Below, in pieces: positions 1 through 64,000 of a stretch of DNA of 64,000 nucleotides. Position 1 is the stretch's first letter; every line of letters begins with the position of its first letter. The notes under the pieces were generated by a model that saw only the letters and a list, made by a program, of their open reading frames with translations, was not told the DNA's origin and did no database searches. The translations under genes were made by a program, and so were the position numbers. Source of the stretch: Sinorhizobium sp. BG8 (GTDB lineage Bacteria; Pseudomonadota; Alphaproteobacteria; Rhizobiales; Rhizobiaceae); NCBI RefSeq assembly GCF_016864555.1, contig NZ_CP044011.1, forward strand, positions 2,623,501 to 2,687,500. The letters are read 5' to 3'.

Positions 1-696
1 CAGGTCAAGATCGTCGGCGGCGGAGGCGTTTCGTCGCCGCGAAGCCCCCTCGACATGACGACGTTCAGCCTCGAGGATCTCACTGCCGCAGTCGCAGTGG
101 CCAAGGACTGGAACACCTATGCGACCGTCCATGCCTATACCCCGCGGACCATCCAGCGCGCCCTGGCCGCGGGTGCCGCCTGCATCGAGCACGCGCATCT
201 GATGGATGAGGAGACGGCAAAGCTCATCGCCGACAAGGGGGTGTGGCTCAGCATCCAGCCGTTCCTCTCGGTGGAGGACTCGGTGCCTCTGACGGGACCG
301 TCCGCAGAGAGGCTGCACCAGGTATTTGCAGGCACGCTTGTCGCTTACGAGCTTGCGCGCAAGTACAACATCAAGACCGCCTGGGGCTCGGACATGCTGT
401 TTTCGCCCGAGATGACCGCGCGCCAGGGAACGATGCTGACGCATCTCTCCCGCTGGTACACCAATGCCGAAGTGCTGCGGGCCGCGACCTCGACCAATGC
501 GGAACTCCTGGCGCTCTCCGGCCCGCGCAACCCCTATCCGGGCAAGCTCGGTGTGCTGGAGGCAGGTGCATTTGCGGACATGCTCGTCGTCGACGGAAAT
601 CCCCTTGATGACATCAACCTCCTCAACGACCCCGACAAGAGCCTCGCGGTCATCATGAAGGACGGCAGGATCTACAAGAACACGCTGGGCACGTAG
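1..696 (+). CDS. amidohydrolase family protein, C-terminal part (cut by window edge)
   Basis: The reading frame is open from base 1, so the gene begins upstream of the window and only its last 231 codons are here. The frame opens with a Gly-rich stretch followed by SPRSPLD, then HAYTPRTIQRALAAG and ACIEHAHLMD, which is the metal-dependent amidohydrolase pattern (imidazolonepropionase/Xaa-Pro dipeptidase-like TIM barrel). Later come WGSDM, carrying the conserved catalytic Asp, and a C-terminal small beta domain (GVLEAGAFADMLVVDGNPLDD) typical of the family. The protein probably hydrolyses a cyclic amide or peptide-like bond, but the substrate cannot be read from this part. The first in-window ATG at 55 lies inside the conserved domain and is not the start. 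No following gene is coupled to it. Confidence 0.85.
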   Translation, partial: QVKIVGGGGVSSPRSPLDMTTFSLEDLTAAVAVAKDWNTYATVHAYTPRTIQRALAAGAACIEHAHLMDEETAKLIADKGVWLSIQPFLSVEDSVPLTGPSAERLHQVFAGTLVAYELARKYNIKTAWGSDMLFSPEMTARQGTMLTHLSRWYTNAEVLRAATSTNAELLALSGPRNPYPGKLGVLEAGAFADMLVVDGNPLDDINLLNDPDKSLAVIMKDGRIYKNTLGT

Positions 697-1119
697 GGTT
701 TGGCGACAGGCCCTCGCATCAGGCTGAGGAGATCTGAGGGGATCGATTGAAAGCGGGAGCGCTGTTCAATGCACGCGCAATGCATGGGGGCGAACGCGGC
801 TGCATTTCCGCTTCTGGGCCGGGAGCGGACATCGTTTCCGTGGTCGAGTATGGGCATCGGACCACCTGTCAGAAAGCCGATTAAGGTCGACATCGGGAGT
901 TGCGATAGGCTGCCGTTCCTCCGAGTTGCTCCTGCTCTTCGCGGGTAGCCGCGCCTGCGGCGAAATTTTTACACGATCGCCATCCGTTCAAACCGCCAAG
1001 AGCAATTTTGCCTGTTGGTATCGCGCCATGCCCAGGGACAGGATGACCAACGATTGCCAGACCTGTGGCCAAACAGTCGGTCTCAAAACCGTGCGGACAG
1101 CTCGGACGAATGTCCGATA
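697..1119. other. intergenic region with a dispersed palindromic repeat
   Basis: No convincing gene lies between the amidohydrolase and the GntR regulator. Bases 791-832 hold a dispersed repeat: CGAACGCGG, then an imperfect inverted repeat at 804-832 (ATTTCCGCT ... AGCGGACAT). The core is seen again near 17609-17637. Confidence 0.5.
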
Positions 1120-1146
1120 TTGACATTTATAAGCAACTTGTATACA
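1120..1146 (+). promoter_or_regulatory. candidate promoter of the GntR gene
   Basis: TTGACA at 1120-1125 is followed after 15 bases by TATACA at 1141-1146. The -10-like hexamer sits inside the palindrome at 1137-1148. The spacing is a little short for a sigma-70 promoter. If it is used, transcription would begin at or very close to the ATG, giving a nearly leaderless mRNA. Confidence 0.4.
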
Positions 1147-1148
1147 AG
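1137..1148. promoter_or_regulatory. perfect 12-bp palindrome, probable GntR/FCD operator
   Basis: CTTGTATACAAG is a perfect palindrome that ends directly at the ATG of the GntR gene. The TNGTATACNA core is the kind of site bound by FCD-type GntR regulators, and it overlaps the candidate -10 element. This fits autorepression. A related GTATAC core occurs at the operators near 56325 and 58252. Confidence 0.6.
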
Positions 1149-1853
1149 ATGTCTATGATATTCGGCGATGGTTCAAGTGGTGCCGCCTCCAGTCAGCGCC
1201 CCGAAGCTGCGCAAGACATCGTCTATGCCTGGTTGAAACAACATGTGCTGACTTTACCACGCCATGAGACAACGTTTTTGACGGAATCGCAGGTCTGTCG
1301 GGAAACAGGTGTGTCGCGAACCCCCGTCAGAGAAGCTTTCTTGAGACTTGAGGCAGACGGTCTGCTGAAAATTCTGCCGAAGAAGGGGGCGTATATCTCG
1401 CCGATCACCGACGCGGAGGTGGTCTCAATCATGCAGGCGCGCCGTTTGGTGGAGGAGTGGTGTGCGCAGCAAGCGAGCCGCTTGGGCGTTGCGGTGGCTG
1501 ACGAACTGGACCGATTGATCGCCTTGCAGGAACAGGTTCGAAACGATCCTGTCGCCTTCATAGAGAGCGATCGGGAGTTCCATCGTACGATCGTGAGGGC
1601 CGCGGGAAACCCGATACTCGTGGTGTTCTATGAGAGCCTTCGTGATAGGCAGGTGCGCATGGGCGTGCATGCGATCTCTGTCGGCAGCCGTATTGATGAA
1701 GTGCTGGTCGAACACAGGGCGATCGCGCAGGCCATCCGTGAATCAGCGGCAGATCGGGCGGTCGCCGCGGTGGGCACGCATTTGGAACTGACACTCGCGG
1801 CGCTGCGAGCGCCTGTGTTCGGCGATTGGTCGTCGAACCTGCAGGCAGGATAG
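1149..1853 (+). CDS. GntR family transcriptional regulator (FadR/FCD type)
   Basis: This 234-aa protein has an N-terminal winged helix-turn-helix (residues about 15-80; ESQVCRETGVSRTPVREAFLRLEADGLL is characteristic) and a C-terminal all-helical FCD ligand domain with the metal-binding style motif DREFHRTIV. It is expected to repress or activate the adjacent flavin monooxygenase operon (1935-4351) in response to a small carboxylate or aromatic ligand. The frame is open further upstream to 1065, but the palindrome and promoter-like elements at 1120-1148 make a start at ATG 1149 or ATG 1155 more likely; no clear Shine-Dalgarno precedes either. The gene is 81 bp upstream of the flavin reductase on the same strand. 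Family is certain, ligand unknown. Confidence 0.9.
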   Translation: MSMIFGDGSSGAASSQRPEAAQDIVYAWLKQHVLTLPRHETTFLTESQVCRETGVSRTPVREAFLRLEADGLLKILPKKGAYISPITDAEVVSIMQARRLVEEWCAQQASRLGVAVADELDRLIALQEQVRNDPVAFIESDREFHRTIVRAAGNPILVVFYESLRDRQVRMGVHAISVGSRIDEVLVEHRAIAQAIRESAADRAVAAVGTHLELTLAALRAPVFGDWSSNLQAG

Positions 1854-1934
1854 CGTCGGACTCGACACCACCATGGAAACTCAAATTGCAGGAATGGGCA
1901 TCGGATAGATCAAATCGACATTGAGGGGCCGGAC

Positions 1935-2420
1935 ATGGAACCAGTCTTTGACGTAATTGCATTCAGGCAGGCGTTAGGGCAGTTCCCAACCGGAGTATGC
2001 GTGGTCACGAGCGTGATCGGCATGGATAAACTCGGTGTGACGATAAGCTCCTTCAATTCGCTTTCGCTTGATCCACCGTTGATCCTGTTCAGTATCGATC
2101 ATCGTGCTGCCAGCCTCCCCCTGTGGCGGAAGGCGAAAGGCTATACGATCAACGTCCTGTCCGAAAATCAGGCGGATGTGTCGAGCCGCTTCTCTCGGCC
2201 CCTGACCAACAAATGGGAAGGCATCGCCTGCCAGTTAGAGGCGGGGCACGGCCTCGTGCTGCCCGGCGCTGCGGCGCTGTTTCATTGCGCGCGCTGGGCC
2301 GTGCACGAAGGCGGCGACCATTTGCTGTTCATCGGCAGGGTAAAGTCGTTTCTGTCGTTCCGCGATCGCCGGCCACTTGTGTTCATCGGGGACGATATGC
2401 TGCCCTGGAGTCCGGAGTGA
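1935..2420 (+). CDS. flavin reductase domain protein (HpaC-like reductase component)
   Basis: This 161-aa protein matches the flavin reductase-like, FMN-binding split-barrel family in length and in motifs: FRQALGQFPTGVCVVTS near the N-terminus, GVTISSFNSLSLDPPLILFS, and a central FSRPLTNKWEG. Such proteins reduce FMN or FAD with NAD(P)H and pass free reduced flavin to a partner oxygenase. The partner is very probably the HpaB-like protein 48 bp downstream. The start ATG at 1935 has a GAGGGG ribosome binding site a few bases upstream. The order regulator, reductase, oxygenase, cupin suggests one operon from the GntR promoter region. Confidence 0.88.
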   Translation: MEPVFDVIAFRQALGQFPTGVCVVTSVIGMDKLGVTISSFNSLSLDPPLILFSIDHRAASLPLWRKAKGYTINVLSENQADVSSRFSRPLTNKWEGIACQLEAGHGLVLPGAAALFHCARWAVHEGGDHLLFIGRVKSFLSFRDRRPLVFIGDDMLPWSPE

Positions 2421-2468
2421 GCGACGAAACGTCCTGGCCACTGGCCATCCACTACTGAGGGAAAAGTC

Positions 2469-3953
2469 ATGCTGAAAACAGGTTCGCAGCATACAGAGAC
2501 CCTACGCGACGGCAGGCAGGTATATATCAATGGCCAGCTTGCGGGTGATGTGACGACACATCCGGCCTTTCGCGAAACCATTCGCTCCGTCGGACGGCTC
2601 TACGATTTCCAGAGTGCAGATGAGAACCGATCACTCATGACATTCGACATGGAGGAGACCGGCGATCGCGCGAGCCGCATCTGGCAGATGCCGAAGACCT
2701 ATGCCGAACTCGTGGAGCGCCGCAAGGCACTCGAGGCCTGGGCAACATTGCATTGCGGCTTTCTAGGTCGGGCCCCGGACCACGTCGCCTCCTGTCTTGT
2801 CGGCATGATGATGGGTGCCGAGATATTTCACGATCATGATCCGCAGCGCGCCGCAGCGTTGGCAGACTATTATCGCCACGCCCGCGACAACGACCTTTAC
2901 CTGACATATGTGATCATTAACCCGCAGGCAGACCGCTCCAAGGCTGCGAGCCAGCAACAGGACCGCACCTTGACGGCGGGCGTCGTCGACCAGGACCAGG
3001 AAGGCCTGACGATACGCGGCGCGAAGATGCTGGCAACCGGCAGCATCATGGCAAACGAGGTCCTGGTCACCTGCATCCAGCCGCTCACTGAGGGCGATGA
3101 GCCCTATGCGGTCTCCTTTGCCGTCCCGATGAATGCGCGCGGGTTGAGGATCATGTCGCGCAAATCCTATGAGGAGTACGCGACAAGCGTCTTTGACAGT
3201 CCGCTCTCCAGCCGCTTCGACGAGAACGATGCAATTCTCTATTTCGACGATGTCAAAGTGACTTGGGACCGGGTCTTCATCAATCAGGACATCCGCATGT
3301 GTCAGCGGCAGTTCCATGCAACGCCCGCCCATGTCATGCAGAACTATCAGGCGCAGATCCGCTTGATGGTGAAGATGCGCTTCCAACTGGGACTGGCGCA
3401 CCGCATCGCGGAAACCAACGGCATCGTCAGTTTCCCGCAGGTGCGCGAGACGCTTGGTCTCCTTGCCGCACAGACCGCGATGGTCGACGCACTCGTGCAG
3501 GCCATGGAAGTCAAGGGGCAGGCCCATGGCAAGTATTTCGTTCCGGATGCCCACACCCTCTATTCGGCGCAGGTGCTCACCCAGAAGCTTTACCCTGAGG
3601 TCATTTCGGCGCTCAGGGAGTTGGCAGGCGGCGGGCTGATAATGCTGCCCTCGAGCGTCGATGACTTCGCTGATCCGCAGTTGAGGGCCATGATCGAGAA
3701 AACACAGCAATCGCCTGCCACGAGCGGCGAAGGCAGGGTCAAGCTTTTCAAACTCGCCTGGGACGCGATAGGCTCCGAATTCGCCTCCAGGCATACCCAG
3801 TACGAGATGTTCTACGCGGGTGCGAACTTCGTCACCAAGAACCACAGTTATCGCACATGCGACTGGGACGCGCGCACCAGGCTGGTCGACCAGATGCTCG
3901 ACTCCTACACGCTCGACGGCGCGCTTCGCACCAACAAGGCGGCGGCGGCATGA
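2469..3953 (+). CDS. 4-hydroxyphenylacetate 3-hydroxylase family oxygenase (HpaB-like)
   Basis: At 494 aa this has the usual length of HpaB-family FADH2-dependent monooxygenases. It shows the N-terminal domain (about residues 10-280, with LRDGRQVYINGQ and the HPAF motif followed by YDFQ) and the C-terminal acyl-CoA-dehydrogenase-like helical domain, including FYAGANFVTKNHSYRT near residues 445-460. It would hydroxylate or dehalogenate a phenolic substrate using reduced flavin from the preceding gene. The substrate is not decided by sequence; 4-hydroxyphenylacetate is only one option for this broad family. Its stop overlaps the next ATG by 4 bp (ATGA at 3950-3953), which indicates translational coupling to the cupin. 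Confidence 0.88.
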   Translation: MLKTGSQHTETLRDGRQVYINGQLAGDVTTHPAFRETIRSVGRLYDFQSADENRSLMTFDMEETGDRASRIWQMPKTYAELVERRKALEAWATLHCGFLGRAPDHVASCLVGMMMGAEIFHDHDPQRAAALADYYRHARDNDLYLTYVIINPQADRSKAASQQQDRTLTAGVVDQDQEGLTIRGAKMLATGSIMANEVLVTCIQPLTEGDEPYAVSFAVPMNARGLRIMSRKSYEEYATSVFDSPLSSRFDENDAILYFDDVKVTWDRVFINQDIRMCQRQFHATPAHVMQNYQAQIRLMVKMRFQLGLAHRIAETNGIVSFPQVRETLGLLAAQTAMVDALVQAMEVKGQAHGKYFVPDAHTLYSAQVLTQKLYPEVISALRELAGGGLIMLPSSVDDFADPQLRAMIEKTQQSPATSGEGRVKLFKLAWDAIGSEFASRHTQYEMFYAGANFVTKNHSYRTCDWDARTRLVDQMLDSYTLDGALRTNKAAAA

Positions 3954-4351
3954 GCGCGTTTCGGTCCATGTTCAAGGATCACAAGGAATTCCACCGGGTG
4001 GATATGGAGGAGGGCTGGCAAGTTCCGCCAGGCTATCCCCCTGGCATCGAGCAGAAAATCCTGGCGGGACGGCTCGACGAAGCGAACCGTGAAGGCAACC
4101 GCACGAGATTGCTGCGTTTCCTGCCGGAGGCGCATACCGACAAACCATTCGTGCACGACTATTGGGAAGAGGTCTATCTGGTGGAAGGCGATCTCGTCGT
4201 CGGCGATCCATCTACCGGAACCACGTCGTTTCCGGCTCACACCTATGCCTGCCGTCCCCCGGGCGTCCTTCATGGACCGTTCAGGTCCGAGACGGGCTGC
4301 CTGCTGCTGGAGATCCACTACTATGACCAGCGTCCCGGCGGACATGACTGA
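3950..4351 (+). CDS. cupin domain protein (ChrR/quercetinase-like)
   Basis: A 133-aa single-domain cupin. HDYWEEVYLVEGDLVVGD is the first cupin motif and RPPGVLHGPFRSETGCLLLEI the second, with His and Glu residues placed to bind a metal. It overlaps the HpaB-like gene by 4 bp (ATGA) and so is almost surely co-translated with it. A likely role is a dioxygenase, isomerase or metabolite-binding accessory for the product of the monooxygenase, but nothing in the sequence fixes the reaction. No signal peptide is seen, so it acts in the cytoplasm. Confidence 0.85.
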   Translation: MSAFRSMFKDHKEFHRVDMEEGWQVPPGYPPGIEQKILAGRLDEANREGNRTRLLRFLPEAHTDKPFVHDYWEEVYLVEGDLVVGDPSTGTTSFPAHTYACRPPGVLHGPFRSETGCLLLEIHYYDQRPGGHD

Positions 4352-4490
4352 AGTGTGCCCGCGCATGAAATACGTTCACGGATCAGCACCGGTGCCGCCA
4401 CCCCTTACAGAAGCGGGCTTGGAGTTGTCGCAGGTATAGTGGAGGAGTTGGCAGCTTTTGGCGGCCAGAACCGGATATCATTTCCGGTTC

Positions 4491-4502
4491 AAACCTAGGT
4501 TT
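4491..4502. repeat. perfect 12-bp palindrome between convergent genes
   Basis: AAACCTAGGTTT lies between the cupin and the convergent LysR gene. It resembles the 16-bp palindromes at 52016 and 53387 (13 of 16 positions when extended to 4489-4504), but its position between two gene ends argues against a promoter role. Confidence 0.3.
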
Positions 4503-4558
4503 TCGTGGCGAGTAGGCCATGATCCCGACCACCCTCTGCCAATGTCCGCAGTCGTCGC

Positions 4559-5461
4559 TTAGCCGTCGTTAACACGGTCCTTCAAGCGCGATGTCGCGAA
4601 GTCGAGGAAAACCCTGACCTTCTGCGGTATCCGCCCTCGGGAAGGGTATATGACGCTGGCGGGCCACGGGTCGGGTTCGTAGTCGTCAAGAACCGTTGTC
4701 AGCATGCCCCGTGCAATGGCTTCTCGCGCCTGGTAGGAAAGGACACGGGTCAAGCCCAACCCCGCAATCGCAGCGTCAATTGCGGCCTCGGCTGTGTTGA
4801 CGACAAGTCGGGAGTGGATTGGTATGCTTTCCACCGATTGACCAGTCGTGAAGGACCAGTTCTCGGTCGACGTGATGCCCTCGAAGCTGATGCAATCATG
4901 TCCTGGCAGGTCCGTCGGCTGTGAGGGCGCTCCCCGTCCCTCGATGTAGTGAGGGCTTCCGCAAACGATGCGCCTGATCGTTCCAATGTTGCGGAACACG
5001 AGACTGCTGTCTGGCAGCTTGCCGATGCGAACAGCGAGATCCACATGCTCTTCCGGCAGGTCGACAAGCCGATCCGATTGGATCAAGCGCACATTGATTT
5101 CCGGATAGGTCTTCAAGAACTCGGCGATGACAGGCAATACGTGCAGGCGGCCAAACACGATCGGCGCAGTGATGGTGAGATTGCCTCTCGGCGCGCGAAA
5201 CTCACCTCCGGCAGTGCGTTCGGCTTCTGCCACGTCTTCCAGAATACGACGGCAGGAGGATACGTAATCTGTACCCGTCTCCGTAAGAATCAGGCCTCGA
5301 CCCGCCCGTTGGAAAAGGCGCGCTTCAAGGTGCGTCTCCAGTTCGGAGATTTTTCGGCTGACAGTCGCCAGCGGCAGGCCGAGCTTGCGCGACGCAGCCG
5401 TCAGGCTTCCCGCATCTACTGCCGCGATCAAGATCGACATTGCTTCCAGACGATCAGCCAT
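4559..5461 (-). CDS. LysR family transcriptional regulator
   Basis: A 300-aa LysR-type regulator. The N-terminal helix-turn-helix (residues 1-65; SLTAASRKLGLPLATVSRKISELETHLEARLF) is complete, and the C-terminal substrate-binding-like domain resembles the PBP2_CrgA/AaeR group often seen next to oxidoreductases. It is transcribed divergently from the PNPOx-like gene (start 5681), with a 219-bp gap holding two inverted repeats at 5471-5493 and 5515-5533. LysR proteins usually control the divergent neighbour and themselves, so the PNPOx-like gene is the natural target. The 3' end abuts a short repeat-like sequence (AATGTCCGC at 4541). Confidence 0.9.
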   Translation of the reverse strand: MADRLEAMSILIAAVDAGSLTAASRKLGLPLATVSRKISELETHLEARLFQRAGRGLILTETGTDYVSSCRRILEDVAEAERTAGGEFRAPRGNLTITAPIVFGRLHVLPVIAEFLKTYPEINVRLIQSDRLVDLPEEHVDLAVRIGKLPDSSLVFRNIGTIRRIVCGSPHYIEGRGAPSQPTDLPGHDCISFEGITSTENWSFTTGQSVESIPIHSRLVVNTAEAAIDAAIAGLGLTRVLSYQAREAIARGMLTTVLDDYEPDPWPASVIYPSRGRIPQKVRVFLDFATSRLKDRVNDG

Positions 5462-5470
5462 GCTTCCAAA

Positions 5471-5493
5471 AATCGAGAGAATGATTTTCGATT
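5471..5493. promoter_or_regulatory. inverted repeat, possible LysR autoregulatory site
   Basis: AATCGA and TCGATT are perfect arms separated by 11 bases. The left arm begins 9 bp upstream of the LysR ATG, overlapping its leader. The T-N11-A-like spacing fits LysR binding geometry. Confidence 0.35.
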
Positions 5494-5514
5494 TTACAGG
5501 ATAGTCGCGAAATT

Positions 5515-5533
5515 CGGAAGGACCTAAATTCCG
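5515..5533. promoter_or_regulatory. inverted repeat, possible LysR activation site
   Basis: CGGAA (5515-5519) and TTCCG (5529-5533) are perfect arms 9 bases apart, in the middle of the divergent region between the LysR gene and the PNPOx-like gene. A LysR recognition site is expected here. Confidence 0.4.
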
Positions 5534-5680
5534 TCATCGACAGGCACGGAAGGAAATCCAATGCTCCGCTTTGCAATTCGCACCACCATTGAAGCCGCTT
5601 CGCCTGCATCACAGCCGCTTCCGAGCTGAGCTTAGGGCAATTCCATCAGGCGTGACTTGAGACGATCGGGGTGTAGAACC

Positions 5681-6298
5681 ATGTACGAGACCGATTCCAA
5701 TTATTCCAGTGACGTCGCCTTTACCTCTGCGGTGAAGGCGATACAGACGCGCAAGGGATCAAGGCCGTCCTATTCGAGGATGGAAACTGGCGGTTCCTGG
5801 CAGACGACGATCACCAAGGAGCTCGCCGCTTTCATCGAAAGCCGGACAACTGTCTTTCTGGCAACAGCGAACGCGGCGGGGCAGCCTTACATTCAGCATC
5901 GCGGTGGGCCTGCCGGGTTCCTGAAAGTCCTTGACGACAAGACAATAGGATTTGCCGATTTCGCAGGAAATCGACAGTACATCACCCAGGGAAACCTCTC
6001 GGAAAACCACAAGGCGCATCTCTTCCTGATGGACTACGCTCATCGGCAGCGCGTCAAGATTTGGGGCGAGGCTCGCGTGGTCGAGGGCGACGACGATCTG
6101 ACCGCTCGGCTATTCCCCGAGGGGTATCGTGCTCGGGCGGAGCAGGCGATCCTTTTTTCCGTCACAGCATGGGATGCGAACTGCCCTCAGCACATACCGC
6201 AGATGTTTGATGCCGCGGCAGTTCAGTCAGCCTTGGCTGAGAAGGATCGGAGGATCACCGAACTCGAAAGGGAAATCGCACGATTGAGTGGGGCGTGA
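5681..6298 (+). CDS. pyridoxamine 5'-phosphate oxidase family (split-barrel flavin) protein
   Basis: A 205-aa protein of the PNPOx-like FMN-binding split-barrel superfamily. FIESRTTVFLATANAAGQPYIQHRGGPAGFLKVLDD and FADFAGNRQYITQGNLSEN are typical of the subgroup often annotated as pyridoxamine 5'-phosphate oxidase family. The last 25 residues form a short coiled coil (LAEKDRRITELEREIARL). Members of this subgroup are general flavin or haem-binding redox proteins; true vitamin B6 oxidase activity is not implied. The frame is open to 5657, but the ATG at 5681 starts the conserved sequence. It is divergent from a LysR gene that probably regulates it. Confidence 0.85.
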   Translation: MYETDSNYSSDVAFTSAVKAIQTRKGSRPSYSRMETGGSWQTTITKELAAFIESRTTVFLATANAAGQPYIQHRGGPAGFLKVLDDKTIGFADFAGNRQYITQGNLSENHKAHLFLMDYAHRQRVKIWGEARVVEGDDDLTARLFPEGYRARAEQAILFSVTAWDANCPQHIPQMFDAAAVQSALAEKDRRITELEREIARLSGA

Positions 6299-6343
6299 GC
6301 ACAAGGCCGCCTGGGGTTATTCACGTCCGCCTGTCCGCAGTTG

Positions 6344-6459
6344 GCGCAACGCGGTCATGGACAATCGGCCGAACCCGAGGTGCGAGGCTGATCAGGCGAA
6401 GATTGGCGACCGCCACAGGGTGCGGATGCCGATGATCGGTCTTGGCCCAAAGCGGTCAT
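6344..6459. repeat. dispersed 116-bp intergenic repeat, copy A
   Basis: This segment aligns without gaps to 20407-20522. By hand count 88 of 116 bases match (about 76 percent), including the blocks GACAATCGGCCGAAC and GGCTGATCAGGCGAA. Both copies end in a GCGG(T/A)CAT block and lie just downstream of a gene on the plus strand. Neither copy contains a plausible gene. Confidence 0.75.
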
Positions 6460-6542
6460 CCGTGCCCCGCATTCCGCGCGAGGCGCCATGCCAGGAAAAT
6501 GCCAATAGATAAACAATGCGCAACTAAAACCGCCGAAGTTGA

Positions 6543-6932
6543 TCATTTCGGCGTGAGCCTCATTAGTCTTGCGTTCTGGCTGTCTTCAAGAGGCCAAATC
6601 GAGCCGTCTTTCACGATGGTAACATCGCGGATTCTGGCACCAACATCGCAACGATCTGTTCGGCGAACGTTTTCTACGCCGTCGAAATGGACCCTTATCA
6701 AGCCTCTGCCAGCTAGCGCGCCGATGAGAGCGGTGCCCTCCCAAACTGGAACAAGTCGCCCGGTATAGAATTCCAGTCCGACGGGCGCGGTGACCGGTGT
6801 CCAGTAAATGACGGGAGCTTCGAATTCCGGATGGGGCTTGTGATCGGGAATTTCGGAGCCGTCGGCAATGCCCGATTTGTTTTCCGTGTAGACAAATCCA
6901 CGGCCTATTCCTGATCCGACACATAGTTTCAC
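6543..6932 (-). pseudogene. remnant of a PQQ-dependent sugar dehydrogenase (C-terminal third)
   Basis: About 130 codons match only the end of the soluble PQQ-dependent aldose sugar dehydrogenase/sorbosone dehydrogenase family: PVIYWTPVTAPVGLEFYTG, then LIGALAGRGLIRVHFDGVENV, then RIRDVTIVKDGSIWPLEDSQNARLMRL. A complete protein is about 350-400 aa with a signal peptide and six-bladed propeller; the first two thirds, including most catalytic and PQQ-binding blades, are absent. The segment upstream is occupied by an inverted repeat (6938-6971) and then the DJ-1-like gene, so the gene was probably cut by a deletion. I regard it as non-functional. Confidence 0.65.
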
Positions 6933-6937
6933 ATTGT

Positions 6938-6971
6938 GATGTCACGTCTTCAGAGCATCAGACGTGACATC
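6938..6971. repeat. perfect 12-bp inverted repeat, possible hairpin terminator
   Basis: GATGTCACGTCT and AGACGTGACATC are perfect complements separated by 10 bases. The repeat lies just after the stop codon of the minus-strand DJ-1-like gene and before the PQQ dehydrogenase remnant. No T-tract follows on the minus strand, so it is either a weak terminator, an mRNA-stabilising hairpin or a scar at the deletion point. Confidence 0.6.
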
Positions 6972-6986
6972 GTGAGCAGTTGTGGG

Positions 6987-7760
6987 TTACTGCGTCCTGG
7001 TGGCGAGCGCCTTCACGATTGCCTCGGCGAATGCCTTGGCCGACGCTGGGTTCTGGCCCGTGATAAGACGGTCATCGACAACAACCTTGTTTTCGAAAAT
7101 CGGCGCTTCTTTGAATGTCGCACCTGCGTTCTTCAGCGCGCCCTCAAGCTCAAAAGGAACGATCTTGTCATACTGGCGGGAAGCTTCCTCTTCTGCCGTG
7201 AAGCCTGTGAGCTGGCGCCCCTTGATCAGGCTTTCGCCATTGCTCAGCTTGACGTTCAGAAGACCTGCCGGACCATGGCAGACTGCGCTGACGATGCCGT
7301 TGCTCTCGTAGATCTTCCTGACAATATCCTGCAGATTGGTATCGTTGACAAAATCCCACATTGGGCCGTGGCCGCCGACGAGTTGGACAGCCGCATACTG
7401 CGAGGCGTCGATGTCAGAAAGCTTGATCGAATTGGCGATCTTGTTTCGGTGATCCGGATTGGTCCAGAATGCGAGTGTCGCAGGATCCTTTAGATCGAAT
7501 CCATCAAAAGGCGATAGGCCGCCCTTAGGACTTGCGATGTCGAAATCGATACCAGCTTCATCAAACACTTCTACGGGATGCGTTAGCTCGGGGAACCAGT
7601 AGCCACCGACGAGTTCGGGTGTTTTCTTGTCCAGGCTGGACACGACGATCAGAATTTTTTTCTTCGCAGTTTCAGTCGTCTGCGCGAAAGAGTGGACAGG
7701 CAACGCGACAAAGGTGGCGATGGCGACGCAGATACCAGCGACATGGTTTAAGAGAGACAT
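6987..7760 (-). CDS. exported DJ-1/PfpI family protein (type 1 glutamine amidotransferase-like)
   Basis: This 257-aa protein starts with a Sec signal peptide (about residues 1-27, ending SFAQ) and continues as a complete DJ-1/PfpI domain. The nucleophile elbow is VCHGPAGL with Cys161 and His162; WFPELTHPVEVFDEAG carries the acidic partner residue of the Hsp31-like subgroup. Cytoplasmic relatives act as glyoxalase III, deglycase or chaperone; the export signal here suggests a periplasmic form. It is divergent from a LysR gene (start 7918, 157-bp gap) that probably controls it. The exact reaction is unknown. Confidence 0.9.
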   Translation of the reverse strand: MSLLNHVAGICVAIATFVALPVHSFAQTTETAKKKILIVVSSLDKKTPELVGGYWFPELTHPVEVFDEAGIDFDIASPKGGLSPFDGFDLKDPATLAFWTNPDHRNKIANSIKLSDIDASQYAAVQLVGGHGPMWDFVNDTNLQDIVRKIYESNGIVSAVCHGPAGLLNVKLSNGESLIKGRQLTGFTAEEEASRQYDKIVPFELEGALKNAGATFKEAPIFENKVVVDDRLITGQNPASAKAFAEAIVKALATRTQ

Positions 7761-7917
7761 ATCCGTTCCTCAACTTGTTGATACGCTCTCCATATGTTCA
7801 GCTTCGATTAAAAACATAAGTGCCATGCTTCTATATGGATTGTTTAGAAAACCATCGTTATCTATCTGCCGCGCCATGTGAGGTGGCCTGCGAAAATTGT
7901 GTGGCTGGATAGATGAG

Positions 7918-8835
7918 ATGACGCGTCACGATGCATTCGACGGACTGTCGGAGTTTCTAGCAATCGCAAAACATAGAAGTATTCGTAAGGCTGCATTGGA
8001 GCTTGGCGTGACGCCAGGTGCGATCAGCCAGGCGTTGCAAAAGCTGGAACGCAGGCTTTCGACTCCTTTGTTTCATCGCACAACCAGAAAGATATCACTA
8101 ACAGAAGCAGGTGAAGGGCTTCTGGCGAAGATAGGCCCGGCCGCTCATTTGATTGAGGCAAGCTTTGAGGAGACGCTTCAGTCTTCAAGCGAACCGTCCG
8201 GGACGCTTCGTCTTATCGTGGAGAGGCTTGCTATTCCGCACGTCATGGAGCCCGTGATGCCCCTGTTCAGAGAAGCTTGGCCGCTGGTGAATGTCGACGT
8301 AACTGTCAGTAATCAGCATCACGATTTTGTTGCGCAAGGTTATGATGCAGGCATCTTGCTCGGATCCTATGTCGCGCAGGAAATGATCGCTATCAGGCTG
8401 TCACCACCGTTCAGTTGGGCAGTTTTCGGTTCTCCGGAGTATTTCAGATCGCACGGGAAGCCTCGAACACTTGGCGAGCTAACGCAGCACCGATGCATTC
8501 GATTTCGACGCCCGGAAAAAGGAGACATCTATAGGTGGGAGTTTCTCGACCAGGGTCAGACCGTGCGCTTGGAACCGAATGGACCCATCACGGTGAACGA
8601 TGGGGAACTCATGCGGCAATTCGCCTGCCAGGGGCAAGGCCTCATATATTCGTCAACATTCCATACGTCGCGCGAGCTCGCTCAGGGCTTGCTCGAACCT
8701 GCCTTGCTTAATTACTCTCCCGGCGGCGACGGCCTCTTCCTCTATTTTACCAAGGCCGCCCAGGGTCAGCCAAAGTTGCGAGCGTTCATTGATGCTTGCT
8801 CGAAACTACGCAAGCAGTCCAAAGCAGGGACTTGA
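7918..8835 (+). CDS. LysR family transcriptional regulator
   Basis: A 305-aa LysR-type regulator with a standard N-terminal helix-turn-helix (residues 5-65; SIRKAALELGVTPGAISQALQKLERRL) and a C-terminal effector domain of the PBP2_CrgA-like group. A TTG at 7897 extends the frame by 7 codons, but ATG 7918 leads directly into the conserved domain. It is divergent from the exported DJ-1-like gene, its likely target. The 157-bp divergent region contains TATGTT (7793) and AACATA (7813) arms that could serve as its site. Confidence 0.9.
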   Translation: MTRHDAFDGLSEFLAIAKHRSIRKAALELGVTPGAISQALQKLERRLSTPLFHRTTRKISLTEAGEGLLAKIGPAAHLIEASFEETLQSSSEPSGTLRLIVERLAIPHVMEPVMPLFREAWPLVNVDVTVSNQHHDFVAQGYDAGILLGSYVAQEMIAIRLSPPFSWAVFGSPEYFRSHGKPRTLGELTQHRCIRFRRPEKGDIYRWEFLDQGQTVRLEPNGPITVNDGELMRQFACQGQGLIYSSTFHTSRELAQGLLEPALLNYSPGGDGLFLYFTKAAQGQPKLRAFIDACSKLRKQSKAGT

Positions 8836-9254
8836 TGCATAGCTAACTCCTACCTTAGGCGGTAACGCCTTCAGCCCTGCCTCGCAATGGTATCATTCTG
8901 ATCGACCCCCGAGTTTAGGCTAAGGATACATCAACGGGTGCGTTGCAGATTTAGGTCACAGTTTGTGAGCTGTTGATAAGGCGGCTGAAGCTAACCAAAC
9001 TGTTCAGCCCTGCTGAAAGGTCAACGAAACCTTAGACTCTTGCCCTGGCAGAAGGTCGGCGCCCACTTTGTATTCAATGCCGCATAGTCTCTTGAGCGGA
9101 CATCCGCCTCTGGCGCAAGGCGCTCGTACCGGCAGGCTCCCGCGCGAGGCGATAAATCTGGCACCGGCGTGCGAACAAGTGTAGCTTCAGGAGGATGAGA
9201 GGCCGGGAATGTTCCGGCCCCAGACCAACGCAATAGCGAGGCCTTCTACACCTT
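8836..9254. other. intergenic region without a recognised gene
   Basis: About 420 bp between the LysR gene and the cyclase fusion. I see only a small stem (AGGCG-GTAA-CGCCT near 8858-8871) shortly after the LysR stop, and a GAGCGGACATCC block near 9095 related to the dispersed intergenic repeats. No credible ORF or RNA was recognised. Confidence 0.4.
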
Positions 9255-9267
9255 CGGAGAGGTGGTT

Positions 9268-11577
9268 ATGGAAGCATTTCGCGCGGAACGGCGGCTGGTT
9301 GCAGTTCTTGCCGTCGACATTGTTGGTTATTCGCGCCTCATCGAAGCCGACGAGGCCCGGACGCTGTCAGCAATCAAGGCGTGGCGTTCAGAAATCTTCG
9401 ATCCCCTTATGAAGGAGTACCACGGACGCATCGTGAAACTCATGGGCGATGGTGCGATCGTGGAATTCGGTTCCGTCGTCGACGCCGTTTCTTGCGCAGT
9501 CGCGTCACAGATCAGGAACGCTTCACGCCAGGTGGGTGTCGCACCCCAGCACGGACTTCTTTTCCGCATGGGCATCAATCTCGGCGATGTCGTCGTCGAT
9601 GGGGACGATCTGCTGGGCGACGGCGTCAATGTCGCGGCACGCCTTGAGCAGATCTGCGAACCAGGCGGGCTTTTCGTATCCGGCACTGCCTTCGATCATT
9701 TGCAGGGCAACTTCGAGCTGCCGCTGGAATTCATCGGCGAGCAGCATGTGAAGAACATCATGCGGCCCGTCCGTGTCTACCGGGTGAGGTTCGAGGGAAG
9801 CAAGCGGCTTTCGCGCTTCAACGTGGAAAGCCTTCGCAGGTGGGGAATTCCGGCTGCCCTGGTTCTCCTGCTTCTGATCGGCGCGCCTGCAGTCTGGCTG
9901 GCCGGGAGGCAGGAGAGTGCCGACGCGACGTCCGCCGCAGAGACGGCCTTGCCGCTGCCCGAAACGCCATCGATCGCCGTTCTGCCATTCGACAATCTCA
10001 GTTCCGATGCGGGGCAGGGCTATTTCGCCGACGGAATGACCGACGACCTGATCACGGAACTCTCGAAACTGTCGGGCATCTTCGTGATCGCGCGCAATTC
10101 GACCTTCACCTACAAGGGCAAACCCACGAAGGTGCAGCAGGTGGCCGAGGAGCTGGGCGTCCATTACGTCCTGGAGGGAAGCGTGCGCCGCGAGGGGGAC
10201 CATGTCCGGGTCAATGCCCAGTTGATTGACGCGGTCGACGGGCACCATCTCTGGGCCGAGCGTTATGACGGTGAAATGAGCAGCGTGTTCGGGCTGCAGG
10301 ACAGGGTGATAAAACAGATCGTGTCCACGCTCTCCGTGAAGTTGACGAGTGCCGAGCAGAAGGTGGCGGCGGTACCGGAAACGACGAACCCGCAGGCATA
10401 CGATACCTTGCTGCGAGGCTGGGAGCATCTTCGCCGGGACAGCGAGACCGGAAGGATTGCGGCCACCGACTTCTTCCAGAGGGCTATTGTGCTCGATCCG
10501 AACTATAGCCGCGCCTATGCGTCACTGGCGGCGGCAAACTGGAGGACCGGCGTTTCATCCGGGGATTTTACCCGCAGAGAGAACGCCTCCAGAAACCTGA
10601 CCAGAAACCTCGCAAAGGCCATGGAAAATCCGACGCCGCTTGCCTATGCGATATCGGCGCAGGTGCTTGCCCAGCAGGGGCGCTATGGCGACGCATTCGC
10701 TGCCATTGACCGGGCGATGAAGCTTGCGCCGAATGATCCCGACAACCATGTCAGCATGGCCCGGGTGCTGAACGCGACGGGACACGCGGCGGAAGCGGAA
10801 CAGCAGGTCCGCCTGGCGATGAGGTTCGATCCCCATCCCTCGCTGGCAACGCTGCGCATGCTCGCGGTCTCGTTCTTCTCGCAGGGAAAATATGACGAGG
10901 CCATCGACACTTTTGAACGCGTGATCGAAAAGAGGTCCGATCGACTGGCAGATTACGCCACTCTGATATCGAGCTATGGACACCTCGGACGCACTGACGG
11001 CATTCAGGCGTTGATCGACCAGTACAACAAGTGGGCCACGGTCTACGTCGGCGATACGCTCACCGTTCAGGAAAGTGCATATGATTGGTATGGTAGCGTG
11101 CTCAACTACCATAGGCCCTACATCACGTTGATGCAGGAGGGACTTCGCAAGGCCGGGGTGCCCGAAGGGGCCGGAACAGACCTCGCCTTTGACGACTACG
11201 TCAAGTTCATGACGCTGACGAAAGGCGAACTCAGTGTCGACAGAACGATAAAGATCGATGTCGCGGAGGCGAGGGCGCTCTTGGCCCGCGGCGTGCCGTT
11301 CATCGATGTCCGCGCGCCGCTGAACTATGACGATGGCCATCTCCCCAAGGCCGTCAACCTTTCGCTCATCACCGGCCTCTCGAAGGAAAGCCTTGCCCAG
11401 GTGGCGGCCAAGGAAGACGAAGTCGCGTTCTACGGTCAGGGAAAGCATTCCGCCTATGCCGCCTATGCCTGCGCCAAGGCGATCGCCTGGGGTTACACGC
11501 GCATCTACTATTTTGCCGGCGGATACATGGAGTGGACTGACGAGGGGTATCCGCTCGTGATCGAGGTCAAGAGGTAG
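9268..11577 (+). CDS. class III nucleotide cyclase - TM - TolB-N-like/TPR - rhodanese-like fusion
   Basis: A 769-aa protein. Residues 8-180 form a class III cyclase domain with the metal-binding Asp17 (AVDIVGYS) and Asp61 (MGDGAIVEF) and the catalytic Asn121/Arg125 pair (NVAARLE), so it looks catalytically complete. One membrane segment spans about 193-212. Then follows a FlgO/TolB-N-like region (PSIAVLPFDNLSSD, about 234-365) and several TPR-like repeats (about 375-600), as in rhizobial cyclase-TPR proteins. The last 110 residues are a rhodanese fold (FIDVRAPLNYDDGHLPKAVNL ... YYFAGGYMEW), but the catalytic Cys position is Gly723 (FYGQGKHS), so sulfurtransferase activity is unlikely. The start is ATG 9268, with GGAGAGG at 9255-9261; GTG 9262 overlaps that site. 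A TRADD-associated-type membrane gene follows. Confidence 0.9.
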   Translation: MEAFRAERRLVAVLAVDIVGYSRLIEADEARTLSAIKAWRSEIFDPLMKEYHGRIVKLMGDGAIVEFGSVVDAVSCAVASQIRNASRQVGVAPQHGLLFRMGINLGDVVVDGDDLLGDGVNVAARLEQICEPGGLFVSGTAFDHLQGNFELPLEFIGEQHVKNIMRPVRVYRVRFEGSKRLSRFNVESLRRWGIPAALVLLLLIGAPAVWLAGRQESADATSAAETALPLPETPSIAVLPFDNLSSDAGQGYFADGMTDDLITELSKLSGIFVIARNSTFTYKGKPTKVQQVAEELGVHYVLEGSVRREGDHVRVNAQLIDAVDGHHLWAERYDGEMSSVFGLQDRVIKQIVSTLSVKLTSAEQKVAAVPETTNPQAYDTLLRGWEHLRRDSETGRIAATDFFQRAIVLDPNYSRAYASLAAANWRTGVSSGDFTRRENASRNLTRNLAKAMENPTPLAYAISAQVLAQQGRYGDAFAAIDRAMKLAPNDPDNHVSMARVLNATGHAAEAEQQVRLAMRFDPHPSLATLRMLAVSFFSQGKYDEAIDTFERVIEKRSDRLADYATLISSYGHLGRTDGIQALIDQYNKWATVYVGDTLTVQESAYDWYGSVLNYHRPYITLMQEGLRKAGVPEGAGTDLAFDDYVKFMTLTKGELSVDRTIKIDVAEARALLARGVPFIDVRAPLNYDDGHLPKAVNLSLITGLSKESLAQVAAKEDEVAFYGQGKHSAYAAYACAKAIAWGYTRIYYFAGGYMEWTDEGYPLVIEVKR

Positions 11578-11737
11578 CTTGGGCAGGAACTGCCACATGC
11601 GGCCCCAAGGGTTGCCGGTGCCGGCATTGCCGAAACACCGAAGCAAGTGCGCGGGTCGGCTGATATTGAGACTGCAGTCTTGGGGTTACAGGCTTTGCAT
11701 TGCCATCTCGGCATGTTTTCGGAAGGGGGCGAGACAG

Positions 11738-12541
11738 ATGAGCATCAGCGGTCTATTGCATAGTGAGGAGGACACAGCAACCGCTCAAATGCAAGCTTTG
11801 CAGGACCGGTTGACCGAAACCAAGAAAACAATAACGCGTCAGAACAGCATGCGACGTGCTCTTTATCGATTTGCTGGACTGATCTTCTTGAGCACATGCA
11901 CTTGGTTGGCGTGGACTATTCTTAACATGGACGTGCTTCATGAACCCATCTGGGGATTTTCCACGAAGCAAAGCAACATAATTACAGTGTTGGGCATCAC
12001 ATATTCGTTCTTCATTGTACTGTCGGCGTTGTTGTACTCGGACCGCGGGCGCGAGCTCGACGCCAAGGATCTTGAAGACGAAATTGACCTTCGACAGATG
12101 GGGGCAGCTTCACTGGAGCAGAAGGCGCACAAGCTTCTGAGAATTCAACAAAACCAACTGTCGCGATATTTGGAGCTCATCCTTCAGCAAAGCCGCGGCA
12201 TCTTTTTTGTTGGCATTGGCGCGATGGTGGCGGGGGTAGCCGTAGTTGTACTCACCATCTGGCAAACCAGGACCATGGGTCCGGAGGCTGACGTCTGGCA
12301 AAAAGCAATAGTTGCGGTCGTAGGTTCGATCGGCGCAATCATGACGAATTTTGTTGCGGCGATATACCTGAAGATGTTTTCCAACATCGGTTCGGCGGTG
12401 CAGAAATCTATCAGCTCGCTTAGTCAAAGCACCAACTTGAATTTCGCAAATGTTCTGATCGCAAACATTACCACCGAAGAAGCTCGCAACGAGACTTTGA
12501 AGGCGATTGCGGAGGCAATCAGCAAGCCCAACCAGAGCTAG
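11738..12541 (+). CDS. membrane protein with TRADD-N-associated (two-TM) domain
   Basis: A 267-aa protein. A coiled-coil region (residues 10-40) precedes a hydrophobic pair (about 50-110); then a second part, KAHKLLRIQQNQLSRYLELILQQSR, leads into two membrane segments (FFVGIGAMVAGVAVVVLTIW and a later VGSIGAIMTNFVAAIYL) and ends NLNFANVLIANITTEEARNETLKAIAEAI. That second half closely resembles the domain known as the cyanobacterial TRADD-N-associated transmembrane domain, which occurs in predicted immunity and signalling proteins. The frame is open to 11579, but ATG 11738 has GAAGGGGG 8 bases upstream. It follows the cyclase fusion by 160 bp on the same strand. Its role is unknown; a membrane effector or sensor is an inference. 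Confidence 0.75.
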   Translation: MSISGLLHSEEDTATAQMQALQDRLTETKKTITRQNSMRRALYRFAGLIFLSTCTWLAWTILNMDVLHEPIWGFSTKQSNIITVLGITYSFFIVLSALLYSDRGRELDAKDLEDEIDLRQMGAASLEQKAHKLLRIQQNQLSRYLELILQQSRGIFFVGIGAMVAGVAVVVLTIWQTRTMGPEADVWQKAIVAVVGSIGAIMTNFVAAIYLKMFSNIGSAVQKSISSLSQSTNLNFANVLIANITTEEARNETLKAIAEAISKPNQS

Positions 12542-12703
12542 CGATATCTTCTCTGGGCCAGAGTCGCCGTGCGGCCTCTGCCGCCGCATGCCCGGAGTTG
12601 AGTGAAGAGCGGAAGAGGTCGTTATCCCCTTTGAGGACCGCAAACGGCGCCAGACGGATAGTCTCCAAATAGAGGCAAGCCGGTTCCGCCCGGTTCGCAC
12701 CGC

Positions 12704-13582
12704 CTATGGCACATATTGCAGCATGATCTGCGAGTGCAGCATTGGCGCCTCGGCTCCGAAATAGGTCTCGAGCAGCGGCAGGAAATCGTCCGACAGGTAG
12801 AATTCCGTCAGCGCGCGGTCCGCCAACAGGCGGAAGTCGGCGTCGTCGCGGCGCAACGCAATCGCATAGGGTTCATGCGTGAACAGGCGATCGCCGACTT
12901 CGAGCGAGGAAGGATCGCGCGCCCGCTTGGCGAGACTGATGAGCAGCACCTGGTCGGCGATGTAGGCATCGATCTTGCGATCCTCCAGCGCCCTGAGCCC
13001 GTCCTCATGGGTGTTGAAATCGGCAAGCTTCGTATTCGATGCCTGGATTGCCAGCGCTTCGCGAAGCGTCGCTGCCGTCGTCGTGTTTGCGCGCATACCG
13101 ATGACGTTTGTGGCGGCACGCTCGCTGACGGCGTGAACGACGGGTCCGTCGAGAAAGAGCGTCTGCAGGTAGTCGGGTGAATCCTTGCGCAGCAGCGCGC
13201 TTGCCCCGGTAAGAAAGATCGGTTGTGAGAAATCGACGGTTTCCCGCCGCTCCAGGTTCACGGTGATGGAACCGCAAAGCAGGTCGATCTCTTCATTCTT
13301 CACCGCGTCGAAGCCGTTCGCGAGGGTCTTTTCGACATATTCGCGTTCAAGCTCCGGGAACTGATGTTCGATTTCGTCGGCGATCCTGCCGCACAGGTCG
13401 ATGGCATATCCCACGGGTTCGCCGCCCGGGTTGCTGGAGGAGAAGGGCGCTTCGTCGGAGATGTAGCCGATGCGCAGGCTTCCGCGCTCCGCAATCGTGT
13501 CGAGCGTTCCGGCACCAGCCGTGAAAGCCGAAAGGCAAAGGACCAGGTTCGCCAGCAGAAACCGTCTCATGCGCCTGGCCAT
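12704..13582 (-). CDS. amino-acid-type ABC transporter substrate-binding protein (orphan)
   Basis: A 292-aa periplasmic binding protein of the SBP_bac_3 family. A signal peptide (MARRMRRFLLANLVLCLSAF, cleavage near residue 25) is followed by the hallmark LRIGYISDEAPFSSSNPGG and DAVKNEEIDLLCGSITVNLERRETVDFSQPIF. It should bind an amino acid or similar polar ligand. No permease or ATPase gene is nearby, so it either serves a transporter elsewhere or acts as a sensor ligand-binding protein. The frame is open to 13639; the ATG at 13582 was chosen because the signal peptide starts there, though ATG 13570 is also possible. It converges with the TRADD-associated-type membrane gene. Confidence 0.85.
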   Translation of the reverse strand: MARRMRRFLLANLVLCLSAFTAGAGTLDTIAERGSLRIGYISDEAPFSSSNPGGEPVGYAIDLCGRIADEIEHQFPELEREYVEKTLANGFDAVKNEEIDLLCGSITVNLERRETVDFSQPIFLTGASALLRKDSPDYLQTLFLDGPVVHAVSERAATNVIGMRANTTTAATLREALAIQASNTKLADFNTHEDGLRALEDRKIDAYIADQVLLISLAKRARDPSSLEVGDRLFTHEPYAIALRRDDADFRLLADRALTEFYLSDDFLPLLETYFGAEAPMLHSQIMLQYVP

Positions 13583-13756
13583 ACGTGTCTGCGGAACACC
13601 TGCATGATCTTCATCTCGGGAAAACGGTGGTGATCTCAAAGGCGTGCGCGCAGCTTATGGGCTGCGCGCCATTTGTCAACGGAGGACACATTGGCGGCGC
13701 TCGTCGGCATCATCGCCGTGGCAAGATCAATCGACCCATGACCGCAGATGGCGCGA

Positions 13757-13780
13757 AGCGGCCGTGAAGTAGCGGCCGCT
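13757..13780. repeat. inverted repeat upstream of ilvD
   Basis: AGCGGCCG and CGGCCGCT are perfect 8-bp arms separated by 8 bases, in the divergent region between the binding protein gene and ilvD. It could be an operator or a GC-rich hairpin; apart from it I recognised nothing in 13583-13887. Confidence 0.35.
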
Positions 13781-13887
13781 GCTGGCCCATTTCGGTCCCG
13801 CGCACCGCCGAAAGAAAATCGGGCTATTGCGATATATGCTATGACCTCTGCTAGTCCCCCTCGCTAATCCGGAGCCGGAGGTGTGCA

Positions 13888-15561
13888 ATGCCCTTTAACG
13901 ATAGGTCAAAGCATATTACCGAGGGGGTGGCGCGCTCACCTAATCGGGCAATGTATTATGCGCTCGGTTATGAGAAAGCCGATTTCGACAAGCCGATGAT
14001 CGGCATTGCAAATGGGCATTCCACGATCACCCCCTGCAATGCAGGTCTGCAGCCGCTGGCAGATGCGGCTATCGCATCGATCAAGGCGGCAGGTGCCAAC
14101 CCTCAGGTCTTCGGCACGCCGACGATATCTGATGGCATGTCCATGGGCACCGAGGGCATGAAATACTCACTGGTTTCCCGCGAGGTGATCGCAGATTGCA
14201 TCGAGACCGCAGTCCAGGGGCAATGGATGGACGGAGTGCTCGTCATCGGCGGCTGCGATAAGAACATGCCAGGTGGGATGATCGGCATCCTTCGGGCAAA
14301 CGTTCCTGCAATCTATGTCTACGGTGGGACGATCAAACCAGGTAGATGGAAGGGGCAAGAGCTATCCATTGTTTCCTCCTTCGAGGCCGTTGGTGCGTTC
14401 ATGGCGGGGAACATGAGCGAGGAAGATTTCGTAGGTATAGAGCGCAACGCCTGCCCATCGACGGGTTCGTGCGGTGGAATGTATACGGCGAACACCATGA
14501 GCTCGTCGTTCGAGGCGTTGGGCATGTCGCTACTCTATTCTTCGAATATGGCCAACACGGACCAAGAGAAGATTGATAGCGCTTCTGTATCCGCGAGCGT
14601 GCTGGTCGAAGCCGTCAAGAAAGGCATCAAACCTCGCGATATCGTTACGCGCAACGCAATCGAAAATGCCGTCGCTCTGATCATGGCTACCGGTGGCTCG
14701 ACCAATGCCGTTCTCCACTATCTCGCGATCGCGCACGCGGCAGAAGTTGGATGGTCTCTCGACGATTTCGAGCGGACACGCAGGAAAGTGCCGGTCATCT
14801 GCGATCTCAAACCGTCCGGAAAATTCATGGCGGTTGATCTCCATCAGGCCGGAGGCATTCCTCAGGTGCTGAAGCTGCTGCTCAATGCAGGGCTCTTGCA
14901 CGGCGACTGTCTCACCGTCACCGGCCGCACGATTGCTGAAGAACTCGACGGACTGGCAGATCAGCCACGTGCCGACCAGCATGTCATTCGAACGCTGAGT
15001 TCACCGCTTTACAGCGAGGGCCATCTGGCAATCCTCAAAGGCAACCTGGCGGAGGATGGGGCGGCGGCAAAGATCAGCGGCTTGAAGAAGCTTGCAATTA
15101 CCGGTCCCGCGCGTGTTTTTGAAGACGAGCAATCGGCCATGGATGCCATCTTGGCTGACAGGATCAAGCCGGGCGACATACTCGTTTTGCGCTATCTCGG
15201 CCCAAAGGGCGGACCTGGCATGCCTGAGATGCTGGCTCCGACATCTGCGATCATCGGCCGAGGACTGGGCGACAGCGTGGGACTTATCACTGACGGCCGG
15301 TTCTCGGGCGGGACTTGGGGAATGGTCGTTGGCCACGTTACCCCTGAGGCATTTGTCGGAGGGACGATCGCGCTGGTTCAAGAGGGCGACATGATCACCA
15401 TCGACGCGCATCGCAAGCTGCTGCAGCTTGAGGTGGGAGATGACGAAATCGCGCGGCGGCGCGCTCTTTGGAAGCAACCCAATCCCAGATACACCAAAGG
15501 AGTGCTTGCAAAATTTGCAGCACTTGCCAGGCCCGCTAACGAAGGGGCGATTACAGGGTAA
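13888..15561 (+). CDS. ilvD: dihydroxy-acid dehydratase
   Basis: A 557-aa IlvD/Edd family enzyme that converts 2,3-dihydroxy-isovalerate and 2,3-dihydroxy-3-methylvalerate to the 2-oxoacid precursors of valine, leucine and isoleucine. Three cysteines at the expected cluster positions are visible (Cys50 in TITPC, Cys123 in GGCDKN, Cys195 in TGSCGGMYT), matching the short [2Fe-2S] IlvD type rather than the 610-620 aa [4Fe-4S] enterobacterial type. The Mg-binding [11 protein letters not shown] is present. GGAGGTG lies upstream of the ATG. No other branched-chain biosynthesis gene is adjacent. Rhizobia often carry several IlvD/Edd paralogues, so a sugar-acid dehydratase role cannot be fully excluded, but the sequence reads as true IlvD. 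Confidence 0.88.
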
Positions 15562-15619
15562 TTTCAGTTGAGTTCGCTCTTCGCAAAGGGTGCGACGGCC
15601 AGCAGTCCCATAAGGTCCA

Positions 15620-15940
15620 CTAGACTTCGCACGCACTGTAGCGCGGTGCTTGAGGTGCGTTCGCAACCATCAGCAGATTGCCGTCTGGATCGTCGGCGTT
15701 GAAATGAAAGACAGGCTTGTTGCGGTGCGGCCCGACGAACGATTTGCTGTCGAGCTCAGGTGCAGTACTTCCCGTCATGGACATCACAAAGAGATGCCCG
15801 AAGAGAATCCCTCCCTCGATCGATCGGCTCAATGTGGATCCCCTTGCTGTCAGCACGTGGGCACCTGACCGGACGTCGGATAGTTGTTCGCGCCGGGCGC
15901 ATGTCACCCTCGAAACGCGTGTGAAGATATGGCGTCGCAA
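15620..15940 (-). pseudogene. possible remnant of a VOC/glyoxalase-fold protein
   Basis: Only the last 40 codons are suggestive: PVFHFNADDPDGNLLMVANAP resembles the closing beta-strand and metal-ligand region (DPDGN) of VOC superfamily proteins. The upstream part of the frame has no recognisable first beta-alpha-beta-beta-beta module and no good start. I read it as a decayed fragment. Apart from this the region 15562-16098 shows no gene. Confidence 0.3.
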
Positions 15941-16098
15941 TTACCGCGCTTGTCCTCTTCCAGCTCCCATATTGGTCCTTTCACTTGGCAGCGCGTCGCG
16001 GTATAATTAGCGGTTGTTAAAATACAAAAAGACAAGGCCGTCAAAACAGGAAAGCTTCCATCTTTGGGGGAGGGGATTCAACTGTAGGAGGGTCGAAC

Positions 16099-17451
16099 AT
16101 GCTTAGCGGCTTTAGCAGGGCCTGCGCGCTAATTCTTTTGACAGGAAACTTCGCTCTCGCCCAATCGGATCAGATAGAGCCAAATGCTGGAACGTGGAAG
16201 ACGTGGGTAATCAGCTCGGGCAAAGACTTTCGCGTCCCGCCGCCACCGGATACGTCCGCCACCGAGTTGGAAGAGGTCCGCGAACTTGTCGCAAAGAACG
16301 ATGCGCAGGCCGCCGTCAAGATCACGTTCTGGGACGCCGGCTCGCCCGGGTATCGATGGATTGACCTGGTCAACAAGCGTCTTCTCGCAAACCAGCCGAT
16401 CCCCAATGCGCATCGCGTCTATACCTATCTGACGATGGCGGTCTACGACGCCACCGTCGCGGCCTGGGAGTCAAAATACTTCTACAATCGCCCCCGGCCG
16501 GCCCAGATGGATGCGACACTGTCGACTGCGCTGCCTACCCCTCGTAGTCCCGCTTATCCATCTGAGCACGCGGCAGCGGCCGGAGCCGCCGCGACCGTTC
16601 TTGCCTACTTCTTTCCGGACGAGGCGTCGTCGTTCCAGGCGATGGCCGAGGAAGCCGCACAATCGCGTGTCCTTGCCGGTGTCCAGTTCCCGAGCGACTC
16701 TTCCGCCGGCCTGGAACTGGGGCGACGGGTGGCAGAGCAGGTGATTGCGCGGGCAAAGGCCGACGGGTCCGATGCCGTCTGGTCCGGAACGGTCCCGACC
16801 GGTCCGTGCATGTGGGTCGGAGACAAACCGGTCAATGTAACCATGCCAAACTGGAAGCCGATCCTGCTCAAAACATCCGATGAATTCAGGCCGCCCGCTC
16901 CGCCCGACTGCAAGTCCGCGGCCGTAAAGGCCGAGGTGGAGGCAGTCCGGCAGTTTGATCGAAAATTCCCTAACAACTACAAAGCCTTCTACTGGCAAAG
17001 CCCGTCCGGCCTGCATACCAGCTGGTATGACTATGCCAGCAAGTGGATGTTCGAGGACAAGACGGATTCGAACGCGCCGCGAGCCGCTAGGGCTTACGCG
17101 ATGCTCGCAGCCGTCAACTACGATACCTTCATCGCAAGCAACGACGGGAAATACGCTTACTGGTACCTGCGGCCCAACATGCTTGACCCGGGCATCACTC
17201 CGTTGTTCGCAGTGCCGGCCCATCCCAGTTATCCGTCGAACCACTCCGCATTGTCGACTGCCCGATGCGAGGTACTTGCCTATCTGTTCCCCGACCACGC
17301 GGAGTTCATCCGCACGGTCGGCAAGGAGGCGGGCGATTCCCGCATCTGGGCCGGCATCCACTATGAAATGGACAACCAGGCCGGTGCCGCACTCGGCAAG
17401 GCGGTCGCCGGGAAATTCATCGAGAGGGCAAAGGAAGACGGGGCGGAGTAG
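16099..17451 (+). CDS. exported tandem PAP2/vanadium haloperoxidase-like protein
   Basis: A 450-aa protein with a signal peptide (residues 1-21, FALAQ) and two PAP2 acid-phosphatase/haloperoxidase motif sets. Set 1: KYFYNRPRPAQ (126-136), PSEHAAA (154-160), SRVLAGVQFPSD (189-200). Set 2: KYAYWYLRP (351-359), PSNHSAL (379-385), SRIWAGIHYEMD (414-425). The third motif normally carries the His that is the phosphatase nucleophile or vanadate ligand; it is His421 in set 2 but Gln196 in set 1, so only the C-terminal site looks competent. A periplasmic phosphatase or haloperoxidase are both possible. GTAGGAGGGTCG precedes the ATG. No partner gene is apparent. Confidence 0.85.
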   Translation: MLSGFSRACALILLTGNFALAQSDQIEPNAGTWKTWVISSGKDFRVPPPPDTSATELEEVRELVAKNDAQAAVKITFWDAGSPGYRWIDLVNKRLLANQPIPNAHRVYTYLTMAVYDATVAAWESKYFYNRPRPAQMDATLSTALPTPRSPAYPSEHAAAAGAAATVLAYFFPDEASSFQAMAEEAAQSRVLAGVQFPSDSSAGLELGRRVAEQVIARAKADGSDAVWSGTVPTGPCMWVGDKPVNVTMPNWKPILLKTSDEFRPPAPPDCKSAAVKAEVEAVRQFDRKFPNNYKAFYWQSPSGLHTSWYDYASKWMFEDKTDSNAPRAARAYAMLAAVNYDTFIASNDGKYAYWYLRPNMLDPGITPLFAVPAHPSYPSNHSALSTARCEVLAYLFPDHAEFIRTVGKEAGDSRIWAGIHYEMDNQAGAALGKAVAGKFIERAKEDGAE

Positions 17452-17608
17452 CGAAAGGGAGGAGGGCTGATCCGTTCCAGCGGATAACCGCCGGTGCCTT
17501 TTCCTGAAATGCCGCAATCCCGAGCGAGGGGTCTGCGTGGAACGTTCCGTTCACGCGGCAGCCGACGTGCGGGGCAGCAACGTTTCTCCGGAAATGGCGC
17601 CTGGCGGA

Positions 17609-17637
17609 CGAACGCGGATGTCCGCTTCTGGACCGAA
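17609..17637. repeat. fragment of the dispersed intergenic repeat seen at 791
   Basis: CGAACGCGG (17609-17617) and TCCGCTTCTGG (17621-17631) recur in the same order at 791-817. The rest of 17452-17699 shows no gene. Confidence 0.4.
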
Positions 17638-17699
17638 GCAGCCACAATACGGCGAAGGGATCTCGTTCGCCTCCCTCGATATTGAAGGACCGGCGATTT

Positions 17700-17915
17700 C
17701 TAGGGTTTATCCGGCTTGTCCTGTTGCCACAGATCGGTAAGCGAGAGTCCTTTTCTCCCCCAGTTGTCGGTGTCCACCTCGTCGATCACGACGAAGACAT
17801 ACTCGGGATTGCGGCCCAGCTCCTCGACGAGAACCTCAGTCATCCTTCGAATGACGGCGCGCTTCTGATCAACGCTGGCAATGCCTTTCGCGATCTCAAC
17901 CTTGACGTATGGCAA
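17700..17915 (-). CDS. 4-oxalocrotonate tautomerase family protein
   Basis: A 71-aa tautomerase. The sequence PYVKVEIAKGIASVDQKRAVIRRMTEVLVEELG places the catalytic Pro directly after the initiator residue, as the family requires once Met is removed; YVFVVIDEVDTDNWGRKG is the usual second half. The start codon is TTG at 17915 (minus strand), supported by GGAGG seven bases upstream and by the Pro position. Such proteins tautomerise or dehalogenate small unsaturated acids. No pathway neighbour indicates the substrate. Confidence 0.85.
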   Translation of the reverse strand: MPYVKVEIAKGIASVDQKRAVIRRMTEVLVEELGRNPEYVFVVIDEVDTDNWGRKGLSLTDLWQQDKPDKP

Positions 17916-18083
17916 CGGTTGGCCTCCATGCTTCTCGAGCTTTTTACCCCTTGGTAGCCCTTCCTTGCAATGTCCGCAGCCGGCGCTTGGCGGATCAAGC
18001 CCGAGGTTCGGCTGTGGCCGCGATCCGTTCCGCCGGCGCTTGCAGGCGTGTCTCGGTCACGAACCGGTGACGTCCATTATGCA

Positions 18084-18299
18084 CTACCAATTGCCGGGGT
18101 CCGCAGTGTGATCGACTCCGGCAAATTCATCCGCATATTTCCGATCCAGCGTCAGGGTGGTCTCAGTCATTGTCTCATCCCTGACCAGGTAATCCAGGGG
18201 GGCCGGCTCGATGGTCAGTGCCTGGTACATGAGCAATGCGGCCTCCTCGGCAGTGTCTGCCTCGAATTCCTTCGTGAGGGTAACGGTGAACTTGTGCAT
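18084..18299 (-). CDS. small conserved-looking protein of unknown function
   Basis: A 71-aa acidic protein: MHKFTVTLTKEFEADTAEEA at the start suggests a beta-strand followed by a helix rich in Ala/Glu. GAGG lies 9 bases upstream of the ATG. It is 77 bp downstream of the Lrp-type regulator on the same strand and could be co-transcribed with it. I do not recognise a family. No signal or membrane segment. Confidence 0.55.
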   Translation of the reverse strand: MHKFTVTLTKEFEADTAEEAALLMYQALTIEPAPLDYLVRDETMTETTLTLDRKYADEFAGVDHTADPGNW

Positions 18300-18376
18300 G
18301 GCATTGACCTCATCTGTTGGGTCGGCTTCTCGGGTCTCGAGAGGATGACACTCTTTTCGTGGCGTTCATGCAGGGG

Positions 18377-18835
18377 TCAGACAGGTATCTCGGTTGATTG
18401 CTTGACCCTCTGCATGGGTATCTCCGACTTGATATTTCTGACCCCCTTGATGCGTCCGAGGTGTTCGATCTGGAATCTCCTGTAGCCGTCGAGATCGGGA
18501 GCGACCACGCGTAGGATAAAATCGCAGTCTCCAGCCATGAGATGGCACTCGACGACTTGAGGAAGCCTACCGATGGCTTCGATGAATGGCACCACAGTTT
18601 CTTCGTCCTGACCAGTCAGCCAAACGCGTGCGAAGACGGTGAAGCCCATTCCCAGCTTCGCCGCATCGACCAGAGCGACATACCGCTCGATGATGCCAGC
18701 CTCCTCCAGGAGCTTCACCCGCCTGAGGCACGGCGATGGCGAAAGGCCTACTCTTGAGGCCAGTTCAGTGTTCAGGATTTTTCCATCCTGCTGGAGAACC
18801 CGCAAGATGGCGCGATCGATAGAGTCGAGCTGCAT
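18377..18835 (-). CDS. Lrp/AsnC family transcriptional regulator
   Basis: A 152-aa Lrp/AsnC regulator with the N-terminal helix-turn-helix (LDSIDRAILRVLQQDGKI, then LASRVGLSPSPCLRRVKLLEEAGII) and a C-terminal RAM ligand domain (VVECHLMAGDCDFILRVVAPDLDGYRRF). It is divergent from a decayed azlD-like gene (19024-19239); Lrp-type regulators commonly stand next to AzlCD branched-chain amino acid exporters, so its original target may be lost. A small unknown gene follows on the same strand. Confidence 0.92.
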   Translation of the reverse strand: MQLDSIDRAILRVLQQDGKILNTELASRVGLSPSPCLRRVKLLEEAGIIERYVALVDAAKLGMGFTVFARVWLTGQDEETVVPFIEAIGRLPQVVECHLMAGDCDFILRVVAPDLDGYRRFQIEHLGRIKGVRNIKSEIPMQRVKQSTEIPV

Positions 18836-19023
18836 TTGGCGTCAAAGTCCATGAATTTTCATCATCGTGGCATCCTATGCTAGTTTACCCTGAAATCACA
18901 TCATGTTCGCAACCAAATGCCGCTGAACCTGCAATAAAACATATCGGGAAGGCGGGGCGGCCTTATCCTCCGCCAGCAATAGACGATCGGGGTTGTTGCG
19001 GCCTATGCGTGGGCGAGGCCGGC

Positions 19024-19239
19024 ATGACCGATCCGATCAATGTTCTAACGATCGCGGTCATGGAATGTGCGCCGGGCTGCGTCCTGATAACGGTGATAGC
19101 GCCCGACTTTGTCACAGGGCAACCGGCCGATCTGATCGCGCTCGGGCTTACCACGCTTGCGGCGACCCGCATGCCGCTACTTCCGACGGTGATCATTTCC
19201 ATCGTTTCAGCAGCGCTTCTCAGAAGCGTGCTGGCCTAA
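19024..19239 (+). pseudogene. AzlD-like remnant (branched-chain amino acid exporter small subunit)
   Basis: The last 45 codons (FVTGQPADLIALGLTTLAATRMPLLPTVIISIVSAALLR) match the end of AzlD, a roughly 100-aa membrane subunit that pairs with AzlC. The usual N-terminal membrane segments and the SRALPFLL region are missing and no AzlC gene precedes it. The frame is open upstream to 18877, but that part is not AzlD-like. The position divergent from an Lrp regulator is the classical azlCD arrangement, which supports decay by deletion. Confidence 0.5.
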
Positions 19240-19278
19240 CGGCTGTTTCCGGCCCGAAGGAGACGTAGGTTCGCCAAA

Positions 19279-19301
19279 CCGAACGTATTCTGATAGGCTA
19301 T
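19279..19301. repeat. short piece related to the 116-bp repeat, upstream of the methyltransferase
   Basis: CCGAACGTATTCTGATAGGCT resembles CCGAACGCATGGTGATAGGCT inside the repeat copy at 20407-20522. With the copy downstream, it brackets the SABATH-like gene in direct orientation. The match is short, so chance is possible. Confidence 0.3.
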
Positions 19302-19325
19302 GCGCACATCAAGCCGGGGCGTGCC

Positions 19326-20390
19326 ATGTCGAACAATCCGCCTCAAAGTGGTTCGGCAGCGATGGAAGGTGGCGGGTTCTATAACCGTCATTCCGCGATG
19401 CAGGCGACCGGCATCGCTGCACTCCTTTCACTGTGGGAAGATGCATGCCGGACGGTCGATCTCGGACAAGGTCCAGCAACAATCGTTGACTTCGGTTCCT
19501 CGCAGGGCCGAAATTCGATGACCCCAATGCGTGTTGCGATTGACACGTTGCGAGCCAGGTTGGGACCATCCGTCCCCATTGAAATTGTCCACACCGATCT
19601 TCCATCGAACGACTTTCCGGCTCTGTTCGAGGCGCTTGTTTCAGATCCCAACAGCTACATGATCGGCGCTTCCGATGTGTTTCCTTTTGCAATTGGCAGA
19701 TCGTATTTCACACCGTTGCTCCCTCCGCAACGAATGCATCTTGGCTGGACGACCTGGGCTCTACAGTGGATGAGTAGTAGCGCGATCAAGGCGCACGACC
19801 ATATTCTCGCGGGAATGAGCGTTCTTCCATCTGTGGTTTCTGCCGTCGCCAAACAACAGGCTGGCGATTGGGAGTGCTTTCTGAAATTGAGGTCGGTGGA
19901 AATGCGGCCCGGTGCGAAACTCATTGCAGGCTTTACCGCCCGCACGGCGGCCGGCACCGGCTGGGAATGGCCCCTGGGGGAGCTTTGGTCAGCCGTCGTC
20001 GAAATGGGTGAAGATGGCTTGTTTTCGGAAGAAGAACTGAACCAACTCACGATACCAATCGGTCTGCGGACGTTGGAGGATATCAAAGCACCCTTCGTTC
20101 AATCCGAATATTTCGCAGACCTGCACCTGGAGCATCTCGATCTCATCAATGTGTCGGACCCTTTCTGGGAAGAATTCGAAAGGAGCGGTGACAAAGCGAC
20201 ATTCGCTAAGCATCATGCAGACATGATGCGAGCCTGGTCTGGCCCCGTGATCGCCAGTCTAATCGCAGAGCGCCGTAAAAGAACTGAGCTAGTCAACGAG
20301 TTGTTCTCCCGCTTGGAGAGCCGACTATCGGAAAATCCCAGACCCCATCAACCCTACATGGCCGCAGTGGTGTTGTCGAAACGACGCTAG
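19326..20390 (+). CDS. SABATH-like SAM-dependent carboxyl methyltransferase
   Basis: A 354-aa protein with the order of motifs of the SABATH family known from plant salicylate, jasmonate and indole-3-acetate methyltransferases: MEGGGFYNRHSAMQ (residues 13-26), the SAM motif IVDFGSSQGRNSM (53-65), HTDLPSNDFPALFEAL (89-104), and WTTWALQWMSSSA (141-153). In plant enzymes the last motif reads LHWLS with a substrate-contacting His-Trp; here it is Gln-Trp. It should transfer a methyl group from SAM to a carboxylate, making a methyl ester; the acceptor is unknown. The ribosome binding site is weak. It stands alone, with related repeats on both sides and an isochorismatase-like gene 188 bp downstream. 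Bacterial homologues exist, so this need not be a recent plant transfer. Confidence 0.8.
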   Translation: MSNNPPQSGSAAMEGGGFYNRHSAMQATGIAALLSLWEDACRTVDLGQGPATIVDFGSSQGRNSMTPMRVAIDTLRARLGPSVPIEIVHTDLPSNDFPALFEALVSDPNSYMIGASDVFPFAIGRSYFTPLLPPQRMHLGWTTWALQWMSSSAIKAHDHILAGMSVLPSVVSAVAKQQAGDWECFLKLRSVEMRPGAKLIAGFTARTAAGTGWEWPLGELWSAVVEMGEDGLFSEEELNQLTIPIGLRTLEDIKAPFVQSEYFADLHLEHLDLINVSDPFWEEFERSGDKATFAKHHADMMRAWSGPVIASLIAERRKRTELVNELFSRLESRLSENPRPHQPYMAAVVLSKRR

Positions 20391-20406
20391 CCAAGGCCGC
20401 TTAGGG

Positions 20407-20522
20407 GCGCGTTGCGGTCATCGACAATCGGCCGAACGCATGGTGATAGGCTGATCAGGCGAACGTTGGTGGCCGGAAAAGCGTGCGGCAATAGATGACC
20501 GGTCTTTGCCCTTTGCGGACAT
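20407..20522. repeat. dispersed 116-bp intergenic repeat, copy B
   Basis: Gapless partner of 6344-6459 (about 76 percent identical by hand). It lies between the SABATH-like and isochorismatase-like genes and ends 56 bp before the chosen start of the latter. The closing part pairs ATGACCGGTC-like and GCGGACAT-like blocks, reminiscent of the palindromic element at 804-832. Confidence 0.75.
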
Positions 20523-20578
20523 GATTGCCCATGGTAGGCCGCATCAGTCGCGTTCACAGGTCCCGAGTGGAGTGGAAA

Positions 20579-21121
20579 TTGGAACAAGCCCTTGTAATTA
20601 TCGACATGCAGATGCTGATGCAGCATCGTCTCGATGCGGGGCGCGATCACGTCCACGGTGATGCTCCGGCCAGGATCGCCGCTTTGGCTGCTGAGTTCCG
20701 CAGAACTGGTCAAAGGGTGATCCACGTTCGCCACAGCGATCCTGATCCAACATCCCCGATGCACCTTGGTTCACCCGCCCAACAGGTGATGCCCTGCGGA
20801 GAAGCGCTCGATGACGAGCCGGTTTTCGTCAAGACGACTTCGTCGCCTTTCGCCTCCACCGGGATGGAAAAGTATCTCCGCGACAATGGCATCGGCACTC
20901 TCGTCGTGACGGGCGCAGTTGCAGGTTTTTGCGTCAACACCACAGTTCGAGTTGGATCGGACCTCGGCTTCAAGATGATCGTCGTCCGGGATGCCGTCAT
21001 GGGCTTTGACATGCCCGACGAGCAGCTATCCGCGCGTGCGATTTTCGATGTGACGATAGCTCATCTCAAATCCGACTTTGCGGAAATCATCGATAGCGAT
21101 GCGATCGTGGCGGCCAGCTAG
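20579..21121 (+). CDS. isochorismatase family cysteine hydrolase
   Basis: About 180 aa of the isochorismatase-like hydrolase superfamily. The catalytic Asp is in ALVIIDMQ near the N-terminus, the Lys in EPVFVKTTSSPF, and the nucleophile Cys in TGAVAGFCVNTTVR. Such enzymes hydrolyse amides or vinyl ethers (nicotinamide, ureidoacrylate, isochorismate and others); the exact one is not evident. The start is uncertain: TTG 20579 has GGAG six bases upstream and gives the usual family N-terminus, while GTG 20567 or ATG 20531 would add 4 or 16 residues. Confidence 0.85.
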   Translation: MEQALVIIDMQMLMQHRLDAGRDHVHGDAPARIAALAAEFRRTGQRVIHVRHSDPDPTSPMHLGSPAQQVMPCGEALDDEPVFVKTTSSPFASTGMEKYLRDNGIGTLVVTGAVAGFCVNTTVRVGSDLGFKMIVVRDAVMGFDMPDEQLSARAIFDVTIAHLKSDFAEIIDSDAIVAAS

Positions 21122-21136
21122 CCTACAACGAGCACT

Positions 21137-21985
21137 TTAGAGGGCTGCGACGCCCTCGATGCAAGTCGTAACGTCGCCACCGACCCAAATCTGATCTTTG
21201 ACCAGCTCCACATGAACACGTCCTTGCCGTCCAAGGACGGTGCCCTGGCTGGCAATGTATGATGAAGGAGCGATGCCGTTACCAATCAACCATTGAGCGA
21301 TGCCCGCATTCAAGCTGCCGGTTACCGGGTCTTCATAACCGGCCGCGCTAAAGGCACGCACCTCGAAATCCGCTTCCCGCCCATCCATTGTTGGATCCCA
21401 GGGTGCAACGACGCCGACCCGTAATCCGGACAGGACAGCGAAATCCGGGCGAAGTGCGAGGACGTCAGGCCGGGAGCGCAGCAGGACAGCGAGCCAGCCG
21501 GGGCCATTGTCCACCCAGTTGGCATCGGCGATGTCATCAGAGGTCAACCGCAGGCCCTTGAGAACTCGCGTCAGTGTGTCGGGTTCCACCGGGCCTGATT
21601 GCCGCAGTTCGGGAGCTTCAAAGGAAAGTCGTCCATTGTTGCGCCGAATGTGGATCAGTCCTGCCTCGCACTCCTGGACAATCTCGCCACTCTTTGGCTT
21701 TCCACCGGACGACAGCCATGCGTGGCAGCTCCCCAAAGTGGGGTGGCCCGCGAAGGGCAACTCAGCAACGGGTGTAAAGATGCGAACGCGGTAGTCGGCA
21801 TCTGCCGACCTCGGCTGTAGAAGGAAAGTCGTTTCGCTAAGGTTCGTCCAGCGCGCGAAAGCAGCCATCTCAGGCGCTGTCAAGGAATCTGCTCCAATGA
21901 CAACCGCCAGCGGATTGCCCAGCAAAGCTTTGGAGGAAAAGACATCAACCTGCTGGAATGGAAATTTTGCGATCCCGTTTCTCAT
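21137..21985 (-). CDS. PhzF family isomerase/epimerase
   Basis: A 282-aa protein of the PhzF family (diaminopimelate-epimerase-like fold). KFPFQQVDVFSSKALLGNPLAVV at the N-terminus, the catalytic Glu in WTNLSETTF, PFAGHPTLGSCHAW, and the C-terminal EDPVTGSLNAGIAQWLI are all diagnostic. Family members isomerise small acids; only some take part in phenazine synthesis. It converges with the isochorismatase-like gene (16-bp gap). Confidence 0.92.
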   Translation of the reverse strand: MRNGIAKFPFQQVDVFSSKALLGNPLAVVIGADSLTAPEMAAFARWTNLSETTFLLQPRSADADYRVRIFTPVAELPFAGHPTLGSCHAWLSSGGKPKSGEIVQECEAGLIHIRRNNGRLSFEAPELRQSGPVEPDTLTRVLKGLRLTSDDIADANWVDNGPGWLAVLLRSRPDVLALRPDFAVLSGLRVGVVAPWDPTMDGREADFEVRAFSAAGYEDPVTGSLNAGIAQWLIGNGIAPSSYIASQGTVLGRQGRVHVELVKDQIWVGGDVTTCIEGVAAL

Positions 21986-22310
21986 GACGATGTCCTGACG
22001 CTCTTAAGGTACGCTCTTGAGCCACTCGGTGCGGATTGGTTGAAAGCCCGGTTTGCGGCAGAATTTGTCCCATTACAAAAGCTAGAGTAATCCGAAGAGC
22101 AGGCCAGACTGAGACGCCCTTAAGATAAGGCATGACATCCCCTCTACGAGGCCTGTGCCAAGCTCCACGCGTACGCACCAGCGCCAACCAATACGCGCGA
22201 AACACTCCAAACACATTCCGGTTCTTGGCAGGCTTGTCTCGGCTGAAAGACTTGCCTCGGCGACTGCTCGTGGCCCGGAGCGGACGTTCGGAACTCAGGT
22301 TTGCCTTTGT
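21986..22310. other. intergenic region without a recognised gene
   Basis: About 325 bp upstream of the PhzF-like gene and downstream of the acetyltransferase gene. It must contain the PhzF promoter; no ORF with family resemblance, RNA gene or clear terminator was seen. Confidence 0.35.
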
Positions 22311-22943
22311 TCAGGCCGCTCGGAGGGCTGGGAGGTCGCCATCGCTCAAGGCGGCCATGTTGCGTTCGATTTTTTCTATCGGCCAGTCCCACCAGGCAAT
22401 ACCGAGAAGCTCCGTGATAACCTCCTCGGGATAACGCATCCGGATGACTGTTGCCGGGTTTCCTCCAACCACCGCATAGGGCGGAACGTTGCGAGCAACG
22501 ACCGAAGCGGCGGCAACAATTGCGCCTGCGCCGATATGCACACCCGGCATGATAGCTGCGTCATGACCGATCCATACATCGTGGCCAACAACGGTATCCC
22601 TTGTTGGCAAATCCTTGTAGCCGAAGGTCTCTGGCTTGAAGATACGGAATGGATAGGTACTGAAACCGGTCATGGGATGGTTGGCCGAACTGGTTATGAA
22701 GTAGCTTCCCCGTGCAATCTGCACAAACTTGCCGATAACCAGCCGTTCGCGAACGCCATGGCCGAGATAGGGGGCCAATATCTGGGCTGTGTCTTCAGGC
22801 TTTCCGGAATGGGTGTAATAGCTGTATTCGCCGACCTCGATGCGCGGATGATCGATGACGTTCTTCAGATAGACCGTATCGCGATAGACGGTGCCATCGG
22901 GCAAGGTGATGGGATGAATGGCCTCGGCATCGAGAAGCGGCAT
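22311..22943 (-). CDS. CatB-related O-acetyltransferase (left-handed beta-helix)
   Basis: A 210-aa hexapeptide-repeat acetyltransferase of the xenobiotic (Vat/CatB) type. YSYYTHSG, GKFVQIARGSYFITSSANHPMTGFSTYPF (with the catalytic His in ANHPM) and the hexapeptide run VGHDVWIGHDAAIMPGVHIGAGAIVAAASVVARNVPPYAVVGGNPA are clear. Some members inactivate streptogramin A or chloramphenicol by acetyl transfer from acetyl-CoA, while many others have unknown substrates, so resistance should not be assumed. It is a single-gene unit. Confidence 0.9.
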   Translation of the reverse strand: MPLLDAEAIHPITLPDGTVYRDTVYLKNVIDHPRIEVGEYSYYTHSGKPEDTAQILAPYLGHGVRERLVIGKFVQIARGSYFITSSANHPMTGFSTYPFRIFKPETFGYKDLPTRDTVVGHDVWIGHDAAIMPGVHIGAGAIVAAASVVARNVPPYAVVGGNPATVIRMRYPEEVITELLGIAWWDWPIEKIERNMAALSDGDLPALRAA

Positions 22944-23173
22944 GGAAATCCCTTAAATGAAGGCGACAGCAAAGAATTATGTCGGGCAGGCTAGCGTCGT
23001 AGCGCGTTACAATCCATGGCAGCATTCAAATGCTGTCATGAAACATCTGAATGGACGCAGCGACATCGATAAGCGTACGCGATGATTGCCATGAGGCGCG
23101 AAGTGGGGGAACGAAGTGATCGATGGACAATTCGAATGGCCCGCAGCATGACAGGCAACGGGCCAAGCGTTGG

Positions 23174-24661
23174 TTATTTCACCTTCACGAGATCATCCGG
23201 CTTCCACGTCTGGTCGTAGAATTCTGTTCCAGTCCCGTACAGACGAACCGTGGCGAGGAAGTTGCGTCCCTCGACCGTCTGGATGAAGTTCGTGTCTGGC
23301 GCATCCGCAGGCTTGCTTGGCCCGAACCACAGGTCGATCGAACCGTCGTCATTCATCTTGACGCTGTTGAAGGCGTTGATCGAAGGCAGGAGTTGCGGCG
23401 TCTCAGGCATTGTTCCGTCGGTGATGTCGTAGGCCGTTACGGCCCAGAACAGCTTGGCAGGAGGGTTCGCCGGCAGATGCAGCTTGTAGGCCTTCGAACC
23501 GTCGAGGAAATCACCGTCGGCATCCCGTAAAGTGGTGGGATACTTCGAACCTGCATCGATCGTTCGCATGACCATGGCTGGCGCGGACGAATAGGCGACC
23601 TGGAAGTAGGTCGCTCGCTGGTTCACGTCGATGTAGCTGTCTTGCAGCCACTCCGCCGTCGCACCGCCCCAGACGTTCTCATACTGCCGGTCCGTGTAAT
23701 ACTTGTTCCGACCATCGGGGCGGCCAGTCTGGCGAAGCGCCATGATCATCTTCGGCGCAGTCTCGACAGCTTTCTTGAGTAGTTCCTGCTGTTTCTGGCT
23801 TGGCTCGAAGGGCTTACCCTTGACGATGCCGATGGAGGCCAGAACGCCACGCAACTCCGGATCGATAGCCGCAACGGGTTCGTGATCGACAAACTCCTTC
23901 AGCTTGGTCCAGTAAGCGTTGTCGACCGGGTACATCATGTTGATCCGTTTGCCCGAACCGTTCGGGAACTCCATCGGCTTGACGTCCTTCTCCGATGCGA
24001 AGAGCGGATAGATGCGGGTCCGTTCGGCAAGTGCGACCGCTGGGGCTGGATCAGGACCATTCGCGCCCTTTGTCATGATGGTGCGGAAGAACAGGAAGAC
24101 GTTGTAGGTCGGCGACTTGAAGGTGAAGTAGCCCTTGGGAACCTCGCCGTCGTAGTCTGGCGGTAAGAGAAGATAGAGGCCACCGCCAGCGCGATCGGGC
24201 CCGATCGCACCGACATCGGTGATTGTCCGCTGGAAGAAATCCGTGAACATGCCGATGACGTTCGGCGGTGCCGCGATCACCAGCGGCCCGGTTTCCTTCA
24301 GGTCCAGATAGTTCATGGAGTAAATCACGTCGGCGTTGGGCGTCGGCACCCAGGCGCGGCTGTCCATCCGGTCTTTCCAGATCGGCAGCACATTGTAACC
24401 TGCCCCGAAGGTCGCCTCGGAACCGTCGCGCATGCCGATGACATTCAGAGCCGGCAGCATCGTCATGTAGGCCTGGATTGCGCGCTGGTAGTAAAGCTCT
24501 TCCAGCAAGGCCTCAGCCTCCGCCTGTTCCAGCCATTTGCCCTTATTGATCTGCTCGACCAGCGGAGGTGCTTTGCCCTCCTGGGCATGCGCGAGTGGGA
24601 CTGAAAATGCGGTCGCTGCAATGACGGAAGCGACAGCGGTATGCAAACGCCATTTCAACAT
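23174..24661 (-). CDS. exported DUF1254/DUF1214 domain protein
   Basis: A 495-aa protein with a signal peptide (residues 1-26, PLAHAQ) followed by a DUF1254 domain (YYQRAIQAYMTMLPALNVIGMRDGSEATFGAGYNVLPIWKDRMD ... TPNADVIYSMNYLDL) and a C-terminal DUF1214 domain (YKLHLPANPPAKLFWAVTAYD, then SPS/INAFNSVKMNDDGSIDLWFGP). Such proteins are periplasmic and of unknown function. AGGAG lies about 10 bases before the ATG at 24661; the frame is open 19 codons further upstream but without a signal sequence there. Confidence 0.9.
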   Translation of the reverse strand: MLKWRLHTAVASVIAATAFSVPLAHAQEGKAPPLVEQINKGKWLEQAEAEALLEELYYQRAIQAYMTMLPALNVIGMRDGSEATFGAGYNVLPIWKDRMDSRAWVPTPNADVIYSMNYLDLKETGPLVIAAPPNVIGMFTDFFQRTITDVGAIGPDRAGGGLYLLLPPDYDGEVPKGYFTFKSPTYNVFLFFRTIMTKGANGPDPAPAVALAERTRIYPLFASEKDVKPMEFPNGSGKRINMMYPVDNAYWTKLKEFVDHEPVAAIDPELRGVLASIGIVKGKPFEPSQKQQELLKKAVETAPKMIMALRQTGRPDGRNKYYTDRQYENVWGGATAEWLQDSYIDVNQRATYFQVAYSSAPAMVMRTIDAGSKYPTTLRDADGDFLDGSKAYKLHLPANPPAKLFWAVTAYDITDGTMPETPQLLPSINAFNSVKMNDDGSIDLWFGPSKPADAPDTNFIQTVEGRNFLATVRLYGTGTEFYDQTWKPDDLVKVK

Positions 24662-25000
24662 CGCCTGAGCTCCTGGGATTTCGACTTGGCCGAGCAGGGT
24701 GCCACAGCCATCTACCAACTTAGGAGCGAGTTGATAAAAGTCACGTCACGAGAAACGAAATTTGCCCAGGACTCCTCCTGGCGCTTAGCGGACGAACGTG
24801 GACGCTCGTATCGGGCCGATTGCTGCCAGCGCGTGGCGGCAATTTGCCGAGTTTGTGCCCCGCATCGGCGCCTATGCCGAAAAACAGACGCCTGATGCTT
24901 CAGGGTCGGCTCATCGCGCTCTGATTGCGGCTTTGAACCATCGGATGTAGTCTCCGGATCGACACTTCGAAAAGCTCCAGAACGCGATGTCAGGTTGAAT
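24662..25000. other. divergent intergenic region
   Basis: About 340 bp between the DUF1254 gene and the membrane protein gene. It contains a GCGGACGAACGTGGACGCTC stretch near 24788 related to the dispersed repeat vocabulary, but no recognised gene or strong hairpin. Confidence 0.35.
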
Positions 25001-25012
25001 GGAGAACGTTGT

Positions 25013-25789
25013 TTGGTCCCCTCAATTCTCGTAGGCATCGGGTTCGTACTGGCCGCCATCGCCCTGGTACTCGGTTGCTATTTTGGTGCGCGGCAATTGC
25101 TCCACGGTGGCGACGAGCTGGACAAAACGCATGATGTGGCAGGAACAGTCGCCGTGCGAGTTGCTGCCTTGCATGGGTTAATTCTCGCCTTGGTCTATGC
25201 GCAGGAACTCGACGACTACAAGGGAGTGCGCACGGTCATCACGCAAGAAGCAATAGCCATTTCCGACGTGTATCACGACATCAGCCGCTATGGTGGAAGT
25301 GCCGCAGCAACCATACAGCCGGAGTTGGCGCGATATCTTGCGATTGTGGTCAACGAAGAGTGGGACATGCTGGGCGGCAAGAATGGCCTATCACCGGCTG
25401 CATGGGGTGTTTGGGACAGTTTGTACGGTCAAATACTGGACCTGGATCCTGCAACGGATCGACAGCGTTATCTGGCGAACAGGATGCGCAACAGTATTAC
25501 GGACGTGGCCCGTCTCCGACAAACGCGAGAGGCTACGGGAGGGCTGGCGACACTCTTTTGGGCGCCGGCGGTCATTGGTCTCGCTCTCGTGGCGATACCG
25601 TTCTATGTGTATCGGCCAACCAGGACGCACATTACCCTTCTGTCCCTGTACGGGGCATATGCAGGTGTTCTCCTCTTCTTCATCTTCGCATTTTCTAACC
25701 CGTTTGCGGAGCCGGGCAGGCTGCCACCGAGAGCGTTCGAGCATTTGCTTGCAGGAGACATTGGCAAGTCGTTGCCGGCTGCCCCCTAG
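25013..25789 (+). CDS. membrane protein, DUF4239/bestrophin-like
   Basis: A 258-aa membrane protein. An N-terminal segment (ILVGIGFVLAAIALVLGCYFGAR) and two C-terminal segments (LFWAPAVIGLALVAIPFYVY; LYGAYAGVLLFFIFAFSNPF) flank a cytoplasmic or periplasmic helical region with EAIAISDVYHDISRYG and an arginine-rich NRMRNSITDVARLRQTRE. This layout fits the DUF4239 family. Start uncertain: TTG 25013 has GGAG eight bases upstream, TTG 24995 adds six residues. Function unknown. Confidence 0.65.
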   Translation: MVPSILVGIGFVLAAIALVLGCYFGARQLLHGGDELDKTHDVAGTVAVRVAALHGLILALVYAQELDDYKGVRTVITQEAIAISDVYHDISRYGGSAAATIQPELARYLAIVVNEEWDMLGGKNGLSPAAWGVWDSLYGQILDLDPATDRQRYLANRMRNSITDVARLRQTREATGGLATLFWAPAVIGLALVAIPFYVYRPTRTHITLLSLYGAYAGVLLFFIFAFSNPFAEPGRLPPRAFEHLLAGDIGKSLPAAP

Positions 25790-25976
25790 GTCTGCCGTCT
25801 TTGGCGGGCGGCTTTCAGGCAGCTTTGATGGCTTGATCCTGCATTGAGCAAAGCGGTTCCCGACGAGGCAGCCGCGGGAACACTCCTGCGCTGCTCGGTT
25901 GCGACCGTGCCACCGGGCCAGATGTGCTTGACGGCGCCTGGCGCTATAGAGACGTGCGCTTGCGTCGTGAAATCCC

Positions 25977-26798
25977 TCATATGAGGGAAACACTGATACC
26001 GCTGAGGTCGAGACCGGAGAGGGTGGTTGACCAACGCTCACCCCTAGCGACGGGCATGGCGGACGTGAGGGTGCCCGTGGTCACGATTTCGCCCGCTGCG
26101 AGCGGTGGATTGATCGTGTCCTGAGCCAGCAGGTCGTTGAGATGCTTCAGCGCTGACAGGGGCCCGCCCAGCACATCCGAAGCGTGGCCGCGCGCGACCG
26201 GCGTCCCGTTGCAATGCAGCTCTGTCTCGAACGTGCTCAGCGCTTTCAGCCAGGCTTCGGGTTGTTGGCCGATCATGTGTCGCGGGCCCATGACATACGC
26301 GCCGTGAAGTCCGAATGCTGCAATCGTATCGGCAGGGGCAAACTTCCAGCCGGGAAACAGCGATTGAACGAGCTCAAATCCGTGCGCGATCCAGTCTATG
26401 CATCCCAACAGGTCGCTCTCGCTCATCCCCGGCATGGGGGCTTTTGCGAGATGAAACAGAATTTCCGGCTCGATGCGCGGCTCTGGAAGGCCATCGATAG
26501 GGTATCCTTCCGTCAAAGCGTCGAGATCGAAGACGGTCCTGTCATACATGTAGCCCCAGATGGGGGCATAGACATTGTACTGTGGCCAGATCGTGCGGTT
26601 GGTAAAGCCTATCTTGCGCCCGACCATGCACTCGCCGCGCTGTTCGCGCAGCTCCCGCACCAACCGAGTAACCCCGTAGGCTTCGGCAAGACCGAAGTCC
26701 TGGTCGCGTGTGGAGAACGGGGATGTCTGGCGGCCCGTCCCAAGCAAGGTAACGACTTCTGTTGCGATGGAACGAAGGTTGGCGGACGGCGGCGTCAT
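25977..26798 (-). CDS. 2-keto-4-pentenoate hydratase/FAH-family protein
   Basis: A 273-aa protein of the fumarylacetoacetate hydrolase superfamily, closest to 2-keto-4-pentenoate hydratase and 4-oxalocrotonate decarboxylase (MhpD/DmpE-like). GRKIGFTNRTIW is the typical GxKIGxT motif, RIEPEILFHL carries the metal-binding Glu pair, and GAYVMGPRH and GEIVTTGTLTSAMPV follow as expected. It would add water to, or decarboxylate, a 2-hydroxypentadienoate from aromatic meta-cleavage. GAGAGGGA precedes the ATG at 26798; the frame is open upstream to 26906. No other meta-cleavage gene is nearby. Confidence 0.85.
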   Translation of the reverse strand: MTPPSANLRSIATEVVTLLGTGRQTSPFSTRDQDFGLAEAYGVTRLVRELREQRGECMVGRKIGFTNRTIWPQYNVYAPIWGYMYDRTVFDLDALTEGYPIDGLPEPRIEPEILFHLAKAPMPGMSESDLLGCIDWIAHGFELVQSLFPGWKFAPADTIAAFGLHGAYVMGPRHMIGQQPEAWLKALSTFETELHCNGTPVARGHASDVLGGPLSALKHLNDLLAQDTINPPLAAGEIVTTGTLTSAMPVARGERWSTTLSGLDLSGISVSLI

Positions 26799-26928
26799 CG
26801 AAAGTCCCTCTCTCACCGAGATCCCAGGCTGCGTGCGGCAAGGGATGATAGTCGCAGACATCGATCCTCGCCATGCGGCTGCGGCGACAGTCGGCCGAGA
26901 CGGCAAATACCTGCGCCCGTAATTCCCG

Positions 26929-27351
26929 TTATGAGCGGCCAGCTTGCCTTGCGTGGCGAGACGATTTGGATGCCACGATCAGCAGCCTGCGGAACCTCGG
27001 GCACTCCATGTGGCTCTCCGCCGGGCAATCGGCGACATGGCGAAGTGCATTGCTGAGGGCGGTCATCCTGCGGATCTGTGCGTCGAGTTCCTCGGCACGA
27101 GCATGGATGGCCGCGCGCGGAAGGTTCGGTGCGCCGCCTTTGCCGAACATTCCCTTGATCTCTTCGAGCGAGAATCCCGCGGTCTTGCCGAGCGATATCA
27201 GCGCGAGCTGGGTGAGGGCTTCGGTTCCGAACTGGCGTCTCAAGCCCCGGCGGCCGATCGACTCGATGAGGCCGATCTCCTCGTAGTAGCGCAATGTGGA
27301 TGGCGGGACTCCGCTCTGTTCGGAAAGCACCCCGATGTCGAGAATTTTCAT
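26929..27351 (-). CDS. MerR family transcriptional regulator
   Basis: A 140-aa MerR-type regulator. The N-terminal helix-turn-helix reads MKILDIGVLSEQSGVPPSTL followed by RYYEEIGLI; the C-terminus has a dimerisation coiled coil (AELDAQIRRMTALSNALRHV) and a CPAESHMECPRF segment with two Cys and one His that could bind a metal or sense redox state. It is divergent from the DHA2-type MFS gene (start 27424), its likely target, with a dyad at 27357-27376 between them. The frame is open far upstream, but ATG 27351 begins the conserved domain. Confidence 0.9.
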   Translation of the reverse strand: MKILDIGVLSEQSGVPPSTLRYYEEIGLIESIGRRGLRRQFGTEALTQLALISLGKTAGFSLEEIKGMFGKGGAPNLPRAAIHARAEELDAQIRRMTALSNALRHVADCPAESHMECPRFRRLLIVASKSSRHARQAGRS

Positions 27352-27356
27352 GCTTG

Positions 27357-27376
27357 ACCTCAAGTCGGCTTGAAGT
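27357..27376. promoter_or_regulatory. candidate MerR operator
   Basis: ACCTCAAG-TCGG-CTTGAAGT is a dyad with 7 of 8 positions paired, beginning 6 bp upstream of the merR-type ATG and 48 bp before the MFS ATG. CTCAAG/CTTGAG-type dyads are typical of MerR-family sites. Confidence 0.45.
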
Positions 27377-27423
27377 GGCACCGTAACCGTCACCCGAGAT
27401 CCAGACAAGAGGAGACGATATTC

Positions 27424-28824
27424 ATGGTCATGCGAAGGACCACCCAGCCATTGATCGCGCTTGCGGGGGCGACACTCACCGCATCGCTCGCTGTCAGCAT
27501 CGCCACCGTCACGCTTCCAGCCTTGTCGCGTGAATTCGCAGCGCCGATCGCCAGCATCCAGTGGGTCATACTCGCCTATCTCGTTTCGACGACCGTGACG
27601 ATCGTGCTGGCCGGGCATCTCGGCGATCAGTTCGGAAACAGGCGTGTGCTGATCATCGGGACGGCGATATTTGCTCTCGCGTCCGCGGTCTGCGTCGGCG
27701 CGCCGACACTTGGGGTACTGGTTGCAGGCCGGGCGATCCAGGGTCTCGGCGGGGCGGTCCTCCTGTCGCTACCCCTGTCGGTCATCAGGCAAGTGGCATC
27801 GAAGGAACGGACGGGCTCGGCGCTGGGCCTACTCGCAACCATGTCGGCGATCGGAACCGCACTTGGCCCTTCGGTCGGCGGGATCCTGATCTCGCAATTC
27901 GGCTGGCGCGCCGCGTTTGGAGGGCTGACGGTGCTCAGTGTCCTCGTTCTCGGCCTGAGCATCCAGTTCATCCCGGAAATGCCTGCGGGCAGGCGCGACC
28001 GGGGCATGCGGGCCGATTGGCTTGGCGCCGGGTTACTGGCCGTCACGCTTATACTCTATGCGCTGGCCACGACCGGCGGCCACAGTGTTCCCAGTTGGAT
28101 TGCTGTGTTGCTGCTCCCGTCGACCGCTCTGGCGTTTGTCGCGTTCATGATCGCAGAGTTGCGCGCAGACGCGCCACTTGTCCCTTTCTCGATCTTGCGC
28201 AACCGGCCAACCGCAATGGCCTTGTCCGCCAATCTCCTCGTTTCCACTTCGATGATGTCGACCCTGGTGGTAGGGCCGTATTTCCTGTCGTTCGCGTTGG
28301 GCCTGAACGATGTAAGCGTCGGTCTGGTCATGGCAATTGGCCCCATGACGGCGGCACTCACGGGTGTCTTGGCCGGACGTGCGACGGATCGCTTTGGTGC
28401 GCAGCCCGTGGTCACGGTGGGACTGATCGAAATCGTCCTGGGTCTTGTCTGCCTTGCGCTCCTCCCGAGATACCTTGGCGTCGTCGGCTACATCGCCGCG
28501 CTGGTGGTTCTTACTCCTGGTTTTCAGCTTTTCATCGCGGCCAACAGCACCACGGTCCTGCTGACGGCCCCCGCAAACCAGCGGGGCCTCCTCTCCGGAC
28601 TGATCGGACTATCCCGAAACCTGGGCTTCATGACGGGGGCCTCGGTGATGACGGCCCTGTTCGCGGCAACGGTCGGTTCGGATGAGATCACCAGGAGTTC
28701 GGCCGGCGCTGTTTCCGAAGCTTTCACGACAACATTTCTCGCCGCGGCAGCCGCGACCTTGCTTGCCGCGACGCTTGCACTGGTCGGCCAGGCGGCAGCG
28801 GTCAAATCCGAGGATGGCGCGTGA
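27424..28824 (+). CDS. MFS transporter, DHA2-like (14-TM) drug efflux
   Basis: A 466-aa permease of the major facilitator superfamily. GHLGDQFGNRRVLIIGTAIFALAS is the loop 2-3 motif A, GRAIQGLGGAVLLSLPLSVIR follows in helix 4, and ALGPSVGGILISQFGWRAAF is motif C of proton antiporters. Length and the number of hydrophobic segments fit the 14-helix DHA2 group. It is divergent from a MerR regulator and probably induced through it by a toxic compound. ATG 27424 is preceded by AGAGGAGACG; ATG 27430 is also possible. Confidence 0.9.
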   Translation: MVMRRTTQPLIALAGATLTASLAVSIATVTLPALSREFAAPIASIQWVILAYLVSTTVTIVLAGHLGDQFGNRRVLIIGTAIFALASAVCVGAPTLGVLVAGRAIQGLGGAVLLSLPLSVIRQVASKERTGSALGLLATMSAIGTALGPSVGGILISQFGWRAAFGGLTVLSVLVLGLSIQFIPEMPAGRRDRGMRADWLGAGLLAVTLILYALATTGGHSVPSWIAVLLLPSTALAFVAFMIAELRADAPLVPFSILRNRPTAMALSANLLVSTSMMSTLVVGPYFLSFALGLNDVSVGLVMAIGPMTAALTGVLAGRATDRFGAQPVVTVGLIEIVLGLVCLALLPRYLGVVGYIAALVVLTPGFQLFIAANSTTVLLTAPANQRGLLSGLIGLSRNLGFMTGASVMTALFAATVGSDEITRSSAGAVSEAFTTTFLAAAAATLLAATLALVGQAAAVKSEDGA

Positions 28825-28930
28825 GGGTCACCAAACTCGTCCAAAACAGCGTTGCCGATCGCTTTGGGCACTCTGCGGGAGAGATTCCAGGAGGCTGTCG
28901 GGCGAGACGCCGCCAGCGACGACCATTTCG

Positions 28931-30904
28931 TCACGAAAGGGCAGGGTGCTCGCGCGCGCTTCTGAGTTCGAAGACTTCGACACTCTCGGCGCGGCCCTTC
29001 AGCTTCACCGGACCGATGGGCCGAAACTCGAAGAGGGCAGCGGCAGCCTTCTCCACTGTCGCACTGGCCAGGACCGACGTGCCATACTCCTTGTTCAAGC
29101 CCTCGAGCCGCGACGCCACGTTGATCGTATCGCCCATGGCTGTGTACTGCTGGCGCGACACTGCGCCGAAGCTGCCCACGACCGCAGGTCCGCTATGGAG
29201 TCCGAACCGCGTGAAGAGCTCGGGACGACCGTTCTTGCAATTGCTGGCATTGAGTTCGCCGATGGCCGCTTTCATGGCCAGCGCGCAGCGGCAGCCGTTT
29301 GCGACGTGGTCGCTGTCGGGGATCGGGGCGTTCCACATGACGAACAGGGAGTCCCCGAGATACTGGACGACGGTGCCGCCGTGGCGTTCGGCAATCACGT
29401 TCAGCAACTCGAAATAGGACGACAGGATTTCGACGACCTCTTCGGGGGGATGCACTTCGGCAATGGTGGTGAAGTCGCGGATATCCGTGAACAGGACCGT
29501 GACCTCCTGGCGTGCCGCATTTGTCGAGATGTCCGTTGGACTGACGATCCGGCGGACCACCTCGCGGGGAACATAGAGGGCAAACTGGGCAATCGCGCGT
29601 CGCGAGGCCGTGAGGGCGCTTGCCAGGGTGTTTATCTCGGTGATCCAGGAGTGCGTTGTTCCTTTGCCCGCGAAGTCGAGGTCACCGATCTTCCGGGCTT
29701 CGTCGGCAAGTTGATAGAGGGAGGCGCTGATCAGGCGCGAGAGAAGAATCGAAGCGCCGATGCCCACGACGACGAAGCCTGCGGCCATCAGGAGGTTGCG
29801 CACCAACTGTCGGTTTGCCTGCTCCAGAAGGTCGTCAAGCGGCACAACGACGGCGACCGAACTTCCCTTGAAGAGGTTCGAGAACGTGACGGGCGAGATT
29901 TGGACAAGATAGCTTTCCCCGTCGAGCTCGAACCGGGCCATGCCATCCTTTCCGTCGAGCATGTCCTTGCGAAGCCGGGTGACCGTTTCGATCGTCCTGT
30001 CCGTCTCCTTTGCTGCGCCCTGATCCGGTCCTCCACGTTGCGACCAGGTGCCAAGTATCATGCTCATCATGGCCGGGTCGGAATGCGCCACGAGCCTGTT
30101 CTGGTCATCCAGGATGAAGCTGCGGGCACGCGGCGATATATCGCGCGAATAGAGCAGGCGGCTGATGGTTTCGAGGTGGATGTTGACCCCGATCACGGTT
30201 TGGGCGTCGTCCCTCATCGGAACCGCGACGGTGAGCGTCGGCACCCTCAGCGTGCCGCTGACAAAGGGCCCCACGGATGTGGGTGCGCCGGATCTGACCA
30301 CCGCGCGGTACCATGGGCGATCCCTTGCATCGAACGTCCTCTCCCCGAAGGGCCGTTCCTCGATCAGCCTGCCGGCCGCGTCCACAAACCGCAGCGCTGC
30401 TATACTCCCGCCTTCCGCTGATTGCGGCGTGACGATCCGCACCGCAAAGGCGGTGCCTTCCGGCGCCCGGAGCGCGGAGCGGACATGCGGGTCCGCCGTA
30501 TTGATCGCCTGAATGAACGAGCCGTCCGGATAGCCACCGAGGACGCTTGTCGCATTCGTGACGTTGCGAAGGACCTCGAGAAAGAACGCCTGCTTCTCCT
30601 GAAGTTGCAGGGGCGGACGGGTGATCAGCTGGGGCAGGGTGGAGGCGACGGCGACGGCCTCGTATCCCCCTTCGAGTGCATATCGATAGCCCTCGACCAG
30701 ACGCAGGCTCATCTGCCGCATCTGCTTCTCGCCCGCCAGAATGGCTGCCTGACGCCCCTGATTGAAGGCCATCCAGATCAGTGGCGTTGAGATACACAGA
30801 AGCAGCGTCGCGACGAGAACGCTGAGATGCAGTCTGAGAGGTTTCGACCAGTGCACTTCGATATCCAATTGGGCCCAGGCGTTTCCGAATTCCACAACCG
30901 TCAA
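28931..30904 (-). CDS. dCache sensor - HAMP - class III nucleotide cyclase
   Basis: A 657-aa membrane receptor cyclase. Membrane segments lie at about 24-47 and 371-391; between them is a periplasmic dCache-like sensor (DRPWYRAVVRSG at 195-205, PTLTVAVPMRD, GVNIHLETISRLL). A HAMP-like linker (about 391-445) leads to the cyclase domain with metal-binding Asp474 (VLFTDIRDFT) and Asp518 (LGDSLFVMW) and the catalytic Asn595/Arg599 (GDTINVASRLEG). It should make cAMP (or cGMP) when a small ligand is sensed outside. It converges with the MFS gene and is not in an obvious operon. Confidence 0.92.
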   Translation of the reverse strand: MTVVEFGNAWAQLDIEVHWSKPLRLHLSVLVATLLLCISTPLIWMAFNQGRQAAILAGEKQMRQMSLRLVEGYRYALEGGYEAVAVASTLPQLITRPPLQLQEKQAFFLEVLRNVTNATSVLGGYPDGSFIQAINTADPHVRSALRAPEGTAFAVRIVTPQSAEGGSIAALRFVDAAGRLIEERPFGERTFDARDRPWYRAVVRSGAPTSVGPFVSGTLRVPTLTVAVPMRDDAQTVIGVNIHLETISRLLYSRDISPRARSFILDDQNRLVAHSDPAMMSMILGTWSQRGGPDQGAAKETDRTIETVTRLRKDMLDGKDGMARFELDGESYLVQISPVTFSNLFKGSSVAVVVPLDDLLEQANRQLVRNLLMAAGFVVVGIGASILLSRLISASLYQLADEARKIGDLDFAGKGTTHSWITEINTLASALTASRRAIAQFALYVPREVVRRIVSPTDISTNAARQEVTVLFTDIRDFTTIAEVHPPEEVVEILSSYFELLNVIAERHGGTVVQYLGDSLFVMWNAPIPDSDHVANGCRCALAMKAAIGELNASNCKNGRPELFTRFGLHSGPAVVGSFGAVSRQQYTAMGDTINVASRLEGLNKEYGTSVLASATVEKAAAALFEFRPIGPVKLKGRAESVEVFELRSAREHPALS

Positions 30905-31274
30905 TCGTTTCGCCGTGCGCGACCACCATCAAAGGCGCGATTGCAGGGCGCATCATTCGACAGGCCGAACGCTATCGCAAGCTGCAATCCATTGAAACGG
31001 ATCGACGGCGGGGCGCCGGTTCATGAGGCGAGGCGTTCGATGCCTGCTATTGGCCCTATGCAGCTATGGCGTAGTGTTCAACGTCTGTTTCTTCTGATCT
31101 TCTTTGGGCACCTCTCAGTACCCTGAGATGTCACCAGTTCCATATTTGTCCAGTCAAACTGTCCGCTGGGATAGATTTCACCAGACGCGAAGCTGTGGCA
31201 CTGACCGTTCCTTGCGGCATTTAGTGAGTTAATCATGGTCGCGTGTATTCCGATGCGGAAAGATAGTGCTCGCA
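30905..31274. other. divergent intergenic region
   Basis: About 370 bp between the sensor-cyclase and the lipoprotein hydrolase. The only structure seen is a short perfect stem TCTCAG-TACC-CTGAGA at 31113-31128. No gene was recognised. Confidence 0.4.
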
Positions 31275-32429
31275 ATGACGAAGTGCGTCACATTCAGTCC
31301 TCGAGCAGGGGCGATCGACAATATTGGGGTCAGGCCAGCCTGTCTGGCTCGATGGATCCAGGTCCTCGTCTCAGTGCTGGTCTTTACGCTCGCCGCTTGC
31401 GCTTCACGACCTGGGCCGGGGATCCTGGAATCGTCTGGAGCGAAACGTGGCGACAGAAACGTCACCATCCTCGTTGCAACAATGCGAGCGCCGGAGCCTG
31501 GATCCACATTTTCGTTCAACAGCGGTCAATCGCAGACGCTTCGCTTCGCACGGCACATCATCTCGATTCCACCAGCGCACCAACCTGATGTGATCGAGTG
31601 GCCAGGCAACCCACCTGATCCTGCCACGGATTTCGTCACGATTGAATCGGTGGGCATTTCGGAAGGCGAATTCAGATCGAGCGTCGCCGGTGCAAGGGGC
31701 AACGGACGGCCCCTCAGGCTTTTCGTTCACGGATACAACAACAACTACCAGGAGTCCGTCTATCGCCTTGCCCAGATCGCCGAGGATGCTCGCGACAACC
31801 GGGGCGCAGTACTCTTCGCCTGGCCATCCAAGGCCAGCGCGCTTGGCTATGGTGCGGACAGGGCGGCGGCGGCGGCATCGAAGGACGGCCTTGCGAAGAC
31901 CATCGAAATTCTGACCGAGCCTCCGGACGCGCAGGTCGCATTGCTTGCACATAGCATGGGAGGGTGGCTCACGATGGAAACACTGGCGAAAATGAGCCGC
32001 GAGCGCCGTGGCGCGGCCTTCGAACGCTTCTCGAATGTCGCCCTTGCTGCTCCGGATATCGATGTCGCCGAAATGGTTGGTCAACTCGAAACGATCGGTC
32101 GGCTTCCCCGTCCACTTACGCTGCTGGTGTCGCGTGATGACAAAGCTTTGGGCCTGTCTCGGATTATCAGCGGTGGCCGGCGTGTCGGCGCCGACGATGT
32201 CCACGATCCGTGGGTCCAAGCTGCGGCAAGGCGATACGGTGTAAGAGTTGTGGACATCTCGGGGCTGAGGACGGCTGACGACTTCCGGCATGGACGCTTC
32301 ACCGCGATGGTGGCGCTCTATTCGAAATTTCAGAGGCAGATCGAAGATCCGCTGGCGAAGCACTATGCGGGACCCGGTGTCTTTGTGTTCAATACCGTGA
32401 CTTCGACACTGGAGCCCATAGAGCGGTGA
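31275..32429 (+). CDS. alpha/beta hydrolase lipoprotein (DUF900 family)
   Basis: A 384-aa predicted lipoprotein: a hydrophobic segment ends in the lipobox LAAC (FTLAACASRP), then the DUF900 alpha/beta-hydrolase domain with RPLRLFVHGYNNNYQESVYRLAQIA and the nucleophile elbow LLAHSMGGWL. The catalytic Asp/His are probably in the SRDDKAL and DDFRHGRF regions. It is anchored to a membrane facing the periplasm; the substrate (ester, lipid or peptide) is unknown. The N-region before the hydrophobic part is long (about 25 residues from ATG 31275), so a later start is possible but none with a good site was seen. Confidence 0.82.
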   Translation: MTKCVTFSPRAGAIDNIGVRPACLARWIQVLVSVLVFTLAACASRPGPGILESSGAKRGDRNVTILVATMRAPEPGSTFSFNSGQSQTLRFARHIISIPPAHQPDVIEWPGNPPDPATDFVTIESVGISEGEFRSSVAGARGNGRPLRLFVHGYNNNYQESVYRLAQIAEDARDNRGAVLFAWPSKASALGYGADRAAAAASKDGLAKTIEILTEPPDAQVALLAHSMGGWLTMETLAKMSRERRGAAFERFSNVALAAPDIDVAEMVGQLETIGRLPRPLTLLVSRDDKALGLSRIISGGRRVGADDVHDPWVQAAARRYGVRVVDISGLRTADDFRHGRFTAMVALYSKFQRQIEDPLAKHYAGPGVFVFNTVTSTLEPIER

Positions 32430-32627
32430 GGGCCGGGCCGTCCGGTACTTCACGCATGTCGCAGGCAGACCGGACCGGGCCAATATGTTGGTTCGATCAA
32501 CAAGAGGGCAGGGCTTCCGTTCCGTCTCCAAGGTGGAACCATGGGGCGGCCTGCCCAACACTTGAGAACATGTGCTATATCAAGTCCAGGGAGGCCGTAG
32601 GCCCTTCGTGTTCGGCGGGAGCAGCCG

Positions 32628-35438
32628 ATGATGTCCGTATGGTCTCAACGTCCTCTGTTATCGCACCTCGGGCTGTTTTTTGCAGCGTATGTCCTGGGCT
32701 GTGCATTCGCTGACGCGCTTGCAATCGTTCCTGGAATAACGGTTTCCATCTGGCCGCCGGCGGGGGTATTCGTCGCGACCTTGATCCTCACCTCGCCCCA
32801 CACCTGGCCGTGGTGGGTGCTGTCCGGCTGTTTTGCCGAGATGTTCGCGCAACTCATATGGTTCCACAGCCCATTGATTGTGGGTCTCCTCATTTACGCT
32901 GGCAACGCACTCTGTGCCGCGACCGGCGCGACGCTCGTGAAGCTGGCCTGCAGCCGACCGCTGCGGATGGAAACCTTGCGGGAGGTTCTCGCATTCGTTG
33001 GACTTGGTGCGGGCGTTGCACCACTCGCCAGCGCGACGGTGGGAAGTGCCGCTCTTGCCTGGTTTGGTGTCGAAGGCCAAACGTTCACGGAAGTATGGCC
33101 GCTATTCTGGATAGGAGACGCCACCGGCATCCTGCTCGTGGGGCCATTGTCGTTGATGGTGATCCAGCACTGGCCCAGCAGGACCAAGCTCTCTGCGGCA
33201 AAGCGGATGGAGGCCGGCCTTCTGGGGCTGGTCTTCTTCGCTGTTGCCGCGCTTTCCTTGAGCACAGACTATCTGGCTTCCGCCTATATCATCATGCCGC
33301 CGCTTCTCTGGGCGGCCGTGCGCTTCGAGTTCAAGGGCGTGGCCGTCGCCCTGACTCTCCTCGCCCTGATCACGATGGCGCTCACCATCTCCGGCGGCAG
33401 CCACTTTGTGGGAGATCCCGAGACCCAGCGGGAAAAGCAGGTCATGTTGCAGCTCTTTCTGGCGATATCGGCCTTTTCGTCCCTCATTGTGGCCGCCCTA
33501 TCCCGGCAGAACCAGCAGGCATTGCTTTCCTTGGGCGAGCGGGAGCGGGAACTCTCACAACTGGTGGACATGGTCCCGGTCCACATCAGGCGCATGACGG
33601 CCGAAGGGGAGCCGATCTTTTTCAACAAGCGCCTGCTGGACTTTTTCGGCCTGGATAACCTGAACGATCTGGACAAGCAGGGGACGAGCCGGCTCGCCAC
33701 AACCATCCATACGCTTGTTCACCCCGACGACGCAGGCGGATTGCTTGCGACCGCCCGCCATTCCTTTGCAACCGGCGAGCCCTTCGCCTTGAAATACCGC
33801 ATGCTCCGCGCAGATGGCGTGTACCGATGGGTCGATGGCCGTGGGGAGCCGCTCAGGGATCAAGGCGGCGCGATTGTGCAATGGTACGTCATATCCATCG
33901 ACATCGATGACGAGATGCGTGCGCAGGAAGCGCTGCGGCGCAGCGAGCGCCAGCTTCAGCAGATGATCGACGCCGTGCCGACGCTCATCTGGTGCATGAC
34001 ACCAGAAGGAATACCCTGCTATCTCAACAAGCGAGCGCTGGACGTCACAGGCCTCACCCTCAAGGACATGGTTTCTCCCGACGGAGCTCGTTTGCTGGCC
34101 GTCATTCATCCAGATGAGCGTGAAGCCGTGGAACGGGTATTCGCGCAAGCAGTCGCGACGGGAACGCCGATTGTCACACGGTATCGCCAGCACCGGGCCA
34201 GCGGACCTCATCGCTGGGTTGAAAGCCGCGCCGAGCCATTGCGCGACGATACTGGCGCAATCATCCAATGGTACGGGGTGAGCGTCGACATTGACGACCT
34301 GGTGAACGCGCAGGATGCGCTGCGCAACCGGGAGCGGGAACTCTCACAGCTTGTCGATATGGTTCCCAGCCTGCTCTGGCGTCTGTCGCCAAATGGCGAA
34401 CCGACCTTCTTCAGCAAGCGGCTGATCGAGTTCTGCGGCCAGGACGTCGGTGACTTCGACAAGTCGGGCACTGATCGGCTGGCGGCAGCGATGGCGACCT
34501 TGTTCCATCCGGACGACATCGTCCGGCTGGAGGAGACGCTCAAACGCTCCCTTGTAACAGGCGAGGGCTTTGCCCTCAACTATCGCATGCGCCGGGTGGA
34601 CGGCGTCTATCGTTGGATGTTCGGCCGCGCCGAGCCTCTCAGGGATGATGGCGGACGCATCGTCCAGTGGTTCGGCCTCTCGCACGACATCGATGACCAG
34701 GTCCGTGTCGAGGAAGAACTGCATCTGGCGCGAGAGAGCCTTACAAGGGCAAGCCAGGCCGCGAGCCTTGCCGAGTTGTCCGCCGCCATTGCTCACGAGG
34801 TGAACCAACCTCTGGCAGCGATCGTCGCCAACTCCAGCGCATGCCAGGGCTGGCTCGCGGCGACGCCTCCCAATCTTGAGCGGGCCCAGAAAACGGTGGA
34901 ACGCATTATCGACAATGCGAATTCCGCAAGCGACGTCGTGAGCCACATCCGTGCCCTGTTCAAGCCCTCTGTGGAGACGAGGACAAGCACGACGATAGAG
35001 AGTGTCATCGGCGGTGCGCGCAACCTCATGGCTGAGGAGGCAGCACGGCGACGCATCCGCATGAAGATTGAAGTGGAAAGCAATCTTCCGGCGATCTCGC
35101 TCGATCGCGTCCAGGTTCAGCAGGTTCTCGTCAATCTCATTCGCAATGGCATGGATGCAATGGACTCGGTCGCCGATGACAGGGTCCTGGGAGTGCGCGC
35201 GCACCGCCCGGGGGATGCCATCCAAATCGATGTCAGTGATCGTGGCGGAGGGGTCGAATCTTCGGAGAAGATCTTCGAGCCGTTCTTCACCACAAAGGAT
35301 CGTGGCATGGGGATGGGGCTCGCAATCTGCCGGTCGATCGTCGAGTCTCATGGCGGTCGGTTGTGGGTTGAGAACAATGAGCTGCAGGGGGCAACGTTCA
35401 TATTCACGCTGCCTATCGAAGCAGACACGGGTTCCTGA
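32628..35438 (+). CDS. hybrid-free sensor histidine kinase: MASE1 - three PAS - HisKA - HATPase
   Basis: A 936-aa kinase. Residues about 10-290 are a MASE1 multi-helix membrane sensor (VSIWPPAGVFVATLIL, FWIGDATGILLVGPL). Three PAS/PAC units follow (about 305-430, 435-560, 565-690), two of them starting with nearly the same SQLVDMVP sequence, so they arose by duplication. The phospho-acceptor is His723 in AIAHEVNQPLAAIVAN, and the ATPase has N-box NLIRNGMDAM and G-boxes DRGGGV and MGMGLAI. It belongs to the rhizobial FixL/TodS-like kinases that pair with FixJ-type regulators. No response regulator is adjacent; the three at 51-53 kb are candidates. Confidence 0.93.
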   Translation: MMSVWSQRPLLSHLGLFFAAYVLGCAFADALAIVPGITVSIWPPAGVFVATLILTSPHTWPWWVLSGCFAEMFAQLIWFHSPLIVGLLIYAGNALCAATGATLVKLACSRPLRMETLREVLAFVGLGAGVAPLASATVGSAALAWFGVEGQTFTEVWPLFWIGDATGILLVGPLSLMVIQHWPSRTKLSAAKRMEAGLLGLVFFAVAALSLSTDYLASAYIIMPPLLWAAVRFEFKGVAVALTLLALITMALTISGGSHFVGDPETQREKQVMLQLFLAISAFSSLIVAALSRQNQQALLSLGERERELSQLVDMVPVHIRRMTAEGEPIFFNKRLLDFFGLDNLNDLDKQGTSRLATTIHTLVHPDDAGGLLATARHSFATGEPFALKYRMLRADGVYRWVDGRGEPLRDQGGAIVQWYVISIDIDDEMRAQEALRRSERQLQQMIDAVPTLIWCMTPEGIPCYLNKRALDVTGLTLKDMVSPDGARLLAVIHPDEREAVERVFAQAVATGTPIVTRYRQHRASGPHRWVESRAEPLRDDTGAIIQWYGVSVDIDDLVNAQDALRNRERELSQLVDMVPSLLWRLSPNGEPTFFSKRLIEFCGQDVGDFDKSGTDRLAAAMATLFHPDDIVRLEETLKRSLVTGEGFALNYRMRRVDGVYRWMFGRAEPLRDDGGRIVQWFGLSHDIDDQVRVEEELHLARESLTRASQAASLAELSAAIAHEVNQPLAAIVANSSACQGWLAATPPNLERAQKTVERIIDNANSASDVVSHIRALFKPSVETRTSTTIESVIGGARNLMAEEAARRRIRMKIEVESNLPAISLDRVQVQQVLVNLIRNGMDAMDSVADDRVLGVRAHRPGDAIQIDVSDRGGGVESSEKIFEPFFTTKDRGMGMGLAICRSIVESHGGRLWVENNELQGATFIFTLPIEADTGS

Positions 35439-35574
35439 AGTCCGCTGACCGAGATCTCACATGTGCGCAGCGCAGTGGCGGTTGTCGTGGAATGCCCGGT
35501 GCCCCGTGGCCTCGGCGCCAACGCGGGAAAGTGCCGACAGAATGGTCGGAAATGCCTTCGAGCTTCCCGGGAAT

Positions 35575-35596
35575 AGGGACGGCAGTTGCCGTCCCT
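35575..35596. terminator. stem-loop 1, possible terminator of the histidine kinase gene
   Basis: AGGGACGGCA and TGCCGTCCCT are perfect 10-bp arms with only GT between them (hairpin loop of about 6 in practice). A TTTT follows at 35603-35606. It lies 137 bp after the kinase stop codon. Confidence 0.5.
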
Positions 35597-35614
35597 CGGT
35601 GATTTTCCGGAGTG

Positions 35615-35654
35615 CCTCCCTGGCTTCGGCCGCCGCTCGGCTTGCCAGGGGAGG
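35615..35654. repeat. stem-loop 2 in the convergent intergenic region
   Basis: CCTCCCTGGC (35615-35624) pairs with GCCAGGGGAGG (35644-35654) with one bulged G. The loop is GC-rich. Confidence 0.45.
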
Positions 35655-35666
35655 AGGTGGGACCTT

Positions 35667-35707
35667 CCGTCGCGAGAAAATACGGCGACGGCTAGCTCTG
35701 CCGTCGC
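35667..35707. repeat. alternative stem-loops sharing one arm
   Basis: CCGTCGC (35667-35673), GCGACGG (35685-35691) and CCGTCGC (35701-35707) are such that the middle arm can pair with either outer arm. The downstream pairing extends to GCGACGGC/GCCGTCGC. The geometry resembles an attenuator, but no leader peptide or downstream plus-strand gene is seen; the next gene is on the minus strand and converges. Confidence 0.45.
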
Positions 35708-35742
35708 ACGCGGTGGCTCCATCCGCTTGATCAAGTCAGCAG

Positions 35743-36714
35743 TCAGTAGTCCCAGAACACCGGCACCCAACGGAAGGCATCGCCCTCGACGGCCACTCGG
35801 CCGACGGACGGGAACGGCAGATGGGTGGCAATCAACAGATCGCCGCTTGCCGCCAGGTCCCGCAGAAGACGGATACGAACGCGGGCTGCCTCCTCGGGGT
35901 CATGTTCGAAACCGTTGTGCCAGTCGGGTTGGTCAAACCCGACCGCGAACACGGCGTCGCCGGCGAATGTCAGCCCGTCTCCACCGGACGACACGTGGAC
36001 CACGCTGTGGCCCGGGGTGTGGCCGCCAGTGCGTCGAACGACTACTCCTGGCGCCACTTCCTGCTCTTCCGCGAACAAACGCAGATGGCTGCGGTATTCA
36101 TTCGTGAAGCGCTTGGCCGCGGAGCGAAGCGCGTCGGGGAACCCCGGCGGCATGGCGGTGCGAGAGAAATCAGGCGACTCCCAGAATTTGACCTCGGCGG
36201 CCGCCACGTGGATCCGCAAGTCGGGATGGATTCGGTCCTTCACCCCGTCGACGAGCAGCCCGCCGATGTGGTCCATATGCAGGTGGGTGAGCACCACGTC
36301 GGTGACGGACCCGAGATCGATGCCGGCAGCATTGAGTCGCCGAACCAGCTGCCCGGCACGTGGTAAGTTCAAGTCCGGGTCCAGTCCCAGGCCGGCGTCC
36401 AGGAGTATTGTCTGCTCGCCGCTGCGAACCACCACTGCGTTCAGCGGCCAGTCGAAGGCGTCCGGCGGCAGGAACATATTGTCCAGCCATGCTGCGCGCA
36501 CGGCCGGCTCGGCATTGTGTGCCAACATCTCGGTGGGGAGCGGGAGCACTCCATCACTGATCACCAGCACGTCAATCTCGCCCACCCGTAGCGCGTAGCG
36601 CGACGGAACGAGTTCGTCGCGGCCCGGTTTGCCTGAGCGTGGCATGCTCTGCGAGCTGATGTCTGCTTCGTGCTGACCGATCGGCCGCGACTTCCTCAAT
36701 TCTGCCTGTGACAT
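35743..36714 (-). CDS. MBL-fold metallo-hydrolase
   Basis: A 323-aa metallo-beta-lactamase-fold protein. The zinc motif THLHMDHIGG has His144, His146, Asp148 and His149; GGHTPGHSVVHVS, TFAGDAVFAVG and IATHLPFPSVG supply the remaining ligands. A non-conserved N-terminal 35-residue extension lacks a clear signal peptide. Relatives include lactonases and aryl-hydrolases that cleave N-acyl homoserine lactones or phosphotriesters, but the class cannot be told from sequence alone. The frame is open to 37089; ATG 36714 was chosen because GAGAGCAAC lies just upstream and the remaining upstream part is not conserved-looking. It is divergent from a small membrane protein gene. Confidence 0.85.
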   Translation of the reverse strand: MSQAELRKSRPIGQHEADISSQSMPRSGKPGRDELVPSRYALRVGEIDVLVISDGVLPLPTEMLAHNAEPAVRAAWLDNMFLPPDAFDWPLNAVVVRSGEQTILLDAGLGLDPDLNLPRAGQLVRRLNAAGIDLGSVTDVVLTHLHMDHIGGLLVDGVKDRIHPDLRIHVAAAEVKFWESPDFSRTAMPPGFPDALRSAAKRFTNEYRSHLRLFAEEQEVAPGVVVRRTGGHTPGHSVVHVSSGGDGLTFAGDAVFAVGFDQPDWHNGFEHDPEEAARVRIRLLRDLAASGDLLIATHLPFPSVGRVAVEGDAFRWVPVFWDY

Positions 36715-36997
36715 GTTGCTCTCCTGTTTCGCGTAGTAGAGACGTGTGGTCACGAGCCACGGCAGGACTCTAGGGTGAAGCCCGTCTGCGTTGAAGGTAA
36801 ACGGTCGTTGGGCTTGATTCCCGTTTTTGGGCTGCTCTGAGAGATTGCCTTCTGCGTGAACTGCAGAAGCGTCGCTCACTTCGGTGGCACGGCCAGGCGG
36901 CGCGCAACGGCTCCGATGGTTGGCCCGCAAGGAGAAAAGCGGGCTGCGAGGAGTGGCGCAGTCCGACGAACCGCCAACCTGCTCCCGGTATTCCCCT

Positions 36998-37013
36998 AAA
37001 CCTTCGTTTGGGA
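36998..37013. promoter_or_regulatory. weak relative of the 16-bp palindrome
   Basis: CTAAACCTTCGTTTGG has the AAAC-N4-GTTT layout of the palindromes at 52016 and 53387 (11 of 16 matches). It lies 57 bp before the ATG of the membrane protein gene in the 355-bp divergent region, which otherwise shows no gene. Confidence 0.25.
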
Positions 37014-37069
37014 AGCAACCGCCCATCCACGATGATAGTTTCCGGCAGCAATGTTTGAAGGAGGTCGAA

Positions 37070-37510
37070 ATGCAGACTTCAAAACACATCGTCTACGGGA
37101 TGGTCGGGTTCAACATACTGCTTGCGGCCTGGCTCTCGCTCCACATGCTCTATGACCCGGAAGGCTGGTACTATTTCGTTCCGGGTGTCACGGACACCGG
37201 CATGTTCAATCAGCATTTCGTTCGAGACATCGGCATCATCCAGGGGTTCGTGGCGCTCGCTTTTGCAGTTGGACTTTGGAAGCCGCACCGCCGATTGGAA
37301 CTGTGGGCGGGGGCGACCCTGTGGCTTATCGCGCATGCCGCCTTCCACCTGTGGGAAGTAGCGGTCGGCATCTGCTCTGCGTCGGTGATCATTCGCGACT
37401 TCCCGGCCGTGAGCCTCCCGGCGATCTTCGGGGTGGCCGCGACGATTTGGGCGTACAAGCAGGTGATGAGCGTGCCCATCCGCCGGGAATCGGGCGGACT
37501 TCGAGCATAG
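37070..37510 (+). CDS. small four-helix membrane protein of unknown function
   Basis: A 146-aa integral membrane protein with about four hydrophobic segments (IVYGMVGFNILLAAWLSLHM; GIIQGFVALAFAVGLW; LWAGATLWLIAHAAFHLWEVA; LPAIFGVAATIWAYK). The motif GMFNQHFVRDIGIIQG between segments 1 and 2 is strongly conserved in a family I know only as hypothetical. GAAGGAGG lies ten bases before the ATG at 37070, which settles the start although the frame is open to 36884. It is divergent from the MBL hydrolase gene. Confidence 0.75.
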   Translation: MQTSKHIVYGMVGFNILLAAWLSLHMLYDPEGWYYFVPGVTDTGMFNQHFVRDIGIIQGFVALAFAVGLWKPHRRLELWAGATLWLIAHAAFHLWEVAVGICSASVIIRDFPAVSLPAIFGVAATIWAYKQVMSVPIRRESGGLRA

Positions 37511-37719
37511 ATGTCGAGTGCCGTGATCGGCGGTAGACGGATCACTGCCGTCTGGCCCAGCACCTGCGCTCGTCTTCGCCGCAAGAGGTAAACTCCCGTA
37601 TAGCTTCCGCGTTTGCGGCAAGTCTGTACGCTTTCCGATCTTCATCGAAATTTGTTTGCGGGGGTGAGCTTTTGTCCGTGCGAGGCGGCGGCTGCGCATA
37701 TGTGCACGAAAGGCGCAAG

Positions 37720-37908
37720 ATGACTTGCAGTGACACCGGTGTGCCCGAAGTGACCAAATCGGAGCACGTATGGGACATTGCCGACTATTGCAGGCGGGCG
37801 GGAGTATGCCAGGCGGAGGAAGAACGCCTGATCAGGATACTTGGAAAATACGCATCAAGACATGAGCTGCAGATGAACATCGTCCGCGGGCCGTCGCGTG
37901 CTCGCTAG
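37720..37908 (+). CDS. small hypothetical protein
   Basis: A 62-aa hydrophilic protein with KSEHVWDIADYCRRAGV followed by EEERLIRILGKYASRHELQMNI, predicted mostly helical. Sequence character (regular amphipathic helices, no low complexity) suggests a real gene, but the start is uncertain (TTG or GTG codons lie upstream to 37672) and I do not recognise a family. The following 37909-38204 region shows only a GCTCGCGAGC palindrome near 38174. Confidence 0.45.
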   Translation: MTCSDTGVPEVTKSEHVWDIADYCRRAGVCQAEEERLIRILGKYASRHELQMNIVRGPSRAR

Positions 37909-38204
37909 GGCGCGGAGAAATCATGCGCAATGCATTGGTAGGGATGCTCACGATGAGGATCCATTTGTGCCTGCGGCCCGCGCCTTCCTCTTTTAACCTT
38001 CGTATAGCTGTCCTGCGATCCGGGAAAAATCCAAAACAGATACGCGTCCTCTGCCCATGACGGTTTCTTCGAGCAGAAGCGACACTCGCTGATGTCCGCC
38101 CTGGGGCGGCCACTCACCAGGCGAGATGCGAATTACCTGTGGTTGCGACGTAAGGCGCGCTCGGGCTCAACGATGCTCGCGAGCGATGGCCGTTGGAGAT
38201 CGTG

Positions 38205-39365
38205 ATGGTTGAAATTCCGCGTAAGGAAGCATTCGAATTGACAAGCGATAGTGACGATGCCGAAGCGGCATCTGGCGAACCGAACGTTGCCGCGACCACC
38301 GCTGTTCCCCGGCGCGGATCCTCTCTCAAGAAAGGCATACTGGCCCTGGTCCTGGTTGCCGGTGCCGGGTACGGCGCTCACTTCGGTCACCACTACTGGA
38401 CAGTCGGTCGATTTATCGAATCTACCGACAATGCCTACGTAAAGGCAGACTATACGACCGTTGCGCCCAAGGTCGCGGGCTATGTCAAAGAGGTGCTGGT
38501 CGACGACAACGACGTCGTGAATGCGGGGCAGGTTCTTGCGCGGATCGATGATCGCGACTTCCAGATCGCCCTCAACCAGGCTCGGGCCGAGTTGAAGGCT
38601 TCGGAAGCCGCGATCACAAATATCGACGCCCAGATCGACCTGCAACAGTCGATCATTGGACAGGCAGAGGCTTCGGTGGAAGCGTCGAACGCCTCGCTCG
38701 TCTTTGCGAAATCCGAGGCCACACGCAGCACGCGCCTGAGCACGACCGGGGCAGGCACGCAGTCACGTGCGGAGCAGAGCCGCTCCCTTATGGACCAGGC
38801 ATCCGCCGCGGTCCAACGGGACCAGGCCGCCCTGATCTCCGCACATGACAAAGTGCCTGTTCTCAGGAGTCAGCGTGATCACGCGGTTGCTCAACGGGAC
38901 AGAGCCGCCGCAGCCGTTCAGCAAGCCGAATTGGACCTTTCCTACACGAACATCGTCGCAGCCATCGACGGCACAGTTGGCGCACGTTCAATCCGTGTGG
39001 GGCAGTATGTCACTGCCGGCACGCAGCTGATGGCGGTTGTGCCTCTCCATTCGGTCTACGTCGTCGCCAATTTCAAGGAAACGCAACTGACCTACGTTCG
39101 TCCGGGCCAGCTCGCAGTCATCGAGGTTGACGGCTTTCCCGGACTGGAAGTGAAGGGTCACGTGGATAGCGTATCGCCCGCGAGCGGCCTCGAGTTCTCG
39201 CTGCTCCCCCCGGACAATGCCACGGGCAACTTCACGAAGATCGTCCAGCGGATCCCCGTGAAGATCATCATCGATGACGAAGCGCGAGCAGCCCAGTTGC
39301 GCTCCGGAATGTCCGTCGTGCCGAAGATCGACACCAGTATCGCTCGGCTGTCGAAACAGGAGTGA
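38205..39365 (+). CDS. HlyD/EmrA-type membrane fusion protein
   Basis: A 386-aa periplasmic adaptor with an N-terminal membrane anchor (GILALVLVAGAGYGAHFG, about residues 42-60), the TDNAYVKADYTTVAPKVAGYV start of the lipoyl half-motif, a coiled-coil hairpin (AELKASEAAITNIDAQIDLQ ... QSRAEQSRSLMDQASAAV), and a second lipoyl half (VAAIDGTVGARSIRVGQYV). It would link the MFS pump encoded next to an outer membrane channel. ATG 38205 has GGAG six bases upstream. It is 76 bp before the EmrB-like gene and forms an operon with it and the following cyclase. Confidence 0.92.
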   Translation: MVEIPRKEAFELTSDSDDAEAASGEPNVAATTAVPRRGSSLKKGILALVLVAGAGYGAHFGHHYWTVGRFIESTDNAYVKADYTTVAPKVAGYVKEVLVDDNDVVNAGQVLARIDDRDFQIALNQARAELKASEAAITNIDAQIDLQQSIIGQAEASVEASNASLVFAKSEATRSTRLSTTGAGTQSRAEQSRSLMDQASAAVQRDQAALISAHDKVPVLRSQRDHAVAQRDRAAAAVQQAELDLSYTNIVAAIDGTVGARSIRVGQYVTAGTQLMAVVPLHSVYVVANFKETQLTYVRPGQLAVIEVDGFPGLEVKGHVDSVSPASGLEFSLLPPDNATGNFTKIVQRIPVKIIIDDEARAAQLRSGMSVVPKIDTSIARLSKQE

Positions 39366-39441
39366 CGGCAACTTGCGGATACGGGCCTTCGTCCCGACCA
39401 CCTGCATAGCTCAAGCAAGGATCCGCACCTGCGGAAGAAGC

Positions 39442-41064
39442 ATGATGATCGATCGCAAGCTTGTCGCAACCAAGAGACAGCATGTGCCAGACACCGACAC
39501 AGCTGGTTCGGGAAATGGCATGAGCGCCGCGCGAATGTGGTGCGCCGTCGTCGGCTCCACCCTGGGCGCGTTCATGGCGGTTCTCAACATCCAGATCGTG
39601 AACGCATCGCTCGCCGACATCCAGGGGGCGATCGGCGCTGGCAAGGACGACGGCGGTTGGATCTCGACCTCCTATCTTATCGCGGAAATCGTGGTCATTC
39701 CCCTCAGCGCCTGGCTGGCCCAGGTGTTTTCGCTCCGAAAGTACCTGCTGACGAACGCCATCCTGTTCCTGGTGTTTTCGGTCGCCTGTGCGTTCGCCGC
39801 AAACCTGAAGCAAATGATCGTGCTCCGTGCGATCCAGGGGTTCGCTGGCGGTGTTCTGATCCCCATGGCCTTCACGATCATCATCACCCTGCTGCCCAAG
39901 TCAAAACAACCGGTCGGACTGGCACTCTTCGCGCTTTCGGCGACATTCGCTCCAGCCATTGGACCGACCATCGGTGGATATCTGACCGAGAACTACGGGT
40001 GGGAATTCATTTTCTACGTGAACCTGGTTCCCGGTCTGTTGATGATCGGTCTGCTTTGGATTTCGCTCGACGAAGCTCCGATGAACCTGGGCTTGCTTGC
40101 AAAAGGCGACTGGGCCGGGATCCTCACGCTGGCGATCGGCCTTGCCTGCCTGCAGACGGTGCTGGAGGAGGGCAACAAGGAGGACTGGTTCGGATCCGAA
40201 CACATTGTCCACCTCTTCATCGTCGCCGCGGTTTCCTTGACGCTTTTCCTGATCATCGAGTTCAGGACCACGAACCCGCTGTTGAACCTGAGGCTTCTTG
40301 CCCGACGCAACTTCGGCTTCGGCATTCTGGCCAATACCTTGCTCGGGATTGCCCTTTACGGATCAGCCTTTGTGCTGCCCATCTATCTGGCGCGCATTCA
40401 AGGCTACAATTCCGAGCAGATAGGCGTTGTACTTGCCTGGACGGGCATCCCTCAGTTGGTTCTGATCCCGCTCGTTCCCAGGCTCATGAAACTCATTGAT
40501 GTCCGGATAATGATCGCGCTGGGTTTCGCCTTGTTTGCCGGCTCGAACTTCATGAACGTGAACATCACCGGTGACTATGCGGCCGACCAGCTTTTCTGGC
40601 CCAACGTCATACGCGCCATCGGACAAGCCCTTGTCTTCGCTCCGCTCTCGGTTGTCGCGACGGCAGGAATCGAACAGGAGAACGCAGGCTCCGCATCCGC
40701 GCTCTTCAACATGATGCGCAACCTCGGCGGTGCGGTCGGAATTGCCTTGCTCCAGACGCTTCTTACGAAACGGGAACAGTTCCATTCAAATATCCTGACG
40801 AATTCGATCAGCCTGTTCGAGGAGGCGACGCGAACCCGTATCGCCAAGCTGACATCTTACTTCATGGAACAGGGCGTCAGCGATCCGGCCCTCGCCACCC
40901 ACAAGGCCGTTGTCGCCGTCGCAGCCAGCGTCCGCAAGCAGGCCGGCATCATGGCCTTCGGCGATGCCTTCTTCCTGCTTGGAGCCGGGCTCGTCGTCGC
41001 ATTGTTTGCCACGCTTCTCCTGAAGAAGCCAAGCAGCCAGATGGCAGGTGGTGGAGCTCATTGA
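39442..41064 (+). CDS. DHA2 family MFS transporter (EmrB/QacA-like)
   Basis: A 540-aa 14-helix MFS drug:proton antiporter. LGAFMAVLNIQIVNASLADIQGAIG is the DHA2 motif D1, followed by ISTSYLIAEIVVIPLSAWLAQVFSLRKYLL, RAIQGFAGGVLIPMAF and APAIGPTIGGYLTENYGWEFIF (motif C). It should form a tripartite pump with the HlyD-type protein upstream. Downstream, the cyclase ATG is 29 bp after its stop with its own AAGGAGG, so pump and cyclase are very likely co-expressed. Confidence 0.93.
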   Translation: MMIDRKLVATKRQHVPDTDTAGSGNGMSAARMWCAVVGSTLGAFMAVLNIQIVNASLADIQGAIGAGKDDGGWISTSYLIAEIVVIPLSAWLAQVFSLRKYLLTNAILFLVFSVACAFAANLKQMIVLRAIQGFAGGVLIPMAFTIIITLLPKSKQPVGLALFALSATFAPAIGPTIGGYLTENYGWEFIFYVNLVPGLLMIGLLWISLDEAPMNLGLLAKGDWAGILTLAIGLACLQTVLEEGNKEDWFGSEHIVHLFIVAAVSLTLFLIIEFRTTNPLLNLRLLARRNFGFGILANTLLGIALYGSAFVLPIYLARIQGYNSEQIGVVLAWTGIPQLVLIPLVPRLMKLIDVRIMIALGFALFAGSNFMNVNITGDYAADQLFWPNVIRAIGQALVFAPLSVVATAGIEQENAGSASALFNMMRNLGGAVGIALLQTLLTKREQFHSNILTNSISLFEEATRTRIAKLTSYFMEQGVSDPALATHKAVVAVAASVRKQAGIMAFGDAFFLLGAGLVVALFATLLLKKPSSQMAGGGAH

Positions 41065-41093
41065 TCGGCTCTCACAAGGAGGCAACGACAGAC

Positions 41094-42287
41094 ATGATTG
41101 TCAAAGAGCAAGCATTGCGCGGGCAATGCGCATGGGCCGGACGCAACATCGATCCCGACCACATTCTTGCTGTCCTGGAATGGCTCGCAGGAGAGGAATG
41201 TCATGCGTTCGATGAGGTCGGACTGATTGCCGAACTTGGCACCAGGTTGCGAAAGATCGGCCTTCCGATTGACAGGCTCACTCTTCACCTTATGACCCTT
41301 CATCCAGAGATCCTGGGCCGGACACTTGCCTGGTCTCCGTCTGAACCAGTCGAGATCCTTGACAGGGCTCACGGGATCAAGCGCGAGCTCGCCTCCAGCC
41401 CGGTGATCAGGGTACTGGAGACAGGTCAGCCGTTGATTGTGGACGCGGACGACGTGGCATCGACGTGGCAGCATGTCGACGTGTTCGCAAAGAGAAATCT
41501 CGCCCAGGTCATGATCGCTCCGCTCCGCAATATCGACGGCTCGGTCAGCGCTGCGGGATTCGGGACGAAGAGGCCGGGCGGTTTCACGGTGTCAGAGATC
41601 CGTGCGATCGAAAGGCTCCTGCCTGCCTTGCGCAATGCGTGCGAGATGCGGGTCCTGCGGCACGCCGAGTTGTCGCTGCTCGAGACGTATATAGGGCCGA
41701 TGACGGCCCGCCGGATCCTCGCTGGCAAGATCCGCAGGGGCGATATTGAAACAATACAGGCGGCTCTTCTGCTTTGCGACATGAAGGGCTTCACCGAGCT
41801 TTCCAACCGACTCCTGGACGAGAAGGTGCTGGAACTGCTCAACGCCTATTTCGACATGGTCGTGCCGGCCATCACGGCACACGACGGCGAGGTGCTGAAG
41901 TTCATTGGCGATGCCGTTCTTGCGTTTTTTCCAGCCGCCGACGCTGTTGTGGCAAGCCGGCAGGCGCTCGCGACATGCGAGGAAATCTTCTCCCGCCTTG
42001 CCGATTTCGAAATGGACGGTGTGCGCATCGAAGCGACCGCGGCACTGCACTACGGAAGTGCCAGCTATGGAAACATCGGATCCGGAGGAAGGCTGGACTT
42101 CACCGTGATCGGATCGGACATCAATCTGCTGAGCCGGATCCAGGGTGCATGCAGCGGGCTGGGGAAGTCCATTCTCATGTCGGATGCCTTCCGTCGCCGC
42201 GCCGAGGGCGAGCATGTTGTCTCTGTGAGTTTTCATCATCTGAAGGGCTTCTCCGAGCCGATCGAATTGTTCACGTTTGCAGATTGA
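41094..42287 (+). CDS. class III adenylate/guanylate cyclase
   Basis: A 397-aa soluble cyclase. The N-terminal 190 residues form an uncharacterised sensory region (HLMTLHPEILGRTLAW, GFGTKRPGGFTVSEIRAIERLLPALRNACE) common to rhizobial cyclases. The catalytic domain has metal-binding Asp229 (LLCDMKGFTELS) and Asp273 (FIGDAVLAFF) and Asn344/Arg348 (GSDINLLSRIQ). No membrane segment. AAGGAGG at 41078-41084 fixes ATG 41094; a TTG overlapping the previous stop is less likely. Its place directly behind an EmrAB-like pump links a second messenger to efflux. Confidence 0.92.
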   Translation: MIVKEQALRGQCAWAGRNIDPDHILAVLEWLAGEECHAFDEVGLIAELGTRLRKIGLPIDRLTLHLMTLHPEILGRTLAWSPSEPVEILDRAHGIKRELASSPVIRVLETGQPLIVDADDVASTWQHVDVFAKRNLAQVMIAPLRNIDGSVSAAGFGTKRPGGFTVSEIRAIERLLPALRNACEMRVLRHAELSLLETYIGPMTARRILAGKIRRGDIETIQAALLLCDMKGFTELSNRLLDEKVLELLNAYFDMVVPAITAHDGEVLKFIGDAVLAFFPAADAVVASRQALATCEEIFSRLADFEMDGVRIEATAALHYGSASYGNIGSGGRLDFTVIGSDINLLSRIQGACSGLGKSILMSDAFRRRAEGEHVVSVSFHHLKGFSEPIELFTFAD

Positions 42288-42382
42288 TCGCAGCCACTTC
42301 GGCTTCCGCTGAAATGCCGGCGCCGCAGGCCTGTGCGTCGCCAGGGCTTGCGGCGGCTATGAGCTCGAACCGCCGCGGGGTC

Positions 42383-42817
42383 TCAGTCCGAGTTCCTGCG
42401 TCCACGAAGGCGTTCGGCGAAGTTCGCGTCCAGATGGCCTCCACCGATCGGCAGGAGGTTTTCGAGACCTTCGCGGAGCTCGTTTACGTCAACAGAGCCT
42501 TTGTCGTCAGGATCGAGCTTCGCCCAGTGCGCGTTGCTGTGCGCGCTGTCGAACGTCTGATCATTCATTTCGGCCAGCCGCCTCTGGCCGTCCATGTACT
42601 CGGCCTTCGTCACGTTGCCGTCCCTGTTTGCATCGGACCAGTTGAGCTGCTGCTCAGCCATCCTTGCGTAGAAGTCGTCGACGCGCAGAGCGTCAGAGCG
42701 AACCGAGGGGGTCTTCGCCGGCGATGACGAGGCGACGCCAGGTCCTTCCTCGGCGATCGACGGAGCTTTTCGTGTCCGCGATGCGATCATGCTGAACATG
42801 GAACTTTCGATCTTCAT
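42383..42817 (-). CDS. EF-hand domain protein
   Basis: A 144-aa protein with two EF-hand loops: residues 62-73 (DANRDGNVTKAE, canonical with Gly at position 6 and Glu at 12) and 102-113 (DPDDKGSVDVNE, also well formed). The N-terminal 45 residues are Ser/Ala/Pro-rich without a clear signal peptide. GAGGAGG lies five bases upstream of the ATG at 42817. It probably binds calcium and acts as a buffer or sensor. It is divergent from the ABC exporter operon, sharing a 320-bp region that contains the palindrome at 42937. Confidence 0.88.
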   Translation of the reverse strand: MKIESSMFSMIASRTRKAPSIAEEGPGVASSSPAKTPSVRSDALRVDDFYARMAEQQLNWSDANRDGNVTKAEYMDGQRRLAEMNDQTFDSAHSNAHWAKLDPDDKGSVDVNELREGLENLLPIGGGHLDANFAERLRGRRNSD

Positions 42818-42936
42818 AAGACCTCCTCGGCTTGCGGTGATGAAGCCGTCTGGTTGCAACACAGAGTTTTGTCGCTCCGGGGATTCGCTCCCTTGTCGAC
42901 AACCGATCCGTGTTCTTCGCCACTGATCGCGTCAAC

Positions 42937-42952
42937 GCATACCAACGTTGGC
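42937..42952. promoter_or_regulatory. 16-bp palindromic motif, copy 1
   Basis: GCATACCAACGTTGGC contains the perfect palindrome CCAACGTTGG. It matches 13 of 16 positions of the motif G(T/C)AAAC(C/T)AAGGTTT(A/G)C. The flanks also agree with the 53387 copy: CGCGTCAA before and CTAGC(A/G)A-type sequence after. It sits in the divergent region between the EF-hand gene and the ABC exporter operon. Confidence 0.5.
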
Positions 42953-43137
42953 CTAGCAACGCGCGCCCGTTCGGTTGCTTAGTGGGCTTTGGGCCTTGTG
43001 ACGCGAAGGCCGGGAAAAGTCGCGTTGCGCGACGGAGAAAAGCGGGTTCTCGACCTGAGTGCGGCGGAGAGCCGGATTGCCCCCAGCGATAAGCGCCTCC
43101 CTTCTTGCCGCAGCGGGGTCCCGCACAGGAGACGAAA

Positions 43138-44148
43138 ATGAACAAGGCAATACCGATCGTGATCGCGTTGGCCGCCCTCGGCGCTGCCGGTTGGAAATAC
43201 GACGTGCTCGCGAGCCTCGGCATTGCGCGTGGCGTTGACCAGGACATGGTCCTCTACGGCAACATCGACATACGTCAGGTCTCCCTCGCGTTCCGCGTGA
43301 ACGGCCGCATCATGGAAGCGATGGTTGACGAAGGCGACGTGATCAAACGAGGAGACCTTCTGGCCCGGCTCGACAAGGATACGTACGAGCACGCCGTGAT
43401 TTCAGGGGAGGCGGATGTCGCCGCGCTTCGCGCGACACACGAGAAACTGGTCGCAGGCCCACGGCAGACCGAGATAGCGCAGGCCAGGGCCACGCACGAC
43501 GCCAGCATCGCCGACCTTGAGAAGGCCCGCCTTGCCTATGACCGGGCGCAACTGCTGCGGTCCCGAGGAACGATCTCCGAGGCCGGCGTCGATGAAGCGA
43601 CCGCGGCAAGGGCGATGGCCGTGGCACGCTCGAATATGACCAAGGAAGCGCTCGCCTTTCTGGTGGAGGGCAGCCGATCGGAAGACATAGCCACCGCTGC
43701 CGCGCAGATGAAAGCGGCGGAGGCGGCGCTCCTTACGGCGCGCACCTCTCTGTCCGATACGGAACTGCGTGCGCCGAATGACGGCGTTATCCTGTCCCGG
43801 ATCAAGGAGCCCGGCGCAATCGTATCGTCCTCCGATCCTGTATATGTCCTGTCGCTCACGGCTCCTGTGTGGGTGCGCAGCTATATCGGCGAGGCCGATC
43901 TCGGACGGATTTACCCGGGAATGAAGGTCAAGGTCGCGTCCGATACGCATCCCGGAAAGAGCTACGAAGGAACGATCGGCTTCATTTCACCGGTTGCGGA
44001 ATTCACGCCCAAATCCGTCGAAACTCCCGAGCTTCGCACCGATCTCGTCTATCGGATTCGTGTCGTCATCGGCGCTCCCGGCCAGGATCTCCGCCAGGGA
44101 ATGCCGGTGACCTTGCGCTTGCAGGAAACAGAGGCGGCAGGGAAATGA
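43138..44148 (+). CDS. HlyD/YbhG-type periplasmic adaptor of an ABC exporter
   Basis: A 336-aa membrane fusion protein with an N-terminal membrane anchor ([17 protein letters not shown]) and the YbhG order of parts: [19 protein letters not shown], a long coiled-coil hairpin (about residues 75-190), then [27 protein letters not shown] and [20 protein letters not shown] lies just before the ATG. Its last codons overlap the ATPase start by 4 bp (ATGA at 44145), so the four exporter genes form one translationally linked operon equivalent to E. coli ybhGFSR. Confidence 0.92.
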
Positions 44149-45887
44149 ATCTCGCAGCCGAACATGCAGCTACTGCCGACTTCGTCCGACTGGACGATGT
44201 GACCAAACGCTTCGGTCCGGGAAAGCCGGCGCTGGACCAGGTCTCGGGCGTCATCCGTGGCGGCGAGATAACAGGACTTGTGGGGCCCGACGGTGCCGGA
44301 AAGACGACGCTGATCCGCCTGATGACCGGGCTGATGTTTCCGGATGGCGGCAACGTCGATGTCCTTGGCTTCAGGACGCGCGAGCGGTCGGCCGACATCC
44401 AGGCGTCCATCGGCTACATGCCGCAGCGCTTCGGCCTCTACGAGGATCTGTCTGTGGAGGAAAATCTCGAGCTCTATGCGGACCTGCGGGGACTTCCGAA
44501 GCCCGACCGGGCGCGCATCTTCGACGAGTTGCTCACGTTCACCGACCTGAAGCGCTTTTCTGCCCGCCTTTCCGGAAAGCTGTCCGGTGGAATGAAGCAG
44601 AAGCTTGGTCTTGCCTGCGCGTTGTTGAAGAAGCCGCGATTGCTGCTTCTCGACGAACCCGGCGTTGGCGTCGATCCTATCTCCCGGCGCGATCTCTGGA
44701 AGATGGTCGAGGTCCTGATCAAGGAGGGCGTCGGCGTCGTCTGGTCGACCGCCTATCTCGACGAGGCCGAAGCCTGTGATCGCGTTCTCCTGCTGAACGA
44801 GGGGAAGCTGCTGTTCTCGGGCAGGCCGCAGGAATTGACCGACCGGGTGAAGGAACGGGTCTACCGGGTGACTGGTGTATCCGGTCGAAGGCGCTCGACG
44901 TTGGCGAAGCTTCTCGATGAAGACGGCATCGTTGACGGCGGAATCCAGGGGGAGGCGATAAGGCTGGTGACAACGCCCGGCCGTGAGGCCCGGTTTGCGG
45001 CGAGCGGCGAAGCGAACGTCAGTGCCACCGATCCGCGCTTCGAAGATGCCTTCGTGGATATGCTGGGCGGAGGGCCGGGCGGTCGCTCGAGGCTCGCAGA
45101 GGCCCAGGCCTCTCTGGCTGCCAGACAGGAAGGCCCGGTCATCGAAGCGAGAGGGCTGGTCAAGCGTTTCGGCGATTTCACCGCTGCCGACAAAATCACC
45201 TTCGACATTCCGGGTGGCGAGATATTCGGGCTCCTTGGACCAAACGGCGCCGGCAAATCGACGACGTTCAAGATGCTGTGCGGCCTGTTGAAACCGACTG
45301 AAGGCGAGGGGCGCGTGGCGGGCTTCGATCTCCGCCGTGATGCAGCCGAGGCGCGCAACCGGCTGGGTTACATGGCGCAGAAGTTTTCGCTCTACGGCGA
45401 CCTGAGCGTTCAGCAGAACCTTCAGTTCTTCGCTGGGGTCTATGGCCTCACCGGTAGCAAGAAGCGTGAGCGGATCGAGCTGATGACGTCGATCTTCGAT
45501 TTCGGGCCGCGCCTGTCGATGTCGGCAAAAGACCTTCCGCTGGGCCTGAAACAACGGCTGGCGCTCGCCTGTGCGGTGATGCACGAGCCGCAAGCCCTGT
45601 TCCTCGACGAGCCCACCTCGGGCGTCGATCCGATTACGAGGCGCGAGTTCTGGACGCATATCAACGGTCTGGTGGAGAAGGGCGTGACCGTACTGGTCAC
45701 AACGCATTTCATGGACGAGGCCGAGTACTGCGATCGCATCTCGTTGATCTATCGCGGCCGATCGATCGCGCTCGGCTCTCCGGATGAGCTCAAGGCCAGC
45801 GTCGCCACCGAGGAAACCCCCGATCCGACGATGGAAGACGCCTTCATCGCGCTCGTGCAAGGCTCGGACTTGGAGAGTGCCCGATGA
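44145..45887 (+). CDS. ABC transporter ATP-binding protein with two nucleotide-binding domains (YbhF-like)
   Basis: A 580-aa double ATPase. The first domain has a variant Walker [14 protein letters not shown] and signature [12 protein letters not shown], Walker [13 protein letters not shown]; the second has [13 protein letters not shown], signature [15 protein letters not shown] and [11 protein letters not shown]. The signature of the second domain (PLGLKQ) departs from LSGGQ, as in YbhF homologues. It powers the two permeases encoded directly downstream and overlaps both neighbours by 4 bp. Confidence 0.93.
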
Positions 45888-47029
45888 CGGATTCCGCAAA
45901 CAGCTCGCATGATGGCGGCCGCACGGTTCGATTTCTCGCGCTTGTACGCAAGGAAAGCCTTCAGGTTGCCCGCGATCCGAGCAGTATCCTGATCGCCTTC
46001 GTGCTGCCGCTGATCCTCCTCTTCCTTTTCGGATACGGCATTTCCCTGGACACGAAGGAGACGCGCGTCGGTGTCGTTATCGAGGATGTGACGCCCGTTA
46101 CGAGCGATCTCGCTGCCAGCTTTCAGGCCTCGCGCTATTTCTCGGTCTCGACGGGGCGTGACCGTCGTGAATTCGAGGAGGACCTGGTGCTGGCGCGTAT
46201 TCGCGGCATCATCGTCATTCCCTCGGATTTCATGGACAGATACACCGCCGGAAACCACCCCCAGGTCCAGGTGATCGTCGACGGGTCCGATCCCAACACG
46301 GCGAACTTTGTCCAGAGCTATGTCCAGGGTGCGGTGGCGACGTGGCAACAGCTCCGGCAGTCGGAGACGGCGGCAATGGGGGAGCCGATCTGGGTGGAAC
46401 AGCGCTTCTGGTTCAACCCTGAGCTAACGAGCCGTTCCTTTCTCGTTCCCGGGTCGATCGCGATCATCATGACGCTTGTCGGGACACTGCTGACGTCGCT
46501 GGTCGTTGCCCGCGAGTGGGAGCGCGGCACGATGGAGGCAATCATGGCGACTCCTGTGACGGCAATCGAGCTCCTCGCTGGGAAGGTTCTTCCCTATTTC
46601 GTTCTCGCGCTGGCATCGATGACGCTCTGCGTGCTGCTCGCCGTCTTCATGTTCGGCGTCCCGTTCCGGGGTTCCATTGGAGCACTTTACTTGCTTTCCG
46701 CGGTCTTTCTGGTTCCGGCGCTCGGGCAGGGGCTGTTGATTTCGGCGGCCACCAAGAACCAGTTCCTGGCCTCGCAGATGGCGCTGATCACGGCCTTTCT
46801 CCCGTCCTTTCTGCTGTCCGGATTCCTGTTCGAGATCAATTCGATGCCCCAGTTCATCCAGTGGATCACCTTCGTGGTGCCCACGCGGTATCTGATCCCA
46901 TGCCTTCAGAGCGTCTTCCTCGCCGGAGATATTTGGCCGATGTTCCTTCGCTCCATCGGCGCTATGTCACTGATCGGTCTCGTCTTTCTCATGTTCGCCG
47001 CCCGCAGCACGCGCAAAAGGATTGCCTGA
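45884..47029 (+). CDS. ABC-2 type permease (YbhS-like)
   Basis: A 381-aa permease with the ABC-2 layout: an N-terminal helix (ILIAFVLPLILLFLFGYG), a large extracytoplasmic loop (about 50-180, with VIVDGSDPNTANFVQSYV), then five helices including GSIAIIMTLVGTLLTSLVVAREWERGTMEAI. It forms a heterodimeric channel with the next gene product. The ATGA overlap at 45884 couples it to the ATPase. Substrate unknown; YbhFSR-type pumps export organic cations and some antibiotics. Confidence 0.92.
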   Translation: MTDSANSSHDGGRTVRFLALVRKESLQVARDPSSILIAFVLPLILLFLFGYGISLDTKETRVGVVIEDVTPVTSDLAASFQASRYFSVSTGRDRREFEEDLVLARIRGIIVIPSDFMDRYTAGNHPQVQVIVDGSDPNTANFVQSYVQGAVATWQQLRQSETAAMGEPIWVEQRFWFNPELTSRSFLVPGSIAIIMTLVGTLLTSLVVAREWERGTMEAIMATPVTAIELLAGKVLPYFVLALASMTLCVLLAVFMFGVPFRGSIGALYLLSAVFLVPALGQGLLISAATKNQFLASQMALITAFLPSFLLSGFLFEINSMPQFIQWITFVVPTRYLIPCLQSVFLAGDIWPMFLRSIGAMSLIGLVFLMFAARSTRKRIA

Positions 47030-47030
47030 G

Positions 47031-48143
47031 ATGTGGTGGTCGCGATTGTTGGCCCTTGTGCTGAAAGAACTGCTGACGGTACTTCGTGATCCGAAGGGCC
47101 GGACAATCCTGATCGGTCCGCCGATCGTGCAGCTTGTGGTGTTCTCGTATGCGGCAACGCTCGAAGTCCGCAACGTCGACGTCATGCTGCTCAATAGGGA
47201 TGCGGGCCATTGGGGCGAGGAACTCGTCGCACGCATCGACGGTTCGCCTCGGTTCAGGCATGTCACCCTCACGGACAGTCCGCAGGAGGCGCGGGCAGCG
47301 ATCGACCGCCAGCAGGTGACCGCCGCGATAACGATCGGCGCGGACTTCTCCCGCAGCATCGAAGCAGGCAAGCCTGCGGATCTGCAGATCCTGCTGGATG
47401 GACGGCGATCAAACGCAGCTCAGATCGTTTCCGGCTACATCTCCCAGATCGTAAGGGCGTTGGGTGCCGAGACGCCCGCGGGCAGGCTCAAGGTGGCGAC
47501 AGCGATAGAAGTCGTGCCGCGCTACTGGTTCAATCCCAACCTCATCTATCAATGGTTCATGGTGCCGAACCTGATCGCGAACATCGCGCTTCTGATCGGA
47601 TTGATCGTTACCGCGCTGTCCATCGCTCGCGAGCGCGAACTCGGGACTTTCGATCAGTTGATGGTATCGCCGCTCCGCACGCATGAGATCGTGATCGGCA
47701 AGCTCACTCCGCCGATGCTCATCGGACTGTTCCATATGACCGTCTATGTGCTTGCCGCGGTCTTCGTCTTCGCGGTTCCCTTGCGTGGGTCTCTCGTCCT
47801 GCTTTATGCGAGCTCGCTCTTCTATCTCGCCTCGATTGCCGGGGTAGGGCTATTCATCTCGGCGCTGTCGATGACGCAGCAGCAGGCAATCCTTGGCGCA
47901 TTTCTCTTTCTTGTCCCGGCGACGCTTCTGTCCGGGTTCGCGACGCCGATAGAGAACATGCCGTCCTGGCTGCAGCCGATAACCGCGGTCAATCCGCTAC
48001 GGTACTTTCTCGTCGTCGTGAAAGGCATCTTCCTCAAGGACATTCCCGTGTCCGAGGTCTTGAGACAGACGATACCGCTGCTGGTCATCGCAATCGTCAC
48101 GCTGTCGGCGGCGTCGTGGCTTTTTCGACGTCGCCTCGAGTGA
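47031..48143 (+). CDS. ABC-2 type permease (YbhR-like)
   Basis: A 370-aa ABC-2 permease similar in plan to the preceding one: KELLTVLRDPKGRTILIGPPIVQLVVFSYAATLEVRNV at the start, the RYWFNPNLIYQWFMVPNLIANIALLIG segment before the helical bundle, and IARERELGTFDQLMVSP. ATG 47031 follows the previous stop by one base (TTG 47022 would overlap). Its own stop overlaps an ATG at 48143 (TGATG), hinting that the histidine kinase is part of the same operon. Confidence 0.92.
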   Translation: MWWSRLLALVLKELLTVLRDPKGRTILIGPPIVQLVVFSYAATLEVRNVDVMLLNRDAGHWGEELVARIDGSPRFRHVTLTDSPQEARAAIDRQQVTAAITIGADFSRSIEAGKPADLQILLDGRRSNAAQIVSGYISQIVRALGAETPAGRLKVATAIEVVPRYWFNPNLIYQWFMVPNLIANIALLIGLIVTALSIARERELGTFDQLMVSPLRTHEIVIGKLTPPMLIGLFHMTVYVLAAVFVFAVPLRGSLVLLYASSLFYLASIAGVGLFISALSMTQQQAILGAFLFLVPATLLSGFATPIENMPSWLQPITAVNPLRYFLVVVKGIFLKDIPVSEVLRQTIPLLVIAIVTLSAASWLFRRRLE

Positions 48144-49549
48144 TGCCAACCCTCATCGCGGCGATCGATCGGACAGGCGCCGACACCCAGCCTCGATGCC
48201 GTCTTGAAGATATGAGTTTGAGAACCACCATGAAGAGCTCTCATCGCCGGAACCGCCAGTCTCCCACGCCAGACTTCGAAAGTGGTGCCGGTGCCACGGT
48301 CGATCCCCGGGTGTACCGGGATCTGAAGGCGAGCGAAGCACGCTATCGCAATCTCATCGACAACGTGCCGCTGCCACTCTGGCAGGTCGATGCCAGAAGC
48401 ATGACGAAGCTTCTCGATGAGCCGGGACTTTTCGCTGGTAACTACGGGGACGTCCGCGGGCGCAGTTTGGAATTTCTGGAGCTTGCCAACGATACGGTGG
48501 TCGTGACCGGCGTGAATGAAAGCGCCGTCGAACTGCTGCGCGCTTCAGGAAGCGAGGACCTTCTCGGTCCCGTCGGGTACCTGTTCGCCGCCAGTCCGGA
48601 CACCGCCGTGCGCATCGTGGAGGCCCGCTTTGCTCAGCGGCGCAACCACGTCGAGGAAATGAAGGTCCGCGCATTCGACGGCCAGCTTCTCGATGTCCTG
48701 CTCTTCGCGACATTTCCCCAGACGCCCGACTGCGCCGATCTCGCCCTGATCATGATGGTCGACGTGACGGCGCAGCGGAGAACCGAACAGCAACTACGAA
48801 AAGTACAGTCGGACCTTGTCCATGCGTCGCGCGTCTCGGCCCTCGGCGAGCTTGTGGCCACCATTGCGCACGAGGTGCGGCAGCCTCTCTCGGTGATCGC
48901 GACCGACGCGGACACAGCGACGCGATGGCTGGACCGGGCGGAGCCAAACCTGCCCAAGGCGAGAGAACTCATGACACGGGTTGCGGAAAATGCCCACCGT
49001 GCCAGCAGAGTGATTGGCCGCATCCAGGACATGACCGCCAAGCGCGATCCGGCGCGAACGCCGGTCGATATCAATGCGATCGTCGAAGAGACGACCGCAT
49101 TCGTATCCACGGAAGCCCGCCTCCATGCGATCGTCGTTTCGCAGCGGCTGCAGGAGGGGCTCCCTGCTGTCATGGGTGACCGCGTCCAGCTTCAGCAGGT
49201 CGTCGTGAACCTGTTGCTGAACAGCATACAGGCCATTGCAGGCTCCGGCCCGGAAAGGCGCGAAATCACCGTCGAAACATCATACGGCGGGCGCGGCGCG
49301 ATCTCGCTCACCGTGCACGATACGGGTGGGGGCATCCCGCCAGAACACCTGGACCGGATCTTCGACGGTTTCTTCTCGACGAAGACGGATGGCATCGGGA
49401 TCGGCCTGGCCATATGTCGATCCATCGTGGGGGAGCATGAAGGAACCGTCCGTGTCGACAATGCGGAGGGCGAGGGAGCCCGCTTTGTCGTGACACTCCC
49501 CATCTCGCCCGGACATGCGATCGGCAGGGAAAGGCAAACCTTCGTTTGA
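48143..49549 (+). CDS. PAS-containing sensor histidine kinase
   Basis: A 468-aa soluble kinase if started at ATG 48143. A PAS-like sensor (ARYRNLIDNVPLPLWQVDA onward, about 65-200) precedes the dimerisation and phospho-acceptor helix with His243 (TIAHEVRQPLSVIATDAD) and an ATPase domain (NLLLNSIQAI, DTGGGIPPEH, GIGIGLAICRSIV). No membrane segment. The start is uncertain: TGATG coupling favours 48143, but ATG 48212 or 48230 would drop a non-conserved leader. Placement behind an exporter operon suggests the pump and kinase respond together. Its phosphotransfer partner is probably one of the regulators at 51308 or 52151. Confidence 0.9.
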   Translation: MPTLIAAIDRTGADTQPRCRLEDMSLRTTMKSSHRRNRQSPTPDFESGAGATVDPRVYRDLKASEARYRNLIDNVPLPLWQVDARSMTKLLDEPGLFAGNYGDVRGRSLEFLELANDTVVVTGVNESAVELLRASGSEDLLGPVGYLFAASPDTAVRIVEARFAQRRNHVEEMKVRAFDGQLLDVLLFATFPQTPDCADLALIMMVDVTAQRRTEQQLRKVQSDLVHASRVSALGELVATIAHEVRQPLSVIATDADTATRWLDRAEPNLPKARELMTRVAENAHRASRVIGRIQDMTAKRDPARTPVDINAIVEETTAFVSTEARLHAIVVSQRLQEGLPAVMGDRVQLQQVVVNLLLNSIQAIAGSGPERREITVETSYGGRGAISLTVHDTGGGIPPEHLDRIFDGFFSTKTDGIGIGLAICRSIVGEHEGTVRVDNAEGEGARFVVTLPISPGHAIGRERQTFV

Positions 49550-49710
49550 TGGTTTGGAACGCCTTTCTTGACTATCCTTCGTCCTCGCTCGGCCGCAAGA
49601 AAGCCTGCAACCGTCCGGTGGGGGTTGCCGGATCGAGGCGGCAGGGCTGCATCTTCCAACCGCCGCCATCCGGCTCAAGCACCCGAGCTCCTGCTCCCGT
49701 GAGGTTTGAC

Positions 49711-51213
49711 ATGGGTCATGACGTCCCCCTCCTGCCGCTGATTATCAGCCTGCTCGGGATCGCCGGAATTATCGCATGGCACCTGCAAGGGCGGTCGCGC
49801 CCCACCGCCCGGCTGATTGTCCAGATCGCGTTCTTCGCGGTTATGACGGCGGTGCTAAGCTTTGCCCGAGCCTCTCCCTTTCACTACGATCCGAGCGGGA
49901 TCGACGGCGCGAGCGCGTTGCTCCTTCTCGCGAAGGTCCTGTGGTGGATCCATCTGGCCTGGGCCATGATCGGCTTCGTTCGCATCTATATCGTCCTTGA
50001 CCATCGGCCGAGAGAGGCGAGGCTGATCCAGGATCTGATCGTCGCGACCGTCTATCTCGGCGTGTCGCTGTCGATCATGGCCTTCGTTTTCGGCGTTCCC
50101 GTCGGCACGCTGATGGCCACATCCGGCGTGATTGCAATCATCCTCGGCCTGGCGCTGCAGAATACTCTGAGCGATATGTTTTCCGGCATCGCCCTGACCT
50201 TGGGGCGTCCGTACGTCATCGGGGACTGGATCTCCCTGACGGACGGCACCGAAGGGAGGGTCGTGGCGAGCAACTGGCGCTCGACATATCTCTTGACCGG
50301 CGCCCATAACGTCGTGGTGCTGCCGAACAGCGTGCTCGCCAAGCTCGGGCTGACAAACGTGAGCCAGCCCGACGAGAACCATCAGCTCACGCTTCCCATC
50401 CGGGTCGCTCCAACGCGCATGCCCCGAACGATCGTGGAGGTCATGCGTGACGTGCTCGAAAGCAGCAACGTCATCGTCAAGCAACCGAGCCCGTATGTCG
50501 TCCTGACGGCCATCGACGCGAGCGCGGTCACCGTGGAACTGCAGTTCCGCGTGACCAGCCCCGCGCAGCGTGGCGAGGCTCGCAACGAGGTCATCGATCT
50601 GGTCTATCGTCACTGCAAGGCCAGCGGTCTGGAATTGGCGATGCCGCCGGAAGCCGTGGTCGTTTCGAAGGATAGCGTTCAAATGGCCGAGCACCCGACG
50701 CCGGAGGCGTTGGGGCTTGTCGAGGCCGTTTCGACGTTTGCCATCCTTAACAGGGATGAGCGCATCTCTCTCGCGGCCCTGGCAACACAACGGACGTTCT
50801 CAGCCGGGGCGGAAATCGTTCGCGCCGGCGATGTCCTGACACGTCTCATGATCGTCAGGTCGGGTATCGTCGCCATGAAGACGAACAATGAGGAGGTTGC
50901 GAGATTGGCTCCGGGGGACTTTTTCGGTGAGCAGGGTCTGCTGGCCGGCTTGGAGGAAACGCACACGCTGCAGGCCGTCACGCGTGTCGTCGTCTACGAG
51001 ATCGACAAGGACGCGTTCGCGCCCTTGCTCATCGAGCGCCCAGAGCTCGCCGAAGACCTGGCAGCGAACCTGGCCTGCCGGAACCGTCTCGGCGAGAGAC
51101 GACTGACACCGACCAATACGGACGATGGCAGAACGTCGGACCTTCTGAAGAGGATACGATCGATGTTTCGACTGCACAGGAGCCATGGGGAGCCGGCCCG
51201 ATCGCGACACTGA
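49711..51213 (+). CDS. MscS-family channel with C-terminal cyclic-nucleotide-binding-like domain
   Basis: A 500-aa protein. Five hydrophobic segments lie at about 5-25, 34-52, 69-95, 107-128 and 132-152; the pore-lining helix and beta domain read ATSGVIAIILGLALQNTLSD then GRPYVIGDWISLTDGTEGRV, typical of MscS. Residues 345-450 are a cNMP-binding fold with FFGEQGLLAGLEETHTLQAVT. In that cassette the Arg that contacts the cyclic phosphate is replaced by Glu, so cAMP binding is uncertain. MscS-CNB proteins (bCNG) are nucleotide-gated rather than stretch-gated in studied cases. Start ATG 49711 has GTGAGG upstream; the frame is open to 49546. Confidence 0.9.
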   Translation: MGHDVPLLPLIISLLGIAGIIAWHLQGRSRPTARLIVQIAFFAVMTAVLSFARASPFHYDPSGIDGASALLLLAKVLWWIHLAWAMIGFVRIYIVLDHRPREARLIQDLIVATVYLGVSLSIMAFVFGVPVGTLMATSGVIAIILGLALQNTLSDMFSGIALTLGRPYVIGDWISLTDGTEGRVVASNWRSTYLLTGAHNVVVLPNSVLAKLGLTNVSQPDENHQLTLPIRVAPTRMPRTIVEVMRDVLESSNVIVKQPSPYVVLTAIDASAVTVELQFRVTSPAQRGEARNEVIDLVYRHCKASGLELAMPPEAVVVSKDSVQMAEHPTPEALGLVEAVSTFAILNRDERISLAALATQRTFSAGAEIVRAGDVLTRLMIVRSGIVAMKTNNEEVARLAPGDFFGEQGLLAGLEETHTLQAVTRVVVYEIDKDAFAPLLIERPELAEDLAANLACRNRLGERRLTPTNTDDGRTSDLLKRIRSMFRLHRSHGEPARSRH

Positions 51214-51307
51214 CTACACGCGGCGCGGGGTCATTTCCCGGCCGGCGATCGCGACCGGCGGGTGACCTCGTGGTATTGTTCCCGTCCTGCAGAACCGAGA
51301 GGGCCAC

Positions 51308-51943
51308 ATGCCTGAGGCAGCAGATCCACAGCAGTCCATCCCGACGATCCATGTCATCGACGATGATACCGACCTGCGGACGGCGCTCCTCGGTTTCTTT
51401 GAGGCCATTGGAATGCGGGCGGCAGGCTTCGAAAGCGCAGGCGCATTCCTTGAGCATGCCGATCTCTCTGAGCCCGGCTGCATTCTCCTCGACATCAGGA
51501 TGCCTGGCATGACCGGGCTCGAACTTCAGGCGAAGCTGACCGAGCTCGGATTTCCGCTGCCGATCATCTTCATGACCGGAAACGCCAGCGTGGCGACCAG
51601 CGTTTCCGCTATGAAAGCGGGAGCGCTTGACTATCTGGTCAAGCCGTTCAGCTCGGAAAGCCTGATGCAGGCGACGAAACAGGCGCTCGAACACAATGCC
51701 GAACTTCGGGCCAGGGATGCGGTGAGCCTGCAGATGAACGCCCTCGTGGAGAAACTCACCCGGCGCGAAAGGGAGGTGTTCGGATACGTCTCCAAAGGGT
51801 TGATGAACAAGCAGATCGCACATGAGATGCAGATAAGCGAGATCATGGTCAAGCTCCACCGGGGCCGGATGATGAAGAAGCTGGACGCCCGATCCATCGC
51901 CGATGTCGTGCGTATCTTCGACGAGGTCAACCGCCGCGCCTAG
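51308..51943 (+). CDS. FixJ-like response regulator (receiver + LuxR-type HTH)
   Basis: A 211-aa regulator. The receiver (residues 12-130) has the acidic pocket DDD at 18-20, phospho-acceptor Asp62 (ILLDIRMPG), Thr in IIFMTGNAS, and Lys in YLVKPF. The C-terminal LuxR/FixJ helix-turn-helix reads LTRREREVFGYVSKGLMNKQIAHEMQISEIMVKLHR. It is related to the product of 52151-52789 (same KGLMNKQ-type helix), so the two are likely duplicates. It starts 95 bp after the channel gene. Confidence 0.93.
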   Translation: MPEAADPQQSIPTIHVIDDDTDLRTALLGFFEAIGMRAAGFESAGAFLEHADLSEPGCILLDIRMPGMTGLELQAKLTELGFPLPIIFMTGNASVATSVSAMKAGALDYLVKPFSSESLMQATKQALEHNAELRARDAVSLQMNALVEKLTRREREVFGYVSKGLMNKQIAHEMQISEIMVKLHRGRMMKKLDARSIADVVRIFDEVNRRA

Positions 51944-52015
51944 AGCGCGTTGCGGGTTGCCTGGCTTCCGAACCTTTTGGCGCTGGGCCTTGCCAGGCCC
52001 GACGGCACCTGCGGA

Positions 52016-52031
52016 GTAAACCAAGGTTTAC
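52016..52031. promoter_or_regulatory. 16-bp palindromic motif, copy 2
   Basis: GTAAACCAAGGTTTAC is a palindrome with 7-bp perfect arms around AA. It lies 120 bp upstream of the second FixJ-like gene, where an activator site would be expected. Near-identical motifs occur at 53387 and 42937. Confidence 0.55.
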
Positions 52032-52150
52032 GGTCCCAGCGTCGAGGACCCGTGATAGATTTCCTCCGCGGCCGCCGCAGTCCATCCGCGAGGTTCGCCC
52101 TCCACATTCCTGGGACTGCGCAGATTGCCGGGCAACGCGGAGGATCAGCC

Positions 52151-52789
52151 ATGGAAAGCCTTGAGATGGAGACTGATCGAGTGGTGGAATCGGTTGTGTA
52201 CGTCATCGATGACGACAAGCATATGCGTGAGGCCTTGCTCGATCTTTTTCTGGTTACGCACTGGCAGGCTTCGGCCTATTCGAGCGGATCCGAGTTCCTG
52301 GCCACCGTCGATACGACGGGACCCGGCTGCATCGTGATCGACCTCCGGATGCCGGGAGAGACGGGCCTGGACGTACAGAGCCGGTTGGCCTCGACTGGAA
52401 GCCGCATGCCCGTCATCTTCCTGACCGCGCATGCGGATGTCGCAGCCAGCGTCAGAGCGATGAAGGCCGGCGCGTGCGATTTTCTTACCAAGCCGTTCGT
52501 CACGCACGACCTGCTGGCCGCCGTCGGCAATGCCATCCGGTTGGATGGCGAGAGGCGCAAACTGGAAGCCGAGCGCGACCATATCGGGGCGCTCGCAGAC
52601 ACGTTGACGCCGAGAGAGCAGCAGGTGATGTTCGGCGTGGTCAGCGGGCTGATGAACAAGCAGGTCGCCTATGAGCTCGGGATCAGCGAGATGACTGTGA
52701 AGCTGCATCGCATGAGCGTCATGCGCAAGATGCAGACACGATCGCTCGCCGACCTTGTGCGAAAAGTGGAGAAGCTCCGAAAGAACTGA
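52151..52789 (+). CDS. FixJ-like response regulator (receiver + LuxR-type HTH)
   Basis: A 212-aa regulator of the same design as its upstream neighbour: acidic DDD at 20-22, phospho-acceptor Asp64 (CIVIDLRMPGETG), FLTAHAD, KPF, and the HTH LTPREQQVMFGVVSGLMNKQVAYELGISEMTVKLHR. GGAGG at 52137-52141 and ATG 52151 fix the start although the frame is open to 51950. The 207-bp gap to the previous gene carries the palindrome at 52016, so it probably has its own promoter. Confidence 0.93.
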   Translation: MESLEMETDRVVESVVYVIDDDKHMREALLDLFLVTHWQASAYSSGSEFLATVDTTGPGCIVIDLRMPGETGLDVQSRLASTGSRMPVIFLTAHADVAASVRAMKAGACDFLTKPFVTHDLLAAVGNAIRLDGERRKLEAERDHIGALADTLTPREQQVMFGVVSGLMNKQVAYELGISEMTVKLHRMSVMRKMQTRSLADLVRKVEKLRKN

Positions 52790-52860
52790 GCATGCAGGGG
52801 TTCTGACGCCTCGACGTTGGGGCAGCCCCGCGGGGTCGGCCCCATGTCGTCGCCTGAGCT

Positions 52861-53235
52861 TCATGCGGGGTCCGTCCGGACCGCCTGCTCGATGGCTGCT
52901 CGCAACTCGCCGCCGGCAAATGGCTTGAACAGGCATGTGCCCGCCTGCTTCGCTTCGCGAACGAGTGCATCCTGGGCGTGCCCCGTCATGAACACCACAG
53001 GTATTCTGATGTCCCGGCGTTTCAGTTCCCTGTAGAGATCGACGCCGGACATTCCTGGCATCGAGATGTCCAGGAGAAGGCATCGCGTCTCCGAGATCCG
53101 TGGCGAGCTCAAAAATTCCGGTGCGGATGCAAACGTCTCGACGGCGTATCCAAACATCTCCACCAGGTCGAGCAATGATACCCGAACCGCTTCGTCGTCA
53201 TCGATTATGGCAATCAGCATCGGAAGTATTTCCAT
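52861..53235 (-). CDS. single-domain response regulator (receiver only)
   Basis: A 124-aa stand-alone receiver with DDD at 12-14, phospho-acceptor Asp56 (CLLLDISMPGMSG), VVFMTGHAQDAL and LFKPFAGGE. No output domain, so it works as a phosphate sink, a competitor of the two FixJ-like proteins or through protein contact. It converges with the second FixJ-like gene. Starts at 53235 or 53220 are both possible. The palindrome at 53387 lies about 150 bp upstream. Confidence 0.9.
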   Translation of the reverse strand: MEILPMLIAIIDDDEAVRVSLLDLVEMFGYAVETFASAPEFLSSPRISETRCLLLDISMPGMSGVDLYRELKRRDIRIPVVFMTGHAQDALVREAKQAGTCLFKPFAGGELRAAIEQAVRTDPA

Positions 53236-53386
53236 GTGAGGTCAACGATGTGCTTCTCTACCTGGTTGCACCGGCGCCCATCGGCGACTCGGTCGTGAGG
53301 CGAAAGGCTGGACTTCCGGCAGAGTTACATTTCCCCGCATGTTGAAGACAACCCAATTGTCGGTCTTTGGCAGCGCTCGCGTCAAT

Positions 53387-53402
53387 GCAAACTAAGGTTT
53401 GC
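53387..53402. promoter_or_regulatory. 16-bp palindromic motif, copy 3
   Basis: GCAAACTAAGGTTTGC has perfect 6-bp arms around TAAG and shares the AAAC-N4-GTTT frame with the 52016 copy. CGCGTCAA just before and TAGCGAC just after also match the flanks of the 42937 copy. It lies between the single-domain receiver gene (minus strand) and the secreted cupin gene (plus strand). Confidence 0.55.
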
Positions 53403-53505
53403 TAGCGACGTGGCTACTCGTTGACATCGCTTTGGACAGGCGGTTCCCAGCCGGTCGCGGCAAGGGGACGGGAAGGGGAGGCATAAGCGCGGCGCAGCCA
53501 CATAA

Positions 53506-53521
53506 CCTACGTATACCTAGG
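53506..53521. promoter_or_regulatory. imperfect palindrome with GTATAC core upstream of the cupin gene
   Basis: CCTACGTATACCTAGG is symmetric at 14 of 16 positions. It lies 65 bp before the cupin ATG at 53586. The GTATAC core is shared with the GntR-type operators elsewhere in the window; the binding protein is unknown. Confidence 0.3.
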
Positions 53522-53585
53522 CCTGTCCCGCGGGCGCCGTATAGCATCATGAGCATCATCCAACAGGTCAAGGAGGAGAGATGCC

Positions 53586-53996
53586 ATGCGAATACTGGCG
53601 AATGGCTTGCTCGGTCTGACGATGCTCGCGCTTCCCGCGGTGGCGGGAGAAAAGCCCTATAATGCCAAGGTCACCCTGGTGTTCGACCACGCGCTTCCGA
53701 ATGTACCCGGCAAGAGCATGCGCGGAGTTCTGGTCGAATACGGACCGGGAGGCCACAACCCGTCGCATACCCATCCGAAGAGCGCGTTTATCAGCGCGAC
53801 GGTGATCGAAGGGAGCATCAAGAGCCAGATCAACGATGGACCGGTCAAAGTTTACAAGGTCGGCGAGAACTGGATCGAGGTACCCGGTGACCATCATCGG
53901 GTGAGCGCGAACGCCAGCGAGTCGGAGCCCGCGAAGCTGCTCGCGGTCTTTGTCGTCGACACGAACGAAACGGAACTGACGACTTTCGACGATTGA
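53586..53996 (+). CDS. exported cupin domain protein
   Basis: A 136-aa protein with a signal peptide (residues 1-20, MRILANGLLGLTMLALPAVA) and one cupin domain: GGHNPSHTHPKSAFISATVIEG is motif 1 and GENWIEVPGDHHRVSANAS motif 2, with three His and a Glu for a metal. It acts in the periplasm; role unknown. AAGGAGGAGAG precedes the ATG. A hairpin plus T-tract at 54013-54043 looks like its terminator, so it is a single-gene unit. Confidence 0.88.
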   Translation: MRILANGLLGLTMLALPAVAGEKPYNAKVTLVFDHALPNVPGKSMRGVLVEYGPGGHNPSHTHPKSAFISATVIEGSIKSQINDGPVKVYKVGENWIEVPGDHHRVSANASESEPAKLLAVFVVDTNETELTTFDD

Positions 53997-54012
53997 GAAA
54001 GTCGGTGTGACC

Positions 54013-54043
54013 GACGGCGGAAGGTTTCGCCGTCATAGCTTTT
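54013..54043 (+). terminator. probable intrinsic terminator of the cupin gene
   Basis: GACGGCG and CGCCGTC are perfect 7-bp arms around an 8-base loop, followed by ATAGCTTTT. It begins 17 bp after the cupin stop codon. Confidence 0.65.
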
Positions 54044-54051
54044 CCGCGAGA

Positions 54052-54066
54052 GCAGGATCGTCCTGC
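54052..54066. repeat. short hairpin before the NmrA-like gene
   Basis: GCAGGA-TCG-TCCTGC is a perfect stem 33 bp before the next ATG. It may be a second terminator stem or part of the leader of the NmrA-like gene. Confidence 0.35.
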
Positions 54067-54098
54067 CGCTAGAATTCTCTGACAGAAGGAGCTTAGCC

Positions 54099-54857
54099 AT
54101 GAGAGTCGTCATCATCGGAGGCACGGGCCTGATCGGAACCAAGGTTGCCGCAATTCTGAGACGGGAAGGGCACGATGTCCTGCAGGCGTCGCCTGCGACC
54201 GGCGTCAACACGCTGACGGGCGAGGGATTGTCCGACGCACTCACAGGTGCCGAGGTGGTCGTGGATCTCGCCAACTCGCCTTCGTTCGAGCCGAGTGCAG
54301 TGCTTTCGTTCTTCGAGCAGTCAACGTCCAACCTGATCAAGGCGGAAAAGGCAGCCACCGTTCCCCATCACGTAGCCCTCTCCATCGTCGGCATCGAGCG
54401 GTCGCCCGGCAATGGCTATTTCCCGGGCAAGGTCGCGCAGGAAGCTGTCGTCAAGGCGGGTGGCGTCCCATACACTATCATCCGGTCGACCCAGTTCATG
54501 GAGTTCATGAGCGGCATCATTGACGGCGCGACGGACGGCCAGACCGTCCACGCCTCGCCGGGCGCCTTCCAGCCCATCGCGGCCGACGACGTCGCGGCCT
54601 TCGTCTCCGAGGCTGCAACCTCCGCACCGTTGAACGGGACAATCGAAATTGCCGGTCCCGAAAAGAAACCGATGAGCGATTTCCTCGCCGGCTATCTTGC
54701 CGCCACCCATGATGCGCGCACCGTCGTCGTCGACAAGGAGGCGCGCTATTTCGGCTCTCTCGTCGACGAACAATCCCTGGTTCCGCTCGGGCCGGCCAAG
54801 CTCGGGAAATTCGACGTCAAGACATGGTTCAGGCAGCGCACCCAATCGGCAGCTTGA
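54099..54857 (+). CDS. NAD(P)-binding NmrA/atypical SDR family protein
   Basis: A 252-aa Rossmann protein. MRVVIIGGTGLIGTKVAAILRREGHDV is the dinucleotide-binding start; LANSPSFEP, HVALSIVGIERSPGNGYFPGKVAQEAVV and PYTIIRSTQFMEF are typical of NmrA-like reductases or isomerase-type atypical SDRs. The classic SDR Tyr-x3-Lys is replaced by YFPGK. GAAGGAG precedes the ATG at 54099. The protein probably binds NADPH; substrate unknown. A strong inverted repeat after the stop (54871-54901) should end transcription. Confidence 0.88.
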   Translation: MRVVIIGGTGLIGTKVAAILRREGHDVLQASPATGVNTLTGEGLSDALTGAEVVVDLANSPSFEPSAVLSFFEQSTSNLIKAEKAATVPHHVALSIVGIERSPGNGYFPGKVAQEAVVKAGGVPYTIIRSTQFMEFMSGIIDGATDGQTVHASPGAFQPIAADDVAAFVSEAATSAPLNGTIEIAGPEKKPMSDFLAGYLAATHDARTVVVDKEARYFGSLVDEQSLVPLGPAKLGKFDVKTWFRQRTQSAA

Positions 54858-54870
54858 ATAAGAAATCGCC

Positions 54871-54901
54871 GGCGGCCGGGACGCTTTTGCCACCGGCCGC
54901 C
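54871..54901. terminator. GC-rich inverted repeat between convergent genes
   Basis: GGCGGCCGG and CCGGCCGCC are perfect arms with a 13-base loop containing TTTT. It sits between the NmrA-like gene and the convergent tautomerase gene and could serve both directions. Confidence 0.5.
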
Positions 54902-55025
54902 CTGGTTGAAGGTCGGCCACATCCGCCATTCTTCGCAAGCGGATCCACGATATCGGTGCTCCAAAACGCCTCTTTTAGGGAGGCTTCGAGAAATCACTGG
55001 TCGTGGTACAGCGCGTCGCCCGCAG

Positions 55026-55226
55026 TTATGGTGCCTCGGCGGGCGGAGAGCCATAAGCTTTTCCAGCCACGAACCATTGGTGCGGCGGCACTTCGGTGAT
55101 CAATACCGTCGTGGCCTCCGGCGGCACCCCAGCGACACGCTCCAGGCTTGCCGTCAGCTCGTGCGCCAATCTGGCTTTCACCTCCTCCGTCCGCCCCGGA
55201 AATAGTTCAACTCGGATAATAGGCAT
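55026..55226 (-). CDS. 4-oxalocrotonate tautomerase-like protein
   Basis: A 66-aa tautomerase: PIIRVELFPGRTEEVKARLAHELTASLERVAGVPPEATTVLI, with the catalytic Pro directly after Met and an Arg-rich first helix. It starts 9 bp after the stop of the hydroxyproline-type dehydratase gene on the same strand, so the two are one operon. A tautomerase next to a dehydratase that makes a cyclic imine precursor (enamine) may speed an enamine-imine conversion; that link is an inference. Confidence 0.85.
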   Translation of the reverse strand: MPIIRVELFPGRTEEVKARLAHELTASLERVAGVPPEATTVLITEVPPHQWFVAGKAYGSPPAEAP

Positions 55227-55235
55227 TTGAAATTC

Positions 55236-56267
55236 CTACTTAATCGTGGGCCAGGTGTCCGAAAGTTTGTAGCCGCCCGGCCACGGGTCAGCCGGATCGA
55301 GCATTAGCTGGGACGTGCCGGTTATCCAGGCGCGACCGGAAATCGACGGAACGATCGCCTTCTGTCCTGCCACGGTCGTTTCATCGACTATGGTTCCCAC
55401 GAATTCGGAACCGATAATCGAGACCGCCGTCAGCGTGTCTCCCTTGGCTAGGACCCCACGGGCATTCAGCAGCGCCAATCGAGCCGAAAGAGCAGTACCT
55501 GTCGGCGAGCGGTCGAGTTTCCCGGGCTGGATCGCGACAACCGATCGGGCTTTCAAACGCTCGTCCTCTCTATACAAAGGTCCGGCGAACAAACAGAAAG
55601 ATATATGGTTCCAGCCGGTATCTTCGGGATGCAGGAACCCCAGTTGTTCGTTCGCCGCGTTTGTGATCCTGATCCCTGTTTCGGCTATGGTGCGTGCGTT
55701 CTCTGGGACGAGCGCCAGGCCAAGCTGGTCGGGGTCTACCACCACGAAACTATCGCCGCCATATGCCGTGTCGACGGTGATTTTGCCGAGTTCTGGAACG
55801 TCCAATGTCGCGTCGAGCTGCGCTGCGAAGCTTTTCACGTTGGTGACGGTGATACGCTCCGCTTTGCCGTTCCTGCATTCTGCGACGACTTCGACAAGCC
55901 CGGCGGGAGCTTCGAGCGTCATCCTGGTGATCGGTTCGGTCATGGGGACGATGCCGCTGTCCAGAAGGACAGTGGAAACGCATATCGAGTTAGATCCCGA
56001 CATCGGAGGGGTATCTTCGGGCTCCATAATGATCCATCCCATTTGAGCCTTCGGGTTCTTGGGAGGCACCAACAGGTTGACGTGCCGGAAGACGCCGCCG
56101 CGGGGCTCGTTCAGGACGAATTTGCGCAGTGTCTGATCGCGCGCAATCCACCTCGACTGCTCCCATATCGTATCGCCGGGAGGAGGGGCCACGCCTCCGA
56201 CAATAACATCTCCGACTTCGCCCTCAGCGTGGCAGTTAACGACGTGGACTATCTTGGAGGATCGCAT
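55236..56267 (-). CDS. proline racemase family protein, probable trans-3-hydroxy-L-proline dehydratase
   Basis: A 343-aa member of the proline racemase superfamily: [46 protein letters not shown] and [16 protein letters not shown]. The two catalytic positions are Ser90 and Thr256 in place of the Cys/Cys pair of racemases and 4-hydroxyproline epimerases. Thr at the second position is known from trans-3-hydroxy-L-proline dehydratases, so dehydration to pyrroline-2-carboxylate is the best guess. AGGGAGC precedes the ATG at 56267. An operator-like palindrome lies 58 bp upstream; the divergent GntR gene probably controls this gene and the following tautomerase. Confidence 0.82.
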
Positions 56268-56324
56268 TTGGGCTCCCTGTTGAGCGTCGCAACCCGTGCT
56301 CCAGCAAGGGTCTTCATTGAATGT

Positions 56325-56334
56325 TCGTATACGA
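56325..56334. promoter_or_regulatory. GntR operator in the divergent hydroxyproline-type promoter region
   Basis: TCGTATACGA is a perfect palindrome, overlapped by a second dyad ACGATA-TTC-TATCGT (56331-56345). The 13-base string TCGTATACGATAT is repeated exactly at 58253-58265 upstream of the second racemase-family gene. It is 58 bp upstream of the dehydratase ATG and 112 bp upstream of the GntR ATG. Confidence 0.7.
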
Positions 56335-56445
56335 TATTCTATCGTGGTGCGCGCGGCAGCCAGTTCGCGCTCCCAGATTTCCAAACCCTTTACATGTGCT
56401 CATCGGCTGCGATACGTGCATGTGCTTGCTTACGAAGGTGAACCG

Positions 56446-57129
56446 ATGCCATTGAAGGCTGATCGTGCAATCAATCTTGGTGCCGCCCCTTCCGCGTCGG
56501 AAGTGATCATGAAATTCGTGCGCGACTCGATCATGGACGGCACGTTGGACGAGGGCGAACCTATCCGACAGGACGACGTCGCACGGCTTTTCAACGTATC
56601 GAAGATTCCGGTGCGCGAAGCGTTGAAGCGGCTCGAAGCAGAAGGCCTGGTTGCCTTTCACAGAAATCGCGGTGCCGTCGTCACATCGTTGTCGGAGCCT
56701 GAGATCGTAGAGGTGTTCGAGGTCCGGGCACTTCTCGAGGCGGGCGCAATTCGCTATTCGATCCCGCACATGACGGAAGAGACGTTCCAAAAAGCGCAAA
56801 CCTATTGCGACGCATTTGCCAATGAGAACAACGCGGCACATTGGGCTGAACTGAATTGGAAGTTCCATTCGTGTCTCTATGAGGACGCCAAACGGCCCTA
56901 CCTGTTGAACACGATCAGGTCCGTGAATGATCGAATTGAACGCTATCTCCGTGTCCAGCTTTCCCTTTCCAAGGGCCATCACACCGCTGATGTCGAACAC
57001 CGCCAAATCCTCGCTCTCTGCCGAAAGCGGGACGTTGACGGTGCGGCCAGCCTTGTCCACGACCACATCATGGGCGCGTGCAGTTCCCTCTTGCAGCATC
57101 TCCCGCGCACATCGAAGGCGAAGGGCTGA
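56446..57129 (+). CDS. GntR family transcriptional regulator (FCD type)
   Basis: A 227-aa FadR-type regulator. The winged helix-turn-helix (EPIRQDDVARLFNVSKIPVREALKRLEAEGLV) is followed by an FCD ligand domain (EVRALLEAGAIRY, ELNWKFHSCLYEDAKRPYLLNTI, DVEHRQILALCRKRDVDGAASLVHDHI) with His residues for a metal. It lies between the two proline-racemase-family genes and both of them carry the same operator, so it almost certainly controls the set, probably with a hydroxyproline or derived imino acid as ligand. The frame is open to 56296; ATG 56446 has GAAGGTGA upstream. It converges with the second gene (5-bp gap). Confidence 0.92.
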   Translation: MPLKADRAINLGAAPSASEVIMKFVRDSIMDGTLDEGEPIRQDDVARLFNVSKIPVREALKRLEAEGLVAFHRNRGAVVTSLSEPEIVEVFEVRALLEAGAIRYSIPHMTEETFQKAQTYCDAFANENNAAHWAELNWKFHSCLYEDAKRPYLLNTIRSVNDRIERYLRVQLSLSKGHHTADVEHRQILALCRKRDVDGAASLVHDHIMGACSSLLQHLPRTSKAKG

Positions 57130-57134
57130 GAACC

Positions 57135-58187
57135 TCAAGCCCAAGTGTCTCCGACCGTGAACCCTTCGGTGAACGGGTCGTCATGATCTAGGACGATCGT
57201 GTTCAGTCCATATATCCAGCTCCTGCCCGAGAGAGTTGGGACAACGGCGCTATGCCCGCCGATCTCAACCTCTTCTACCAGTCGGCCTGTGTAGACGTTT
57301 CCGAGAATACCTTGGTGGCGGAAATCCCGGTTCAGATTCAACTCGCCTTTAGCATGAAGCGTGGCCATCTTCGCGCAGGTCCCGGTGCCGCACGGGCAGC
57401 GGTCCAGAGCACCGGTCCACGTAGACGGGTTGTCCCACGAGAAGTCGCCGGAAGCCATGGTAACGGCGTTCTTCCAGTCCGCATTCGGGTCCTCGGTCGG
57501 CCCGGAAAGCTGCGAAATGGTAATCCCTATCCCCGGGTAATGGGGATGTGCCACCGGAAGCTGTTCGATGGCTGCCTGCCTGATCATGGAGGATACACGG
57601 GCGATTTCCTTCCCATGTTCCGGGATGAGTTCCAGGCCCTTGAACTGACGAACATCCGCGATCACGTAAAACATGCCGCCCCAGCCAACATCAACGGTCA
57701 CCTTCCCGAGGCGAGGGACATCAATGACTGCATCGAGATGTGCTGCGAACGCTGGCACATTCTTAAACGTGACCTGTTTGACCTTGCCGTTTTCGCAGTC
57801 AGCTTTGACCCTGATGAGGCCGGCCGGGGCTTCCAGTACTAGCTCTGTCACAGGTTCCTTCATGGGAAGAATTCCCATCTCCAGCAAAACGGTGACCACG
57901 GAGATCGTATTCCCGCCCGACATTACCGGGTACTCGATCTGCTCAAGGATGATGTAACCCGCGTCTGCCTCGGGGTGGTTTGGAGGAACCAGAATATTGC
58001 AGCAGTGAGCCGGATAGCCACGTGGCTCTCTGAGAAGTAGCTTCCTCAGGCTGTCGTCGTTCGCTTCCAGCCACTTCATCTTTTCGTAGACACTCGCGCC
58101 CGGAATGTGAGCAACACCCCCGGTGATTACGCGCATCGGCGTTCCGGCATGTGTATCCACTGCATTGAGAGTCCGTTTGAAAGCCAT
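57135..58187 (-). CDS. proline racemase family protein (Ser/Cys type; hydroxyproline epimerase-like)
   Basis: A 350-aa proline racemase superfamily member: DTHAGTPMRVITGGV, EPRGYPAHCCNILVPP, PVMSGGNTISVVTVLL with Ser90 at the first catalytic position, and DRCPCGTGTCAKMATL with Cys266 at the second. Ser/Cys pairs are known in epimerases acting on 4- or 3-hydroxyproline, so 2-epimerisation of a hydroxyproline is likely. It is only moderately similar to the neighbour at 55236 and is not a recent copy. An operator identical in its core to that at 56325 lies 65 bp upstream. No hydroxyproline transporter, oxidase or deaminase gene is in the window. Confidence 0.85.
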   Translation of the reverse strand: MAFKRTLNAVDTHAGTPMRVITGGVAHIPGASVYEKMKWLEANDDSLRKLLLREPRGYPAHCCNILVPPNHPEADAGYIILEQIEYPVMSGGNTISVVTVLLEMGILPMKEPVTELVLEAPAGLIRVKADCENGKVKQVTFKNVPAFAAHLDAVIDVPRLGKVTVDVGWGGMFYVIADVRQFKGLELIPEHGKEIARVSSMIRQAAIEQLPVAHPHYPGIGITISQLSGPTEDPNADWKNAVTMASGDFSWDNPSTWTGALDRCPCGTGTCAKMATLHAKGELNLNRDFRHQGILGNVYTGRLVEEVEIGGHSAVVPTLSGRSWIYGLNTIVLDHDDPFTEGFTVGDTWA

Positions 58188-58251
58188 AAGTTTGCGCCTC
58201 AGTTGACCGGTTTAATGAACAGACGTCGCGGGCGGGGCGATGCCAAGCGAA

Positions 58252-58263
58252 ATCGTATACGAT
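58252..58263. promoter_or_regulatory. GntR operator upstream of the Ser/Cys racemase-family gene
   Basis: ATCGTATACGAT is a perfect 12-bp palindrome, followed by a second dyad ATTCT-AAA-AGAAT. The core repeats the site at 56325. Confidence 0.7.
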
Positions 58264-58505
58264 ATAACGTATTCTAAAAGAATCGTCTGTCAATGAAAAA
58301 TGTACACAGCTGTCATTGCGATATTCGTCTGGATCATTTTCAATGAGACCGCGACGATATGGGGCATTTCTGGGTTCCGCAGACTTGAGGCATGTATCCA
58401 GAGAAACCGAGCCCGATAGTCGCGACCTTCCAATTTGCAATTAGCGCGTCAGCTATGCGGCTTTTACGACTACCGCTGTGTTCCTGTTTTGTTCTTGAAG
58501 CCATT

Positions 58506-58534
58506 TTCCGCCGACACAACTCGTGTCGGCGGAA
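58506..58534. terminator. perfect 12-bp stem-loop between nrdJ and the racemase-family promoter
   Basis: TTCCGCCGACAC and GTGTCGGCGGAA flank a 5-base loop. It lies about 180 bp after the nrdJ stop (minus strand). There is no T-tract on the minus strand and only a GTGTTT on the plus strand, so it may be a terminator, an mRNA 3' end hairpin or a repeat. The rest of 58264-58715 shows no gene. Confidence 0.55.
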
Positions 58535-58715
58535 GTGTTTCGTATTGGCCGGACATCTGCACCGCTAGCAGAAGTCCCTTTCTTGCCTGCGTTCGCTGGA
58601 GCTACCGCGACGCAATTTGTTCCGTATTGGCTCAGACGCGCTTCTAAAGGTCTGCCAGACGCACATCACGGGCCATGACGCAAATCTGCGTCACGGGACT
58701 GCCTACCTCAAGCCC

Positions 58716-61700
58716 TCAAGAGCAGCCGCTGGTTGCGCCGCAGGTGTCGCACTTCTCGCAGGTGCCGTTGCGCACCATCGTGAAGTTCTGGCACTCGGAG
58801 CACATGTTGCCGGTGTAGCCCTGGGCGATCGAGCGCATGCGGCGCTCGGCCTCAAGCTTCTTGGCATCCGCCTTTGCCGCTGCCGCGTCGGCCTGGGCCT
58901 TGTCGGAGAAGAGGGCGGTGACGGACTGCTGGGTTTCGCTTGCGGCCTCCGGGGCCTCCTCGGCGATCTCTTCGGCGAGTTCGGCCGCGCGCTCCTCGTA
59001 GTCGCGCTTGAAGGCGACGATCTCGGAGGTGGAGATGGCGGTTGCCGTCTCCAGCTTGCGGGCGGCATTTCCTGCAAACGACGTGACGTTGCCGACGGAC
59101 GATGCCTTGGCAGGTGCTGCTGTCGCAGCCCCCTTCGGCTCGCCGAGCTGACGTTCGCCGCTGTTTCCGCCCTGGATCAGCGTCGGCTTGTGGCCGCGGG
59201 TCCAGCCGGTGGAGATCAGGTTGGTCTTGCCTTCCTTGATTCCCTTGCCGAGCGCCGTGTTGCCGAAGTCGGAGGTGTCGACATGGGCGAGGTCGTGGCG
59301 GCCGAGGTAGGAGACGGCAAGTTCGCGGAAGACGTAGTCGAGGATCGACGTTGCGTTCTTGATCGCATCGTTGCCCTGGACCATGCCGGCCGGCTCGAAC
59401 TTGGTGAAGGTGAAGGCCTCCACATACTCCTCGAGCGGTACGCCGTATTGCAGGCCGAGCGAGATGGCGATGGCGAAGTTGTTCATCATCGCACGGAAGG
59501 CGGCCCCTTCCTTGTGCATGTCGATGAAGATCTCGCCGAGGCGTCCGTCACCGAATTCGCCGGTGCGCAGATAGACCTTGTGTCCGCCGACGATCGCCTT
59601 CTGGGTATAGCCCTGGCGGCGGTTCGGCAGTTTTTCCCGCTCGCGCGTGACCCGCTCGATGACGCGTTCGATGATCTTCTCGGTGACCGCGACGGCCTGG
59701 GCGGCGGCCGGAGCCTGGATCAGTTCCTCGAGCGCTTCGTCGTCGTTCTCGTCCTCGATCAGCGAGGCGTTGAGCGGCTGGGAAAGCTTGGAGCCGTCAC
59801 GGTAGAGGGCGTTCGCCTTCAGCGCCAGCTTCCACGAGAGCATATAGGCGTTCTTGCAGTCCTCGACGGTCGCCTCGTTCGGCATGTTGATCGTCTTGGA
59901 GATGGCGCCCGAGATGAACGGCTGGGCAGCCGCCATCATGCGGATGTGGCTCTCGACCGACAGGTAGCGCTTGCCGATCTTGCCGCAGGGGTTGGCGCAA
60001 TCGAAGACCGGCAGGTGCTCGTTCTTGAGGAAGGGCGCACCCTCGAGCGTCATCGCGCCGCAGACGTGGATGTTCGCGGCCTCGATGTCCTTCCTCGAGA
60101 AGCCGATGTGCTCGAGCAGGTTGAAGCTCATGTCGGCAAGCTGCGCGTCCGTGACCTTCAGCGTCTCCTTGAGGAAGTCGGCGCCGAGCGTCCACTGGTT
60201 GAAGACGAACTTGATGTCGAAGGCGCTCTTCAGCGCACCGTTGACCGCCTCGACCTTCTCGTCCGTGAAGCCCTTGGCCTTCAGCGTGCCGGGATTGATG
60301 GCGGGTGCCTGGTTGAGGTTGCCGTGGCCGACCGCATAGGCCTCGATCTCGGCGATCTGGCTCTCGGAGTAGCCGAGCGTGCGCAAGGCTTCCGGAACGG
60401 CGCGGTTGATGATCTTGAAGTAGCCGCCGCCGGCGAGCTTCTTGAACTTGACGAGCGCGAAGTCGGGCTCGATGCCGGTCGTGTCGCAATCCATAACGAG
60501 GCCGATCGTGCCGGTCGGCGCGATCACGGTCGTCTGGGCGTTGCGGTAGCCGTGCTTCTCGCCGAGCGCGACCGCCTTGTCCCAGGCGGCCTTGGCGTGG
60601 GCCACGAGATCCTGGTCCGGATTTTCGCTGTGGATGAGGGCGACCGGGTTGACCGAAAGTGCCTCGTAGCCTGTGGTCTCGCCATAGGCGGCGCGGCGGT
60701 GGTTGCGCATGACGCGCAGCATGTTGTCGCGGTTCGGCTCGAAGCTCGGGAAGGTGCCGAGCTCGCCCGCCATCTCGGCCGAGGTGGCGTAGGAGATGCC
60801 GGTCATGATGGCGGTGAGGCTGCCGGCGATCGCGCGGCCCTCTGCGCTGTCATAGGGAATGCCCGACGACATCAGCAGGCCGCCGATGTTGGCGTAGCCG
60901 AGGCCGAGGGTGCGGTACTCGTAGGAGAGTTCGGCGATTTGGCGCGACGGGAACTGTGCCATCATCACCGAGATTTCGAGGACGATGGTCCACAGGCGAA
61001 CGGTGTGCTCGTAGTCGGTGATGTTGATGCGCTTGGTCGCCGCGTCCTTGAACTGAAGCAGGTTCAGCGAGGCGAGGTTGCAGGCGGTGTCATCGAGGAA
61101 CATGTATTCCGAGCACGGGTTGGACGCGCGGATCGGGCCGGCGGCCGGGCAGGTGTGCCAGTCGTTCATCGTCGTGTTGAAGTGCAGGCCCGGATCGGCC
61201 GACGCCCAGGCGGCGTAGGAGATCGATTCCCACAGCTCGCGCGCCTTCAGCGTCTTCATCACGCGTCCGTCCTTGCGGGCGGTGAGGTTCCATTCGCCAT
61301 CGGCCTCGACGGCCCGCAGGAAGTCATCCTTGATCGAGACCGAGTTGTTGGAGTTCTGGCCGGAAACGGTGAGATAGGCTTCAGAATCCCAGTCCGTGTC
61401 GTAGGTCTTGAATTCGATGTCCTTGTAGCCCTGACGGGCGAACTGGATGACGCGCTGAACGTAGTTTTCCGGAACCTGATCCTTCTTGGCGGCGCGGATC
61501 TCGCGCTTCAGGGCAGGGTTCTTCGTCGGGTCGAAGCAATCGCCGTTGTCGGCTTCGCAATTGACGCAGGCCTTCATGATCGCCTTGAGGTGACGGGCGA
61601 CGATCTTGGAGCCGGTCACGAGGGCCGCGACCTTCTGCTCTTCCTTGACCTTCCAGTTGATGTATTCCTCGATATCGGGATGGTCGATGTCGACCACGAC

Positions 61701-62540
61701 CATCTTGGCCGCGCGGCGCGTCGTGCCGCCCGACTTGATGGCGCCCGCCGCACGGTCGCCGATCTTCAGGAAGCTCATCAGGCCGGAGGAGCGGCCGCCG
61801 CCGGAAAGCTTCTCGCCTTCGCCGCGCAGATAGGAGAAGTTCGAGCCGGTGCCGGAGCCGTACTTGAAGAGACGGGCCTCGCGGACCCACAGGTCCATGA
61901 TGCCTCCCTCGTTGACGAGGTCGTCCTCGACGGACTGGATGAAGCAGGCATGCGGCTGCGGGTGCTCATAGGCGGACTTGGACTTCACCAGCTTGCCGGT
62001 GAAGGGATCCACGTAGAAGTGGCCCTGGCCGGGTCCGTCGATGCCGTATGCCCAGTGGAGGCCGGTGTTGAACCATTGCGGGGAGTTGGGGGCGACGCGC
62101 TGGGTGGCGAGCATGTAGGCGAGTTCGTCGCGGAACGCGGAGGCATCTTCTTCCGAAGCGAAATAGCCGCCCTTCCAGCCCCAGTAGGTCCAGGTGCCTG
62201 CGAGCCGGTCGAAGACCTGACGAGCGTCGGTTTCCGAACCGAAGCGCTCGTTCTCGGGCAGCGCCTTTAAGGCGTCGGTGTCGGGCACGGAGCGCCACAG
62301 CCAGGACGGGACGTCGTTCTCTTCCACCTTCTTGAGGCGTGCGGGCACGCCGGCCTTGCGGAAGTACTTCTGGGCAAGGATATCGGACGCGACCTGGGAG
62401 AACTGGGAGGGAACGTCGATGTCGGCGAGCCGGAAGACGATGGAGCCGTCCGGATTCTTGATTTCACTGACGGCCTTGCGGAATTCGATTTCCGCATAAG
62501 CCGATTGGCCTGCCTTCGTGAAACGACGTTCTATGCGCAT
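58716..62540 (-). CDS. nrdJ: vitamin B12-dependent (class II) ribonucleoside-diphosphate reductase
   Basis: A 1274-aa class II ribonucleotide reductase, the adenosylcobalamin-dependent enzyme that makes deoxyribonucleotides with or without oxygen. Visible hallmarks are [48 protein letters not shown], the [21 protein letters not shown] active-site loop, and [17 protein letters not shown]. The C-terminus ends in a Cys-rich zinc-ribbon-like tail (CSECQNF ... [14 protein letters not shown]) that re-reduces the active site. Length matches alphaproteobacterial NrdJ. The frame is open to 62693, but ATG 62540 begins the conserved [15 protein letters not shown]. Two NrdR boxes lie 123-169 bp upstream. 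No cobalamin riboswitch was recognised. Confidence 0.96.
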
Positions 62541-62662
62541 GGTCCCGTTGTCCTTTTCTTGCTGCAGCCCGCTGAAGGCAGGGCGCAATGATCCCGTCCG
62601 GCCACGATGCCTCGCAGCCAGCCCCATTGTCTTGTTTTGTGCGGGAAGCCCGACGTGTCGGG

Positions 62663-62678
62663 ACCCTCTATATTGTGC
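62663..62678. promoter_or_regulatory. NrdR box 1 of nrdJ
   Basis: ACCCTCTATATTGTGC matches 13 of 16 positions of the NrdR box consensus ACACWATATATWGTGT. Its start is 31 bp from that of the second box, the spacing usual for paired NrdR boxes. Confidence 0.8.
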
Positions 62679-62693
62679 TGAGTTTGGCTGCAA

Positions 62694-62709
62694 ACACTAA
62701 ATATAGTAT
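62694..62709. promoter_or_regulatory. NrdR box 2 of nrdJ
   Basis: ACACTAAATATAGTAT matches 14 of 16 positions of the NrdR box consensus. Together with box 1 it should bind the ATP/dATP-sensing repressor NrdR and set nrdJ transcription. Confidence 0.8.
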
Positions 62710-63374
62710 TAACAGTTTGTTTATGCCAGCCCCATCTGTCGCTTCGGCGCATCAAAAAATCGTGCGCAAGGACCCCATCGCGGCCAGCGGTTCATCCACC
62801 ATGCCACTTGCGCACCATACGCGATTTCCTGAAGAGAACCGGCCTCGTAACCAATCCGGTCCAGCCGCCTTCGCAACCTAGAAACCATTAACGCTATCGG
62901 GCCCGATTCCGTCAAGGGGTGGTTTGTGTCGGAATTTTGAACCCAAGATGTTGTGTGGATGAGCTGTGGAAACTGGGGACAGAGGCGATGCCTGAAAAAT
63001 CAGGCGGTTGAGCGGAAGGGGTCATGGAGATGCGGTCGGAATGGCCACAGATCCAAAAAATCACCTGTGATTTCAGCGGGGAAAACTATGGGTGCAAATT
63101 GTCGGCATGGCCCTCGCTTCGGATTTGTGCCTTGTGGGAAAAGTGATTCGGCCTATCCCGAAATGGCACAAGCTGTAGTGGGTCGCGATCCCGCGCATAC
63201 GAACACGGGGATGGCGGCCGCGAAGCGGTGCATCGGTCGCCGGGCAGGCGGCGAAGGTTTGGAATAAACGTTATGCGGGTGTCGCGTGGGGCGAGGCTTT
63301 GCCCCGGGGAGGGGTGTGGCAGGGGCGCCCGGAGGCGCGACGTTCGCCCGGCTGAGCCGCCGGGCGCCCGGCAA
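62710..63374. other. intergenic region between nrdJ and gpt
   Basis: About 665 bp. It lies behind the gpt gene and upstream of nrdJ, both on the minus strand. I saw no convincing protein gene, tRNA or riboswitch; a 64-codon TTG-started frame at 62721-62915 is weak. Confidence 0.4.
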
Positions 63375-63872
63375 TCAGCCGCGGCTGCCCTTGGCGATCG
63401 GCTCCTGGTAGGTGAACCCCATGTCCCAGGGGAAATAGATCCAGGTGTCCTGGCTCACCTCGGTCACGTAGGTATCGACGAGCGGCCGGCCCTTGGGCTT
63501 GGCGTAGACGGCGGCGAAATGCGCCTTCGGCAGCATCGAGCGCACCTGAGCGGCCGTCTTGCCGGTGTCGGTGAGGTCGTCGATGATCAGGATGCCTTCG
63601 CCCTCGTTCTGGGTGAGCTCCGGGGCGATCCCCTTGAGGACGTGCATTTCCCCCTGGGAAACGTAGTCGTGGTAGGAGGCGACGCAGACGGTCTCGATGA
63701 GGCGGATGTTGAGTTCGCGCGACACGATCGCCGCCGGCACCAGGCCGCCGCGGGTGATGCAGACGATCGCCCGCCATTCCCGGTCGCCGTCCGCCAGCCG
63801 CCACGCAAGCGCGCGGGCATCGCGGTGAAACTGATCCCAGGAGACGGGAAAGGCTTTCTCGGGCAGGGACAT
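63375..63872 (-). CDS. gpt: xanthine phosphoribosyltransferase
   Basis: A 165-aa purine phosphoribosyltransferase of the Gpt type, which salvages xanthine and guanine to their monophosphates with PRPP. The PRPP motif [14 protein letters not shown] is intact, and [40 protein letters not shown] and [11 protein letters not shown] are characteristic of the family. The ATG at 63872 has GAGGAGCCCG upstream. It is on the same strand as nrdJ but 834 bp away, so it is a separate unit. Confidence 0.94.
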
Positions 63873-64000
63873 GACGGGCTCCTCGTTCGACGGAAAGCGG
63901 AAAGCTTCGCTCTAATCCAGTTCTACGCGCCTGGAAATCACCTGTAACGGCAAGGAACGGATGATCCACAGGCAAGCGGGAGCAGAGACCTCACCGCGAC

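Follow-up and report, generated by a model that had tools for sequence, protein, structure and literature searches.

A conserved inverted repeat at promoters around a FixJ-like response regulator gene of Sinorhizobium sp. BG8: candidate operators of a local, StyR/TodT-like regulon

The response regulators StyR, TodT, TutB, and TmoT may recognise the inverted repeat ATAAACN4GTTTAT, according to PMC5874301, which also names K175, V176, and H179 as contact residues of StyR. The StyR site STY2 is placed at about -40 in PMC2442086. This operator type is already known; in a literature search with most subscription journals outside its scope, we found neither the regulon described below nor any study on the rhizobial FixJ-like proteins considered here.

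We analysed a stretch of 64,000 nucleotides from Sinorhizobium sp. BG8 (contig NZ_CP044011.1, positions 2,623,501 to 2,687,500; the window), in which a preliminary description had noted three near-identical 16-bp palindromes at 52016, 53387, and 42937. Re-reading of the sequence confirmed that these positions are exact and that all three sites are intergenic. Palindromy, counted as positions equal to the site's own reverse complement, was borne out at 52016 (14/16) and 53387 (12/16), but the 42937 site reaches just 8/16. The flanks said to be shared by the 53387 and 42937 sites are real, with CGCGTCAA before, separated from the 16-mer by one base at both sites, and TAGC after, preceded by one extra base at 42937. 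The underlying unit is in fact the 14-mer YAAACNNNNGTTTR (box A), which is the core of the published StyR/TodT operator and occurs exactly at 36997, 49535, 52017, and 53388 in the window (Table 1). The copy at 49535 was absent from the earlier list. The site at 36998, listed there as a weaker relative, does precede a small membrane-protein gene but is not weak: with 0 mismatches and standard -10 spacing, it is among the best sites. As judged from the sequence, these inverted repeats very probably serve as binding sites of a signalling protein that one of the neighbouring genes encodes, comparable to those through which styrene and toluene degradation is turned on in Pseudomonas.

Table 1. Candidate regulatory elements and neighbouring genes (window coordinates)
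Feature	Position	Strand	Remarks
MBL-fold hydrolase, distantly AidB lactonase-like	35743..36717	-	under NCBIfam cut-off; box upstream in 7/14 copies
One-mismatch box CCAACGACCGTTTA (read on -)	36798..36811	-	80 bp upstream of MBL-fold gene; weak candidate
Box A TAAACCTTCGTTTG	36997..37010	+	0 mismatches; extended -10 TGATAGTTT at 37033-37041, TG 23 nt past box; predicted promoter of gene at 37070
Small membrane protein (by eye), 146 aa	37070..37510	+	no Pfam or NCBIfam match
Second box B copy, 1 mismatch	37995..38010	+	upstream of HlyD38193/MFS exporter genes; weakly conserved
EF-hand-like protein	42383..42838	-	matches below Pfam cut-off
Degenerate box A with flanks GCGTCAACGCATACCAACGTTGGCCTAG	42929..42956		between EF-hand gene and HlyD/ABC-2 exporter operon
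HlyD adaptor, two-domain ABC ATPase, two ABC-2 permeases	43138..48143	+	
Histidine kinase (HisKA, HATPase_c)	48206..49549	+	
Box A CAAACCTTCGTTTG	49535..49548	+	upstream of MscS/cNMP gene; overlaps kinase stop codon
MscS-type channel with cNMP-binding domain	49708..51213	+	likely start 49708
FixJ1, FixJ/StyR-type response regulator	51308..51943	+	
Box A TAAACCAAGGTTTA	52017..52030	+	extended -10 TGATAGATT at 52053-52061; predicted fixJ2 promoter
FixJ2, proposed box A regulator	52151..52789	+	
Single-domain receiver	52861..53235	-	
Box A of receiver gene	53388..53401	-	followed on - strand by TTGACG (53385-53380) and GACAAT (53361-53356)
Box B AACCTACGTATACCTA	53504..53519	+	first base 82 bp upstream of cupin start
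Cupin (secreted, by eye)	53586..53996	+	

Exact copies of box A are concentrated in the window, which makes up 1.1% of the genome: among the matches listed, YAAACNNNNGTTTR has 6 genome places at 0 mismatches, 4 of them in the window, and 5 of 33 places of AAACN4GTTT (31 for the reversed control) fall there. The corresponding binomial values are 2e-7 and 3e-5, for a motif that was first noticed in the window itself. With one mismatch allowed, the 14-mer has 7 places in the window (binomial 2e-4), and a 16-mer fitted to the three original sites gives 5 matches at 4 window places at up to 2 mismatches, compared to 0.52 expected. Genome-wide, the 14-mer at up to one mismatch is not above chance (104 places; 179 for the control). 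The fitted 16-mer was rejected as a genome-wide motif, since its 24 matches (49 for the reversed pattern) amount to chance density, and a scan of 61 family genomes with YAAACYWWSGTTTR showed no enrichment (36 matches in 13 genomes, compared to 80 for the reversed pattern). The preliminary description had named random density across the genome as a refutation of its proposal, and the loose motif does lie at chance level genome-wide; any regulon can therefore only be local. Six one-mismatch boxes outside the window (2527118, 2530325, 2547323, 2580251, 2589846, and 2602381), one of them inside an rpsG-like gene and one before an EF-Tu-like gene, were taken as chance occurrences from their contexts, read by eye among the matches listed; an extended -10 at standard spacing occurs at 0 of these six places.

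Conservation upstream of orthologues, the check that had been proposed along with the motif, supported the idea of one FixJ-like regulator with operators at several genes of this block. Counts for fixJ2 are based on 22 copies, namely the window and 21 rhizobial loci (61-92% identity) out of 79 loci found; four further loci (L044, L045, L046, and L082) were viewed, and 54 distant loci were left out of the box counts. Because the loci were picked through fixJ2, its presence next to the boxes is in part a product of that choice; the loci are also mutually related and include three pairs of near duplicates. Box A at up to one mismatch lies within 360 bp upstream of fixJ2 in 21/22 copies (61-100% identity, window included), whereas 64 half-sites average 0.9 copies, with a runner-up of 9. 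It also precedes all 13 copies of the small membrane-protein gene, 58-63 bp upstream, as well as the receiver gene in 8 of 11 rows (missing in 3; three of the 11 rows are just 36-39% identical) and the MscS/cNMP gene in 7 of 10 copies (missing in 3). Operon-internal genes have no box (MFS, 0/9; ABC genes, 0/6, 0/5, and 0/5, the first with 5 distinct copies), and none was found upstream of the kinase gene at 48206 in the 5 rows with upstream sequence in view, one of them just 30% identical. Because of the overlap of loci L208 and L206 with L025 and L026, a single copy enters twice in the rows for the EF-hand gene, HlyD43138, and ABC44145, which thus contain 11, 5, and 5 different copies. The box of the MBL-fold gene recurs in L208 and L206, 81-82 bp upstream.

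Promoter geometry is likewise conserved. An extended -10 (TGnTA, starting 21-23 nt past the box) accompanies 45 of 288 box-orientations, while seven other half-sites gave 0-2 each, and this fixed spacing was seen at fixJ2 and the membrane-protein gene; at 49535, the -10 spacing is off by 1-2 bp by eye. If TAGATT (52056-52061) is the -10 hexamer, the fixJ2 box would be centred at about -44 from the predicted start. For a sequence model (R1), 21 promoters from relatives served as the training set, with no window sequence among them. When 150 of 797 first-look candidates across the BG8 genome were scored, R1 gave two sites at E<=10, and both lie in the window. The fixJ2 box scored 30.6 bits, the best match found in the genome, and the 36997 box 26.5 bits. 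Among 151 family genomes, with 39 candidates scored per genome, R1 matched at E<=0.01 in five, the same five that have FixJ2 at 66% identity or more; the small membrane protein is present in 4/151, all within these five. The five-genome result is weak as a test, because 39 candidates were scored per genome and most positives are tied to training loci: training loci L026 and L034 come from G144 and G099, L042, a near duplicate of training locus L027, comes from G127, and only G000 and G054 are independent.

Individual target assignments fared unevenly. The 53387 site had been assigned to the receiver or the cupin gene. It lies at a constant distance from the receiver start (149-152 bp in the window and L024-L026), whereas its distance from the cupin varies and the cupin is located elsewhere in L026; we therefore assign the 53388 box to the receiver and rejected the cupin, which has box A upstream in just 3/16 copies. 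The exporter site does lie between the EF-hand gene and the exporter operon, but it is a degenerate relative of box A; its 28 bp are invariant across the window, L024, L025, and L026, and the HlyD orthologue in G127 carries a one-mismatch box TAAACCAACGTTGG. Control of the calcium-binding gene, also proposed, is weak, with a box at up to one mismatch in 4/12 rows (11 distinct copies). In front of the cupin is a second element, box B, related to but distinct from box A. Box B occurs at up to two mismatches in 10/16 cupin copies (shuffled patterns, at most 1), and its two genome matches at up to one mismatch are both in the window. At the HlyD38193/MFS gene, it is present in L208 and was not found in L203 or L206.

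Both FixJ1 and FixJ2 are NarL/FixJ-type response regulators, with PF00072 (receiver) and PF00196 (GerE helix-turn-helix) above cut-off; neither reaches the cut-off of 255 for FixJ proper (NCBIfam NF006900; FixJ2, 190.4; FixJ1, 171.8). Among solved structures, 1yio ("response regulatory protein", E 1.5e-50) comes closest to FixJ2; we take it to be StyR, and its residue numbering fits that of the StyR contact residues. At these three positions, FixJ2 has K, L, and M, so that K alone is kept, and FixJ1 has L and G at the latter two. The recognition stretch EMTVKLHRM is identical in FixJ2 of the window and 21/21 orthologues. Regulators of the StyR/TodT group are partnered by multi-domain hybrid kinases of the TodS/StyS type; the two kinases scanned in the window both contain HisKA/HATPase_c, and one of them has MASE1 and PAS domains in addition.

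We consider it likely that box A sites (YAAACCWWSGTTTR) are operators of a StyR/TodT-like response regulator, most likely FixJ2, in a local, autoregulated regulon. A phosphorylated FixJ2 dimer would bind across the -35 region or immediately upstream of it and would recruit RNA polymerase to the extended -10 promoters of fixJ2 and the membrane-protein gene, or to the TTGACG -35 of the receiver gene. FixJ2 would thereby activate its own gene, the membrane-protein and receiver genes, the MscS/cNMP channel gene together with fixJ1, and, through the degenerate box, the HlyD/ABC-2 exporter. The sites, how they are conserved and spaced, and their association with the fixJ2 neighbourhood are observed; we infer the binding and activation, and likewise a phosphorylating kinase and its signal.

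The preliminary description had left the single regulator between the FixJ-like genes at 51308 and 52151. The data favour 52151, because the box precedes fixJ2 in 21/22 copies, while a FixJ1 orthologue (at least 58% identity) is in view in just 9/22 fixJ2 loci; moreover, in the 20 kb of L030 no FixJ-like match besides fixJ2 was found. It is nonetheless conceivable, if rather unlikely, that the boxes are operators of FixJ1, of a 69% paralogue of FixJ2 elsewhere in the BG8 genome (C1:2588409), or of several FixJ-like proteins that share or compete for them. The recognition stretch of FixJ1 is similar (SEIMVKLHRG, compared to SEMTVKLHRM in FixJ2), and much of the helix recurs in other FixJ-like proteins. 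That of the paralogue (EMTVKIHRM) differs by one residue, so that it might bind the same sites; its own gene has no box within 360 bp upstream. Moreover, fixJ1 sits behind the 49535 box, and inside the islands of relatives boxes also occur at other FixJ-like genes (8/14 fixJ2-like rows under 61% identity and 4/26 fixJ1-like rows). However, it is box B that accompanies FixJ1 loci (9/9). Box A was rejected as a general mark of StyR-like genes in the family, since it was found at 0/26 FixJ/StyR-like genes elsewhere in the 151-genome sample.

Inverted repeats of such size are common for TetR-type repressors, and the boxes could belong to an unrelated regulator of this kind, with the FixJ genes merely co-located. 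This reading is very improbable, since the box matches the StyR-type operator in PMC5874301, its position just upstream of the -10/-35 elements is that of an activator site, and in the 151-genome sample the box precedes 3/3 MscS copies beside fixJ1/fixJ2, whereas 0/13 other copies have it. Chance likeness of AT-rich promoter sequences, with no regulon at all, agrees with the genome-wide counts below their controls but is hardly credible given 21/22 and 13/13 copies at fixed positions, other half-sites near zero, and 4/6 exact copies within 1.1% of the genome.

More tentatively, the two paralogous regulators may use two distinct, related operators, box A for FixJ2 and box B (AACCTWCGTATANCTA) perhaps for FixJ1, so that the duplicates would have split their DNA code and divided the island genes between them. 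The distribution of the box among MscS copies suggests that genes may gain it on joining the island. With such an operator pair beside a paralogous regulator pair, the island would offer a natural example of the way in which response regulators may come to divide their targets after duplication. The candidate regulon itself is compact and directly testable, with five promoters and one candidate regulator, and it would carry an operator code of Pseudomonas catabolism over to genes for membrane and signalling proteins.

This locus resembles the Pseudomonas StyS/StyR STY2 site and the TodT, TmoT, and TutB boxes in its core AAACN4GTTT, which at several sites has T/A on either side. As with STY2, box A lies just upstream of the core promoter, and the structure closest to FixJ2 is taken to be that of StyR, although FixJ2 keeps just the lysine of the three named contact residues. 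Unlike in the StyR and TodT systems, the putative targets comprise the regulator itself and genes for a membrane protein, a channel, a receiver, and an exporter, rather than aromatic catabolism, and an extended -10 at fixed spacing precedes fixJ2 and the membrane-protein gene. As in rhizobial FixL/FixJ, the regulator combines a receiver with a GerE (LuxR-type) domain, and its best NCBIfam match is FixJ, below cut-off (190 compared to 255 bits). In contrast to FixJ, the recognition stretch reads TVKLHR rather than the TIEVYR of solved FixJ, and the proposed targets include no nitrogen-fixation gene.

The AAACN4GTTT boxes are probably operators of a StyR-like regulator, most likely FixJ2 (the second FixJ-like response regulator of the block), judging from their placement and conservation. 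The preliminary description had proposed that three near-identical 16-bp palindromes form the regulon of one FixJ-like regulator; the finding is real, and the regulon interpretation is mostly, not wholly, right. The window sequence confirmed the positions of the three 16-mers, which are self-complementary at 14/16, 12/16, and 8/16 positions, so that two are palindromes and one is partial. A degenerate 16-mer fitted to these sites showed no genome-wide excess (24 matches at ≤2 mismatches compared to 49 for the reversed pattern). The natural unit of the sites is AAACN4GTTT. A scan of the 5,667,563-base genome gave 33 places with this pattern and 31 for the reversed control; 5 of the 33 are inside the 64-kb window. 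The 14-mer YAAACNNNNGTTTR (box A), which extends this core by one letter at either end, has 6 exact places among the matches listed, and the binomial chance that 4 of them fall in the window is 2e-7, for a motif first seen in the window itself. When up to one mismatch is allowed, the 14-mer has fewer matches in the genome (104) than its control (179).

Conservation was assessed in the window and 21 rhizobial loci with FixJ2 orthologues (61-92% identity), among which three pairs are near-duplicates (L027/L042, L031/L032, and L035/L036). A box with ≤1 mismatch lies within 360 bp upstream of fixJ2 in 21 of the 22, and the box of locus L043 has two mismatches. The same count over 64 half-sites gave a mean of 0.9 and a runner-up of 9 (ATAC, which may partly match the same sites). 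Throughout the 22 stretches (449,611 bases), AAACN4GTTT occurs 57 times, where the 64 half-sites have a median of 2 and a runner-up of 21. When every palindromic box was counted in both directions, an extended -10 (TGnTA) started 23 bases after the box in 30 cases, 22 in 12, and 21 in 3; other distances, where represented at all, had 1 to 4 cases each. These spacings account for 45 of 288 box-orientations, and with seven other half-sites the number was 0-2 apiece. The fixed spacing implies that the box occupies the place of the -35 element; if TAGATT is the -10 hexamer, the box centre would lie near -44 from the presumed start site. In the window, the 52017 and 36997 boxes have an extended -10 at the standard spacing. 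Read toward the receiver, the 53388 box is followed by TTGACG and then GACAAT, and TTGACG is kept in relatives' loci L024-L026. Thus, the flank CGCGTCAA, noticed earlier as shared by two of the sites, can at 53388 be read as the complement of the -35 element of a leftward promoter.

Features of the window, and frequency of box A (≤1 mismatch within 330 bp upstream) at target genes in the relatives' islands, counted over rows with the upstream region in view, window included
Feature	Window position	Box A upstream	Remark
Membrane protein	37070-37510	13/13	146 aa; looks like a membrane protein by eye; no match in Pfam or NCBIfam
fixJ2 orthologues		21/22	
More distant fixJ2-like rows		8/14	
Receiver		8/11	
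MscS/cNMP		7/10	
MBL		7/14	
NmrA-like		18/34	
EF-hand		4/12	one copy counted twice (overlapping stretches)
fixJ1-like		4/26	
MASE1/PAS kinase		3/23	
Cupin		3/16	
HlyD43138		1/6	one copy counted twice (overlapping stretches)
HlyD38193		1/8	
Cyclase		1/14	
Exact YAAACNNNNGTTTR	36997		pattern listing
Exact YAAACNNNNGTTTR	49535		pattern listing
Exact YAAACNNNNGTTTR	52017		pattern listing
Exact YAAACNNNNGTTTR	53388		pattern listing
One-mismatch box A, CAAACCTAGGTTTT	4490-4503		distant from block; without extended -10 at standard spacing
One-mismatch box A, TAAACTCCCGTATA	37589-37602		3' of membrane-protein gene; without extended -10 at standard spacing
Box B, AACCTACGTATACCTA	53504-53519		first base 82 bp upstream of cupin start
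Box B, second copy	37995-38010		upstream of HlyD38193/MFS exporter genes

Operon-internal genes serve as negative controls for the box count; no box was found upstream of kinase 48206 (0/5 rows), the MFS gene (0/9), or three ABC genes (0/6, with one copy counted twice, 0/5, and 0/5). For the MscS/cNMP ORF, the TTG given as start is probably a mistake; the likely start is ATG 49708, and the stretch before it (49546-49707) then leaves room for a promoter region overlapping the kinase stop codon. The MASE1 kinase gene (33532-34722) contains internal DNA repeats, probably from tandem PAS_3 domains.

With lower confidence, the exporter site at 42937 is read as a degenerate member of the box A operator type. 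The 28 bp around it are invariant in four genomes and form the longest such run in the EF-hand/HlyD interval, followed by runs of 16 bp (GTTCGGTTGCTTAGTG) and, further on, 13 bp. Among 297 family genomes, 5 have the 22-mer of this site at ≤3 mismatches, and in four of these the match is exact; the reversed control gave 9 matches, hence the fifth (G127, 3 mismatches) is counted only because it precedes the HlyD orthologue and reads GTAAACCAACGTTGG.

In a sample of 151 family genomes, the box also tends to go with FixJ2. All three MscS homologues within ~7 kb of fixJ2 carry it, and none of the remaining 13 does; one of these (in genome G054) lies ~29 kb from fixJ2 on the same contig, the others either occupy different contigs or come from genomes that lack a close FixJ2, and some are extra copies in genomes that do have FixJ2. 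Some linked copies also lack the box, as 7 of 10 in the relatives' islands have it. The membrane protein is present in 4 of the 151 genomes, all among the five with FixJ2 at ≥66%. The upstream regions of 26 StyR/FixJ-like genes at other places (42-69% identity) gave no box, the view being limited to 134 bases for one of them. A sequence model built from 21 promoters of relatives gave two sites at E≤10 in the whole genome, both in the window (150 of 797 first-look candidates scored).

A second, related element, box B, emerged as an invariant 15-mer in the window, L024, and L025, and was then recovered near the cupin gene in L026-L029, L040, L041, and L042. The generalised pattern AACCTWCGTATANCTA, shaped on the same sequences later counted, matches 10 of 16 cupin copies at ≤2 mismatches, whereas 500 shuffled patterns matched 0.002 copies on average and never more than 1. 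At ≤1 mismatch, its only two genomic matches (53504 and 37995) are in the window (reversed control, 1); the 37995 copy is present in L208 and absent from L203 and L206. Where a FixJ1 orthologue (≥58%) is in view, the cupin has box B in 9 of 9 loci, and it has it in 1 of the 7 others; as these loci are closely related, possible use of box B by FixJ1 is a lead, not proof. That two paralogous FixJ-like regulators have two operator classes, box A for FixJ2 and box B perhaps for FixJ1, is a tentative and rather doubtful reading. The type of regulation is already known, and this possible paired-operator twist merits attention. Sites such as CCAACCTACGTTTA, CCAACCTAGGTTTG, and ACCTACGTTTATCTA look like box A/box B hybrids, mostly upstream of NmrA-like genes (L030, L031, L034, L037, L038, L043, and L047).

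A FixJ2 paralogue with 69% identity (L104: C1:2588409-2589014, minus strand), ~87 kb from FixJ2, may be a second binder of box A, since its recognition helix is almost identical to that of FixJ2; no box was found upstream of its own gene. This near-identical stretch, together with boxes at the islands' other FixJ-like genes, slightly lowers our confidence in both the FixJ2 assignment and the two-operator reading. FixJ2 is still the preferred regulator, and its closest solved relative is 1yio (E 1.5e-50), which we take to be StyR. According to PMC5874301, ATAAACN4GTTTAT is the common consensus of StyR, TodT, TutB, and TmoT, and K175, V176, and H179 are putative StyR contact residues; FixJ2 has K, L, and M at these places, so that the lysine alone is kept. 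The StyR site STY2 is placed at about -40 in PMC2442086. By analogy, FixJ2 is a candidate for a regulator that works like StyR, and membership in the aromatic-catabolism group is not claimed.
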